From assembly GCA_019695295.1 (NCBI GenBank), contig JAIBAH010000017.1:1-52354 (forward strand): DNA of 52,354 nucleotides, in the 5' to 3' direction. A program made the translations under genes and the position numbers. The notes below the pieces were generated by a model. It was not told where the DNA came from. It ran no database searches and saw only the letters and a program-made list of their open reading frames with translations. Origin of the DNA: Bacteroidia bacterium (GTDB lineage: Bacteria; Bacteroidota; Bacteroidia; J057). Shown one piece after another: positions 1 through 52,354 of this stretch (within the stretch, counting starts at the first letter, position 1; the number at the start of each line of letters is the position of its first letter).

Positions 1-318
1 AAAGGATGAACCGTCAGGTTTGTGGTGATGATGCTGTCACAACCCCACATATTGGTAAGGGTATCCAGATATATACCGGATACATTGTAGGTATTTCCTC
101 CTATACTGATACTTTCTCCCTGACAAATAGAGACGTTCCGGGAAAAATAATTAACCGGATTTACCGTAAGAATAGTGGTGACAGTACTGTCAAATCCTGC
201 GGTACTCGTAAGCGAATCCACGTAAGTTCCCGATACGGTATAGGCACTGTTCCCAACCCTGAAGGTATCTCCCTGACAGATAGTCGTCTGCTGATTGATA
301 TCGAAACAGGGGTTAAGT
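1..318 (-). repeat. Tandem 51-residue (153 bp) repeats in the giant protease
   Basis: Two successive units share the pattern ICQG-(D/E)-x-(F/I)-x-x-G-x-x-x-Y-x-V-S-G-x-Y-x-D-(S/T)-L-T. The ICQG codons begin at 281 and 128 on the minus strand, exactly 153 bases (51 codons) apart. The second unit runs into the left edge, so the copy number is unknown. Such repeats usually form stalks in Bacteroidota surface proteins. Confidence 0.8.
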
Positions 319-3300
319 TGTATTCTGATTGAGTCTTCTGCACTGCACCCGTCAGAATTCGTAACCCTGAGATGATATACATAAGCGGTATTCGTTATAT
401 TGAGTGGAATTACCGCATCAGAAACAGGAGAGTGAATATCCGGGGTTACACTTGCGGGAATCCATTCATAATAGTCGTTGCCGATAGGAATAGTAAAATC
501 CGTAAGGTTAACATTTACGATTCCGGATGAACCCGCAGGAACACAAAAGGCAGTATCGGGCCGCATGGAAGGAACAATCGGAAAAGGAGCAATGGAAATA
601 GTGACAGAATCAGAAGTATTACAGCCCGTTGAGTCGGTTGCCGTTACGATATAGGTGGTGGAAACAGAGGGCGTTGCTACCGGGTCCGGAATATTGGGGT
701 TGTTCAGTCCGGTAGCCGGTGTCCATGAATAATTTACATTGCTTACTCCCGCTACGTTTGCATGCAAAGGTACGCTCTGATTTGCACAGATGATGGTGTC
801 ATTCTCTGCAATCTGAACGTTTTTCACTTCCACATGTAATGTATCCATATTGGCACAACTCGGGCAATTGTAAGTAATCACCTTATAGGTTGTGGAGACT
901 GAGGGAGAAGCTACAGGGTTCGGGCAATCATTACAACTCAGACCGGTAGAAGGAATCCATAAATACCGGGTCGCGATAGAGGGTCCGGAGGTTTGGCCGG
1001 GATTATCATATCCTGCTGCCAGTAACTGTACCGAATCCCCTTTACAAATTGCGATATTTTGCGAATTATTCTGAGGAATCTCAGCGTGAGTATAAATGGG
1101 TTCGAAAGTAAGTTCCAGTAACGGGCGGAAATTACCCACAGGATTATCACTGGAAGCCATATAAATCCTCCGGTAAGTCTGTTCGACCTGAAGTTCATGA
1201 CGGAATCCAAAGTTTCCGGTATTAATCTGTTGCTGAACGAGTCCGGTTACATTCAGGTTGGGGATACCGTTGCTTCCGGTGACCTGAGGGATTGCAACGG
1301 CTCCTGCGGCAATTACTGCAGGCTGATTATTCCAGGTAATCCCATATTCATCCCAGTTGGAAGCGGCATTGCTCAGCCAGGATTCATTCTGGCCGGATTG
1401 CAGATTAGCCCCCACTGCGGGGTCGTATGTCAGAGTAAGCCTTCCGTCCAGCAGATTGGCCGTATTACAAATATCTTCCAGATCAAATTCCAAAAATGTC
1501 CTCAGGGTTCCCGGATTACCATTCCATGTCCAGGTCATTGTATAAAGATATATATCAGCAGCACTATTGGTATTTGTGCTTGCATCCAGAGAATACACAC
1601 AAGCGTCTTTCCCCTTTTGAGGGCCGGGTTGAAGGGTATGTTTACATTCGTTCAGGCCGGTAATCGTAATCTGACGCGAAAAAGTATCCGTAGCGCAGGC
1701 ACTGATTGCGTAAAGCGTTACAGTGTAATTTCCGGGAAGAGCATAAATATGAACCGCATTCATCATTGTATCCGTTGAGCCATCTCCGAAATCCCAGGAA
1801 TAAAAAGCTGCGCCCAGTGAGTTATTGATAAACGCAGCAGTCAAAACATTGGAAACTACGTCAAAATCAGCTACAGGTACGCCGCATGCACTACAGATAG
1901 AATCCGGAATAACCGGAGTATAACTGTTTTCAGTTGATGCATATACTACGGGAGTGTAGTTTTGAATCAGAGTAAGGCCCGCAATGGTAACCGAAGGCGA
2001 CAGCGTCGTGACCCCTAATGTAGCATCCGTCGCATGACAGTCCCAGTATCCGGTGGAATCCGATTTTACGATATATACATCGTCCAGCCCTGCTCCAAAA
2101 CTCTGAGTGGAAGCAGTAGCTACAAAACCGCAGTCTCCGGTAGCATTCATATTAATTACTTCCCCGTCATTGAGGATTCCCCCCACCGATTTTGCCCATA
2201 ATAAGTCCCCATCCTCATCAATCCTGAAAACAAGCATCTGATTCTGAAAGGAGTCTTCTCTGCTTACTCCCGCAATGGCAAAAGAACCATCACACAAAGG
2301 CACTACGCTATACGCAACGTCCTGCATACTTCTGCCGTACTTTTTAGCCCACTGAAGTGCGCCGTTACTGTCCGTTTTTATGACAAACATATCCGTTACG
2401 GTGCTCCCGAAATTCTCAGTGCTCCCTACTGCAAGGTAACCATTATCCTGAGTAATACAAACATCATACCCATAATCATTCGCTGTACCCCCATAATTTC
2501 TTGACCATATTACCCCTCCGGAAGGATTGGTTTTGGTAAGCGATAAATCATACAGGCCGGCGGTTGCACCACTGCTCCTGCTGTATCCGGCGGTAATATG
2601 TCCGTTCCCGGGCGTTATTTGGGAGTGAAAAGCATATTCATAATTATTGACCTGATAAATATTGAGCCAGACAACATTGCCGTTGGTTCCATCGAGCTCC
2701 GCTACAGCCTGCCCCCCACTGTTAAAATTCACAGCATGAGCGGCTGTACCCGTTACCAGCAGGTTCCCGGTGTTTAGCTCTTTTATATCGTACCAGTTTC
2801 CAAAGATAGCCCCACCGGCGGAGATGTATTCGTAGTGTTGCTCCCACTGAAACACCCCGTTCAGGTCTGTTTTTACAATATAGGTTCTTCCGGCCTGACC
2901 GATTGACCTTGAGCCTACAGCGACGTATCCGTTACTGACTTCTTCTACGCTGATGAACAATCCTCTGTCGGTATCTCCATAGGTTTTGAACCACTGAATT
3001 GTGCCGGTATTATCCAGTTTTGCCATAAAAGCATCATAATCTCCGGCACCATAGCTGAACGTTCTGCCTACTACAATATACCCGCAATCAGTAGTTTGCT
3101 TTATAGAATAAGGAGTATCATGATTATTCCCTCCGAAAATCTGCTGAAAATTAGGAGTATTGACACAACTTGTGGCAATAATCACATCGGCATTCCCCGA
3201 AATCACACCACTGCACTGAGCACTCTGCATACTAACGAGCGTATAGTTTGTAGTTATAAGAGGAGAAACCGGTATCGTATAGGAAAAACCGGGGATACCG

Positions 3301-5045
3301 TTGACAGGGTAGTTCGTTGTTCCGTCGGTATAGACAAAAGAAAAAGGAGGCGTTCCGGTAAAATTAAACTGAAGGAAAGCGGTATTTCCCGGATTAATTG
3401 TGCCCCCTCCACTGATAGTTGCCGTTGGTTGGGCAACAGTAATATAATTAGTTTGCACTAAGGTATCGCTTCCGAGTGTATTGGTTACGATGAGGGATAC
3501 GGTATAGGTACCATTGGTACTGTAGGTTACTACCGGATTCTGAAGGGAAGAGGTAGCGGGAGTTCCGCCCGGAAATGACCAACTCCAGGTAGTAGGTCCG
3601 GCATAGCTGATATCTGTAAACTGTACGGCAGTTCCCTGACACACATTCACAGAGGAGGCTACAAACTGAGCCACGGGCGGGCCACTCATACAGAGTAAAG
3701 CCTGATAGGCATTAATCCTGCCGGTTCCAAGCTGACCGGTAAAAGTGGGATTTACTCCATAAATATTGTCAGTGGTCGTTTTTAAACAGTTTTCCACAAA
3801 ATCTGCATCTTTAGACAGATTGTAACTTCTCATTAATCCGCACAGGCCTGCTACTAACGGGCAAGCCATAGAGGTACCGCTCAGGTTACCGTAAGAAGAG
3901 GTGCTGCCGGCAAGTGTACTGTAAATATTCACTCCCGGAGCAGTGACATCAATCGTAGATCCGTAGTTGGAAAATGAGGCTTTGGCGTCATTATTATCAG
4001 AAGCCGCTACACTGATGACGTGATTATAGGAAGCCGGGTACATGGGAGCGCTGGTATTGCTGTTGCCTGCTGCGGCTACACACACAATGTCATTGGCATA
4101 GGCGAGGTCAAAAATACTCTGATTGGTAGCCGAAAATACGGAACCTCCCCAGGACAAGCTGATTACGTCTGCATCCGCTGCAATAGCATAAAGAACTCCT
4201 GCATAGGGATTGGTAAGTGACGGTCCCGGCGTAGCATCCGCAAGGGTTTTGACAGGAATGATATGAATATTGAAGCCAATAGAAGAAATTCCTGTACTGT
4301 TATCCGTAGCAGCGGCTACAATCCCTGCACAATGTGTCCCGTGTGTAAATACGCTGTTGGTAGTAGAAGCTGCCGGAGGCTCAGGATTATTGTCATTGTC
4401 TGCAACGTCCCAGCCATTTACATCGTCAATATACCCATTGCCTTCATCATCTACCCCATTTCCGGGTATTTCCAGCAGGTTTGTATGAATATTGGGTTGT
4501 AAATCCTGATGTGAAGATAAAATTGCATCATCTACAACCGCTACTTTTACCTTATTTGAACCCTGATAGATATCCCACGCGGCAGAGGCGTTAATTTTTG
4601 CCAGATTCCACTGAAGCGAATAGTCAGGGTCGTTGGGTGTGTAATACACTTCATTGACAGGGATAAATTCTGCATAATTGACATTGGGTGTACCGGATAA
4701 TTCAGCGATAAATAAATCCAGCGATTCCGGTTTATTAAAATGTATGATATAGGTTCTTTTTAGTTTTTCCAGAACAGGCCCGGACTTTTTACTTAAACGG
4801 GCAGGATTAAGCCGTAAAAACGGGTTCTCAATTTCGGTTACTTCATATTTTTCAAAAACCGCTCCCAGTGTGCCCATGTCAGCGTAACTCCAGCCCTCGG
4901 GTCCTTTTTTTCCTAAAGGCAGATTTTCACTGAATGTAGGGCTCAACTGAAGATATAACTTATCCGGCTCTATATTTTTCTGACCATAAACGAATGTCAG
5001 AGAGAGGAGCAGAGTGGCTATAATTATACTTAATTTATTGTACAT
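1..5045 (-). CDS. Giant secreted subtilisin-like (S8) protease with PKD, propeller-like and DNRLRE modules; C-terminus outside window
   Basis: Reading from ATG 5045 the frame stays open for about 1680 codons to the left edge, so the gene is partial. It starts with a signal peptide (MYNKLSIIIATLLLSLTFVYG). The S8 domain (about residues 150-435) has the full triad: D172 in VAVVDDAI, H235 in THGTHCAG and S392 in SGTSMACP. It is followed by a PKD domain (about 452-535), an Ig-like stretch, repeated beta-rich units of the 'GYIVVG...W.K.YG' kind that look like a propeller (about 630-1010), a second PKD (about 1050-1128, WDFGDGS) and a DNRLRE-like domain (about 1131-1315). Ig-like and tandem 51-residue repeats then run to the edge. 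By analogy such proteins are T9SS cargo that degrade or bind extracellular polymers. The sorting domain would lie beyond the window, so T9SS export is inferred. The gene is divergent from mscS. Confidence 0.93.
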   Translation of the reverse strand, partial: MYNKLSIIIATLLLSLTFVYGQKNIEPDKLYLQLSPTFSENLPLGKKGPEGWSYADMGTLGAVFEKYEVTEIENPFLRLNPARLSKKSGPVLEKLKRTYIIHFNKPESLDLFIAELSGTPNVNYAEFIPVNEVYYTPNDPDYSLQWNLAKINASAAWDIYQGSNKVKVAVVDDAILSSHQDLQPNIHTNLLEIPGNGVDDEGNGYIDDVNGWDVADNDNNPEPPAASTTNSVFTHGTHCAGIVAAATDNSTGISSIGFNIHIIPVKTLADATPGPSLTNPYAGVLYAIAADADVISLSWGGSVFSATNQSIFDLAYANDIVCVAAAGNSNTSAPMYPASYNHVISVAASDNNDAKASFSNYGSTIDVTAPGVNIYSTLAGSTSSYGNLSGTSMACPLVAGLCGLMRSYNLSKDADFVENCLKTTTDNIYGVNPTFTGQLGTGRINAYQALLCMSGPPVAQFVASSVNVCQGTAVQFTDISYAGPTTWSWSFPGGTPATSSLQNPVVTYSTNGTYTVSLIVTNTLGSDTLVQTNYITVAQPTATISGGGTINPGNTAFLQFNFTGTPPFSFVYTDGTTNYPVNGIPGFSYTIPVSPLITTNYTLVSMQSAQCSGVISGNADVIIATSCVNTPNFQQIFGGNNHDTPYSIKQTTDCGYIVVGRTFSYGAGDYDAFMAKLDNTGTIQWFKTYGDTDRGLFISVEEVSNGYVAVGSRSIGQAGRTYIVKTDLNGVFQWEQHYEYISAGGAIFGNWYDIKELNTGNLLVTGTAAHAVNFNSGGQAVAELDGTNGNVVWLNIYQVNNYEYAFHSQITPGNGHITAGYSRSSGATAGLYDLSLTKTNPSGGVIWSRNYGGTANDYGYDVCITQDNGYLAVGSTENFGSTVTDMFVIKTDSNGALQWAKKYGRSMQDVAYSVVPLCDGSFAIAGVSREDSFQNQMLVFRIDEDGDLLWAKSVGGILNDGEVINMNATGDCGFVATASTQSFGAGLDDVYIVKSDSTGYWDCHATDATLGVTTLSPSVTIAGLTLIQNYTPVVYASTENSYTPVIPDSICSACGVPVADFDVVSNVLTAAFINNSLGAAFYSWDFGDGSTDTMMNAVHIYALPGNYTVTLYAISACATDTFSRQITITGLNECKHTLQPGPQKGKDACVYSLDASTNTNSAADIYLYTMTWTWNGNPGTLRTFLEFDLEDICNTANLLDGRLTLTYDPAVGANLQSGQNESWLSNAASNWDEYGITWNNQPAVIAAGAVAIPQVTGSNGIPNLNVTGLVQQQINTGNFGFRHELQVEQTYRRIYMASSDNPVGNFRPLLELTFEPIYTHAEIPQNNSQNIAICKGDSVQLLAAGYDNPGQTSGPSIATRYLWIPSTGLSCNDCPNPVASPSVSTTYKVITYNCPSCANMDTLHVEVKNVQIAENDTIICANQSVPLHANVAGVSNVNYSWTPATGLNNPNIPDPVATPSVSTTYIVTATDSTGCNTSDSVTISIAPFPIVPSMRPDTAFCVPAGSSGIVNVNLTDFTIPIGNDYYEWIPASVTPDIHSPVSDAVIPLNITNTAYVYHLRVTNSDGCSAEDSIRIQLNPCFDINQQTTICQGDTFRVGNSAYTVSGTYVDSLTSTAGFDSTVTTILTVNPVNYFSRNVSICQGESISIGGNTYNVSGIYLDTLTNMWGCDSIITTNLTVHP

Positions 5046-5189
5046 AGTATTTGTGATTTATCCCTCAAATATACCTGTAAATCTGTCTTCTATTTAAAAA
5101 AAATACCAAACGGTTAAAAATATTCCTTCAACGGTCTGAAATTGCTTTTGAATGAAAGCCTTTACCCCAATTCCCTAAGTGAAAAAAAA

Positions 5190-5220
5190 TTTGTGGATTA
5201 CGAAAATAGCCCTACTTTTG
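5190..5220 (+). promoter_or_regulatory. Bacteroidota-type promoter of the MscS gene
   Basis: TTTG (5190-5193), a 19-base spacer and TACTTTTG (5213-5220) match the Bacteroidota consensus TTTG-N19-TAnnTTTG exactly. It lies 55 bases before the mscS ATG and is the best full match in the window. Confidence 0.85.
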
Positions 5221-5274
5221 TGGCTTTGAAAAATTATTTAACCAATCTTAACACTTTTAAAAAATTATTGGAAT

Positions 5275-6090
5275 ATGGAACAGTATCAAAAAAAACTGGA
5301 TGAATTAGTAAGTAACATTATTTTGTTTGCCCCTCGTTTAATCACCGCGCTTGTGGTTTTAGTCGTGGGTTTATGGGTAATCGGCCGCCTTACAAAATGG
5401 ATTCGCAGGGGAATGTCTGTCAAAGAATATGACCCGACGATTCAACGGTTTTTATCCGGCTTAATAGATATGCTGATGAAGGCAATGCTGATCATCAGTG
5501 TGGCTTCTATGCTGGGGATAGAAACTACCTCTTTTCTTGCCATTCTTACTTCTGCCGGATTAGCCATAGGGTTAGCGTTGCAGGGAGGTCTTTCCAACTT
5601 TGCAGGAGGGGTTTTATTATTAATTTTTAAACCTTTCAAAGTAGGGGACAAGATTGAAGCTCAGGGTATAAACGGAAGAGTTCAGGAGATTTCCATTTTT
5701 ACGACTACCGTAATTACTGCTACCAATAAAACAGTTATTATCCCTAACGGGCCTTTGGCAAACGGCATAATTACCAATGAAACCGCAAAAGGAAGCATGA
5801 GAGTAGATTTGAGGGTCAATATCCCAAGAGATGCAGATATTGACCTGGCAAAAAAAGTTATTCTTCAGGCCATGCGAGATACTCCGAATGTCCTCTCTGA
5901 TCCGGCTCCCGGAATAGGCGTCTCGGTACTTGCAGATGGATTGACTACCTTTGATATTATGCCCTATACCGAAGAGCAAAATTACTGGGAAGTATATTAT
6001 GGCGTTTTGGAAAATGTGAGAAAAGCCATGATTGCCAATAATATTCCTTCTCCGGTTCCGGTTCAGATTGAGATTCATAAAGAAGCCTGA
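5275..6090 (+). CDS. mscS: Small-conductance mechanosensitive ion channel, MscS family
   Basis: At 271 aa this is close to E. coli MscS (286 aa). Hydrophobic segments lie at about residues 15-39 and 64-122. The second region includes the pore-lining helix, rich in Gly and Ala (SAGLAIGLALQGGLSNFAGG), followed by the beta domain with FKVGDKIE and the PNG turn of VIIPNGPLANG. The family forms heptameric inner-membrane channels that open under membrane tension and release solutes on hypo-osmotic shock. ATG 5275 follows a consensus promoter, and two hairpins follow the stop codon, so it is probably a single-gene transcript. Confidence 0.95.
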   Translation: MEQYQKKLDELVSNIILFAPRLITALVVLVVGLWVIGRLTKWIRRGMSVKEYDPTIQRFLSGLIDMLMKAMLIISVASMLGIETTSFLAILTSAGLAIGLALQGGLSNFAGGVLLLIFKPFKVGDKIEAQGINGRVQEISIFTTTVITATNKTVIIPNGPLANGIITNETAKGSMRVDLRVNIPRDADIDLAKKVILQAMRDTPNVLSDPAPGIGVSVLADGLTTFDIMPYTEEQNYWEVYYGVLENVRKAMIANNIPSPVPVQIEIHKEA

Positions 6091-6091
6091 T

Positions 6092-6188
6092 GCAGGGGAT
6101 AATCCCTGCGGGTTTCTTCAATAAGACATAAGGATTTCAGTAAATCCGTAATTCAGGTTATCATAAGCCAGAATTACGGATTTTATTT
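6092..6188 (+). terminator. Tandem hairpin terminator after mscS
   Basis: The first hairpin is GCAGGG (6092-6097) with CCCTGC (6104-6109), followed by only a weak T run. The second has a perfect 13-bp stem, AAATCCGTAATTC (6142-6154) with its complement at 6171-6183, followed by the T-rich ATTTTA. The second is the likelier terminator. Confidence 0.75.
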
Positions 6189-6254
6189 TACCTGTAATCA
6201 GGCACTTAAACTAATTACCATATTTATGGTATTTTTTATATTTGCTATCCGGTT

Positions 6255-6432
6255 TAGTTTTGCACCTCAAAAAATATTAATTATCACTATTAATATTCAG
6301 TTGAAACAAACAAATGGGTAAATAATTTGTGGTACTGGGGAGTGACTGGTCTCTTTATGTTTTTTATGCAGCTGAATTTTTCAAGTTAATCTAATTGTAG
6401 CCAAGTGGGGGCAAGCCCCCACTTTTTTGGGT
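6255..6432 (+). ncRNA. Candidate small RNA of about 160 nt, or a structured leader with an attenuator
   Basis: TAGTTTTG (6255-6262) is a perfect Bacteroidota -7 box, although no TTTG lies 19 bases upstream. Transcription would start near 6269. No ORF is visible. ATTCAGTTG (6295-6303) can pair with CAGCTGAAT (6369-6377), with one G-U pair, closing a loop of about 65 nt. The region ends in a very strong intrinsic terminator: AAGTGGGGG with CCCCCACTT (6403-6424), then T6 (6423-6428). The mscS terminator lies upstream and the next ATG is at 6494. An independent small RNA therefore fits, but an attenuated leader of the kinase gene fits too. I recognise no known RNA family. Confidence 0.5.
6403..6428 (+). 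terminator. Strong intrinsic terminator or attenuator before the propeller kinase
   Basis: A nine-pair GC-rich stem AAGTGGGGG / CCCCCACTT with a CAAG tetraloop is followed directly by six T. It ends 66 bases before the kinase start codon, so the kinase needs either readthrough or a promoter of its own in 6430-6490. Confidence 0.85.
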
Positions 6433-6493
6433 ATTAAAAAAAGATGTAACTTTACAGTAATTTTATATCAGGGATATATTGAAACTTATCTGA

Positions 6494-9400
6494 ATGCAGG
6501 AGTACCTTCGTAATATTCTGTTTGTAGTTTTTGGACTGCTTACCGGAACCGTATCCGGACAGGTATCCCGTCTCTATACAACTGAAGATGGTATGTCTGC
6601 CAACTGGGTTCATTTTGTTTCAGAAGATAAATTAGGTTTTTTATGGGTAGGTACTACAGGAGGATTGAATCGTTTTGACGGAAAAAACTTCGAGGTTTAT
6701 TCGGAAGATGCCGAAAATCCTGAACACCGGCTGAAAAACGGAGAGGTTTACTTTGGCCAAGGGGATAATGATGGCTATTTTTGGGTAGGAACTTTGACAC
6801 ATCTTGAAATTATTGATATCAATACGGGAAAAATCAGTTTTTCCATTAGTTTCAAAGACCTTTTTAATTCCCGGTTTGGAAGTGATAAATTGGCAGGGGA
6901 AGTCTTTTTTTATATTAATCCTGCGAATCGTTATTTTTTAACCTTTAATGGATTTTTATTTGAACTGAAAAGAGAAGGAGAATTACTTACCTATGATTTA
7001 ATCAGCGATTATATCTTCAAATCCAAATTAAAGTTTGCAGAGGCGAAAGATGGAGGTATCATCATTTATTCTGATCGTTATTGTATCAGGCTTGTCCCTG
7101 AGGGTAAAGAATGGAAAAAAGAAGAACATATTGTATATGACGATAACCCCTCAGAATATCTGCATAGAATAGTATTAATGATATACGGGGTGAATTCAGA
7201 TAATCTGTTTACCCGAAGGGATGATTTTGGGCGTTCAGAACCTTTTCGGTTTTCTGCTGAAATTTCTCCCTTTTTTTTCTTTCGAAAAGATAAAAATAAC
7301 AGAATATGGTTTTACAACCAACAGAATCTCCATCTGCTGGATATTAATAAAGGATTTGTCTATGATTATTCTGACCTGACTACTGACCAGATTGCAGGAA
7401 GCCTGATTTATTCATTACATTCTTCAAGCAAAGACGTTATCTGGTGCGGATCATTCACAGGGTTATTGAAAATCTCTAATCCTTTCCCTGTTTTTGAAAA
7501 GGTATTTGACCGAAAAAACTATGAAAACTCGATGAAAATTATCAGTTTAAGAGGGATAGCCTTTGATACTACGGGCAACGTATATTTACCTGCCGCAAAT
7601 CAAATCTTCAGGTTTAATCGTTTCCGGCAGGAAATAGACTCCATTCAACTCTATAATCCTTCAAAATTATGGGTATCAGGTCTTTTTCACATATATATAG
7701 ATGAAGAACAAAAAATATGGATATGCGGGAATAACGAGTATATGTTCCAGATTCAGGTTACGGGAAAAACGTTTCAAATCGTTAAGGATCAGTATTATAA
7801 TATAGGGGCAGGGCATTTCCTCCCAATCGGAAACGGGAAATTCTGGACAGCGGGGCAAAACTTTGGTCTTTTGGACACGAAAACGCATCTCTTTAAACCC
7901 CATCCCCTCACAGATAGTATAGCGAAATCATTACCTGCATCCGCTATTAGCTTTATCTACAAGGCTTCAGATGGAAGTATTTGGCTGGGTGGCATAGATA
8001 TGGTATATCATATTCCGGATCCTGATTGCTTTTCTATGGAAGGAATAAGAAAATATTCTCAGCAATCCCAGCCAGAATACAGGATTGTCAGTAACCGTAT
8101 GATTTCAGAAATCAGGGAGGATTCAAAACATAATATATGGATAGGTACCAAAGGGCAGGGAGTTTACAGAATTAATTCACAAGGGAAAGTGGATTTGCAT
8201 ATTGGAAAAAAAGAAGGATTAAGCAACAATATGATTGCGGGCATTCTTGAATCAGAAAATGGAAATTTATGGATTTCTACCTTTAACGGGCTTAATGAAT
8301 ACAATCCCAATACCGGTAAGTTTCGGATATACTTCAAAAGTGATGGCATTACCCATAATGAGTTTAATATTTACTCAGCGGCAAAAGACAGCAGCGGCAG
8401 AATGTTTTTCGGCGGTGTAAACGGGCTTACTTTTTTTCACCCCAATGACTTTACTGATATCGAAGAAAAGAATGAATCATTCCATCTGGTTTTTACAGCG
8501 ATAACCTGTTATGCCGAAGCTCAAAAAAAAACCATTTCTTTGCTGAAAAACCAATCCAGTTCACAGACGATTTATCTGAGCCCTTATGACAGACTTTTGA
8601 ATCTGCAGTTTGCCCTTTTGAATTATGTCAATTCAGAAGCCAATCAGTTTGCCTACAAAATCGGAGGAATCTCCGACGAATGGATACTTCTGGGCAATAA
8701 GTCTGAAATTCAACTGCCGTATTTATCCGAGGGCAAGTATTATATATACATACGCGCAAAAATAGCCAACGGCGACTGGAATAAACAGGAACTCAAACTG
8801 GAGGTGAACGTAAAAGCCGTTTATTACAGGACATGGTGGTTTTTTCTGCTGCTTGCGGGCGCATTGGCCGGAATAATCATTGCACTCTACCGGTATCAGG
8901 TTCTGCTTCTCCAAAAAAGACAACAGGTCAGGACTGATATTGCCGCCGACCTACACGATGAGGTAGGCTCATTATTGACACGACTTTCCATGCAGGCCGA
9001 AATGCTACAGTTTCTCCCGGTTGAAAAAGTTAGCCTTAAACTTACCGAATTAGCCCGGACAAGTAAACTGGCTATATCCTATATGAGAGACATTATATGG
9101 TCTGTGGATGCAAAGAATGACAGTATAAGAAATCTCATTTCCAGATTAGAAGAGCAGATGGAGGCAGATTTGACTCCCTTAAATATTGATTATAAGCTGG
9201 ATATTCAATGTAATAGCCTTCAGGCAAAAATCCCCCCTGATTTAAGGCAAAACTTTTTCCTTATTTTCAAAGAGGCAATTCACAATATTGTGAAACATTC
9301 TCAGACTCATTCAGTGTTTGTAAAACTGCTTCATAATGAGGATGAACTATGTCTGATAATCGAGGAGAAGCATGAGTTCCTGAATCCTTCAGAAGAAAAC

Positions 9401-9595
9401 AGAAAAGACAAAAAACAGACTTCCGGAAATGGCCTTAATTACATGAAAATGAGGGCTTCCCGTATCAAGGCGGAACTGACTATAGATAAAAATACATGGA
9501 CAATCATTTTAAAGAAAAAATTCAGAAGATTATACATTCTGAAAAAGTACCTTGCATTGAAAAAATTAATAAAGAGCAATCCGTTTTGGAAATAA
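6494..9595 (+). CDS. Sensor histidine kinase with periplasmic Reg_prop propeller and Y_Y_Y domain; degenerate ATP-binding G1 box
   Basis: This 1033-aa protein has a signal-like N-terminus and then repeated Reg_prop motifs such as LGFLWVGTTGGLNRFD, HNIWIGTKGQGVYRI and GNLWISTFNGLNEY (clearest at about 27-70 and 535-660). A Y_Y_Y-like sandwich (about 705-775) and one membrane helix (about 777-800) follow. The cytoplasmic part has a HisKA_3 motif, DLHDEVGSLLTRLS (phospho-acceptor H821), and a NarX/LytS-like ATPase with N-box EAIHNIVKH (N931) and GNGLNYM. Where this family has DDGKGF, the protein reads EEKHEF, so the G1 box is lost and ATP binding may be weak. It lacks the usual AraC-type receiver fusion; the separate regulator at 9668 is the obvious partner. 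Propeller kinases usually sense periplasmic glycans; the ligand here is unknown. Confidence 0.9.
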   Translation: MQEYLRNILFVVFGLLTGTVSGQVSRLYTTEDGMSANWVHFVSEDKLGFLWVGTTGGLNRFDGKNFEVYSEDAENPEHRLKNGEVYFGQGDNDGYFWVGTLTHLEIIDINTGKISFSISFKDLFNSRFGSDKLAGEVFFYINPANRYFLTFNGFLFELKREGELLTYDLISDYIFKSKLKFAEAKDGGIIIYSDRYCIRLVPEGKEWKKEEHIVYDDNPSEYLHRIVLMIYGVNSDNLFTRRDDFGRSEPFRFSAEISPFFFFRKDKNNRIWFYNQQNLHLLDINKGFVYDYSDLTTDQIAGSLIYSLHSSSKDVIWCGSFTGLLKISNPFPVFEKVFDRKNYENSMKIISLRGIAFDTTGNVYLPAANQIFRFNRFRQEIDSIQLYNPSKLWVSGLFHIYIDEEQKIWICGNNEYMFQIQVTGKTFQIVKDQYYNIGAGHFLPIGNGKFWTAGQNFGLLDTKTHLFKPHPLTDSIAKSLPASAISFIYKASDGSIWLGGIDMVYHIPDPDCFSMEGIRKYSQQSQPEYRIVSNRMISEIREDSKHNIWIGTKGQGVYRINSQGKVDLHIGKKEGLSNNMIAGILESENGNLWISTFNGLNEYNPNTGKFRIYFKSDGITHNEFNIYSAAKDSSGRMFFGGVNGLTFFHPNDFTDIEEKNESFHLVFTAITCYAEAQKKTISLLKNQSSSQTIYLSPYDRLLNLQFALLNYVNSEANQFAYKIGGISDEWILLGNKSEIQLPYLSEGKYYIYIRAKIANGDWNKQELKLEVNVKAVYYRTWWFFLLLAGALAGIIIALYRYQVLLLQKRQQVRTDIAADLHDEVGSLLTRLSMQAEMLQFLPVEKVSLKLTELARTSKLAISYMRDIIWSVDAKNDSIRNLISRLEEQMEADLTPLNIDYKLDIQCNSLQAKIPPDLRQNFFLIFKEAIHNIVKHSQTHSVFVKLLHNEDELCLIIEEKHEFLNPSEENRKDKKQTSGNGLNYMKMRASRIKAELTIDKNTWTIILKKKFRRLYILKKYLALKKLIKSNPFWK

Positions 9596-9617
9596 AATTT
9601 ATACTATGTAGTTAGTA

Positions 9618-9648
9618 TTGTTTTTTTGTTTTAAATATATTATTTTTG
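9618..9648 (+). promoter_or_regulatory. Promoter of the response regulator gene
   Basis: TATTTTTG (9641-9648) is a full -7 match. The -33 box is weak (TTG at 9618-9620, spacer 20). It lies 20 bases before the ATG, so the regulator can be expressed independently of the kinase. Confidence 0.55.
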
Positions 9649-9667
9649 TTGCCTAATAGAAAAAGTA

Positions 9668-10339
9668 ATGATTAAAATTGTTCTTATAGAAGACGATAAC
9701 GGTATAAGAGAATGCCTTGCCGATTTCCTGAATATGCAGCATGATACGAAATATCAAACACGGTGTATCGGTAGTTTTAGCTGTCTGGAGGATTTTTTGA
9801 AAAATAAAGATGAATATTCAGAAGCAAATATCGTATTACTCGATATTAATCTTCCCGGAATGACAGGGCTTACAGGTATTAAATACATCAAAGCCGCGCT
9901 TCCGGATACAGATATTATCATGCTTACAATTCACAATAACAGCGATGTCGTTTTTCAGGCTCTGTGTGCAGGTGCTACAGGATATCTGCTTAAAGGAGCC
10001 TCTCTTCCTTTTATTCTTGACGCTATTATCCAGCAGTATGAAGGAGGGGCTGCTATGTCTCCTTCTATTGCCCGCATGGTGATATCCACATTTGGTCCCA
10101 AAATACAAAACAAAAATAACACATTTACCGGGCATTCCGCCCTTTCCACTCTTACACCCCGTGAACTTCAGGTAGTTCAGGCACTGGCTGACGGTCTTAG
10201 CTATAAATTAGTGGCAGACAGGCTTCAGATTTCAACGAAAACTGTTCCTGTATTTATTAAAAATATCTACACAAAACTTCAGGTGAACAGTAAATCAGAA
10301 GTTGTTTCTATCTATCTTAGAAATCAGCTGAAATTATGA
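9668..10339 (+). CDS. NarL/FixJ-type response regulator (REC-LuxR HTH)
   Basis: The 223-aa protein has an N-terminal receiver with acidic residues E8/D9/D10, phospho-acceptor D59 in VLLDINLPGMTG, and the conserved Lys of GYLLKGAS. The C-terminal LuxR-type HTH (about 161-218) shows LTPRELQVVQALADG and NIYTKLQVNSKSEVV. The recognition-helix stretch reads STKTVPVFIKN where most relatives have TVKxHI/TVRSHI. The Pro and the loss of the usual His/Arg suggest altered DNA specificity. The gene sits 72 bases after the propeller kinase on the same strand, so the two form a two-component pair. Confidence 0.93.
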   Translation: MIKIVLIEDDNGIRECLADFLNMQHDTKYQTRCIGSFSCLEDFLKNKDEYSEANIVLLDINLPGMTGLTGIKYIKAALPDTDIIMLTIHNNSDVVFQALCAGATGYLLKGASLPFILDAIIQQYEGGAAMSPSIARMVISTFGPKIQNKNNTFTGHSALSTLTPRELQVVQALADGLSYKLVADRLQISTKTVPVFIKNIYTKLQVNSKSEVVSIYLRNQLKL

Positions 10340-10513
10340 TTACTTTTTTTTCAAAATTAAGCTAAATTACTTAATATGAATAATTTATATTTATATAAAT
10401 TCAGATTACTATAAATATAGTATTGTTGCTGATAATAATTTCCTATTATTTTGTACTCAATTCTTTTTATATTAATGACTTGGATTTAATTTAATAAAAT
10501 ATCTGTGAAGGAA

Positions 10514-11536
10514 ATGAAGCATAATATTTATGTTGTAATCTGGCTGTTCAGCTTTTTAGCATTTGGGTTTCCCGTTTTAGCTCAAACTGTTAATAGTGAC
10601 ACTTGTTACAGGTCGGTATTAAAAGGAGAAAATTTGTTTGATATAGCAAAGGAATACTCCGTTACTGTTAACAGTATCTGTAAACTGAACAATATTGAGG
10701 TAGAAGATACCCGAATTTACCCCGGACAACAGCTAAAAATTGTTGTTGAAAATAACGTAACTCAGGTACCTGATTCTATCACCGGAATTGCTGAAGCCGA
10801 GGCTCCGCTTCGCAGGCTTTTTTTAGTAACAATTGGTGTAGATTCTATTCAGAAAAAGAGAGGAAGTCATCTGAAATATACCGTCAAAGGGGCTTTGGAT
10901 GTTCAAACTTTCTTTGAACTTCAGGAAGGGAGTATTTATAGTGATGTGATTACATTATCTATCACCGGGTTTCCTACCAAGCGGGAAATTCTGGAGCAAA
11001 TAAAAAATTTCGCTAAGAAAATTGAAAGTGAAAATGATGTATTTGTATTGTATATTGGTTCTCACGCTCGTAATGATTCGGTAAGAAATGAATTCTGGAT
11101 GATGCCTTACGATTTTGATGATTCAGATACATTAACCTATATGCGAAGCGCAATCTCCGCTGCCGAAATGCTCGACGCAATCCGTACCCCTTCTCATCCT
11201 GACGGAACCAAAATACTCCTGCTTGATATCTGTAACTCGGAAGGGTTTATGTTAAGTGTCGCTAAAAGCGCAATTCAGGAAATGGAGGTCTGCATAATGG
11301 CGGCTTGTGGGAAAGATGAAATTGCTTACGAAACCGATAAATGGGATAATAGCGCTTTTGTATATGCTCTTCTCGAGACTCAGAGTCCGGAATTTCGTCA
11401 AATGGCCCAAAAATGGAGTGTAAAGCAACTTTTTGAGTTTATCAGGGTAAAGGTTGAAGCGATTACTGAGGGCGACCAAAAACCCAAACTGATTTTAAAT
11501 ACCCCCTTTGACGATATCTTTATTCAAAGTAATTAA
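10514..11536 (+). CDS. Exported LysM domain-caspase-like (C14) cysteine peptidase
   Basis: The frame opens at GTG 10505; I prefer ATG 10514, which gives 340 aa and a standard signal peptide ending FPVLAQ. A LysM domain follows (about 32-78: KGENLFDIAKEYSV, NNIEVEDTRIYPGQQL). The rest is a caspase/metacaspase fold: RRLFLVTIGVDS on strand 1, a catalytic His in VLYIGSHARND (H184) where relatives have YAGHG, and a catalytic Cys in LLLDICNSEG (C240) where relatives have LDACHSG. Both dyad residues are present although the motifs are unusual. LysM binds peptidoglycan-type glycans, so the protease would be held at the periplasmic or surface wall. It follows the two-component pair in the same direction; regulation by that pair is inference. 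Confidence 0.8.
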   Translation: MKHNIYVVIWLFSFLAFGFPVLAQTVNSDTCYRSVLKGENLFDIAKEYSVTVNSICKLNNIEVEDTRIYPGQQLKIVVENNVTQVPDSITGIAEAEAPLRRLFLVTIGVDSIQKKRGSHLKYTVKGALDVQTFFELQEGSIYSDVITLSITGFPTKREILEQIKNFAKKIESENDVFVLYIGSHARNDSVRNEFWMMPYDFDDSDTLTYMRSAISAAEMLDAIRTPSHPDGTKILLLDICNSEGFMLSVAKSAIQEMEVCIMAACGKDEIAYETDKWDNSAFVYALLETQSPEFRQMAQKWSVKQLFEFIRVKVEAITEGDQKPKLILNTPFDDIFIQSN

Positions 11537-11636
11537 ACCATTTTAATAACCGGATTACTTGAAGATTCAGGTTCCGCTTCACCCACTTTTCGCATCCCCC
11601 TCAAATCACACCGGTAAAGACAATCTTTTATATAAT

Positions 11637-11676
11637 AAAAAAAACGGAATCAGTTTTATTTGATTCCGTTTTTTTT
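11637..11676. terminator. Bidirectional terminator between the LysM-caspase and desaturase genes
   Basis: AACGGAATCA (11643-11652) pairs with TGATTCCGTT (11661-11670) across an 8-base loop. An A run precedes it and a T run follows, so it works for both converging genes. Confidence 0.9.
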
Positions 11677-11696
11677 ACATTCCCGGCAGAGTAATT

Positions 11697-12425
11697 TTAT
11701 GCTCTTCTGAGTTGAATAATCTTAAAAAAGTGTAATATGCGGAGTACCGGATAAATCGGGTCAAACTCCCACCACTTAGCCGCAAAATTCGGACTATTGG
11801 GATGCTTGTGGTGGTTGTTTTGAAACAACTCTCCCAACATCAAAAAGTCAAACGGAAGGGTATTTCTGGAGGTATCATTATTTTCAAAATTCTGATATCC
11901 GTATTTGTGACCGCACCAGTTTACCACTGCTCCGTGAATCGGGCCCATTAAAAAGTGAATCGGCAATAAAGCATACATCCACCACTGAGTAGCAAAAAAT
12001 ACATAAAACAGAACGTAAAAAACGCCCCATCCGATACGCGAATACCATGAGCTTCCAAACCCGTCGAGTTTATCCCAAATCGGATAATTTCCTAAAAATT
12101 TGGCAGAGACATTGATTTTTTCTGTTACGATTTCATGATAAATATTGGCAGTATGATTCATCATCGTAAACACGTCCTTGAAAAAATTGGGAGAGTGGGG
12201 GTCTTTTTCTGTATCTGAGTAAGTGTGATGCATCCTGTGAAGGATTGCATAGGCTCTCGGGACAAGATAGGATGAACCCTGTGCCGCCCAGGTTAGAAAA
12301 TAAAACACTCTTTCCCAGAATTTGTTCATAGTGAACATTTTATGAGACGCATACCGATGATGAAAGAAAGTCTGGAAAAATAATGAACCAAACCAGTGAA
12401 TTGCAAAAAAGATAATTACAACCAT
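11697..12425 (-). CDS. Acyl-CoA/acyl-lipid fatty acid desaturase
   Basis: The 242-aa membrane protein has the three histidine boxes of the diiron desaturases: HRYASH (23-28), HRMHH (63-67) and NNHHKH (203-208). Hydrophobic helices lie between them. The family introduces a double bond, usually delta-9, into acyl chains using O2, to adjust membrane fluidity. The length is typical for short Bacteroidota desaturases. The gene is transcribed toward the shared terminator at 11637. I found no convincing promoter in the 190 bases upstream. Confidence 0.9.
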   Translation of the reverse strand: MVVIIFFAIHWFGSLFFQTFFHHRYASHKMFTMNKFWERVFYFLTWAAQGSSYLVPRAYAILHRMHHTYSDTEKDPHSPNFFKDVFTMMNHTANIYHEIVTEKINVSAKFLGNYPIWDKLDGFGSSWYSRIGWGVFYVLFYVFFATQWWMYALLPIHFLMGPIHGAVVNWCGHKYGYQNFENNDTSRNTLPFDFLMLGELFQNNHHKHPNSPNFAAKWWEFDPIYPVLRILHFFKIIQLRRA

Positions 12426-12614
12426 GTTAATTGAAAATAAAAATTGAATATTGAATTTTTTAAATGACCTGATTTTTTGAAAGCCGGTGATAAAACTTTT
12501 TTCGAAAAGAGTGATACCATAAACTTTCGGATACTTTCCTATTCAGACGGGATATTTGATATAAAGTTAGTAATTCTATAAAAAACATCCCAGTAATTAT
12601 TAAACCCTTTGAAA

Positions 12615-14093
12615 TCACATCAGCCCATCCATTAAAATCCGGTTTCCTTCTTTACAAAAAGTATGCATACCTCTTAACGGATAAGGAGGAGATAAAGTTC
12701 GGACTAAACGCTGTTCAAATGAAAACTCACTCAGATGTGTAATTTCAAATATCTCAATCCGGTATCCGTAATACGGACTTCCGCATTGCGCTACCCGGTA
12801 AAGCCGGCCTTCTTCGTGGAATATTTTCCCTCCGTTGAGGCTTTGGGTTATATCGGAAAGTACAGGATTGCCGGCGTGCGCCTTCCATTCCCCTTCCAGT
12901 AAATCTTCCGTATAAAAAACAGATAATTCATCCAGTACCGCATGATTTTCAGGAAATTCAGGCCTGTGAATGTCTTTCACACTTGTCATCATCCACCATT
13001 TATCCCTCTGACTGAAGACCACTGTATCTCCGGCTTCCGTATTTTCCATCAGATGTTTTTTCAGTTTCCAGGTATAGGGAAAATCTTCCGCTTCATACAA
13101 TGAAATTGTACGGTTTTCCTGAGTTTCCGGAATCATATATATCCTGTTTTCATACTCAAATACATAGGGAAAAGAAAGATGAAACGGTGCCTGCAGTACA
13201 CATACCGGATCCGAAAAGGTATCATCCTCCAGCCACTCCGTAACCGAAATCCGGCCTTTGGTACTTCCGTCAGGGATTTCTTCAAAAAAAACAAATGTCT
13301 TTTGATTATAGGTAAAAATAAAAGGGTCAGCGTTCAGGGATTTATCCGGAGAGGCAAGCAACGTCAGTTTCTCAGGGTCAAAATCACAGAAAGATAATTC
13401 TGTGATTTGATAGAGCAGTTGCCAGGTCGGCCTGTGTTTTCTTCGGTCAAAGAATTGACGTAGCCTTCGTCTGAACTGTAAAACCAATTGATTGAGCATT
13501 GTTTTTGTGCTCAGGCTGTGAAATTCAGGGGTAACGGGCAGAGAATGTTCCGCACCTGAAGGGTTTTCCCCAAGAACCCGGTGAATAAGCGCAATGCTTT
13601 TCCCGGTTATTACATGCAGATTCAGGGAGGCAGAAAGGTTCCCTGCGTAGCTTTTGGCTTCCCGGAGCAGAAAAGTATCTCCGTTTTTCTGCTGATAAAA
13701 GACGCTTGTTTTTATATAAGGGATTTCCGGATGAAAAAAAGCCGGAAAAGTTTCCTTTTCATAGTAAAAAACATCATGAATCAGATAAATCCCCTCGTAA
13801 TCCGGCGGAGGAGGAGTAAAGTCCAGCCAGATAGAGCAAACCGTCTCAGCCTCCTTTTTTAAAAGAAAACCAGGGGGAATTTCCGTTTTTTGCATTAAAT
13901 CTCCGGGTATTTTGCGGATTAGTTTTTCCGTTTCTGCCCATTTCAGAAAAGCAGCTACGCCTCCGGGCATGATACGCGCCGGGATGTATTCCACTTCAAC
14001 CTCAAAACTGCCGGATACAGCCAAAGACTCCATTACTTTCACCTGCCACAAAGGCACTGGAGCACGATTAAGCCAGAGGATGATTTTCTTCAT
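12615..14093 (-). CDS. Glucosamine inositolphosphorylceramide transferase (GINT1)-like protein with degenerate formyltransferase-like N-terminus
   Basis: The 492-aa protein has no signal peptide. Residues from about 225 to the end look like the five-bladed, GH43-like propeller of the GINT1 C-terminal family: ADPFIFTYNQKTFVFFEE, LSFPYVFEYENRIYMIPET, AGDTVVF, NGGKIFHEEGRLYRVAQ and YGYRIEIFEI. Plant GINT1 transfers GlcN(Ac) to inositolphosphorylceramide; bacterial relatives are uncharacterised and are often joined to a formyltransferase-like N-domain. Residues 1-200 (IYLIHDVFYYE and what follows) could be a decayed form of that domain. An envelope glycan or lipid role is inference. Its stop lies about 190 bases before the desaturase start, so co-transcription is possible. 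Confidence 0.65.
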   Translation of the reverse strand: MKKIILWLNRAPVPLWQVKVMESLAVSGSFEVEVEYIPARIMPGGVAAFLKWAETEKLIRKIPGDLMQKTEIPPGFLLKKEAETVCSIWLDFTPPPPDYEGIYLIHDVFYYEKETFPAFFHPEIPYIKTSVFYQQKNGDTFLLREAKSYAGNLSASLNLHVITGKSIALIHRVLGENPSGAEHSLPVTPEFHSLSTKTMLNQLVLQFRRRLRQFFDRRKHRPTWQLLYQITELSFCDFDPEKLTLLASPDKSLNADPFIFTYNQKTFVFFEEIPDGSTKGRISVTEWLEDDTFSDPVCVLQAPFHLSFPYVFEYENRIYMIPETQENRTISLYEAEDFPYTWKLKKHLMENTEAGDTVVFSQRDKWWMMTSVKDIHRPEFPENHAVLDELSVFYTEDLLEGEWKAHAGNPVLSDITQSLNGGKIFHEEGRLYRVAQCGSPYYGYRIEIFEITHLSEFSFEQRLVRTLSPPYPLRGMHTFCKEGNRILMDGLM

Positions 14094-14263
14094 GGAGTTT
14101 TATGAATTACAGTAAACATTCTTCGGTAGAGAAACTGGCCGGCAGGCTCTAAAAAAGGGATAGTCTGCCTTTAGATATTCCCCTTCTGCGCCCTATAAAC
14201 TGAAATTAAGTTTCCGGTTTGTCCGAAAGTTCAAAGTTTTTACAAAACTAAGTAGTTTTTTTG

Positions 14264-14271
14264 TAATTTTG
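14264..14271 (+). promoter_or_regulatory. -7 box for the DedA gene
   Basis: TAATTTTG is a full match to TAnnTTTG, 71 bases before the DedA start codon. The -33 position is only T-rich and lacks TTTG. Confidence 0.5.
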
Positions 14272-14342
14272 CCGACGTTTTGAAAAGATTTAACGGTTTG
14301 CCGGAGTCTTCATCCAAACAATTTCACCAATAATACGATAAA

Positions 14343-14996
14343 ATGCTGGATTCACTGATTAATTTACTCCATAAATTATTTGATTTAAAACATCTGAATG
14401 AAAATTTTCTGATACCTTACGGTAATCTTACTTATGCCATTCTGTTTTTTATCATATTTGCAGAAACCGGATTTGTAGTAACCCCTTTTTTACCGGGCGA
14501 TTCTCTGCTTTTTGCAGTAGGCGCAATTGCGGCATGGGAAAACCCTCCCCTGAATCTGTTTACGTTAATCGCACTGCTGAGTATTGCAGGCATTATCGGA
14601 AATACCCTCAATTACAGAATCGGTTATTTTATCGGCCCTAAGATATTTGAACAGGAAAAAATCCGGTTTATCAAAAAAGAGCACCTCATTAAGACCCATG
14701 CTTTTTACGAAAAACACGGAGCAAAAGCAGTAATTCTCAGCCGTTTCCTGCCGATTTTCAGAACCTTTGTACCATTTGTAGCGGGTATCGGGCAGATGGA
14801 GTGGAAAAAATTCATGCTGTACAATATCGTTGGCGGGGTTTCATGGGTTGTGATTGGAACCCTTGCGGGTTACCTGTTCGGAAATATTCCCTGGGTTCAG
14901 GAGCATTTTGAAATGGTACTGATTGGTATTGTAGTGATTACTGTAATGCCGGCTGTAATCGGGGTAGTTTCTGAGTATTTTAAAGCCAGAAAATAA
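14343..14996 (+). CDS. DedA/VTT-family membrane protein
   Basis: The 217-aa protein has several hydrophobic helices and the DedA signatures: FAETGFVVTPFLPGDSLLF near residue 40, NYRIGYFIGPKIF, and the conserved F-x-R-x-x-P-x-x-R-T motif as SRFLPIFRTFVPFVAGIGQM. These proteins are thought to act as lipid scramblases/transporters (undecaprenyl-phosphate or phospholipid) and support proton-motive force and envelope integrity. The substrate cannot be told from sequence. It is a monocistronic gene between divergent and convergent neighbours. Confidence 0.93.
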   Translation: MLDSLINLLHKLFDLKHLNENFLIPYGNLTYAILFFIIFAETGFVVTPFLPGDSLLFAVGAIAAWENPPLNLFTLIALLSIAGIIGNTLNYRIGYFIGPKIFEQEKIRFIKKEHLIKTHAFYEKHGAKAVILSRFLPIFRTFVPFVAGIGQMEWKKFMLYNIVGGVSWVVIGTLAGYLFGNIPWVQEHFEMVLIGIVVITVMPAVIGVVSEYFKARK

Positions 14997-15016
14997 TAAA
15001 GAATGATACAATAATA

Positions 15017-15057
15017 AATCCTGCGGATTCCGGGTAAACACCCAAATCCTCAGGATT
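15017..15057. terminator. Extended hairpin between the dedA and nfu genes
   Basis: AATCCTG (15017-15023) pairs with CAGGATT (15051-15057), and inside it GGAT/ATCC and GGGT/ACCC also pair. The hairpin separates two convergent genes. T runs are modest on both sides. Confidence 0.7.
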
Positions 15058-15091
15058 GATTTCATTATAAAACAATCGTTACCGCCTGTTT

Positions 15092-15637
15092 TTACACTGC
15101 TTCTACGGCCGTTACTTCCGGAATCATACGGGTAAGTAATCCTTCAATGCCCGCTTTCAGGGTAATTGTAGAAGAAGGGCAGCCTGAGCAACTTCCCATT
15201 AATTTAAGTTTTACCACTCCCTCTTCAAATCCCTGATAAATGATGTCTCCTCCGTCTAATGCCACTGCCGGACGTACAGACTCATCTATGATGGTGCGGA
15301 TTCTTTTTTCAAGTTCTCCTTCCTCCACATTTTCTTCTTCCTCAATGAGGTATTTCCCTGTCAGAATCGGTTGCCCGGATTCAAAGTAGGATTTCAAAAA
15401 ATCTTTCATGGCCGGAATTACCTCTTCCCACTGAAAATCGGGGCTTTTGGTAATAGTGATGAAGTTCCTGCCGATAAAAACAGCCTCTACAAACCTGAAA
15501 TTAAAAATTTTGGATACAATCGGGGCGTCTTCCACGGATTTTTCATCCGGAAAGTCGGCAGTTCCTTTTTTTATCAGAATGTGACCGGTTACAAATTTAA
15601 GCGAAGCCGGATTTGGGGTGATTTCTGTATATATCAT
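15092..15637 (-). CDS. NFU-type iron-sulfur cluster carrier/scaffold
   Basis: The 181-aa protein joins an Nfu_N domain (about 1-92; starts IYTEITPNPASLKFV) to a NifU-like C-domain with the cluster-binding motif GSCSGCPSS (C150, C153) and ALDGGDI. It would bind a [4Fe-4S] cluster at a dimer interface and pass it to apo-proteins in the cytoplasm. The two-domain architecture matches the mitochondrial NFU1 and bacterial Nfu layout. It lies 97 bases downstream of the helicase gene on the same strand; I see no clear terminator between them. Confidence 0.95.
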   Translation of the reverse strand: MIYTEITPNPASLKFVTGHILIKKGTADFPDEKSVEDAPIVSKIFNFRFVEAVFIGRNFITITKSPDFQWEEVIPAMKDFLKSYFESGQPILTGKYLIEEEENVEEGELEKRIRTIIDESVRPAVALDGGDIIYQGFEEGVVKLKLMGSCSGCPSSTITLKAGIEGLLTRMIPEVTAVEAV

Positions 15638-15734
15638 ATTTAATTGTTTCTTTTCTATTAATCAACTAAACCGTTGATTTGTTTTTTTTTTAATGGTTAA
15701 AATATAAAATTTTTCTGATTTTTATAAAAAAGAA

Positions 15735-17144
15735 TCAGAAAGGGCAGCCCAGTAAAAACGCTCTCGATTCTGCCCTTGTAAAAACCGTATAAGTCCAGCG
15801 GATATAGGCGTAAATATCTCCTCCGTAATCAGGCTCAAAGGCTACGATAACATTTTCCCACTGCCCGCCCTGTGCCTTATGTCCGGTGATTGCGTATCCG
15901 TACTTGATTTGGAGGGCATGAAGATAAGGATCCTGAGCAAGGGCTTTCCGGGCTTCCGTTTTGGGCAAATCCACATATAACATACTTCGTTCCTGCCAGA
16001 TTCTGTAAATGTGGTCGTTGCTAAGCTGAGCGGCTTTGTTTTGCAGTAAATCCAGTACCACTTTACATTCGATTAGTTTCTGCTCCCCGAAGGCGTCCTC
16101 AAACCCCAGACTAACATTCATGAAGTTCAGTCCGTATTTTTCCTCCTTGGTTTCCGGAAATACCTCCACCACTACCCCCATTTCTCCGTTTGCCAGAAAA
16201 GGAAAATGCTCTGTACCCCAACTGTAGTTATTTTTGACAACCATAATCAAATCTCCGGGAATGAGGGCTGCCTGAGTTTCAAACAACTTATGCCGGATTG
16301 CCATATTGACCTGCATGGCTTTATTGTTTGAATAAGTAATAAAAACGACCCTGTCTATATTCCCTTCCTGATAATATCCGCTGTAGGTTTCCAGCGCGTC
16401 ATAGGCATTATCCAGCTGCTGTACATCCCGTCCGTACTGAATGGATAATTCGGGTTTTTCCTCTCCGGAAGTATAGGCTTCCCGGATCTGAACGGCATTA
16501 TCCAGCACCAGTGAATCAATTTCCTGCCTTTTTACCTCCTGAAGATGAGCATGAAATACATTCAGGTCAAAGGTTTCTCTCAATATCCGTGGCTCCAGTG
16601 CCGGAGAATCAGTATGCCCTACGGGCGGAAGCTGAATAGGATCTCCAATCAGTATGAGTTTTCGGTTTTCGTCATTCTGATATACATAATTCAGAAGACT
16701 TTGCAGTAATCCTGTTCGCACACTGTCATCTCCCTTGTCCCCAATCATGGAGGCTTCATCTACAATATAGACAACCCGGGATTTTTCTTTATTTTCTTTC
16801 AGCGTAAAATAGGGATTCCCCTGCAAATTTTCTCCTACACTGAATACATGATGATGGATTGTATAGGCAGGTTTTCCGGTTCTTTTGGTGATTACCTTGG
16901 CCGCTCTTCCGGTTGGAGCAAGTAAGATTACTTTCCACTTCATTTTTTTGAGAAAAGTCGTAAAAAAATGAATCAGTAAGGTTTTTCCTGTACCTGCAGA
17001 ACCCGTAAGCAACATCATATCCCTGCCTTCATCCGACTGAAAAAATGCAAGAAACCGGCTCACTGCATTTTCCTGGTCTTCTGTCAGGGTAATGCCTTCC
17101 ATTTCCGGAAGATGGCTGATAATTTGATAAAAAACCGAGTGCAT
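15735..17144 (-). CDS. Superfamily 1 DNA helicase (Dda/RecD-like)
   Basis: The 469-aa protein carries Walker A GSAGTGKT (48-55), a DExx-type Walker B in VYIVDEASMI, motif III LILIGDPIQLPPVG, FITYSNNKAMQVN, and a C-terminal UvrD_C_2 motif YAITGHKAQGGQW with TRAESRAFLLG. It is shorter than RecD2 and lacks its N-terminal extension, so it resembles the Dda/Pif1-like enzymes that Bacteroidota genomes label 'ATP-dependent RecD-like DNA helicase'. It would unwind DNA 5' to 3' in repair or replication restart. It begins 20 bases after the stop of the upstream lipoprotein gene, so the two are probably co-transcribed. Confidence 0.93.
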   Translation of the reverse strand: MHSVFYQIISHLPEMEGITLTEDQENAVSRFLAFFQSDEGRDMMLLTGSAGTGKTLLIHFFTTFLKKMKWKVILLAPTGRAAKVITKRTGKPAYTIHHHVFSVGENLQGNPYFTLKENKEKSRVVYIVDEASMIGDKGDDSVRTGLLQSLLNYVYQNDENRKLILIGDPIQLPPVGHTDSPALEPRILRETFDLNVFHAHLQEVKRQEIDSLVLDNAVQIREAYTSGEEKPELSIQYGRDVQQLDNAYDALETYSGYYQEGNIDRVVFITYSNNKAMQVNMAIRHKLFETQAALIPGDLIMVVKNNYSWGTEHFPFLANGEMGVVVEVFPETKEEKYGLNFMNVSLGFEDAFGEQKLIECKVVLDLLQNKAAQLSNDHIYRIWQERSMLYVDLPKTEARKALAQDPYLHALQIKYGYAITGHKAQGGQWENVIVAFEPDYGGDIYAYIRWTYTVFTRAESRAFLLGCPF

Positions 17145-17164
17145 ATATTTTTCCCGAAAGGCGG

Positions 17165-18079
17165 TTATTTTGTATAAGTTGGTACCATTCCCCTGATTCC
17201 CATATCCACAACTACTTCCCCCGCAGCAGGTTCAAACCACCCGTCTGCATTATTCTCTATCCACTCAAAACTTTTGTTGGTTGATAAGGAAACCGTTACG
17301 ATTATATCTTCCGTTTCGTCTCCCGTAATTACCAAAGGCTGTGCAAACTTTCCTGTAACTACACAGGAGCCTGCCGGAATCGGGGATGTGCTTGCAATAG
17401 GATTCACTACTGTTGTGCCGGGAGCCTGCCCTGTCGATGAGTAACCTGTTGGCAGATAAGGACTTACCGGAGGAATCTCAAATCCCCAGTATCCCTGTAG
17501 TTTATCATCATTTACGGTAATCGTTTGGGTTTTGAGGGTGTAATTTTTGATATAAGTATTATACCCTACAAATGAAGCCAGTGTCCCGTCAAAATACATC
17601 GGAATTGTCCCGTTGTAGGTGTATTTGAATTTTATGTCAAAATTCTGATAGGCAAGCGATACCCGGAGGTATTCAAAAGTACCCGCTTTCACTGACGAGA
17701 TCGGAATTGAATAAATAATGTCTCCTTCTCCAGCCTTTTTGAGAGAGTCAAAAATAATGGCATTTGCTCCGCCTGCGGTGGTTTCCTTTCCGGTATATAA
17801 TACTTCTCCCCCGCCCAAAGGAGTGAGCATATTGGGAGAAAGTTCGATATAATGAGCCGCCATTTCATTGACACGGGGTGACAAAGCCCCACGACCTGCA
17901 GCAACTCCTGCCGGCATTCCCAGATTGTTGAGCCTTGCCTGAGTAGAATCAAAATGAAACTTAAAGACAACTTTTTTCTCGCTGCCCGGAGGTACCACAG
18001 GAGGGGTGCCACAAGCTGATACGAGCCAGTATAATGCAATAATAATTGTTACAGACAATAATAAAAATGACTTACGCAT
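17165..18079 (-). CDS. Predicted lipoprotein of unknown function
   Basis: The 304-aa protein has a type II signal peptide, MRKSFLLLSVTIIIALYWLV then SAC (lipid-anchored C23). The mature protein is beta-rich, with HYIELSPNMLTPLGGGEVLY near the start and an AGTFEYLRVSLAYQNFDIKF segment. I recognise a Bacteroidota family by feel, not by function. It is probably anchored in the outer membrane. It precedes the helicase by 20 bases, an odd pairing of an envelope and a DNA-repair gene that may only reflect shared transcription. Confidence 0.8.
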   Translation of the reverse strand: MRKSFLLLSVTIIIALYWLVSACGTPPVVPPGSEKKVVFKFHFDSTQARLNNLGMPAGVAAGRGALSPRVNEMAAHYIELSPNMLTPLGGGEVLYTGKETTAGGANAIIFDSLKKAGEGDIIYSIPISSVKAGTFEYLRVSLAYQNFDIKFKYTYNGTIPMYFDGTLASFVGYNTYIKNYTLKTQTITVNDDKLQGYWGFEIPPVSPYLPTGYSSTGQAPGTTVVNPIASTSPIPAGSCVVTGKFAQPLVITGDETEDIIVTVSLSTNKSFEWIENNADGWFEPAAGEVVVDMGIRGMVPTYTK

Positions 18080-18590
18080 AAGAAGAAACTGTTTTAGGAT
18101 TTAGTGATAATATTCGCAGAATTACCTGTTTTCCTTACTTTTTACGGGTTTCCGTCAGGGAAGTTACTTTTTCTGCAAACATACAGATAAAACCGTAAAC
18201 AATCGTTGCAATCCGGTACTTTTATCATATAGAATTAGCAGATTTTATGATTTGTGATAGTTTTTCGCAAAGAGTGAAGATTATTTACAGGAAAAATAAT
18301 CATAAAAAATATAAATTAGAATTACACAAAGATTGTTTGTTTTATACGAAAAAGGGCTGCCTTTAAGGAGTTTATTTTTTTATAAAATACAGATAATCAA
18401 AATATTAAACCAAAAGTAATTTTCTAACCCGGGAGACTGTCTGAATGTTAGAGAATGTAAGAAAAAGAAAAATTCTGACATGAAAATACCGGATGAATAA
18501 TCATGATTTTTAAGCGCAGTTTTTTACGGAATAAAATTTGTAGTTTTGGGGAATATTGACAGAGAGAGTAAAAAATAGTAACCTTAGCTG
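18080..18590. other. Divergent intergenic region, lipoprotein to PAS kinase
   Basis: This 511-base AT-rich gap holds the minus promoter at 18176-18203 and, on the plus strand, TAGTTTTG (18541-18548), a full -7 box 43 bases before the kinase ATG. I see no RNA gene, no ORF of note and no clear inverted repeat in the remainder. Confidence 0.6.
18176..18203 (-). promoter_or_regulatory. Promoter of the lipoprotein-helicase unit
   Basis: On the minus strand TATGTTTG (18183-18176) matches TAnnTTTG, with a partial -33 box ATTG (18203-18200) at a short spacer of 16. It is about 100 bases before the lipoprotein start. Confidence 0.5.
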
Positions 18591-21500
18591 ATGGATAATT
18601 TTTTTTCAAACGAAAGCGGTTTGCAAATTCCTTTGGATTCTGTTCTGAACAGTATTTCCGATAGTATTTGGGTGATTGACAGGGAATTTAGGTTTGTAGC
18701 CGCGAATGCAATATTTATCGAAAAATTTAAACAGGCTTTTGGGGTAGATATTATTACAGGCAATTATATTGGAGAGGGCATGGCCCCGAAAGCCCTTGAT
18801 TTCTGGAAACCCTATTATGAAAGAGGGTTTGCAGGAGAAAAAATTACGTTTGAATACGATTTTGAGAGTAATGAAGAAATTTTATACTATGAAGTTTCTG
18901 TTTCTCCCTACTATCAGTACGAAGGGATTGTGAGTGCTGTGATTATGGTGAGCAGAGATATCACTCAGCGGAAAAAATCGGAAAAAAATCTGATAGAAAT
19001 GCAGTCTGCTTTCTCTAAGGCACTTGGTTTTTCCAAAATGGGAAACTGGGAGTTGAATCTGAATACTTTCCAGATAGTAATGTATAAACACAAACAACAA
19101 ATTCTGGAGTTTGAGGAGATATCAGATAATCCTGTCAGGGTAAATGTAGCAGAGTATATAGCCCGTTTTGTAGAGCCCGGCGATGTACCTTTGGCTTCCG
19201 AACACTTGTCGGTATTAATCAGGGAAAAAGACAATCCGGGTTATACCATGAAACTGACTTATGCCGGTATTACGGAAAAGAAAAATGTCCGGTATTTCCA
19301 TCTCGAATGTCAGGTGAGAGAGAATCAAATCGTTTATGGCTTTACTCAGGATATTACGGAAAGAAGACTTGCCGAGATAAAATCAGAAGAATCGCGGCAG
19401 TTGTACGAGCACCTTGTGGAAACCTTGCCGGATATGATTATTTTGCACAGAAATGGGATTATTATTTTTGCAAATGAAACACTCTATAAAAGAACCGGTT
19501 TCACCAAAGAGGAAGTAATAGGGAAAAGTGTGCTAGCCTTTGACAGACCCGAGAATAAAAACAAAACAATGAGAATTCTCAAAGACCGAAAAATGGGCAT
19601 TAAAATTCCGGACTATGAGTTAATACTCCCAGTGAAAACAGGAGAAATTCTAAACCTGAGGGTCAAGTCCTCAGAAGTAATGGTACAGCAGTTGCCCACT
19701 ACCCTGATTGTATTTGAGGATATTACCGAAATCAAAAAATCCCATAAAATTCTCGAAGAAAATAATGCCCTCCTGACCTCTGTGATGAACAGCCCTAACC
19801 ATACCATTATTTTTTCACTGGATAAAAATTATTGCTACACCAGTTTCAATGAAAACCACCGCAAAACCATGAATGCGATATGGGGCTGTGAAATTGAAGT
19901 CGGAAAAAATATGCTGGAATACATCAGGGATGATCAAGACAAGGAAAAAGCCAGAAAGAACTTTGACCGGGTATTTAACGGAGAGAGTTTTCAGATTACG
20001 GAACAATATGGCGAAGCTCCAAACCGATTTTATTATGACAATGCCTATAATCCCATCAAGGATGAACAGGGAAATATAACAGGACTTACCGTTTTTTTAT
20101 TTGATGTAACCTCCCTGAAAAGAGCAGAAGAAGCACTGTTGAAAAGTCAGAGGGAAGTAAATATTATCTTTGAGCACTCCTTTGACGCAGTATTTCTGAT
20201 AGAGGAAGCTACCTTAAGTATCGTTCGTTGTAATCAAAAAGCGGTTTCTCTCTTCGAGGCAGAGTCAAAAGAGAAAATGATTGAATATGTAACGTTTGAA
20301 GATTTTCTCCCGGAAAACGTTACAATCTCAGAGGTAAAAGAATGGCTGAACACCGGGGTTATCTGGCAAAGAGAAGTGGAATATACTTCTTCCTCAGGCA
20401 GACATTTTTGGGGAAGCCTGAACCTGAAAAAAATATCAGGTTTGTCAGAAATGGGCTTTTTTATCATGAAAATTATTGATATAGATGAAAGGAAAAAAGC
20501 GGAAAGAAATCTCGTCGAAAAGCAAAAGCAACTGGAAGCAATCATTGAAAACACCTATGACAATATCTGGCTTACCGATACTGAATGCAGGCTTCTCAAT
20601 GCCAATTCCGCTTTTAAAACCTGGGTTAAGCAGAAATATAATATAGAACTTAGAGAGGGAATGTCCATGATAGATAGTCTCTTTCAGGATTATCCTAAAG
20701 AAAGAAGGGTCTGGAAAAAATGGTATGATTCGGCTTTGGAAGGCAAGGTGATTGACGTGGAAAGTGAAGAAGAGGATACAAACGGAAGGAAAATAACCTG
20801 GGGGCATTTAATCTCTCCCGTCAAGGAAGGAAATGAAATTATTGGTATGGCCATTTTGTCCCGGAATATTACCGAGAAAAAAAGAAAACTGGAGGAAATA
20901 AGAAGAAGTGAAGAATTACTGAAATTTGCCATCACTGCCAATAAAGAAGGTGTTTGGGATTGGAGTATCGATACCGGAAAACTGTCCGGAAATCAGGCAT
21001 GGTACGATTTGCTCGGGTATAAACCCTGTGAAATCACAGAAACTACTGCGGATATCAGTAAGTTAATAGACAATGAGGACAAACCAATGGTTGCTGCTCA
21101 GGTCTGGGATACAAGAAATGGCGTTACGGACAGTTTTGAGTGTGAGTATCGTTTGATAAACAAAAAAGGAATGCGTATATGGGTGAGAGACAGAGGAATC
21201 GTAGTAGAAAAAAACAGTAAGGGAGAAGCAGTAAGGATGGTAGGAACGCTGGAAAATATAACCGAACGTAAACTCATAGAGATTGAACTGATTGATCAGC
21301 AAAAGTTTATCCGAAGGGTAATCAATGCTATTCCCAATCTTATTTTTGTAAAGGATACCGAAGGAAGATTTGTACTGGTCAACAAAGCTTTTGCCGAATA
21401 TTATAACATGGATGTGCAAAGTTTCAACGGCAAGCACGACTTAGACTTACTGGGAGCAAGGAATCAGTATCTGAAGGACTACCTGAATTCAGATTATCAG

Positions 21501-22382
21501 GTTTTGACTACCGGAAAACCGACATTTCTCCCTGAAACCAGATCCATTGACACCAAAACCGGAGAGCTTGTTTATTATCAGACGGTAAAAGTACTACTGA
21601 CTCATGCTGATGGAAAAAAACAAATACTGGGAGTAGCGACCAATATTACGGAAAGAAAAAAAGCGGAGGCTGAAAAAGTCAGATTGGTAGAGTCCCTTAT
21701 GCAGAATGTACAGGACATGGAACAGTTTACCTATATGGTGTCGCATAATTTCCGCTCTCATGTAGTCCGTATTCTGGGCCTCGTCAGCTTGCTCGATCGT
21801 GAAAATAAAGATAATCCGTTCAATGATTATATTTTTAATACGGTAACAGAGGAAGCCAACCGGCTCGATACAATTATCGGAGACCTGAATGTAATTCTGA
21901 CAATCAGAAGCAGCTATGATGAAAAGAAAGAAGAACTTTTTCTCAGAGATATTGCCGAATCAGCTTTACTCGCCCTCAAAGGAGATTTGGAGAAGTGTGG
22001 AGGAACCATAACCCTGAATATTCCTGAGGACCTGAAAGTATATGCAATCAAAACCTACAACTACAGCATTATTCTCAATCTTCTGTCCAATGCAATCAAA
22101 TACAGAAGTTCCGATAGACAGCTGAAAGTATTAGTAGAAGCCTTTCACACCGAAAACGGAGAGTATCTGTGCCTGAAAGTATCGGACAACGGAATAGGAA
22201 TTGACCTTGAAAAAAGCAAAGATAAATTATTCGGGCTTTACCGCCGGTTTCATCTGCATGTAGAGGGCAAAGGAATAGGACTGCACATTACCAAAACGCA
22301 GGTAGAAAGAATGGGCGGAAGAATCGAGGTGGAAAGTACAGTAAATGAAGGCACTACTTTTAAGGTGTACTTCCCGTTGTAA
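18591..22382 (+). CDS. Orphan soluble sensor histidine kinase with eight PAS domains
   Basis: The 1263-aa protein has no signal peptide or membrane segment. I count eight PAS/PAC units starting at about residues 14, 138, 272, 393, 520, 645, 775 and 905, each ending in D/N-I-T-x-R/K-K-type PAC motifs (DITQRKKSEK, DITERRLAEI, NITERKKAEA). The kinase core has phospho-acceptor H1052 in MVSHNFRSH, an N box LLSNAIKYRS, G1 SDNGIGID and G2 GKGIGLHI. The H box reads SHN rather than SHE/SHD. No response regulator is adjacent, so it is an orphan. Its core closely resembles the kinase at 34918-36489. PAS domains bind small ligands, haem or flavin; none can be assigned here. Confidence 0.93.
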   Translation: MDNFFSNESGLQIPLDSVLNSISDSIWVIDREFRFVAANAIFIEKFKQAFGVDIITGNYIGEGMAPKALDFWKPYYERGFAGEKITFEYDFESNEEILYYEVSVSPYYQYEGIVSAVIMVSRDITQRKKSEKNLIEMQSAFSKALGFSKMGNWELNLNTFQIVMYKHKQQILEFEEISDNPVRVNVAEYIARFVEPGDVPLASEHLSVLIREKDNPGYTMKLTYAGITEKKNVRYFHLECQVRENQIVYGFTQDITERRLAEIKSEESRQLYEHLVETLPDMIILHRNGIIIFANETLYKRTGFTKEEVIGKSVLAFDRPENKNKTMRILKDRKMGIKIPDYELILPVKTGEILNLRVKSSEVMVQQLPTTLIVFEDITEIKKSHKILEENNALLTSVMNSPNHTIIFSLDKNYCYTSFNENHRKTMNAIWGCEIEVGKNMLEYIRDDQDKEKARKNFDRVFNGESFQITEQYGEAPNRFYYDNAYNPIKDEQGNITGLTVFLFDVTSLKRAEEALLKSQREVNIIFEHSFDAVFLIEEATLSIVRCNQKAVSLFEAESKEKMIEYVTFEDFLPENVTISEVKEWLNTGVIWQREVEYTSSSGRHFWGSLNLKKISGLSEMGFFIMKIIDIDERKKAERNLVEKQKQLEAIIENTYDNIWLTDTECRLLNANSAFKTWVKQKYNIELREGMSMIDSLFQDYPKERRVWKKWYDSALEGKVIDVESEEEDTNGRKITWGHLISPVKEGNEIIGMAILSRNITEKKRKLEEIRRSEELLKFAITANKEGVWDWSIDTGKLSGNQAWYDLLGYKPCEITETTADISKLIDNEDKPMVAAQVWDTRNGVTDSFECEYRLINKKGMRIWVRDRGIVVEKNSKGEAVRMVGTLENITERKLIEIELIDQQKFIRRVINAIPNLIFVKDTEGRFVLVNKAFAEYYNMDVQSFNGKHDLDLLGARNQYLKDYLNSDYQVLTTGKPTFLPETRSIDTKTGELVYYQTVKVLLTHADGKKQILGVATNITERKKAEAEKVRLVESLMQNVQDMEQFTYMVSHNFRSHVVRILGLVSLLDRENKDNPFNDYIFNTVTEEANRLDTIIGDLNVILTIRSSYDEKKEELFLRDIAESALLALKGDLEKCGGTITLNIPEDLKVYAIKTYNYSIILNLLSNAIKYRSSDRQLKVLVEAFHTENGEYLCLKVSDNGIGIDLEKSKDKLFGLYRRFHLHVEGKGIGLHITKTQVERMGGRIEVESTVNEGTTFKVYFPL

Positions 22383-22459
22383 TTTCCCCAAAAAACACCA
22401 CACCGATACTGTTACACTACAGTTTCGGCATGAAGTTTCATAAAAGAATCAACCTTCTT

Positions 22460-23476
22460 TTATTGTTCTCTGTAAATCATTTCAGAAACGGAATGACCTA
22501 CTGCATTGAGGGTATTTTTGGAGATACACTGAATATTATCTTTGTGCGTATGCCAGTAAGGGAAAAAATCGAATCCTCCGGGACGGTTGGGAGAGGCTCT
22601 CCGGTCTATCACGTCAATCATTTTGATTTTTGCAATCATATTGACAAACAGGTGGTCGTCTGTAATTTCCGGAGTGACATCATAAGTGAAGAAGTTGCCG
22701 TACCCGAGTTCATTGGCAATTCCCCAAAGTTTGTCGGTTACATCCGGAGCAAAATGCATGGAAACGCCCTCTCTGGGAAATAAGGCACCCTCAGCGCCCA
22801 CCATGTCAAGGTTTATACCATAAGCCGCTGTATATCCGGGTTTATGTTTGTTGTTGGCCCAGTACTGAGTGCCGAGACAGTAGGTTTCGGCGGTATCCTT
22901 ACCATAGTCCTCTGCATCCCACAGCATAATATCTACTCCCACATTGGGACTTTTGGCCTGAATCTGACGCGCAATTTCCATGAGTACAGCCACACCGCTT
23001 CCGGCATCGTTTGCTGCCGGGATTGGCTCTTTCTGTCTTTCAGTATCCTCATCTGCCCAGGGGCGGCTGTCCCAGTGAGCCGAAAGCATCACCCTTTTGC
23101 CGGCCTGAGGATTAAAAGAGGCGATGATATTTCTGATATTCAGCTTGGTTCTGTCGTATGCCGTAACGGTAGTAGTTTGCTCCATGACCTCTCCTCCGTA
23201 GCTTTTGAGTTTACTGACAAGCCAGTCGCCGCAGGCTTTATGAGATTTCATATTGGGTACACGAGGCCCAAAACTCAATTGTTTTTCGATGAACAGATAG
23301 GCCGAATCTGCGGAAAAACCGGGCGATTTTCTTTCTGTTTTTACAGGCTCCTTTTTTACCGGAGGATTATCTGTTTGATTGGTTGTATGATTGTCGTTTT
23401 TGCACTTTACCAGAAATGGGGAAACAAATGCCAGCAGAAGGATTATCGCTAATAAGGATTTCCAGTTAAATTTCAT
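22460..23476 (-). CDS. M28-family zinc peptidase, possibly glutaminyl-peptide cyclotransferase
   Basis: The 338-aa exported protein has an N-terminal hydrophobic segment followed by C25 (LVKC); the Lys before Cys is atypical, so lipidation is uncertain. The metal-binding residues are all visible: H134 and D136 in SAHWDSRPW, D157 in AANDAGSG, E189 in WDAEDYG, the Asp of NLDMVG and a late His in YWHTHKDN. The WHTxxDN ending and the LWDAEDYG context resemble bacterial glutaminyl cyclases, which convert N-terminal Gln to pyroglutamate, a modification common on Bacteroidota exported proteins. An aminopeptidase remains possible. xseB lies 22 bases upstream, probably in the same operon. Confidence 0.88.
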   Translation of the reverse strand: MKFNWKSLLAIILLLAFVSPFLVKCKNDNHTTNQTDNPPVKKEPVKTERKSPGFSADSAYLFIEKQLSFGPRVPNMKSHKACGDWLVSKLKSYGGEVMEQTTTVTAYDRTKLNIRNIIASFNPQAGKRVMLSAHWDSRPWADEDTERQKEPIPAANDAGSGVAVLMEIARQIQAKSPNVGVDIMLWDAEDYGKDTAETYCLGTQYWANNKHKPGYTAAYGINLDMVGAEGALFPREGVSMHFAPDVTDKLWGIANELGYGNFFTYDVTPEITDDHLFVNMIAKIKMIDVIDRRASPNRPGGFDFFPYWHTHKDNIQCISKNTLNAVGHSVSEMIYREQ

Positions 23477-23497
23477 TGTATTCTGTATATTGAATGT

Positions 23498-23710
23498 TTA
23501 AAATAAATCTTCTTCTTTCTCGTCTTCTTTAATCAGTGTTTTCACCTCAAGTTCAGCATTTTCAAGGTATTTTTTACAGCTCTGTATCAACTCTGATGCC
23601 TCTTTAAAAAGCAAAACCTGACGGTCAAAGTCCGTTACTCCTTTTTGCATTTCTTCTACAATCGTCCGGATTCTGGTGATTTTGGTGTCCAAAGAAAAAG
23701 ATTCGTTCAT
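23498..23710 (-). CDS. xseB: Exodeoxyribonuclease VII small subunit
   Basis: At 70 aa this is normal for XseB. It shows the two-helix hairpin pattern: RIRTIVEEMQKGVTDFD, LFKEASELIQSCKKYLENAELEV, and an acidic tail. XseB binds the large subunit XseA to make exonuclease VII, which degrades single-stranded DNA. XseA is usually the neighbour but is not in this window. The M28 peptidase gene follows after 21 bases. Confidence 0.85.
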   Translation of the reverse strand: MNESFSLDTKITRIRTIVEEMQKGVTDFDRQVLLFKEASELIQSCKKYLENAELEVKTLIKEDEKEEDLF

Positions 23711-23741
23711 ATTTTATATTAGTAGTAATATTATAATGCAA

Positions 23742-23775
23742 AAATAACGTAGTTTTTATAAAACCACGTTATTTT
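23742..23775 (-). terminator. Intrinsic terminator of the EF-hand gene
   Basis: On the minus strand AATAACGT-g-GTTTT and AAAAC-t-ACGTTATT pair around TATA, followed by a T run. It lies directly after the EF-hand gene stop and before xseB, so it separates the two transcripts. Confidence 0.8.
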
Positions 23776-23795
23776 TTTTAAATAATCCTTAGGAA

Positions 23796-24494
23796 TTATT
23801 TTTTATTTACTTTGACATAATCTTTGTATCCGTCAATTGTATAAAAATTGTCCATTACTGTATTTTGACGTAAAAACTTAATGTGTTCCGCACGCCAGCC
23901 CAGTAATTCCGCAGTTGAAAAACTGTTTTTTCTGTTTTCATAAAGATATTTTGCAGAATTGGGGTTACTCGCCATCCAGCAAAGGTTGTGGTTTAATGCA
24001 TTTCCAGCCTCAGTAGCAGCATCTATCCAGGACTTATCCTTAATTAAATCAGAAACCACCGCCGCATTTTTGGTCATCCATGTAAAATTGCCAAAAAGAG
24101 TATTGGCCATTACAGGGTTGCTTCTCAAAAAAGTCAATGGATTTTTGGCAAGCTCAGGAAAATTGCCTTCCAGTGTCCGTATCTGACGATTTTCCATTGT
24201 AGAACGGTAAGCAATTTCTGCATTTTTTTTGTTTTGCATTTCATTGTATGAAAGCTCGCCGTCATTGTTTTCGTCTGCAATAATGAAATTGCGGGACTCT
24301 AAATAGTATGCAAACTCTGAGGGGAATTTTGCCAGTTCTGATTTTTCGAGCAATGCATTTTCGTTTGCGTCTGCCGCTGCAAAACGCTCTTTCCAATACC
24401 ACTTACTCACTTTTTCTGCCGTTGAAACCTGTGCAGATACAGCATTAAGTAATAAACAAGCCAGGCACAATAATGGTAATTTCAGTCTCTCCAT
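23796..24494 (-). CDS. Exported protein with a pair of EF-hand motifs
   Basis: The 232-aa protein starts with a signal peptide (LLCLACLLLNAVSAQ). Residues 42-53 (DANENALLEKSE) and 74-85 (DENNDGELSYNE) are 12-residue calcium-binding loops with ligands at positions 1, 3, 5 and 12. The second loop also has the canonical Gly at position 6; the first lacks it. The remaining 145 residues are rich in Asn, Trp and aromatic residues and I do not recognise them. A periplasmic or surface calcium-binding role is likely. It is monocistronic, with its own terminator. Confidence 0.8.
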   Translation of the reverse strand: MERLKLPLLCLACLLLNAVSAQVSTAEKVSKWYWKERFAAADANENALLEKSELAKFPSEFAYYLESRNFIIADENNDGELSYNEMQNKKNAEIAYRSTMENRQIRTLEGNFPELAKNPLTFLRSNPVMANTLFGNFTWMTKNAAVVSDLIKDKSWIDAATEAGNALNHNLCWMASNPNSAKYLYENRKNSFSTAELLGWRAEHIKFLRQNTVMDNFYTIDGYKDYVKVNKK

Positions 24495-24881
24495 AATACA
24501 AATAATTAAGTAATGAATTGATGTACAATTGGTAAAAAAGGTAACTCTTCTGCAAAATAACGACTTTTTTGAATAATAAAAAAATTTTATACTTTTTTTA
24601 TAGTTTTACGATACCATTTCTATAAAAGTTGCGTTCTCCGGAACCTGTCTCAAAAAAAGTACCAATAGCGAACAATCCTTTGTTTTTCCCGATTTCTCCT
24701 GCCCGCCAAACTCTTTTTTTCTCAAAAAGCTGAATATTTTGGGTTACCTCTTTTAAGTTACTCGTTAAGACGTGCGCATTGCTCTTTTGTCACAATAAAG
24801 CAGAAAATATCCATTGGAAATCCCCCGTATCCCCGACTCAGAGCACTGAGGATTAAAATTTTACAGAAATAAAAAAATATG
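24495..24881. other. Intergenic region without a recognisable gene
   Basis: This 387-base AT-rich stretch lies between two minus-strand genes. TTATTTTG on the minus strand (24560-24553) is one base off a -7 box and could serve the EF-hand gene. A short CTCAG-agca-CTGAG hairpin lies near 24840, with no T run. I see nothing else. Confidence 0.5.
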
Positions 24882-25394
24882 TTACTTTTTTTTACCCTGA
24901 ATGACTTTCATGATTCCGCCTGTAATGAGTGCAATAATAGCTGCAATGATTGCGGTGAAGTTTGCAAGCTGAACAGCCCAGCTTCCCGGATTCTGAAACT
25001 CAGGTCCAAACTGAGGCTGCCTTTTGAGCACTTTTTTGTCAAGTCCGCTTTCTGTCCAGTGATTGATTGCGGCATCGAGGGCTTTTGCGGTATAATCCGG
25101 CTCCAGATAGACAGCCCTTACATAGTAACCGATTCCATAAACCACCCCTGCTACAATTCCGGTAATGATGCCGAAAATGAACCAGTTCAGAAAATTATGC
25201 TCAGGGTACTTACGGAATATCCAAACGGATGCGATGACAAAAAGTAAAAAATACAGCACGGTAAATGCAATTGCAAGGGAAGGTGAGTGTATATTATCAT
25301 TGAAATAAGACCACAATATCAGTAATATACCCAAAATCCAGCCTACAATTGCGGAGTAGAAATAAGGATTGTTCTGAAAATAGGATTTGTCCAT
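24882..25394 (-). CDS. Four-helix integral membrane protein, DUF4199-like
   Basis: The 170-aa protein has hydrophobic segments at about 12-29, 40-60, 72-95 and 140-162. A polar loop lies between the last two (about 100-135), and the C-terminus is basic (KVIQGKKK). Size and topology fit the DUF4199 family of Bacteroidota inner-membrane proteins, but this is topology-based and tentative. Function unknown. The upstream gap to the next gene (178 bases) shows no clear promoter. Confidence 0.7.
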   Translation of the reverse strand: MDKSYFQNNPYFYSAIVGWILGILLILWSYFNDNIHSPSLAIAFTVLYFLLFVIASVWIFRKYPEHNFLNWFIFGIITGIVAGVVYGIGYYVRAVYLEPDYTAKALDAAINHWTESGLDKKVLKRQPQFGPEFQNPGSWAVQLANFTAIIAAIIALITGGIMKVIQGKKK

Positions 25395-25572
25395 GGGATT
25401 GAATGAAATGGATTAAGTGATACAATAAAAAGATGAAAATATCTTTGAAATACTCCTTAAAACCAAATCAGAGAGTGTTTTGTTTTTTGTCAGTAGTATG
25501 AATGACTCCCTTTCAGCCCCTGTAAAAGGCATTGCAAACGCTTTTCAGAACCGGAACAACCCCAACGGGCAT

Positions 25573-28500
25573 CTACTTCAGCCATACAGATTGCTTACGG
25601 CTGAATCCGTTTCCGGTAAGCATGAGGTAATATATACCCGGAGTACAGTGACTCAGATTCAGAGAGATAATATTATCATTTGTAACAGGAATCTCTGCTA
25701 CTGTTTCTCCCAGCACATTTACCACTTTTGCACTATAATAAACCGGCTCCCCTATGAGGGTAATACTCAGGTTCCCTGTTGTAGGGTTGGGTGCAACTAC
25801 AAAATGGACTACTTTGTCCTGTGAAAGGAGAACTCGTTTAGTTTCTGAAAAAGTATTATGCCCGTCTATATCTGTTTGCCGGATTCTGTAGTAATTGGAG
25901 CCGTAATCCGGATGTAAATCGTATGCAGAATAAAATTGATTTTCATAACTGTTTCCGGTCCCCGGAACCTGCTCAAGTGCCATAAAGGAAATCCCGTCAA
26001 CCGATTTTTCTACGGTAAAATATTCGTTCAGGGATTCAGAGGCGGTAGCCCACTCCAGCTTTACGGTTTGATTTTCCATCAGGGTTGCCGAGAAATCAAG
26101 CCACTGAACCGGGAAAGAAACTCCGTTTCCGGTTTCTCCTGCTCCGCCGCCGGAAAAACTACCCACAGTAAATTCTCCGTAGTGATTATCTCCCAAAGGC
26201 ACAACGTCTGCATTGATTCCTATCAGGTCAGTGTAATTTGCTCCTGTATGACCGGATGCGGGGTTGGGGTTTATCCCTGAAGCAGAGGTGAATTTAAAAA
26301 ACTGAATATCACTATCCGTAACCAGTGCCGGGCAGTTGGCTTGCAGTGCAGTAAAATCCTGAGGGGTATAGTAAAATCTGACCCCTACCGGATTTACCGG
26401 CTGAACGGCAGGACTTACATCCCAGAAACGATTCATCACATACCATCCGGTAGGATAATTGGCGGCGTAGGGGGCAGTTGGGGCAGTAATCTGAGTGTAG
26501 TATGGACTCCCCCCAAATCCTAAGGTTACCTGAGCCGGCGTTATGGAGACGGTATTGTCTTTTTTCAGAGAAAGAAGCAACTGATTCTCAACTCCGGATT
26601 TATAGTAATACGTCCAGCCTTCCGCATCTGTCTCTTCCATATCGGCATTGATGACAGACTGCAAAGCCGTATTCACCGGTACACTACCCACAATTCGGCC
26701 AAAGTAGTTTTTAATCGCATCAAGACGGGAAGTATTCAGTGCTGCCAGAGAGTTTCCGCCGATAATTGCAAAGGCCAGTCTGTGTGTCCCTCCGGAAGGG
26801 ATATCGAAGCTACCCGCTCCCGTAAACTGCATAATATCGCTTGAGGAGGTAATTGATGCACTCGCAGGAGCAGGCGTATTACTGATAGCATTAAACTTTC
26901 CGTTGTCGGTAAAATCTACCGAACTATTGGAGTAAGCCCTTGATTTAAACGGGTCGTCCGTAAGCAGTGCTACGGCATAATAATCCGAGTAGCCTGACTG
27001 ATGCGCATAGGACATTTTTTTGGCGGCGTCATAATTACATAGATTCTGTGCGTATGCGGTGGGATCCAGGGGGTTACTGTATATATCCCAGTCAGTAAAA
27101 ATCCCGGCGTATAATCCGTTTCGGGCTACACCTGAGCTATTGGTGATAAGATATTCCACAATCAGATAGTCCTGATCAGCAACAGCATTGTAGTTGTAGA
27201 TATTTATATTGATGGTCAGTCCCAGCGGGGAAGGAGCGGCACCATCTGAAAAAGTTGCATTCGCTTCGAAGTCAGAATTAGCCGGTGCCGGATTGGCCAA
27301 TATACGGGAAATTGCGGCAAAATCATTGTCGCGTGAAGAGGAATTCACCCGGACATTATTGGCAATTGCAGCAGAGGAGTTACCAATGAGAAATCCTCCT
27401 TCGTATAAGGCAGAAATCAATCCATTGTATTGTAAGCCCATGCCTTTGTTATTAAATGGATAATCTCTGTATCCAAGCCCCCCGGTTCCGGTTACGGTAA
27501 TATCCATGAGGTTGTTGGTGACGTTGATAGCATTGGGGTTGGCCTCTATCATAATATATTCAAAATCAGTATATCCTGTAACCGGATCAGAATATGACAC
27601 TTTCAGATTAACCGCAAGGTCTGCAGGTGCGGCGGGAGATACAGAAAAAGAAAATATCTGAGACGAAGTCCCCAGCAATGCCAGCGCACCCGGATTTTGT
27701 ACTCCGGTAATCATCGAGATATACGGTGCACAGACCGCATCGGGTGCAATAGTAATTGTGAGGTTTCCTGCTGCGTCCAGCCAGTTAATAAAATCCAGAT
27801 TTAATTGTATCGTTTCTCCAGATTCAATCTCAGCGTCACCATCTCCGGATATTGTAGTGAACCCTTCGTTATTGATTCTCACCGAGGGCGTAAGCGACAC
27901 ATTGTTTACCGCATTGAACATATCCAGCCTTCCTTTACCGAGTTTATCAGCCATGATTACAGGATTAATCCCATAATTATCCACGGCAGTAACCCTTACC
28001 CTTTGTGCTGCCTGATAGGGAGTAAAGGAAGCCATTCCAAGAATGTCATGATATCTTCTGTAAGTGAGGGCAACTGCCCCTGTAACCACCGGTGCAGCAT
28101 TGGAAGTATAGCCGCCTTTATTGGGCGAATTGATATCCATAGTGTAGTTATAGCTGGAAAAAGTAGTATTGACTACCCCTGTGGCAGAGCAGGCACCGAC
28201 AGAGATACTCCGCCTGAAAGCAGCCGGAAAATACATTAAGTCGCTTTGCGAATTTCCTCCTGCAACGATTACCGCAGCATTTTTGTTGATAGTGGCATAG
28301 TTCACGACAGCCTCTCCGAATGCAGTGTAGTTAGGGCTTCCCCACGAGCAATTGATTACATGCATCCCATTATCAGCGGCATATACAATGCCTTCATACC
28401 CGTGGGTAATACTGGACTCATTGGGAGCCGCCTTCATGATTCTGAATCCACAATTATATCCAACACCGGCATAGAGTGTGCCATTATTCGTTACGTTCCC

Positions 28501-29226
28501 AAAGCGGGTAGAGACCAGATAACCGTGAGGATTGGTAACAGTGCCATTCAGTGTATTATCATTACCTGCAAAATCCCAGCCATATACATCATCAATGTAG
28601 CCGTTTGCATCGTCATCTATCCCGTTTCCGGCTATTTCTCCAGGATTGGCTACGAGGTTTCCATCCATATCAGCTACCCCGAATTTATAGCCCGTATCTA
28701 CAATTCCACACAGTACACTATGACTTCCCGTCACCAAATCCCAGGCATTATAGGCATTAATCAGGGTGAATGCGCCAATGTCCAGATTATTGGGGTTGGG
28801 GTCATTCGGGGTTAGAAAAGGCGTGTTGATATACCGGGGTTCTATAAAATCATAGACATCTTCTGTCCATAGTGCATTGATTGCATCCTCAACCGGAATA
28901 CCGGGGTCAAAGGATATAGAATAAATCGTACTGAGGTCTTCCATTTTTTCCCCGGATTTAGACCTTGCATTTTCCGGGACCTCGTGACCGGGAAACAGCT
29001 GATATATTTTCTGAATTTTCAGATGGGGGGAGGAAAGTAATACAGAAGGAAGCTGAATAGCATCGGTACTCAGTTTATTTCTGAACTGAGGTTTTACTTT
29101 CAGAATCATTTCTCCCTTTACATAATTGGCGGACGCCGGAATTTTAACATACTTTCCGGTTTGAGCAAAGGACAAGAGCGGAATTATCAGGGCAAGAAGC
29201 GATATAAATCGTAGAGATATAATCAT
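25573..29226 (-). CDS. Secreted S8 serine protease with T9SS type A sorting domain
   Basis: The 1217-aa protein has a signal peptide (ISLLALIIPLLSFAQ) and an S8 catalytic domain. D177 lies in CGIVDTGY and S375 in TSNAAPVVTGAVAL. The presumed catalytic H234 sits in PHGYLVST instead of the usual HGTHVAG. A calcium-type motif GNGIDDDANGYIDDV precedes it. The middle is Ig-like and beta-rich. The C-terminal 80 residues are a sorting domain (VAPNPTTGNLSITL, VVNVLGETVAEI, TPGIYYLMLTG, ending SVWLK), so T9SS export is well supported. All three triad residues are present, but the altered His loop makes activity less certain. Confidence 0.93.
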   Translation of the reverse strand: MIISLRFISLLALIIPLLSFAQTGKYVKIPASANYVKGEMILKVKPQFRNKLSTDAIQLPSVLLSSPHLKIQKIYQLFPGHEVPENARSKSGEKMEDLSTIYSISFDPGIPVEDAINALWTEDVYDFIEPRYINTPFLTPNDPNPNNLDIGAFTLINAYNAWDLVTGSHSVLCGIVDTGYKFGVADMDGNLVANPGEIAGNGIDDDANGYIDDVYGWDFAGNDNTLNGTVTNPHGYLVSTRFGNVTNNGTLYAGVGYNCGFRIMKAAPNESSITHGYEGIVYAADNGMHVINCSWGSPNYTAFGEAVVNYATINKNAAVIVAGGNSQSDLMYFPAAFRRSISVGACSATGVVNTTFSSYNYTMDINSPNKGGYTSNAAPVVTGAVALTYRRYHDILGMASFTPYQAAQRVRVTAVDNYGINPVIMADKLGKGRLDMFNAVNNVSLTPSVRINNEGFTTISGDGDAEIESGETIQLNLDFINWLDAAGNLTITIAPDAVCAPYISMITGVQNPGALALLGTSSQIFSFSVSPAAPADLAVNLKVSYSDPVTGYTDFEYIMIEANPNAINVTNNLMDITVTGTGGLGYRDYPFNNKGMGLQYNGLISALYEGGFLIGNSSAAIANNVRVNSSSRDNDFAAISRILANPAPANSDFEANATFSDGAAPSPLGLTININIYNYNAVADQDYLIVEYLITNSSGVARNGLYAGIFTDWDIYSNPLDPTAYAQNLCNYDAAKKMSYAHQSGYSDYYAVALLTDDPFKSRAYSNSSVDFTDNGKFNAISNTPAPASASITSSSDIMQFTGAGSFDIPSGGTHRLAFAIIGGNSLAALNTSRLDAIKNYFGRIVGSVPVNTALQSVINADMEETDAEGWTYYYKSGVENQLLLSLKKDNTVSITPAQVTLGFGGSPYYTQITAPTAPYAANYPTGWYVMNRFWDVSPAVQPVNPVGVRFYYTPQDFTALQANCPALVTDSDIQFFKFTSASGINPNPASGHTGANYTDLIGINADVVPLGDNHYGEFTVGSFSGGGAGETGNGVSFPVQWLDFSATLMENQTVKLEWATASESLNEYFTVEKSVDGISFMALEQVPGTGNSYENQFYSAYDLHPDYGSNYYRIRQTDIDGHNTFSETKRVLLSQDKVVHFVVAPNPTTGNLSITLIGEPVYYSAKVVNVLGETVAEIPVTNDNIISLNLSHCTPGIYYLMLTGNGFSRKQSVWLK

Positions 29227-29912
29227 TTTTAATCAATATTTAATCTGATGATTTGCCAAATCATGTAAAGATACGGCTATTTTATATTTATTTGAAACAA
29301 AGTCTGATTTTTTTTCAAAAAAAACACTCAAAAATAATGCTATGATTTTTCTTTTTTAACGCAAAAAAAACCGAAAAGTAGTTTATGAGGGAGGAAGATT
29401 TTTAAATAACTGAAAATCAAATCATTATTTTACTTTCTTCGTTTAGGCTAAAAACAGGAAATATTGTTAGTTTTTCCTGTTTTTAGAAATTAACCCTGAA
29501 AACGGGTATTTTTTATTGATTTAAGGAAAAAAATGTAACTCCCCTGAAATTTTAGCGTAGAAAGAAGAAATTTTTTTCATACTTTAACCATGAGGGCTTG
29601 TATTATGAATCCTTTCCTCCATATAGTAGTTGCTTCTTTACCCATTGCCTGAAAAGACGGGTGATGCTACATTGAATCCGGTTAAAGGTCCTTTTTGCCT
29701 CATTCGTCTTTTCCGATAGTATTGTGTGTCCTGCCCAAAAGCAGGGTAATTTTCCCAGCCTGAAATCTTTATTCATCCGCATTTCCCGTTTTGGGAATCC
29801 TGTAAGAGATTGTTCCGGCTATTGAGCAGAAACGGGAAAGTATATTTCTCCTTTTCGCTGAATACAGTATTATTTTTAAAAAAGAAAAAATTAATTCCAT
29901 TACATTTATAAA
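29227..29912. other. Hairpin-rich 686-base region between the S8 protease and rtcB
   Basis: The left half is AT-rich and includes the palindrome ATGATTTGCCAAATCAT (29248-29264). At 29448-29486 a perfect 14-bp stem (CTAAAAACAGGAAA and its complement) is followed by ACCC/GGGT and T6 (29493-29513). The GC content then rises, with three more inverted repeats: GAAAAGACG/CGTCTTTTC (29651-29659/29705-29713), CCTGC/GCAGG (29730-29734/29741-29745) and TTTCCCGTTT/AAACGGGAAA (29782-29791/29830-29839). No known RNA family is recognised. A 59-codon minus ORF overlaps part of it. Confidence 0.55.
29603..29782 (-). CDS. Possible 59-aa basic small protein
   Basis: ATG 29782 opens a 59-codon frame ending at TAA 29603. 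It is basic and contains TFNRIQCSITRLFRQWVKKQ. A second ATG (29776) lies two codons on. I see no promoter or homologue by eye, and the frame overlaps strong inverted repeats, so it may be incidental to a structured RNA or be part of a repeated intergenic element. Confidence 0.2.
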   Translation of the reverse strand: MRMNKDFRLGKLPCFWAGHTILSEKTNEAKRTFNRIQCSITRLFRQWVKKQLLYGGKDS

Positions 29913-31313
29913 ATGGGCATTATTAAAACCAAAGAATTAAGTAAAATTGGCTATAAGAATGATCAGGCAAGGAGTCTGATTATCAATCTGGTTTCCCGCC
30001 ACTGTAAGCATCATTCCAAAGCAGAAATTATTCAAATATTAACGGACATTCTTCAGCATCCCGAAACCTATTCTGAAGATGAAATCTGGGGTCCGCTTGC
30101 GAGAATTTACCTCGAAAAAGAAGAGGTTTGTGATTTTCAATCGTATGCTTTATTGCAGGAAACAGGGCTTCTGAAAATTTACGGAGGCAAGGAGATTGAT
30201 CAGACTGCAAAAAAACAAATGGAGATTGCGATGTCTTTGCCTATTTCGGTACAGGGAGCTTTGATGCCTGACGCTCATACCGGATTTGGTTTGCCAATCG
30301 GGGGCGTGCTTGCCACTAAAAATGCAGTGATTCCTTATGGGGTTGGGGTGGATATTGGTTGCAGGATGACTTTGTCTATTTTTGAGGAGAATGAGAAATT
30401 CATTCAGCGGTTTTCTTTTCAGATAAAGGAAGCCCTGAAGTCCTTTACTCACTTCGGGATGGAAGGCAGCCTGCCATTTGAGCAATCACATCCTGTACTG
30501 GACAGCTCCTATTTTCAGGAAACCGATTTACTGAGAAAGTTACACCCTAAGGCTATTCGGCAACTGGGTTCTTCCGGTGGAGGGAATCACTTTGTAGAGT
30601 TTGGGGAGATAGTTCTGACGGAGAACAATATTACCGGATTGCCGCCCGGAAAATACCTTGCGTTATTATCCCATTCTGGCAGCAGAGGACTCGGGGCAAA
30701 TATTGCGCAGCATTATACACAGATTGCAATGGATAAATGCAAACTCCCGAGAGAGGCTCAGCATCTTGCGTGGCTTGACCTGGATAGCGAATGGGGACAG
30801 GAATACTGGCTCAGTATGAACCTTGCCGGAGAATATGCGCAGGCTTGTCATGACCGGATTCATATCAACCTCACGAAGGCACTGGGAATCAATCCTGTGT
30901 ATAAAACCGAAAATCACCATAATTTTGCATGGAAAGACCGCTTACCGGATGGACAGGAAGTAATCATCCACAGAAAAGGCGCTACTCCGGCACATGAAGG
31001 GGAAGTGGGGATAATTCCGGGGAGTATGACGACAGCGGCCTATCTTGTAACGGGCAACGGGCTTCCGGAGTCCCTGTACTCTGCCTCTCATGGAGCAGGA
31101 AGGGCAATGAGCCGGCAGAAAGCAAAGGAAAGCATGACCAACTCAGCGCTCAAAAAACTGTTGTCCGAAGCCGGAGTTACCCTCATTGGCGGAAGTGTGG
31201 AGGAGAATCCTTTTGCCTACAAGGATATTGAGATGGTAATGAAGGCTCAGGAATCTCTGGTAAATATTCATGGCAGATTTATCCCGAAAATTGTGCGGAT
31301 GAATAAAGAATAA
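29913..31313 (+). CDS. rtcB: RNA-splicing ligase RtcB
   Basis: The 466-aa protein carries MPDAHTGFGLPIGGVLAT, the metal-binding Cys of GVGVDIGCRM (C150), GGGNHFVEFG, SHSGSRGLGANIA, NHHNFAWK, HRKGATPAHEG and the guanylylated His of SASHGAGR (H393). RtcB uses GTP and Mn2+ to join 2',3'-cyclic phosphate (or 3'-phosphate) RNA ends to 5'-OH ends, in tRNA or rRNA repair. The N-terminus is about 80 residues longer than E. coli RtcB. No rtcA, archease or Ro-like gene is nearby. The structured non-coding region directly upstream is noteworthy. Confidence 0.96.
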   Translation: MGIIKTKELSKIGYKNDQARSLIINLVSRHCKHHSKAEIIQILTDILQHPETYSEDEIWGPLARIYLEKEEVCDFQSYALLQETGLLKIYGGKEIDQTAKKQMEIAMSLPISVQGALMPDAHTGFGLPIGGVLATKNAVIPYGVGVDIGCRMTLSIFEENEKFIQRFSFQIKEALKSFTHFGMEGSLPFEQSHPVLDSSYFQETDLLRKLHPKAIRQLGSSGGGNHFVEFGEIVLTENNITGLPPGKYLALLSHSGSRGLGANIAQHYTQIAMDKCKLPREAQHLAWLDLDSEWGQEYWLSMNLAGEYAQACHDRIHINLTKALGINPVYKTENHHNFAWKDRLPDGQEVIIHRKGATPAHEGEVGIIPGSMTTAAYLVTGNGLPESLYSASHGAGRAMSRQKAKESMTNSALKKLLSEAGVTLIGGSVEENPFAYKDIEMVMKAQESLVNIHGRFIPKIVRMNKE

Positions 31314-31336
31314 TGCTGTTTTTTTGACAAAAAGCC

Positions 31337-31396
31337 ATGTGCTTTCCTGTTTTCCGGTCGTGTAAATGACTGAAAAATAAGGAAAGCACATTTTTT
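31337..31396. terminator. Terminator between rtcB and the converging T9SS gene
   Basis: A 12-bp perfect stem ATGTGCTTTCCT (31337-31348) with AGGAAAGCACAT (31380-31391) is followed by a T run. The loop is 31 nt. Confidence 0.85.
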
Positions 31397-31479
31397 AATA
31401 AAATGTAAGGAGTGATTTATCCCGCTCACAGTATATATTCATTGCACCGGACAATTGCCGAAGCATCCCAATTGAATCA

Positions 31480-32703
31480 TTAATCCCTGACAATTTTCTT
31501 CACCTCTCTCGTTGTTCCGTCATTGAAAATAATGAAGTAAACTCCTGCCGGATATTTTTCTAACGAAAGTATGTATTCATTATAGACTTCCGTTGGATGA
31601 AAGAGTTGCTCAGATAGGATTTTCCCTTGAGCGTCTGTTAAAGCAATCTTTACCGGACTCACAGAAGGACTAAGAAAAGAGACATGCAAATTTGTATGAG
31701 TCGGATTAGGGTAAAGTTGGAGCAGGGACAAATCGTTGGTTCTCAATATGTGAATTACATTGGAGAACTGCTCTTTCCCATTCACATCCGCTGAGCGAAT
31801 CCTGTAATAACCCACCGGCAAAGGAAGGTTGTCATTAAGCGAATAAGTCGCACTAACCATATTTTGAGCGGCCTTTCTGCCAATTTCGGTAAAGTCCCGG
31901 ACACCATCTGGAGAACGCTCTACGATATGCCAAACCATGTTTCTCTCATTCCCGGTAACCCAATTCAGCGTATTAAAATTTTGCTCGGGATAACCGTTAA
32001 AAGAAATTAAATCCAATGGCAAAGGAGGGCAAACGACAACAGAAAGACTTTCCGTAACCGGATTAACCTGAAAACATCCGCCCAAACCTGCCGGAAAAGC
32101 TGCACCAATACTCAAACCCGTAAGGGATGCGTCGTGATTGAGTACGCTTACAGTGCATCCGTCCATAGGAAGGGTAGCATTTCCAAAATTTCCCGTTGAG
32201 TTAAAGCTACTTACAAGCCCGCCACAGATTAGTACATAAGTCTGTCCGAATCCGGCATTATTTTTAAACTTACTGGAACCCACCTCGACGGCATCCCCCT
32301 CGCAGAAATCCGTTCCACATACTTTTAGCGTAGTCCCGTTGTTTCCGTCATAAAATCTTTCTTCAAAACACCCTCCCAAAAACCCATAAACACTACCGGT
32401 AGTAACCGTAAACGGATTAGGAGACGGTGGATTGGCAGGATTATAATTCAACGCAATAACCCGGTAAAATCCCGGGATAATCCCTGTAAAATTTGCTCCC
32501 GTTGCACTGATTTGTTCAATGACATTTGTGCTTGCATTGACGAGAAAGTACATCTGACTGTAACCGGTATTTCTGCCTGAAGTATGGCCCAAGGTAATAT
32601 CATTTACGAAATCACAGGATTGAGCATTACTTTCAGGGCTGATAAAAGCCGCAATACAAAACAAAAGTAAAGCCTGAAAAAATGATTTTTTATTATTTTT
32701 CAT
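31480..32703 (-). CDS. Secreted protein with internal duplication and T9SS type A sorting domain
   Basis: The 407-aa protein has a signal peptide ending SPESNAQ. Residues about 28-110 and 130-215 look like two copies of one Cys-containing beta module: each has an 'N.G..Q.Y.L' stretch (TGYSQMYFLV; AGFGQTYVLI) and ends in GGCF. A 'GYYRIRSADVNGKEQFSNV' connector and a C-terminal sorting domain follow (LYPNPTHTNLHVSF, KYPAGVYFIIF, ending REVKKIVRD). Function unknown, likely surface-attached or secreted. It begins 31 bases after the stop of the next exported-protein gene, so the two are probably co-transcribed. Confidence 0.88.
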   Translation of the reverse strand: MKNNKKSFFQALLLFCIAAFISPESNAQSCDFVNDITLGHTSGRNTGYSQMYFLVNASTNVIEQISATGANFTGIIPGFYRVIALNYNPANPPSPNPFTVTTGSVYGFLGGCFEERFYDGNNGTTLKVCGTDFCEGDAVEVGSSKFKNNAGFGQTYVLICGGLVSSFNSTGNFGNATLPMDGCTVSVLNHDASLTGLSIGAAFPAGLGGCFQVNPVTESLSVVVCPPLPLDLISFNGYPEQNFNTLNWVTGNERNMVWHIVERSPDGVRDFTEIGRKAAQNMVSATYSLNDNLPLPVGYYRIRSADVNGKEQFSNVIHILRTNDLSLLQLYPNPTHTNLHVSFLSPSVSPVKIALTDAQGKILSEQLFHPTEVYNEYILSLEKYPAGVYFIIFNDGTTREVKKIVRD

Positions 32704-32734
32704 TTGTGTTAAAAATTAGGGATAAAAAATCTAT

Positions 32735-34078
32735 TTACCAGTTACCCGGGTTTGCAGGACAAGGGTCACAAGCGACCGGTGCTGTCCATGCACTGACCAA
32801 AGTATTTTTACAATTGATATCCGTAGAGAAATACGCCAATGCATTTACCGGTGCACCGTCTGCCGGTAGCCCTGTAAGCGTTACGTCTTTAAATCCGGCG
32901 GTTACGTCTCCTGCTGTGAGGGGAAAAGTCTGTCCGTTTACAACCAAATCGGTAGGCAAGGCTGGCGGAAACTCAAAGTTTACCCGAATGGAAGCAGAAT
33001 AAGTATCGGTTGCGGGGTCACAAGCAGTGGTTGAGATATTGCTAAAACTCCGAATCAGACAATCGTTGATAATAGCGCAATCCAGGGTTGCGGTTCCGCC
33101 GGTTTTTACCAGCGTTGCAGATTGATTCACCGTTGCATAATTGAATACAATCAATACGTAATAATCTCCAGCCAAAGCGTCCTGAATCCTCACCGGTTCG
33201 GTCGCACTTGTAGAATAGGCACAATCCGTCAATGCTCTGTGTCTTCCGCAAAGCTGCACAGCGGTGTTAAAATCACGGTAAGGGCCATAAAGTCCAAAGT
33301 CCACGTCATCCACAGAGCCGGTGAGTTGCATCGTTATATTCCCTCCGGTAAGGACTTTCATGTACCAGTAAACGGGGTTATCAACCGTTCTAAGGCAACC
33401 GTAGGAATACCCTGAAATTGCCTGACTGAAATTACCCGGATTCACGCAGGCATTGATATCCCCTGCATCTAAACCGGGACCTGCAGTACCCGTAGTAGGT
33501 AAATTAAAGTCTATTCCGGCGTTTGCACAAATTGGCTGCATTTGCGCACAAGTAGTAACTCCGTTTACCCGGATAGTCCAAACGATGGTGAAATTTATGC
33601 TCCATACACCACAAGTAACCGTAAAGGCCTGAGGCACTCCAGGATTATTGAATGCGTTGATTGTACTTAAAGCCTGAGAAGCATTACAATTATTGTCATC
33701 TCCACTGTTGAAAGTACAATTACTAATAAAAGAATCATCTTCATGAGCATTATAAGCCACCGTAATCGTATTGGGTAAAACAGGGCATCCTCCCGTAAGA
33801 AACTGATGCTGTGCGACAAGAATGTTGGTACCTCCCGGGCTTAGATTCTGACAGCCCGGCCCTGAAGCACCGCTCCCGGCATTGGATGTAGGGGTAACCC
33901 TTAACTCAAATCCGCACCCAAAACCTGCATCATCACATCCTCCTTCTCCGTTGTAAGTTACGTTCGTCATCGTAACTGAAAAAGTACCTAATCCGCAATT
34001 GGTTTGAGCATTAACCAAAGCCATTCCCAAAAACAGGAATCCTCCTGTCAAAATTGTATAGAATAATTTATGTAACAT
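32735..34078 (-). CDS. Exported Cys-rich protein of unknown function
   Basis: The 447-aa protein has a signal peptide (LTGGFLFLGMALVNAQ). It is rich in Cys, Asn and Thr. Residues about 215-330 resemble a PPC-type (pre-peptidase C-terminal) sandwich: MKVLTGGNITMQLTGSVDDV and later AGDYYVLIVFNYA. It ends CDPCPANPGNW with no sorting domain or anchor, unlike its downstream neighbour. A partner role with the 31480-32703 protein is plausible from the 31-base spacing. I do not recognise the N-terminal half. Confidence 0.82.
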   Translation of the reverse strand: MLHKLFYTILTGGFLFLGMALVNAQTNCGLGTFSVTMTNVTYNGEGGCDDAGFGCGFELRVTPTSNAGSGASGPGCQNLSPGGTNILVAQHQFLTGGCPVLPNTITVAYNAHEDDSFISNCTFNSGDDNNCNASQALSTINAFNNPGVPQAFTVTCGVWSINFTIVWTIRVNGVTTCAQMQPICANAGIDFNLPTTGTAGPGLDAGDINACVNPGNFSQAISGYSYGCLRTVDNPVYWYMKVLTGGNITMQLTGSVDDVDFGLYGPYRDFNTAVQLCGRHRALTDCAYSTSATEPVRIQDALAGDYYVLIVFNYATVNQSATLVKTGGTATLDCAIINDCLIRSFSNISTTACDPATDTYSASIRVNFEFPPALPTDLVVNGQTFPLTAGDVTAGFKDVTLTGLPADGAPVNALAYFSTDINCKNTLVSAWTAPVACDPCPANPGNW

Positions 34079-34133
34079 ATTTAGTGTTAGTAGTCTTAAA
34101 ATTAAAAATGCAATAACTATTAAGTAGATTGAA

Positions 34134-34598
34134 CTATTTCAGTAATTGTTCCAATTCAGCAAGGCACTTCTCAGTACCCAGCGTTTTTTCTTTTTCGTCG
34201 ATTTCGTCTCTCAGATTTTTTACCGATTTTTGAAAATCCGCAAGGGTAAAAGAATCATGCTCTTCAACGGTTACATATAAATAGTCAATCAGGTATCCTG
34301 CCCCTCTTTCCATAAACAATGCCGGAAATTGCTGACGAAGGGAATGAATAAAATAGTTTTGAAAAGCCGTTTTCCCCTGCCAGTCATACATAGTGACTGC
34401 AACCACCTTGTCCGTCCCCTTTATACGCAGCAAATCTGCTCCGGAACTATGCCTTATTTTAGGTGCAAGGTCATGGATAGTGAGGTTTACACAAGGACTT
34501 ACCTGTTGGGGCTCAGTAGTTTGTGATTTTAGTAGTTTTGGAAAAAAGACACTGCAAAAAACAATAACAAGAACAAAGCAACATTTTTTTGAATACAT
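34134..34598 (-). CDS. Small exported protein of unknown function
   Basis: The 154-aa protein begins with a signal peptide (VLVIVFCSVFFPKLLKSQ). The mature part is alpha/beta with an acidic, coiled C-terminus (KSVKNLRDEIDEKEKTLG). No motif is recognised. It is the first gene of a likely three-gene minus-strand unit (spacings 55 and 31 bases) of exported proteins. Confidence 0.7.
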   Translation of the reverse strand: MYSKKCCFVLVIVFCSVFFPKLLKSQTTEPQQVSPCVNLTIHDLAPKIRHSSGADLLRIKGTDKVVAVTMYDWQGKTAFQNYFIHSLRQQFPALFMERGAGYLIDYLYVTVEEHDSFTLADFQKSVKNLRDEIDEKEKTLGTEKCLAELEQLLK

Positions 34599-34917
34599 AA
34601 AAACGTGAATATATGATAGTGAATACTTTAACGATATTAACTCATTGAATAGTACTTTTTCAGGAAAATTAACCCCTTAGTTTATTTCATCCCCATATTG
34701 AAAATACAAAGGTAAAATAAAAACAATTACGTTGATATTTTATCTGAAAAAAAAAATTTCAGTAAAACAGGTTCAGGAGGTAAAATTGGGGGAATGGAGT
34801 CCGGTAAATCCCTCTTTCTAATGTAAATCCGTAGTATGAACCCGGAAGAAGACCGGATGGAATCATAGATTTTTGGGGTGAAACCCATGAGTTTTTCGGC
34901 TGGAGGAGAACCGGTTT
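34599..34917. other. Intergenic region with the promoter of the three-gene exported-protein unit
   Basis: TACCTTTG on the minus strand (34714-34707) matches the TAnnTTTG -7 box, giving a leader of about 100 bases. No TTTG is seen at the -33 position. The rest of the 319 bases shows no gene or strong hairpin. Confidence 0.5.
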
Positions 34918-36489
34918 TTATCTTTTGGCGGGTAAAAAAATTGAAAAAATGGTACCTTCTTCCAGTTTGCTTTCCACTTCAATTTTTCCCCCCATATTCT
35001 CAACCTGACTTTTTACTAAAAACAGGCCTAATCCTTTTCCTTCAATCCGGGAAGAGTTGTCAAAGCGGGAAAAAGGAGAAAATAGACGGGATTTAATTTT
35101 GTTCATGTCCATTCCTTTTCCGTTATCAGAAACTTTGATGAGATAACCGGTATTTTCTTTTATGGTTGTCACATGAATGACGGGATTTCGGTCAGGATAT
35201 TTATATTTTATGGCGTTGGTAAATAAATTGGTGAAAATACTATGAATGTAGGAAGGAATTGCTGTGATTTCCAAATCAGCAGAAATATCAAAATGAATTT
35301 CAGCGAGGGCTTTTTCAATATCGGCACGCACAAATTCCTTTACCTCACTTAAAAGGGTCAAAAGATTAATCTGCGTAAAATCATGCTGATGGTCATTTTT
35401 CAGCGAAAGGAGTTCGTTCAATCCTTTGATTACTGTATCCAACTGATTTGCTGTTTTTTGGATATTTTCAATCACAAAGTGATTATGTGGATTTCCGGAA
35501 TCTTCCGGTTGAAAAATCGAAGCAAGCCCTAATATTCTTGCTACCGGAGAGCGCAGGTTATGAGAAATGATATAGGTAAACTGGTCAGCATCCTTTACTT
35601 TTTGCATCAAATCAGCTGTAAGCTGTGCGTGTTCCCTTTCAATGATATGAAAATCCGTAATATCCTGAGAAACCCCTTCTATCACACCTTTGGCTACCAC
35701 CCTTCTTTTCACAAAAATTATTCTTTCATTTCCCCTGGCAGATTGGAGGATATATTCATATTTATCCTCGTATCCAATGTTTTCCAGATTTTCAAGCAAC
35801 TGTGATACTCCCTCCGAAAAAAGCGTTTTACTTTTGGGGTGAACATATTTTTTCTGATACTCAGTCAGGTTCATAATCAAAGGTTCATTATAAGGAGGGT
35901 TCATTTCCAGCATCATCTGCATTTCCTTTGAAAGGTGGATTTCCTTCGTCCCGGCATACAGTGTCCACATCCCTAATTTTGCAATTTTCAGAGACAGCGA
36001 AAGTTTTTCCTGTGTGTTTTGCATCAGGGTTTCTACGTTTCGTCTTTGAGATATATTGATTTTAAAACAACATAAACCTGTTACTTCCCCTTTTTCGTTT
36101 CTGATAGGGGTAAAATTACACTGATGATATTGTTTTTCACCGGGTAACTGGATGGGAAATACAAAGCTATGAGGATTTCCTGCAAGTGCAATATCGTAAT
36201 GGGAACGCCAGAATTTTACAGGCTCTGACTCAAGAGAATGATTTTTAAAGATAAAGTCTCCTTTTGCAGGAGAAAATCCATAAAATTGTTTCATTTCTCT
36301 TTCAAATTCTGCGTTATTTTCCAGAAGCGTGCAGGATGAATCAATGAGCCAGACACATCCGTCAAAACTCTCCAGTAGTGCTTTGTCAAGCAATAATTCC
36401 TTCCGGAAAGATTCCCGCTCTTTCTTTAATGCCACAATTTCTGCCTGCAGAAGTGCAATCTCGGATTTATGATTTTTTCGTTGATTCAT
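34918..36489 (-). CDS. Orphan PAS-domain sensor histidine kinase
   Basis: The 523-aa protein is soluble. A short N-terminal coiled coil (about 8-35) is followed by two PAS units (about 37-155 and 160-285) and the kinase core. Phospho-acceptor H310 lies in YIISHNLRSPVARILGL, the N box is LFTNAIKYKYP, G1 is SDNGKGMD and G2 is GKGLGLFL. The core matches the eight-PAS kinase at 18591-22382 in order and wording, including the ARILGLASI/VRILGLVSL helix, so the two are paralogues. There is no adjacent response regulator. The input signal is unknown. Confidence 0.92.
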   Translation of the reverse strand: MNQRKNHKSEIALLQAEIVALKKERESFRKELLLDKALLESFDGCVWLIDSSCTLLENNAEFEREMKQFYGFSPAKGDFIFKNHSLESEPVKFWRSHYDIALAGNPHSFVFPIQLPGEKQYHQCNFTPIRNEKGEVTGLCCFKINISQRRNVETLMQNTQEKLSLSLKIAKLGMWTLYAGTKEIHLSKEMQMMLEMNPPYNEPLIMNLTEYQKKYVHPKSKTLFSEGVSQLLENLENIGYEDKYEYILQSARGNERIIFVKRRVVAKGVIEGVSQDITDFHIIEREHAQLTADLMQKVKDADQFTYIISHNLRSPVARILGLASIFQPEDSGNPHNHFVIENIQKTANQLDTVIKGLNELLSLKNDHQHDFTQINLLTLLSEVKEFVRADIEKALAEIHFDISADLEITAIPSYIHSIFTNLFTNAIKYKYPDRNPVIHVTTIKENTGYLIKVSDNGKGMDMNKIKSRLFSPFSRFDNSSRIEGKGLGLFLVKSQVENMGGKIEVESKLEEGTIFSIFLPAKR

Positions 36490-36663
36490 ACTAATTTAGA
36501 GCAAAAATAATGTTTTTAATAAATAAATCGATAAAAAATCAAAAAATCAGGCTTTTTATCATGTAAGAAAATCAGTTGAATTGTCAAAATATCCTCTTTC
36601 TCCGACTTCCCGGGTGATAATCAGGAGTGATTCATGTAATTTTTGATTCTATCCCAAAAATGA

Positions 36664-36703
36664 AACCTGAAAGTACTTCGCCAGTGGCTGGGACTTTCAG
36701 GTT
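36664..36703 (-). terminator. Terminator after the small exported protein gene
   Basis: AACCTGAAAGT (36664-36674) pairs with ACTTTCAGGTT (36693-36703), with an inner CCAG/CTGG. On the minus strand it follows the stop at 36726 and is trailed by a T-rich TTTCATTTTT. Confidence 0.7.
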
Positions 36704-36725
36704 CTTTTATAAATTTACCTTAAAA

Positions 36726-37205
36726 TTACTTAGGCACGTTTACTTTAATCTGAGTGCCATTGGGTGTATTAATCTGAATATTGGATTTGGGTTCCTGAGG
36801 AGCCTGCTGCTGAATGATAACGGTTTGCTGTTGTTGAATTTTTTTAGGGGATGTAGAAGACCATTTTAAGGTATATTCTCCTTTTTTGTTTACGATTTCA
36901 TACACTACTGTCTCGGGATAATTGGTGTTGTTGTTTGGTCCTTTAATCTGTAGGATATTTTTTTTGATTGCCGGAATACTTGCGTCTTCAAAGGTAATCA
37001 ACGCCTTAACCCAATCTGTCTGAACATCAGTAGCAACAACGCTGGAGGCAGGTTCCTGATTAATTGGAACACCATTGAACATAACGCTGAATTTCAATCC
37101 ATCAGCCGAAAAGATGGTTACATCATGACCAATCTGAGACGTTTGTCCCATCATGAAAGCAGAAGAAAGAAAGAACAAACCAATAAATATGATTGTTTTT
37201 TTCAT
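36726..37205 (-). CDS. Small exported protein resembling the N-terminal domain of DUF4476 proteins
   Basis: The frame is open from 37268, but ATG 37205 gives a proper signal peptide (MKKTIIFIGLFFLSSAFMMG) and is chosen; the product is 159 aa. The mature protein starts VTIFSADGLKFSVMFNGVPIN and continues with VKALITFEDASIP, a pattern seen at the N-terminus of Bacteroidota DUF4476 proteins. The DUF4476 domain itself is absent. A Gln-rich stretch (QQQQTVIIQQQAP) links to a short tail ending KVNVPK. Function unknown. Confidence 0.75.
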   Translation of the reverse strand: MKKTIIFIGLFFLSSAFMMGQTSQIGHDVTIFSADGLKFSVMFNGVPINQEPASSVVATDVQTDWVKALITFEDASIPAIKKNILQIKGPNNNTNYPETVVYEIVNKKGEYTLKWSSTSPKKIQQQQTVIIQQQAPQEPKSNIQINTPNGTQIKVNVPK

Positions 37206-37373
37206 AATAAATAAAAAATTATATGGTGAAAAAATAATTAAACGTAAGTAAAGTGGACTACAAAGCACTTAATATAGCCTCCCTGAAAAGTCATTTTATC
37301 TAAAGAGGTTTTACCGTGACTGACATACTCCTAACATATAACCCGTATCATTCAAAAAGGTTTGTTCTGAATA

Positions 37374-38255
37374 TTACTGAACCATTAATACAAGCCAGGC
37401 TTTGGCTGTATTTCCTGCATCGAGCAATTCTTTTGCATACTGATGCAGGTGTTTTTCTCTTTCCTGCTGATTGCCTGCAAGGGCATTGATTACTCTTTCG
37501 TCGGTTTTTACGGTTTCGCATTCGGATTCGGAAGGCAGGGCTACAAAAGAAGCAAGTTGTGCGAGGTTGTTTCCGGTAAGGATTTGGCTCATTCTTATGG
37601 ATTCCGGCAGCGCACTGACCCCCATTCCGAGTATATTTACGGGTTGGGGAAGTTCAAAAATAGCGTCTCCGTTTGCGCGGCAATAGTAATGCCTTCCCAT
37701 TCTTGCCACTAAATCTGCTTTATAAGGGTCTATTCTGCCTTTTTCGTTTAAAATTTCTTCCTGAATATGGATTCTTACGACTTCACAGATGATGAGGTTA
37801 CCTGCCCCGCCTTTGGCTCCCAGCTTTATGATTTCTCTGACCTTACATTCCATCTGAACCGGGGATTCCTTTACCCGAAAAGGCTTTACCACCTCTGATT
37901 CTACTGGTGTCAGGCCGGCTTTTTCAAACTCACTTACACCGTAAGGGTATTCCACGCTTGCCAGCGACATTTGATAAACCATATTATAATTCACCATATT
38001 AATCACACATTCTCCGGTTTCTTCTACATTTTTGAGGGTGTCTTTGGTGGTATTTCCCTTTACTTTCCGGTTTGAGGAGAAAATCAGCAGCGGAGGATTG
38101 GAACTAAAAGCGTTAAAAAAACTATAGGGTGCCAGATTGGGGGTACCATCCGGGGAGATTGTGCTTACAAATGCGATGGGACGGGGAGAAACAGAGCCAA
38201 TCATATATTGGTGGAGGTCAGGTGTTTCTGTTTTGGAAGGATCAATAGTCAGCAT
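37374..38255 (-). CDS. Flavin reductase-like FMN-binding protein
   Basis: I start at ATG 38255 (293 aa), not 38312, because a promoter -7 box lies between the two candidate starts. The N-terminal two thirds is the flavin-reductase fold: YMIGSVSPRPIAFVSTIS, NLAPYSFFNAFSSNPP, STNRKVKGN-like SSNRKVKGN and TGECVINMVN. Members bind FMN and reduce flavin or act as flavoredoxins using NAD(P)H. The C-terminal 80 residues are helical and not part of the core. Physiological partner unknown. Confidence 0.9.
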   Translation of the reverse strand: MLTIDPSKTETPDLHQYMIGSVSPRPIAFVSTISPDGTPNLAPYSFFNAFSSNPPLLIFSSNRKVKGNTTKDTLKNVEETGECVINMVNYNMVYQMSLASVEYPYGVSEFEKAGLTPVESEVVKPFRVKESPVQMECKVREIIKLGAKGGAGNLIICEVVRIHIQEEILNEKGRIDPYKADLVARMGRHYYCRANGDAIFELPQPVNILGMGVSALPESIRMSQILTGNNLAQLASFVALPSESECETVKTDERVINALAGNQQEREKHLHQYAKELLDAGNTAKAWLVLMVQ

Positions 38256-38286
38256 AAAGAATGTATGATTATATTTTTTCGGAGTA

Positions 38287-38294
38287 CAAAGGTA
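38287..38294 (-). promoter_or_regulatory. -7 box of the flavin reductase-like gene
   Basis: TACCTTTG on the minus strand fits TAnnTTTG. It lies 32 bases before ATG 38255 but downstream of ATG 38312, which decides the start codon. No clean TTTG is seen 19 bases further up. Confidence 0.55.
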
Positions 38295-38331
38295 GTAACT
38301 TTTTCTGTTCACTAAATGAAAAATAAATTTA

Positions 38332-38361
38332 AAAAGCGGCCCTGTTTCCAGAACCGCTTTT
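38332..38361 (-). terminator. Terminator after the M43 metalloprotease gene
   Basis: On the minus strand AAAAGCGG and CCGCTTTT pair (38361-38354 with 38339-38332), followed by TTTAAATTT. It lies 24 bases beyond the stop at 38385. Confidence 0.75.
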
Positions 38362-38384
38362 CTTGAAAATATTCTTAAAACTGA

Positions 38385-41039
38385 TTATTTATGGATAAGC
38401 AGCTTATAGTTGGAAGATTTACCTCCGGAAGAAAGTCTTACAAAGTAAGCACCTTCTGAAAGATTGCTCATGTTCAGTTCTTTTTTCAGGTTGCCACTCA
38501 TTACGGAGTAGGATTCGCTGAAGATTTGTTTACCCTGAATATCGAAGAGGGAAAGTGCGATTTTATCCTCATTGGTATTGGAAACTTCCAGCGTGAAAGT
38601 ACCGCTATTTGGATTAGGATAGATTTTTACCTCTCCTTCGATTTCATCTTCTATCCCTACCGATGCTTCAATTACCTGAGAAGAGGTATTTGTACCACAG
38701 GCATTGGTAACAGTAAGGGTAACGGTATATCCACCACTTGCAGTGTAGGAATGCAATGGATTCATCTGAGTAGAGGTGCCACCATCTCCGAAGTTCCAGG
38801 TATAAGAGGTAGGACTTCCGGTAGAAGTACTGGAGAACTGATAGTTTCCGGAAGCACCGGTATAGGTAAAGGAAGAAACCGGAGCTGCATTTACTGTAAT
38901 CAGGTTGTTCTGAGTAGAGGTATTGCTTCCGCTTGCATTGGTTGCGGTAAGCGAAGCACTGAAAGTGCCTGTATTGGAATACGTTACAGTCGGATTCTGA
39001 GCAGTAGAAGAAGCCGGGCTACCACCGGTGAAAGTCCATAAATAAGAAGTAGGGTTACCGGTAGAAGTACTGGTGTAAGTTACGCTCTGACCTGTACAGA
39101 TAGCAGTAGGAGTAGCGGTAAAGGATGCTACCGGAGTACTGCCGGAAGAATTGGGGCAAAGAATTGGTAGGGCGTACAAGGACATATCCAAATCCCATCC
39201 TGTGCCAACTTCGGAGAAAGGATGCCAGGTATTATCACTCCATTGTTCCCACGCAGTACCTGGAGGAGGCGTATTAAGGTCGCGGTTTGAGATTAGGGCT
39301 ACGGTATCACCGGCTGCGTAAGCAAACTGAATTCCGAGGTAGAAAGGCCCTGTAATATTCACGGGAGTTGTAAAGTTTACAACCGTTTCGTTGCCTGCTG
39401 CTACGTCAGTTTCAATGGTTTGTAAAAGTACATTCTGTGTATAAAGCTGAGTACCGGGAGTGCCTGCATTGTCAGACCATACTTTAACCTGAATATTAGT
39501 AGTAGGGCTATTGGTTGCCCCTACACCGAAACCGAAAATTGCGCCTGATAATTGAACGGGAGCACCAACATAATTATAGAACTCCGCTTTTGCAATATCA
39601 CCATAATCGTTATGTCCGGCTACATAGCCCCATCCACCGGAATTATAAATTGCCAGTGTGTCATTTCCATCAATGTTGGAAAGTGTATCACAAGAACCGC
39701 CGCCTGAGCAGTTGATTACTGTAATGGAGCCGGTATGCGTATCAGTAGCAGTACCATTGGAAGCGATTAAAGTCGCAGTATAAGTACCGGCAGAACCGTA
39801 AGTTACCGTCGGATTCATGGCAGTAGAAGTAGCCGGTGTACCACCAGGGAAAGACCATGAGTAGGAAGTAGCTCCTGAACCGGTAAAGGTACACTGAACT
39901 GCCTGTCCGATACAGCCCGGATTCGGGGAGTAGCTGAAGTTGGCATTGGGGCCGCCGGAGGCCTGACATGCGTTGGAGGTAGTCAGGGAAGCACGGCGGG
40001 GAGATACTGACAATACGGTTTGCATTCTGGCTTTCTGGTTTGCAGTAAACAGATTCATACAAGCGTCATTGGTATAATCCATGTAGTTCATACTCATATC
40101 ACCGCTATTGCTGCAGCTGATGGTAGGGAAAGTAGGACAGCCATAGTTTTCGTCTGCCTGATTAGGGGTGTCCCCACAGTAATCTGAGCCGTTACAGCTT
40201 GTTCCGTCATCGCCCCAAATATGGATAAGGCCCAGCCAGTGACCAGCTTCGTGGGTAAGGGTTCTTCCTTTATTATAAGGAGGAGCCACATTACCGGTAT
40301 TTCCAAAAGCATTATAAAGAATAACCACTCCGTCTGTATTTGCAGCACCATTATTGGCGTTCATTCCTGTAAGACCGGAATTATTCGGGAACTGAGCATA
40401 TCCGAGCAGTCCGTTTCCAAGGTTACATACCCAGATATTGAAATACTTGGTAGGGTCCCAGGAAGTAGCGGGCTTAATGGTAGCGTCTATGTAATTCATG
40501 CTGTAAGGAGGGGCTGTAAATCCGGCTGTATTACGGTTTATACGGTCAATTCCAGGCTGTGCTAAAGGATTCCCGTTAGGGTCAACCACTGCAAGGCAGA
40601 ATTCAATTTCGCAATCTGCTGCTACTCCTGCAAAAGTGGCAGGAGTACTGGAAGCATCCGGATTGGTGCGGCGGTAGTCCTGATTCAATACTGTAATCTG
40701 GGAATTAATCTGAGCCTGAGAAATATTGGTACCGCTTCCCACTGCTTCTCCGTTATGGATTACGTGAACGATGGTAGGAATAGTAACCACCACATTGGTT
40801 TTCGCAGGATTGGCCTCTCTTTTGGCCACTTCCTGATTTAGCCATAACTGAAAGTCTTCCAGAGAGCCTAAATCAGGATATTTTTCACGTAGTTTTGCAT
40901 CTGCTTCCATGGTCGAACAACGCTCACGATGCACTGCTTCACCCCCTTTTGTGTAAGTTTTCTTTTCTACCTGTGCCTTTTGTGCAAGAGACGGCAAAAA
41001 TGCGAAAAGAACAAATGTTAATAATGTAAACCTTTTCAT
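38385..41039 (-). CDS. Secreted M43 (pappalysin-like) zinc metalloprotease with PKD domains and T9SS sorting domain
   Basis: The 884-aa protein has a signal peptide (TLLTFVLFAFLPSLAQ) and a propeptide-like region to about 80. The catalytic domain carries HEAGHWLGLIH (H263, E264, H267, H273) and a Met-turn SMNYMDY, the M43 zinc signature. Three PKD domains follow, with a jelly-roll-like domain between the first and second. The PKD units show YSWSFPGGTPATST, YLWTFTGGSPASST and YTWNFGDGGTST. The C-terminus is a sorting domain (IYPNPNSGTFTLEV, LSEGAYFVRLSS, ending YKLLIHK). Its products would be released or anchored extracellular proteases. Confidence 0.95.
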   Translation of the reverse strand: MKRFTLLTFVLFAFLPSLAQKAQVEKKTYTKGGEAVHRERCSTMEADAKLREKYPDLGSLEDFQLWLNQEVAKREANPAKTNVVVTIPTIVHVIHNGEAVGSGTNISQAQINSQITVLNQDYRRTNPDASSTPATFAGVAADCEIEFCLAVVDPNGNPLAQPGIDRINRNTAGFTAPPYSMNYIDATIKPATSWDPTKYFNIWVCNLGNGLLGYAQFPNNSGLTGMNANNGAANTDGVVILYNAFGNTGNVAPPYNKGRTLTHEAGHWLGLIHIWGDDGTSCNGSDYCGDTPNQADENYGCPTFPTISCSNSGDMSMNYMDYTNDACMNLFTANQKARMQTVLSVSPRRASLTTSNACQASGGPNANFSYSPNPGCIGQAVQCTFTGSGATSYSWSFPGGTPATSTAMNPTVTYGSAGTYTATLIASNGTATDTHTGSITVINCSGGGSCDTLSNIDGNDTLAIYNSGGWGYVAGHNDYGDIAKAEFYNYVGAPVQLSGAIFGFGVGATNSPTTNIQVKVWSDNAGTPGTQLYTQNVLLQTIETDVAAGNETVVNFTTPVNITGPFYLGIQFAYAAGDTVALISNRDLNTPPPGTAWEQWSDNTWHPFSEVGTGWDLDMSLYALPILCPNSSGSTPVASFTATPTAICTGQSVTYTSTSTGNPTSYLWTFTGGSPASSTAQNPTVTYSNTGTFSASLTATNASGSNTSTQNNLITVNAAPVSSFTYTGASGNYQFSSTSTGSPTSYTWNFGDGGTSTQMNPLHSYTASGGYTVTLTVTNACGTNTSSQVIEASVGIEDEIEGEVKIYPNPNSGTFTLEVSNTNEDKIALSLFDIQGKQIFSESYSVMSGNLKKELNMSNLSEGAYFVRLSSGGKSSNYKLLIHK

Positions 41040-41485
41040 GTAAAAGATGATTTAATATAAAAAAATAGAATAAAAATGTTTAAGTCATTCAGGATAATTC
41101 AGTAATGCAAATTCATCATAAATCACTAAACTGTAAATTTTTCCCAAATTTATGGCTTTTTATGTAAACCAGCAGACTTTTTTTTCATTAACGTTAATTT
41201 TTCAAAAAAGATTGCCGCAAAGTCTGAACTTTTGAACTTTAATCTTAAACAGCGGAAATACAGAATGGAAAGATATTTCGTGGAGAAATAAATTATGGAG
41301 AAACAGATAGCAATCTTTCTCAGTTGCCGGGGTCAAATAAAAAATCTCATTCGAGGCACATAAAGATACTCACCCAACGATTCATGTTTTTTTTCGATTT
41401 CTGAATCAGGTCCGGTTGTCCGCACTGAAAAAAGCGAATTAAATGCACTCAAAAATTCATTATTAAATATTTGTAATCTCAGTAT
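41040..41485. other. Intergenic region with the M43 protease promoter
   Basis: On the minus strand TAAATTTG (41152-41145) is a full -7 box, with a one-mismatch -33 box TCTG (41176-41173) at spacer 20. The leader is about 100 bases. The rest is AT-rich; only a 22-codon ORF was seen near 41294, and no RNA gene. Confidence 0.55.
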
Positions 41486-41761
41486 TTACCCCCTTCTGGA
41501 AGCCCTTGCGGAGCCTCCTCCCAGAATACCGGCACCCAATACAAAGCCGAAGTTGTACCACCCTCCGTTATTATTGACTTCATACATGGAAATATTATCC
41601 ATAAAAAGGGATAATATAAAAGTTACCGGGCTGATAAATCCATGCCAAAGGCCATTTAAAAAGCCGGCTGTTTCACCCGTTACACACGCACTCAGGTTGT
41701 CAGGCGTAGCGGTACAGCCGCTGAGTAAAAAAAAGCAAAATACTACGATTAAAATTCTCAT
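41486..41761 (-). CDS. Small lipoprotein with a conserved 'WHGFISP' membrane segment
   Basis: The 91-aa protein has a lipobox LLSGC (C16) and then FLNGLWHGFISPVTFILSLF, MYEVNNNGGWYNFGFVLG and a Gly/Arg-rich end. I recall this short family in several phyla as 'hypothetical protein'. The hydrophobic stretch may reinsert in the membrane. No function is known to me. The 137-base gap to the zinc-finger gene shows no terminator. Confidence 0.7.
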   Translation of the reverse strand: MRILIVVFCFFLLSGCTATPDNLSACVTGETAGFLNGLWHGFISPVTFILSLFMDNISMYEVNNNGGWYNFGFVLGAGILGGGSARASRRG

Positions 41762-41898
41762 GATACTTAATTATTTAGCGGTAAATTGTAAAAAAAATTT
41801 CCGAAGGTTAATACGATTGTAATTTTATGCTACAAATATAATAAATATTCCGAAAGAAAAATTCTTCTGTGATAAATACTGAGGATCCGGCTAAAAAA

Positions 41899-42978
41899 CT
41901 ATCTTTTTTTCACCGGGTTTTCGATTTCGATAAATTCGCCTGTAGTCCAGCGTTCTTTGGCGGGGATTTTTTGTCCGGGTTTGAGCTTATTCCAGTATGA
42001 AAAAGGAATTTCGAGTGTATGTTTTCCGCCTTTACGGTCTGAAACTGTAATTTTGTATTTTTCCTTTTTGTTTCCTTCCCTCCACTCCCGGGATGAAAGA
42101 TAGGCTGACTGAGGCCAGGAAGGAGATTGATTCTGAGCAGAGGATTTTATGCTTTCCTTTCTGACCCACTCATAGATTTCATAATAATAGCGGTTTGCAT
42201 AAACGGGTACATCTCTGTAAATGCTTTCCTGATATCTTTCTGTTTTGTTTTCATACACGGTTTCGGTGCAGTAACGGTCTTCAAAATATCCATTCCCCCT
42301 GTCTGTTTTTCCGCATACATACCGCCGGGTTCCTGAGGGGACTCTTACCGTCCGGGTTCTCGTTTCGTAGTGGTCAAACACTTTATCATAATGATGAATC
42401 TCGCGGGAGGTGCGTACATTAAAGGCAGAAGGGGGTAAACTCCAGCCGTCTTTCCGAACTGCTTCATTGTGCTCAAGCTCTGTTTCCCTGTACCATTCAA
42501 ATCCTGAAACGGTAACCTGAGCAGGGGTTTTGAGGGAATAAACACCCCATACAAGTAAAAAAGTAAGGGGGATAAAAATCCACAGGGGGAATTTTCTTTT
42601 CTGATTCAGCCTGGCGTGCGCCAATTCGTTTTCGTTGAGTTCCCTGACGATTTTGCCATCCACCGGCACTTCTTCTTCATTATATTCCCTGACTTCCAGA
42701 CTGCTGTCCTGACTCAGTTCGTCTCTATCATTTCCGCAGGATTTGCAGGAAACATCTTCCGCCCGGTTGTGAGAGTGGCAATGCCCGCATATCCAGTTTA
42801 CACCGGCTTTTGCCGCACGGATTTTTTCGATATCGGCGATACTGACAGCATTTTCCGGAAGATAAAACCGGACATTCCGGGGTCTTGAGGCACCGCACCC
42901 GGTACATTTCAGATCCGGGCCATTGTTTCCGGTTAACCCGCAAACCGGACAATCCCATTTCGCTACATAAACAGCCAT
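41899..42978 (-). CDS. Membrane protein with two RanBP2-type zinc fingers
   Basis: The 359-aa protein has two N-terminal zinc fingers with W-x-C-x2-C...C-x2-C spacing. Finger one uses C10, C13, C25, C28. Finger two uses C64, C67, C78, C81 and fits W-x-C-x2-C-x3-N-x6-C-x2-C exactly, the RanBP2 pattern. One transmembrane helix (about 130-149) follows, then a Tyr/Arg-rich region of about 200 residues with four Cys-free beta-like repeats and two Cys (YVCGK, RYCTETV). RanBP2 fingers bind single-stranded RNA or ubiquitin in eukaryotes; the bacterial role is unknown. The fingers would face the cytoplasm if the N-terminus is inside. Confidence 0.8.
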   Translation of the reverse strand: MAVYVAKWDCPVCGLTGNNGPDLKCTGCGASRPRNVRFYLPENAVSIADIEKIRAAKAGVNWICGHCHSHNRAEDVSCKSCGNDRDELSQDSSLEVREYNEEEVPVDGKIVRELNENELAHARLNQKRKFPLWIFIPLTFLLVWGVYSLKTPAQVTVSGFEWYRETELEHNEAVRKDGWSLPPSAFNVRTSREIHHYDKVFDHYETRTRTVRVPSGTRRYVCGKTDRGNGYFEDRYCTETVYENKTERYQESIYRDVPVYANRYYYEIYEWVRKESIKSSAQNQSPSWPQSAYLSSREWREGNKKEKYKITVSDRKGGKHTLEIPFSYWNKLKPGQKIPAKERWTTGEFIEIENPVKKR

Positions 42979-43238
42979 AGTTTATCTTTTTGGTACAAAA
43001 TGAATGAAATCATGGTGGATGGATTTGAAAATATTTTTCCGCAATGAAGAATGGAACTTGCTTCTCCAAAATCTCTGAATGCGAAGCAGAATATTATACG
43101 GAATACTTTGCCAAAAGATTTAAATCAAAATAAAAAAATAAAAGTATGGAATTTCAGGAATTACTCATTATTTTTATCCCGAAAACCTGTAACGGTTTCA
43201 TTTCTGATTATTTTTCATCCCTTTTAATACTGAATTTT

Positions 43239-44795
43239 ATGTCAAATCAATGGATTGTTTTCCTTTTTTTCTGGACTGTGGTTTATTGTGTGAATGCTCA
43301 GAATAATGTCGGAATAGGAACGATGACTCCCAACCCGCGGGCATTGATGGACCTGACGGCATCGGACAAAGGCCTGCTGATTCCAAGGCTTACCCCTGCT
43401 CAGCGGCTAAGCGTACCGGTCACCAGTGCGGAAAACGGGCTGCTGGTATATGATGTAGGAGACTCCTCCTTTTATTACTGGAATATGAGTCAGTGGGTAC
43501 GTTTTCCGCTGCCCTCTTATAATTATACTCTGGGATATAATAATGCCTCTCAACTACTTTCTCTTACCGATGGAGGAGGGACACTAACCGTTCCGCTGAA
43601 TATGTTTAATTCCACCCTGGTTTTTAACCCGGCAACTCAGTCTCTTTCGGTTACGGATGCGGGTGGCACCCTGACTACTCCTCTGAGTGTATATAATTCC
43701 TCCCTGACATTTAACAATACCAGTCAAACCCTTTCTGTTGCAGATGCGGGAGGGTTACTGAGCGTTTCTCTTTCGTCCCTAACCAATAATGCGCTGGTCT
43801 TTGACTCCCTGACCAATCAGCTCACGCTTACTGACGGGGGAGGCTCTCTGACTACGACTCTGAATATTAATACGGATGATTTTGACTGGACCCGGAATAC
43901 CGCAAACGGTACGATGCATCCTTCTACCCTTACAGACCGGATTGGTCTGGGTACTACTACTACAAACCCCTCTGCACTGCTGGAGCTTCAGTCCGGAACT
44001 CAGGGGTTTCTTACTTCCCGGATGACTACTGTACAACGACTCGCTATTGCAGCTCCGCCTTCGGGGCTGGAGGTATTTGATACGGATGCCGGTGTGAAGA
44101 TGTATTATAATGGTGTCCGGTGGCTGGAAATTGGGGCTGTGCCGATAGGATCTGTACAAGCCTGGCACAAGTCAGCAGCAGGAACACCGGTTTTACCCTG
44201 GGGCTGGGTGGAGTGCAACGGACAATTGATTGCAGACGCTGAGTCACCCTATAATGGAACGAATGCTCCCGACCTGAATCCCGGTTCCCGGTTTCTTAGG
44301 GGGAGTTCGGTAAGTGGTACTTATCAGGCAGAGGATTTTGCGGGGCATACTCATACCGGAACAACTGCTGTGGACGGAAATCATACCCATGATATTGACC
44401 CTCCCGCTACTACTACTTCTGCATCGGGAGTACATAGTCATACGGGCACAACCGGAAATGTAAACAGTGGAAATAATGGGGTATGGATTCCTTATGATGA
44501 CAATACTTCGGACAACTGTGAGGGGGACTGGACAGATGATAATGCGTCTCAGTGTGGCAGCGGATGGAACGGGAAAAACACTTCCGGAAATTTTCTGGGG
44601 CGAATAGATGGCCCCTGTCTGAATCACTCTCACAGCATTCCGGCAGATGGAAATCATGATCATACTCTCGATACCGGGCTGTTTCAAAGTGGTAGTAACG
44701 GGAGTCATACCCATTCTTTTACCTCAGATGTTTCCGGTGGTACAGAAACCCGCCCTGTGAATATGAGTGTGGTATGGATTTTCAGGGTTAAGTGA
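43239..44795 (+). CDS. Exported phage tail-collar-like protein with four tandem repeats
   Basis: The frame is open from 43146, but ATG 43239 gives a signal peptide (WIVFLFFWTVVYCVNAQ) and 518 aa. A Bacteroidota 'NNVGIGTMTPNP' opening (as in tail-fibre-like proteins) leads to four repeats of about 29 residues. The C-terminal 215 residues are a tail-collar fold: PIGSVQAWHK, GWVECNGQ, PDLNPGSRFLRGS, several HTH/HSH clusters (HTHTG, HTHDI, HSHTG, HDHTL, HTHSF) and the hallmark ending RPVNMSVVWIFRVK. Collar folds come from phage tails and contractile machines; the signal peptide here indicates export, so it may be a domesticated surface adhesin. Confidence 0.85.
   Translation: MSNQWIVFLFFWTVVYCVNAQNNVGIGTMTPNPRALMDLTASDKGLLIPRLTPAQRLSVPVTSAENGLLVYDVGDSSFYYWNMSQWVRFPLPSYNYTLGYNNASQLLSLTDGGGTLTVPLNMFNSTLVFNPATQSLSVTDAGGTLTTPLSVYNSSLTFNNTSQTLSVADAGGLLSVSLSSLTNNALVFDSLTNQLTLTDGGGSLTTTLNINTDDFDWTRNTANGTMHPSTLTDRIGLGTTTTNPSALLELQSGTQGFLTSRMTTVQRLAIAAPPSGLEVFDTDAGVKMYYNGVRWLEIGAVPIGSVQAWHKSAAGTPVLPWGWVECNGQLIADAESPYNGTNAPDLNPGSRFLRGSSVSGTYQAEDFAGHTHTGTTAVDGNHTHDIDPPATTTSASGVHSHTGTTGNVNSGNNGVWIPYDDNTSDNCEGDWTDDNASQCGSGWNGKNTSGNFLGRIDGPCLNHSHSIPADGNHDHTLDTGLFQSGSNGSHTHSFTSDVSGGTETRPVNMSVVWIFRVK
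43521..43869 (+). repeat. Four tandem 29-residue repeats in the tail-collar protein
   Basis: Units share the pattern L-x-x-x-x-x-S/T-x-x-L-S/T-(L/V)-(T/A)-D-(G/A)-G-G-x-L-(T/S) and recur about every 87 bases. The D-(G/A)-GG core is conserved in all four. They probably build a rod. Confidence 0.85.
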
Positions 44796-44941
44796 AGGCT
44801 CTCAGGAGGGTTGTTTCTACAACATGGAAACCCAAGTGACAGAACCTGCATCTTTACACCCATGATAATTTTCGATAATATTTTTCGGTTTTCCTTAGCT
44901 ATTTGTTGGCCCCACTCCAATTATTGAAATAAGAAATCGTT

Positions 44942-45550
44942 TTATGCAGCAATCATAATCCGCTGAAGGATTGCTTTGACGGGGGTTTTGGAGGTTACAA
45001 CAATATTATGTGGTACATGCAAAGGAATCTCCAGATAATCTCCGGGGGCAAGATGAATTACGTCATCCCCTACATAACAGGTGCAGGTTCCTTCAAGAAT
45101 CATAAAACTTTCATACATATCGTCATGGCTTTCTTCCGGAAGAACTTCTTTCAGAAAAGCGACGAGCATAATGGTATTTCCTTCTTCTGTGAGTGGATGT
45201 AAATACAACCCTTCGTATTCGTCGGGAGCGTGTACCTCCTTCAAAGCGGTTGCCCACAATTTAGGGTCAGAATACCTGGAGATTTGAGGAGGAGATTGCA
45301 GGTCTATATTTTTTTCCTGCTCTAAATTATCCAAAACCGAGAATAACTTCTCTTTTACATTTGACTTCGGCTTTACAGAATAAGATCCGGCAAAAACCTC
45401 CAAAGCGGTTTCAGTTTCTTCCAAAGCGGCCTGAAGTTCAGGATACTCCTTACAATACCGAAGAAAATCAACGGTTTCTGTATCCGATAAAAGTCCAAGA
45501 CAAAAATCCTCAATCACGCCTGATTCTATGTATTTATCAATATCTAACAT
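44942..45550 (-). CDS. Soluble anti-sigma factor with cupin domain (ChrR-like)
   Basis: The 202-aa protein has an N-terminal anti-sigma-type helical domain (DIDKYIESGVIEDFCLGLLS, EYPELQAALEETETALE) like the RskA-type anti-sigma of Bacteroidota. It lacks the HxxxCxxC zinc ligands of RsrA/ChrR. The C-terminal half is a cupin: ESHDDMYESFMILEGTCTCYVG and PGDYLEIPLHVPHNI, with His/Asp/Glu ligands. There is no membrane segment. In ChrR the cupin senses singlet oxygen and organic peroxides; the trigger here is not established. It starts 2 bases after the sigma factor stop. Confidence 0.85.
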   Translation of the reverse strand: MLDIDKYIESGVIEDFCLGLLSDTETVDFLRYCKEYPELQAALEETETALEVFAGSYSVKPKSNVKEKLFSVLDNLEQEKNIDLQSPPQISRYSDPKLWATALKEVHAPDEYEGLYLHPLTEEGNTIMLVAFLKEVLPEESHDDMYESFMILEGTCTCYVGDDVIHLAPGDYLEIPLHVPHNIVVTSKTPVKAILQRIMIAA

Positions 45551-45552
45551 AC

Positions 45553-46104
45553 TTACATTACTTTCTTTAATTCTCTGATTCCAATTCTTATTCTACTTTT
45601 TAGCGTTCCCAGCGGAATTTTCAGTTCTTCGGCTGCCTCTGAATGAGAAAAACCCAGGAAATAAACAACATGAATTGCCTCCTGGTATTCAAAATTTAAG
45701 GTTTGCACTTTTTCCTTAATTCCGATGTACGTTACATCAAAGGTATCGTGATGTACTTTTTCAATATGCGTATAATTTTCCATGGGTTGACCGGCCAACA
45801 TTTGTTTAAACATTTTGGAACGAGTAAAATCAATCGCAGTATTCCGTGCCAAATTGAGAAGCCAGGTAAAAAGCCTGCCTTTCTCCGTATTATAAGAATT
45901 GATATTTTTCCAGATTTTAATAAAAGTATCCTGTAAGATATTTTCTGCGAAATCTTCTCTTTTTACAATTTTCAGAATGATACCATACAAAACACCACTA
46001 TATTTATCATACAACTTTTCAAAAGCAACTTTATCATGGCTTTGCAGTAATCTGACAAAGTCAAGTTCATCTTTTTTTGGGAAGTCATTCGTTTCAGCAC
46101 TCAT
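45553..46104 (-). CDS. ECF-type RNA polymerase sigma factor
   Basis: The 183-aa sigma-70 family protein has region 2 (VLYGIILKIVKREDFAENILQDTFIKIWKN) in two stretches of the usual pattern, a long loop, and a region 4 HTH (LGFSHSEAAEELKIPLGTLK, RIRIGIRELK). It would direct RNA polymerase to promoters under control of the adjacent cupin anti-sigma, which follows after 2 bases. Regulon and promoter motif cannot be told from this window. Confidence 0.93.
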   Translation of the reverse strand: MSAETNDFPKKDELDFVRLLQSHDKVAFEKLYDKYSGVLYGIILKIVKREDFAENILQDTFIKIWKNINSYNTEKGRLFTWLLNLARNTAIDFTRSKMFKQMLAGQPMENYTHIEKVHHDTFDVTYIGIKEKVQTLNFEYQEAIHVVYFLGFSHSEAAEELKIPLGTLKSRIRIGIRELKKVM

Positions 46105-46410
46105 TCATTGCAGTAATTCAATTTGTTAAAAAGTAAGTATCAGTAACTTTTTGCTTTATTATTTTCTTGAATTTATTTTCCCTTAAAAACAACATTCGAA
46201 GAAGAATTGTAAAAAAGCACTTCCCTTACTTTAAGCCATAATTTCGCTTCAAAGTACGTAAAAAAAAATGAGGTGTGCAAATTATTAAGCGGGAAAAAGA
46301 AAATCGCCTTGAGATTTACACGATAAATATCTATAAATTAATTATTTTAAAACATAAGCATTGTCGTTTTTTATGGTTAGTTTCTGAGTTATAATAAATC
46401 CTGTTTTTTG
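46105..46410. other. Intergenic region between the TonB receptor and sigma gene
   Basis: 306 AT-rich bases hold the upstream sequence of the sigma gene. I see no full TAnnTTTG box in minus orientation and no clear terminator after the receptor gene. No ORF or RNA is supported. Confidence 0.4.
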
Positions 46411-48675
46411 TTAAAATTGATAAGAAATCTTAAGTTTTGCGGCAAAAGGGGTGCCTGCAGTATAATGAATTTGTGTAGTCGGGCTTGCAGCCCCTTTCAA
46501 TTGGCTTGTGGTTTCAAACTGAGCTTCTTTCCATTTTGTATTCAGCAGGTTCTCTGCATAGATTCCCAATTCTATTTTTTTATGCGTATAGGTTATTGTG
46601 CCATCAGCGAGGAAATATCCCTTTGCAATTATGGTATTGAACTCATTTGCGGGACGGTCAGCAAGAAAACGATAACGAACAGAAAAGAAAAGATTTTCAA
46701 TTATTTCCATTTTTATCCCTCCGATAGAGGTAAGCACTGGCGCAAGTGGAATATAATTTTCTCCTTTGGGTGCGCTGCCGATGGCACGGGGCCTGGCAAT
46801 ATTCAGGTCAAAATCCGTCGTAACGCGCTGAAATGGCTGCCACCGTAAAGAAATATCTACACCTGCTCTTTGCGTTTGTCCACTCGCTTCCACTACCGCC
46901 TCGTCGCCTACATACACAAACTCCTGCTGTAACCGCAGCCACCAAACAGAAGCATGAACGAATAGAGAGGGCTTAGCTTTCAGTGCTGCCCCCACTTCTG
47001 CACCGAATGCCTTAGGTAAAATTTCTACTCCTTTTTGGGCTACTACAACCCGGGCATCATTGGAATGGAATCCGACTCCCGAATTGGCAAAAATCCTCAG
47101 TTTATTGTTGAGCGTATAATATATACTTGCTTTGGGAGCGGGTAGCAGCTTTTGGACAAATTGCCTTTTGTAGCCTGAACTGTCAAGTTTGTCATTATAA
47201 TTAAAGTTAAAAGCATCCATTCTCATTCCCAGATTCATGTGCAGTTTGGGAGAAAAAGTGATGTCTTCATTGAAATACGCTGCGGCGTTCAGCTCCTGAA
47301 TCTCTCCACTGGAAATCGGTTTCAGAAAAATATTGCGGAGTTTCACATTGCTCAATTCAGAGTTTTTGATTTCGTCTATTCTGAGATTCACCCCAATTTC
47401 TGTATCAAATTTCACTTTTCCGAGCATATTTGTCTGATAAAATGCTCCTTTATAGCCGTAAATCGTGCGGTTTTCTGATTGGTGAATTGCATCTCCGTCC
47501 TGAGGATTATGAAGATAAAAGGTAAAGTTAGAGAATAAATCAAAGTTGTATTTTGAAATAAATAGTTGGTTTTTAAAGGATTGATTAGCACTGATTGTAG
47601 TTAGTAATTGGAGATTGGCATTGGTTCGGCTCGTATTTCCGCCCTCAGAGCTATCGATACTTCCAAAGAGAGAGAGATTTTCTGACAGAACTTCGCTTTC
47701 AGGAATTTGCCCTGAGGCATTCCAACGACTGTTAAAGTGAGAAAAGTCTGCAGTAAGAATATGTTTGTCGTCTATCAGCCCCTGATATTTGGTAAAAAAA
47801 TTGAGGCGATTCAGATTGTCGGGGGCTTGAAAATAACCTCTTCTGAAAAGATATTCTCCGGCTGCGTACCAGTTTTGTTGGTTTTCTTTGGCCTTTTCGC
47901 CCAAAAGATTGACCATCGTAACCATTCGAAAATGATTATACATACCCGTTTCCAGAGTAATCTGATTTTTGTCCAACTCATTTTTTGTTTGAAACGCGAT
48001 TGCTCCTGCCGTTGCGAAGTTTCCCGTTCTGGCATCGTAACAACCTTTATTTACCCTTACATTCTCTACCAGCTCCGGAATCACAAAATGCAAATCAGCG
48101 TATCCCTGCCCGTGTGCATGAGAAACCATATTGACCGGCATTCCGTCCACAGTAATCGCTATATCTGTACCGTGGTCCACGTCGAAACCCCTCAGAAAAA
48201 TCTGTTCGGCCTTGCCTCCACCTGCGTGCTGAGCAATAAAGAGCCCCGGAACAATCCGCAGAATATCCTGAGTAGAATTAATGGTACGAAGAGAAATGTC
48301 CATTTTTGTAATCGTATGAATTACCGGGTTTTTATTTCCTGAAATCACAACTTCTCTTAATTCTATGCTTTTAGGGGTCAGTTTTACCGTTAACTCTGTG
48401 GTTTCGTGGTCTTTTACTTCCACCTGAATTTCTTTGTTTTCGTATCCCAAAATACTGAAAGAGAGTATAAAACTACCAGTTTCTACATTTTCAAAAATAA
48501 ATCGTCCATCTTGTCCGCTTTCGGTATTGAGACCGGATTCAAAAGAAACGAATACATTTTCGATAGGAAGCTTTGATTGCTCGTCCACTATTTTTCCCAC
48601 CAGGATTCCGTTATGTGCAACGGCAATCATGGCAGAGCAGAGCAAAATAAATATAAAGAAAATCCTTCTTTTCAT
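46411..48675 (-). CDS. TonB-dependent outer-membrane receptor
   Basis: I start at ATG 48675 (754 aa), which gives a signal peptide MKRRIFFIFILLCSAMIAVA, rather than 48699. An N-terminal carboxypeptidase-regulatory-like domain (about 24-100) precedes the plug (DILRIVPGLFI, AEQIFLRGFDVDHGTDI, GMPVNMVSHAHGQGYADLHF) and a beta-barrel that ends in KISYQF with the terminal Phe needed for outer-membrane insertion. The His-containing plug loop (SHAHGQGYADLHF) is found in a subfamily near HupE-like genes. It is probably a metal or metallophore importer. The HupE and TPR genes precede it on the same strand. Confidence 0.93.
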   Translation of the reverse strand: MKRRIFFIFILLCSAMIAVAHNGILVGKIVDEQSKLPIENVFVSFESGLNTESGQDGRFIFENVETGSFILSFSILGYENKEIQVEVKDHETTELTVKLTPKSIELREVVISGNKNPVIHTITKMDISLRTINSTQDILRIVPGLFIAQHAGGGKAEQIFLRGFDVDHGTDIAITVDGMPVNMVSHAHGQGYADLHFVIPELVENVRVNKGCYDARTGNFATAGAIAFQTKNELDKNQITLETGMYNHFRMVTMVNLLGEKAKENQQNWYAAGEYLFRRGYFQAPDNLNRLNFFTKYQGLIDDKHILTADFSHFNSRWNASGQIPESEVLSENLSLFGSIDSSEGGNTSRTNANLQLLTTISANQSFKNQLFISKYNFDLFSNFTFYLHNPQDGDAIHQSENRTIYGYKGAFYQTNMLGKVKFDTEIGVNLRIDEIKNSELSNVKLRNIFLKPISSGEIQELNAAAYFNEDITFSPKLHMNLGMRMDAFNFNYNDKLDSSGYKRQFVQKLLPAPKASIYYTLNNKLRIFANSGVGFHSNDARVVVAQKGVEILPKAFGAEVGAALKAKPSLFVHASVWWLRLQQEFVYVGDEAVVEASGQTQRAGVDISLRWQPFQRVTTDFDLNIARPRAIGSAPKGENYIPLAPVLTSIGGIKMEIIENLFFSVRYRFLADRPANEFNTIIAKGYFLADGTITYTHKKIELGIYAENLLNTKWKEAQFETTSQLKGAASPTTQIHYTAGTPFAAKLKISYQF

Positions 48676-48783
48676 ATTTTTCAAGACGTTTTCAGTCAAA
48701 ATACTTTACGATAAAATTCACCTGCACCGGAATCCTAAGTTAAATGAGAGAGGCTATCCTTTTTACAAATTTATTACTGAGGC

Positions 48784-49437
48784 CTAAAAAAAGATTCTTT
48801 CTACAGTCCAGTAGGCTGCAATGAGCGCAATCAATAAGCTCGAAGGCATAACGATACGGGTTCGATACCATGCTCTTTCTGAAAACAACTTTGAAACGAC
48901 GAAATACATAAAAGCTATCACCGTAAGTTGTCCGAGTTCTACTCCTACATTAAAGCTGATTAAGGCATTGAAAAAAGCGTAACGCGGCATTCCTAAATCG
49001 CCCAGTGCACCCGCAAAGCCCAGACCATGTACCAATCCAAAGAGGAATACCATCAACATTCGCCAGGGTTTTACTTTTTGGGACAAGAGATTTTCGAAGG
49101 CAAGAAAAACAATTGATAATGCAATAATCGGTTCGATAATGTCGGGAGGAGCCTGAATGTATTCATAAATCGCCAACCCAAGCGTAATAGAGTGTGCAAG
49201 GGTGAACATCGTGGCTTGAATCAATACTTTTTTAATATCCGTATTCAGGAAGAACACACAAAGGATAAACAAAACGTGATCCAATCCCAGAGGCAGAATG
49301 TGGGTAAAGCCCAACGCTAAATATTTACTGAACACCTGGCCATCTTCCATCAGGTCTAATTCATACTCAATTGTATGCGCACGGGCAACACAGAAAATAA
49401 ATAAAAGAAGAAAGGAGGTGATAATCTTTTTTTTCAT
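48784..49437 (-). CDS. HupE/UreJ-family membrane protein
   Basis: The 217-aa protein has a signal peptide (FLLLFIFCVARA) and about six helices. Family motifs include FTHILPLGLDHVLFILCVFF, LAHSITLGLA, FLFGLVHGLGFAGAL and FNVGVELGQL, with several His and Asp/Glu in helices that suggest metal binding. HupE/UreJ relatives act as nickel/cobalt permeases or accessory proteins; the substrate here is not proven. It lies between the TPR lipoprotein (29 bases upstream) and the TonB receptor (108 bases downstream), so outer and inner membrane steps of one uptake route are encoded together. Confidence 0.9.
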   Translation of the reverse strand: MKKKIITSFLLLFIFCVARAHTIEYELDLMEDGQVFSKYLALGFTHILPLGLDHVLFILCVFFLNTDIKKVLIQATMFTLAHSITLGLAIYEYIQAPPDIIEPIIALSIVFLAFENLLSQKVKPWRMLMVFLFGLVHGLGFAGALGDLGMPRYAFFNALISFNVGVELGQLTVIAFMYFVVSKLFSERAWYRTRIVMPSSLLIALIAAYWTVERIFF

Positions 49438-49466
49438 GATCGTTTTTTAAACCGTTTTCAGGGAGA

Positions 49467-50819
49467 TTATACTTTTTGTGCAGTGAGAATCAGCGGGTCA
49501 ATGGTTTTGTTGATGCTTTGAGCCTGCGCTTTGAGGGATTTTCCTTTGGCAGTATCACCGCCCGCTTCGTAAATCATGCCTGCTTTATAGATAAGATTGG
49601 CATTTTGAGTGTTCATACGCATCATTTTATCCGCACATACTTTTGCATTGGCATAATCCCCTTTGAGATAATAAATCCAGGCTATAAGTTCGTTTGCGTC
49701 TATATTTTCGGGGCGTAGCGCCAGATCAATTTGTGCGTTTTTCAAGGCTTCATCCAGTTTTCCGGCTGCCATTAATGCAGTTGCAATTTCTCTGCTTCCG
49801 TTGTGTTTGGCATATCCTTCTTTTTCATTATCAGCTTCACTCTCCAGCAATAGACGAAGAACATCTTCTCTTACTTCTTTGGCTTTGTCCTTTTCACCTT
49901 TGAGTTCGTATAAATCTGCCAGAAAAGCGACATAAGAGGACTCACTCAGGCTGCGAATGGCATTTTTGCAATGCATTATAGCATCATCGTATTTCCGCTC
50001 AGCTCTTCCCACTTTTGCCAGTCCTATTTCGGCGGATGCGTAATTCGGACGGTATTGTAAGGAGGTTTCGTAGAGCATTCTGGCAGTGTCGTTTTTTCCC
50101 ATATTCAAATACAAATCCCCTAAAATCACCCTCGCCCATTCGGTAGATTCTGAGCCTGCCGGCCCGGCCTGTATTGCAAGTTTGATTGCCGCTATTGCAC
50201 CGGGATTATCGCCATAAATCTGACGGATGTAAGAGGAACGGGAATAAGAACGTAAGTCCGGGTGAATTGCCAGCATTTTATCACAGGCCTTTACCGCTTC
50301 TTCATAATTTCCCAATTCGACGCTGGCATCTACGAGTGCGCCATAAATTCCTGAATCGAAATCATTTATCGCTCTGGCTTCTTCTGCTACAGCTTTTGCT
50401 TCAGAAAAACGATGAAGAGAAAGCAAAATAGAGGACTTATAGGACTTAGCAAGAAAAACATGCTCCTGACTGGCTTTTGAATCCTGACTGATATTATCAA
50501 TTACTTTTAAGGCTGCTCCATAATACATGGAGTTTCCGGTAATGCGCACTTCGGTCAAATACAATTCTGTGAGTTTAATTTTAGCCGCATTATCTTCAGG
50601 GTTCTTGTTGATTGCTTCTGATAATTTTTTAAATAAAGCCTGCATTTTTTCCCACTCTTGTTCGTTTCCGGCAATGCTTTTACGCTGCGCTAATTCCGTA
50701 ATCAAGGGGTTTTGTGTTTGATTTTCTGAGGTTTTTATTTTCTGGCAAGCAGTTCCGCCAAAGAGTACAACGACACTCAAGAGAACCCAAAGCAGGCGAA
50801 TGGAAGAATGAATTTGCAT
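49467..50819 (-). CDS. TPR-repeat lipoprotein
   Basis: The 450-aa protein has a lipobox GGTAC (C25) and then roughly ten tetratricopeptide-like units, for example NPEDNAAKIKLTELYLTEV, LRPENIDANELIAWIYYLKG and YEAGGDTAKGKSLKAQAQS. TPR lipoproteins act as scaffolds for protein complexes at the envelope. It is the first gene of the TPR-HupE-TonB receptor set; its stop is 29 bases before the HupE start. A scaffold role for the uptake system is inference. Confidence 0.88.
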   Translation of the reverse strand: MQIHSSIRLLWVLLSVVVLFGGTACQKIKTSENQTQNPLITELAQRKSIAGNEQEWEKMQALFKKLSEAINKNPEDNAAKIKLTELYLTEVRITGNSMYYGAALKVIDNISQDSKASQEHVFLAKSYKSSILLSLHRFSEAKAVAEEARAINDFDSGIYGALVDASVELGNYEEAVKACDKMLAIHPDLRSYSRSSYIRQIYGDNPGAIAAIKLAIQAGPAGSESTEWARVILGDLYLNMGKNDTARMLYETSLQYRPNYASAEIGLAKVGRAERKYDDAIMHCKNAIRSLSESSYVAFLADLYELKGEKDKAKEVREDVLRLLLESEADNEKEGYAKHNGSREIATALMAAGKLDEALKNAQIDLALRPENIDANELIAWIYYLKGDYANAKVCADKMMRMNTQNANLIYKAGMIYEAGGDTAKGKSLKAQAQSINKTIDPLILTAQKV

Positions 50820-51009
50820 ATAAAATGAGAATTTAAGTGTTTACGAATAAATATAAAAAAACGGGGTTATCGTTACAATAAAACCATTTTTCTACAATAC
50901 TTACGAAGTGAAAAGAGAATTGGATTTTTTGAAAACACTTTTTTTCCTTCAGAAGCTGTTGGTAATTGATTTTCCTACTCTTTTTGTCTTTTAGGAATTT
51001 CCCTATAAA

Positions 51010-51045
51010 CAATAAAGCCACTTCCTTTCGGAAGCAGCTTTATTG
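51010..51045 (-). terminator. Intrinsic terminator of the right-edge T9SS gene
   Basis: CAATAAAGC (51010-51018) pairs with GCTTTATTG (51037-51045), with an inner CTTCC/GGAAG. On the minus strand it follows the stop at 51086 and is trailed by TTTATAGGG. Confidence 0.8.
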
Positions 51046-51085
51046 TCTTGAACTAATAAAAAATATGGAGTAAAAAAGGGGGGGA

Positions 51086-52235
51086 TTATTGTTTTACGAT
51101 TTTGGCACGATAATTACCACTCACGGTAGTAACCTTTACAAGATAAGTACCTGTAGGGTAACTTTCTGGAAGTTTTACTTCATGGCTAAATATCCCGTTT
51201 TCAGCCATTACTTCCTGGCGATACACTGTTTGTCCCAGCATATTGACCACTTCTATCATACCGTTTGCATCATTGAACTCCTCGATTGCAATTTGGAAAG
51301 TACCCTTATTCGGGTTGGGGTAAAGCGCCATATTGTCGTTCAGGATTCCGTCCATATTATACGTTTGCAGGTTATCATAGAGATCAGCACCCGGGTCTTC
51401 CGTTCTGCTTCCCAATCCCGTAACTGTTCCGCTACAAGTTTGTACAGAATAGCGTAGCGAAGAGATTCCTGTTAAATTATTACAACCAATTGCAGTTACG
51501 AATATTTCGTAAGTAAAGTTACTGGTAAGTCCGGTTCTTGTGTAGCTTGTATTGGTAGTAAATACGTTGGCAAACACTGTATTCGAAGTAGGATTTTTAA
51601 ATCTTATTCTGTATCCGATTGCACCCGGAACAGCATCCCAGGTTGTAGTGATATTTTTACAGGTGATTCCGCTGAAAGCCACATTCATCACTTGTGCCGG
51701 ACGTGGGTCAGCAACGGTAACGTAAATAGGATTCGCAAATACAGAATAGGTATTTCCACATTTTCCAGCCACACTCACCTCAAACATTTGACCATAACCC
51801 GATACAGGAACGGTAAGAGAGGTAGAAGTACCAGACAATACAACTTGTCCGTTGCTCGTTGGGTTAAGCGTAGGAGTAACCTGACGAATATAAGTAATAT
51901 AGTGGGTGTAACCTGAATTATTCCAACTAATGTCAATCTTATTACAGTTTGCAACAGCGGTAAATCCTGTAGGAGCAACACCACAGTTATTCGTTCCGGA
52001 AGTCGTAAAGTAGGCATTCGCACTAACAATCCCATTATTATCTTCGACATATGCTACATAAGCGGTAGCAGGAGCTAATACCGTAAGATTGGCGGTAGTA
52101 GAAGAAGTTACGACAGTGGACCATGCAGAATTTCCTGTTACTTTTCTGTAATACACAGTGTAGTTAGGGGTACAGGCACCAATAATAGCCTGAGCCATAT
52201 ACGGATTTGTAGGGTTGGGGTTTACGGTTAAGCCC
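51086..52235 (-). pseudogene. 5'-truncated secreted protein with Fn3-like modules and T9SS sorting domain
   Basis: The first ATG is 52198 (370 aa), but the frame is already in Fn3-like sequence and lacks a signal peptide. Reading further upstream stays protein-like (LTVNPNPTNPYMAQ) to about 52235 before TAG. Fn3-like units follow (PTGFTAVANCNKIDISWNN, CKNITTTWDAVPGAIGYRIR). The C-terminus is a sorting domain (LYPNPNKGTFQIAI, VVNMLGQTVYRQ, YPTGTYLVKVTT, ending AKIVKQ). Without a signal peptide it could not be exported, so the N-terminus was probably lost by a rearrangement at 52235-52260. If the upstream part lies past the window by an in-frame route I cannot see it. Confidence 0.75.
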
Positions 52236-52301
52236 TAACTTTTCCTGAACTTAGGTAACAGCTTTAAAAAATCAGCGAGATGTACAAAAAACTTTAAAAA
52301 A

Positions 52302-52333
52302 GTTGTTTTTTAGGGAACAAAGTTATACTTTTG
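52302..52333 (+). promoter_or_regulatory. Outward-facing promoter at the right edge
   Basis: TTG (52303-52305), spacer 20 and TACTTTTG (52326-52333), a perfect -7 box. Transcription would run off the right edge from about 52340. The sequence ACTTAGGTAA occurs at 52249-52258 and again at 52345-52354, flanking this promoter. Confidence 0.6.
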
Positions 52334-52354
52334 TGCTACCTAAAACTTAGGTAA

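Follow-up and report, generated by a model that had tools for sequence, protein, structure and literature searches.

The window, meaning the whole 52,354-nucleotide stretch of DNA analysed here, contains on its forward strand an intact open reading frame encoding a 340-residue protein, P0001, in which a signal-peptide-like segment is followed by a LysM domain, a flexible linker and a caspase-fold (Peptidase_C14) domain (Table 1). Its start codon is the ATG at 10514, with an alternative in-frame GTG at 10505. Genes for a sensor histidine kinase and a LuxR-type response regulator lie upstream on the same strand, and a convergent desaturase gene lies on the other side. The palindrome at the 3′ end, flanked by A and T runs and absent from the list produced by a terminator scan, reads as what is probably a bidirectional terminator shared by the P0001 and desaturase genes. 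Other genes in the window include one that seems to encode a large, subtilase-like protein for secretion and is cut by the start of the window (1–5043, − strand; named by reading only), a match to the N-terminal domain of glucosamine inositolphosphorylceramide transferase 1 (GINT1_N, E 5e-39; 12615–14093, − strand), here in a bacterium, and a histidine kinase of 1263 aa that contains several PAS domains (18591–22382, + strand).

Table 1 Features of the P0001 locus, in coordinates of the window.
Feature	Position	Strand	Basis
Sensor histidine kinase with Reg_prop, Y_Y_Y and HisKA_3 domains; at most a possible regulator	6494..9595	+	Pfam
LuxR-type response regulator (Response_reg, GerE), possible regulator only	9668..10339	+	Pfam
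P0001, signal peptide–LysM–Peptidase_C14 protein, 340 aa	10514..11536	+	Intact ORF; Pfam LysM and Peptidase_C14 above cut-off
Signal-peptide-like segment, residues 1–23, likely cleavage between VLA and QT	10514..10582	+	Hydropathy
LysM domain, residues 35–76	10616..10741	+	PF01476, E 6.1e-10; predicted model
Flexible linker, residues 77–97	10742..10804	+	pLDDT <50 at residues 82–92 (AlphaFold)
Caspase-fold (C14) domain, about residues 98–338	10805..11527	+	PF00656; VIA-align to AtMCA4
Gly126, at the S1-pocket Asp (TbMCA2 Asp95) position	10889..10891	+	Asp in 42/45
Catalytic His184 (YIGSHA)	11063..11065	+	Invariant 45/45
Asp238, S1-pocket residue corresponding to TbMCA2 Asp211	11225..11227	+	Invariant 45/45; role from PMC4357240 and PMC6426788
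Catalytic Cys240 (LLDICNSE)	11231..11233	+	Invariant 45/45; same column as AtMCA4 Cys139
Palindrome flanked by A and T runs	11637..11676		A8-CGGAATCA-GTTTTATT-TGATTCCG-T8, read from sequence

The hydrophobic N-terminus of P0001 (MKHNIYVVIWLFSFLAFGFPVLA, followed by QT) reaches a 15-residue Kyte–Doolittle maximum of 2.31, and hydropathy analysis found no second stretch of similar strength in the protein. The LysM domain matches its Pfam profile with 39.3 bits (cut-off 20.9) and adopts the β-α-α-β fold in the predicted model (E28–34, H41–47, H52–58, E73–79; pLDDT about 90). The Peptidase_C14 profile is matched with 43.7 bits (E 3.5e-11, cut-off 21.4) across residues 150–332, within the wider span given by structure. 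The match to the NCBIfam model for EACC1-associated caspases (NF047832) scored 40.0 bits, below its curated cut-off of 140 bits, and PADLOC returned only a weak caspase match.

An AlphaFold model of P0001 built on 45 relatives (mean pLDDT 86, >90 across most of both domains) replaced a poorer first model built on 5 sequences (pLDDT 70.7). Its C14 part aligns with Arabidopsis metacaspase-4 (AtMCA4, 6w8r) over 215 residues at 2.6 Å with a VIA-align Z of 22.3, and the Z values for MALT1 (22.3), caspases (about 21) and the bacterial GSU0716 (21.2) are so nearly equal that no single subfamily can be assigned. A sequence search of the PDB with P0001 alone retrieved LysM-type structures only, and metacaspases were reached through a profile of 45 C14 domains. 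In that profile, H184 corresponds to the His of the GHG motif and C240 shares its column with Cys139 of AtMCA4 (Ala in the C139A entry) and the Cys of Yca1; C240 directly follows strand 232–239 in the model, and neither dyad residue nor D238 varies in the alignment. The computed domain order, caspase fold and dyad agree with a preliminary description of this DNA, which had read a signal peptide, a LysM domain and a caspase-fold domain with an H184/C240 dyad into one protein and had proposed structure prediction as a check.

The surroundings of the dyad are divergent (GSHA and DICNSE, against the GHG and DACHSG consensus), and the GSHA motif had been taken to indicate a distinct subfamily. This holds for its last residue, as Ala after the catalytic His occurs in only three of the 45 domains, all from LysM-C14 proteins (P0001, P0002 and P0005), and the five LysM-C14 proteins found in this study form one side of a branch in the C14-domain tree with moderate support (86/80). 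It does not hold for the Ser before the His, which is found in 8 of the 45 domains, non-LysM ones among them. Judged from the alignment, the better subgroup mark, missed in the preliminary description, is the loss of an S1-pocket Asp. Asp95 of TbMCA2, retained even in pseudo-orthocaspases, belongs to a pair of acidic residues that matter for substrates with a basic P1 (PMC4357240, PMC6426788). At this position the only exceptions to Asp are P0001 (Gly) and the LysM-C14 proteins P0003 and P0004 (both Ser), while P0002 and P0005 retain it; the register around G126 is ungapped from L120 to G139. The same three proteins are the only ones with Gly two residues before the catalytic His (Ser156 in TbMCA2). 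P0001 thus has one (D238) of the two acidic S1 residues that characterise metacaspases and orthocaspases of basic P1 specificity. With the pocket Asp lost and the dyad kept, homology to TbMCA2 predicts a P1 preference other than Arg or Lys, although other pocket residues could serve P0001 in its place. The main interest of P0001 lies in this pairing of a changed pocket with an intact dyad.

The genome encoding P0001 contains three signal–LysM–C14 genes (P0001 and one each on contigs C199 and C139) and a sister species (G004) contains two, with no further LysM-C14 fusion among the other LysM proteins of the P0001 genome. All five proteins have a hydrophobic N-terminal stretch. The other four share the dyad with P0001 at only 22–24% identity, so a chance composition can be set aside. 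P0002 and P0005, which are 59% identical, are orthologues in conserved synteny, with a tyrosine-recombinase-like and an outer-membrane-like gene on their flanks (neighbours named by reading). P0001, P0003 and P0004 group strongly in the C14-domain tree (100/98), with P0003 and P0004 on long branches. Both P0003 (L017, G000:C139:33817-35004) and P0004 (L016, G004:C376) fall below Pfam C14 detection, yet keep the His, Asp and Cys, and annotation by Pfam only would overlook such divergent paralogues. No P0001 orthologue was found in two sister genomes, both drafts, and conservation in place was rejected, as the sister species (G004) has an unrelated 1072-aa protein beside the desaturase gene. A further C14 domain in the P0001 genome (L001, G000:C61) is part of a long protein whose open frame spans 1144 aa and whose N-terminal part is GTPase-like by reading; it is a cytoplasmic-type caspase relative.

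A profile search for LysM and C14 in one chain, suggested in the preliminary description, indicated that the fusion is rare. The profile was run against 395 class-level and 395 phylum-level genomes (overlapping, sampled sets) and P0005 against the class, scoring the best 5 candidates per genome; phyla beyond Bacteroidota were hardly covered. Outside the five proteins, no single match covered both domains among the best 5 candidates per genome in >700 other sampled genomes of the phylum; C14 matches started at profile position 65 at the least and LysM-only matches ended near 100. The limitation of LysM-C14 proteins to one genus is therefore an observation on the sampled genomes and not a proof. 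A genome-contig search with P0001 alone gave no relative, which the limited reach of the peptide-pattern method probably explains; queried with P0002 and P0005, it gave one C14-bearing match (sister-species record KLAP112) together with four short ones located at or close to the LysM region. Plasmid records yielded a single C14-only match, from Deinococcus.

Export of a C14 domain had been considered unusual, a view that the comparison does not bear out, exported C14 proteins being common: signal-peptide C14 proteins, among them propeller-C14 proteins, are encoded in the P0001 genome and elsewhere in its genus and family (for example L003 and P0006), and secreted or wall-binding metacaspases have been published. 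Among 671 prokaryotic metacaspases, 46 have a single N-terminal transmembrane helix, possibly a signal peptide, 11 have a peptidoglycan-binding domain and 4 an amidase domain (Asplund-Samuelsson et al., PMC3501461); the main text of that survey makes no mention of LysM. A secreted C14 protein with two YARHG domains (A5ECX2) has also been described (PMC3355149). What stands of the claim that an exported, wall-glycan-binding caspase-like protein is unusual is the rarity of the LysM-C14 fusion in the sample, as wall-binding metacaspases with other binding domains are known. P0001 is confirmed at the stated coordinates and its architecture is rare among the sampled genomes, but it is a variant of these already described exported wall-binding metacaspases. 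In both, a C14 domain is coupled to a module with a (putative) role in binding or acting on peptidoglycan, and at least some are exported; P0001 differs in that its binding module is an N-terminal LysM and in having no amidase. With bacterial metacaspases and orthocaspases in general (PF00656; GSU0716, PDB 3bij) it shares the fold, the dyad and an Asp two residues before the Cys, but it has a LysM ahead of C14, Gly at the Asp95 position and the divergent dyad motifs. The propeller-C14 proteins of the same family (L003, L008, L019, L022) are likewise predicted to be exported and have an SSH motif at the catalytic His, whereas their N-terminal repeats are not LysM and both the S1 Asp and a Gly following the His are retained. 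The periplasmic LysM-M23 proteins NlpD, ActS and DipM resemble P0001 in combining a signal peptide, a LysM and a C-terminal effector domain, which is M23 in place of the caspase fold.

Three proteins in the window, all on the − strand, have a type IX secretion system (T9SS) sorting tail (Por_Secre_tail; 25573–29226, 31480–32703 and 51086–52198), one of them with a subtilase domain. These tails make the host look like a Gram-negative member of the Bacteroidota, in which binding to the wall would be periplasmic and not at the cell surface. Neither P0001 nor any of its four LysM-C14 relatives showed such a tail, and a periplasmic location is accordingly more likely for them than one at the cell surface.

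From this evidence we infer, with somewhat better than even confidence, that P0001 is a peptidoglycan-anchored periplasmic C14 cysteine protease, exported by Sec, that cuts periplasmic or envelope proteins. After predicted Sec export, the single LysM would hold it on periplasmic peptidoglycan, where one such domain may bind only weakly; the flexible linker would let the caspase-fold domain act near its anchor, and this single-chain domain would cut its substrates through the His184/Cys240 dyad.

A non-proteolytic role is an unlikely alternative, in which the caspase-fold domain of a LysM-anchored P0001 would bind and control wall enzymes. NlpD and ActS, in which LysM is joined to degenerate M23 domains, activate amidases; the LysM of P0001 paralogues weakly resembles those of ActS and DipM-type proteins, and the departure of the dyad surroundings from consensus would fit such a regulator. 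A non-catalytic domain would, however, be expected to lose its catalytic residues, and the retention of H184, D238 and C240 in all five proteins despite 22–24% identity argues for selection on catalysis. As no orthologue of P0001 was found in the two sister draft genomes, this argument rests on its paralogues and relatives and is not direct for P0001 itself.

About equally improbable is that P0001 is an envelope-stress or lysis effector, induced by the adjacent Reg_prop kinase and LuxR regulator to dismantle the envelope or kill the cell. The two genes and that of P0001 lie on the same strand within 5.1 kb, and a role in cell death is often discussed for metacaspase proteases (PMC3501461). The regulator gene nevertheless ends 174 bp before the P0001 gene, and the pair adjoins none of the four related genes, so that a conserved kinase–regulator–protease operon was rejected; the kinase near the P0005 gene is separated from it by a convergent recombinase gene, with no regulator gene listed alongside. 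Since Reg_prop kinases are numerous in the bacterial family, the adjacency may be chance and control of P0001 by the pair is only possible. Least likely of all is a released weapon or nutrient-scavenging protease binding the walls of other bacteria, for which fratricide has been proposed in extracellular metacaspases (PMC3501461), but against which speak the missing T9SS tails, carried by other proteins of this genome, and the lack of any visible immunity gene adjacent to the P0001 gene.

Returning to an anchored periplasmic protease, a broader and decidedly tentative reading is that the genus has a family of caspase-like proteases anchored to peptidoglycan in the periplasm, of whose five proteins three have moved off the Arg/Lys specificity of metacaspases, and that the family acts at the envelope in processing or as death proteases. 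Extracytoplasmic roles of bacterial caspase relatives have scarcely been probed, and P0001, as a small, single-chain, putatively wall-anchored protein that keeps its dyad and has an altered specificity pocket, offers a tractable case in which to ask what such proteases cut and whether bacterial caspase-type cutting is confined to basic P1 residues.
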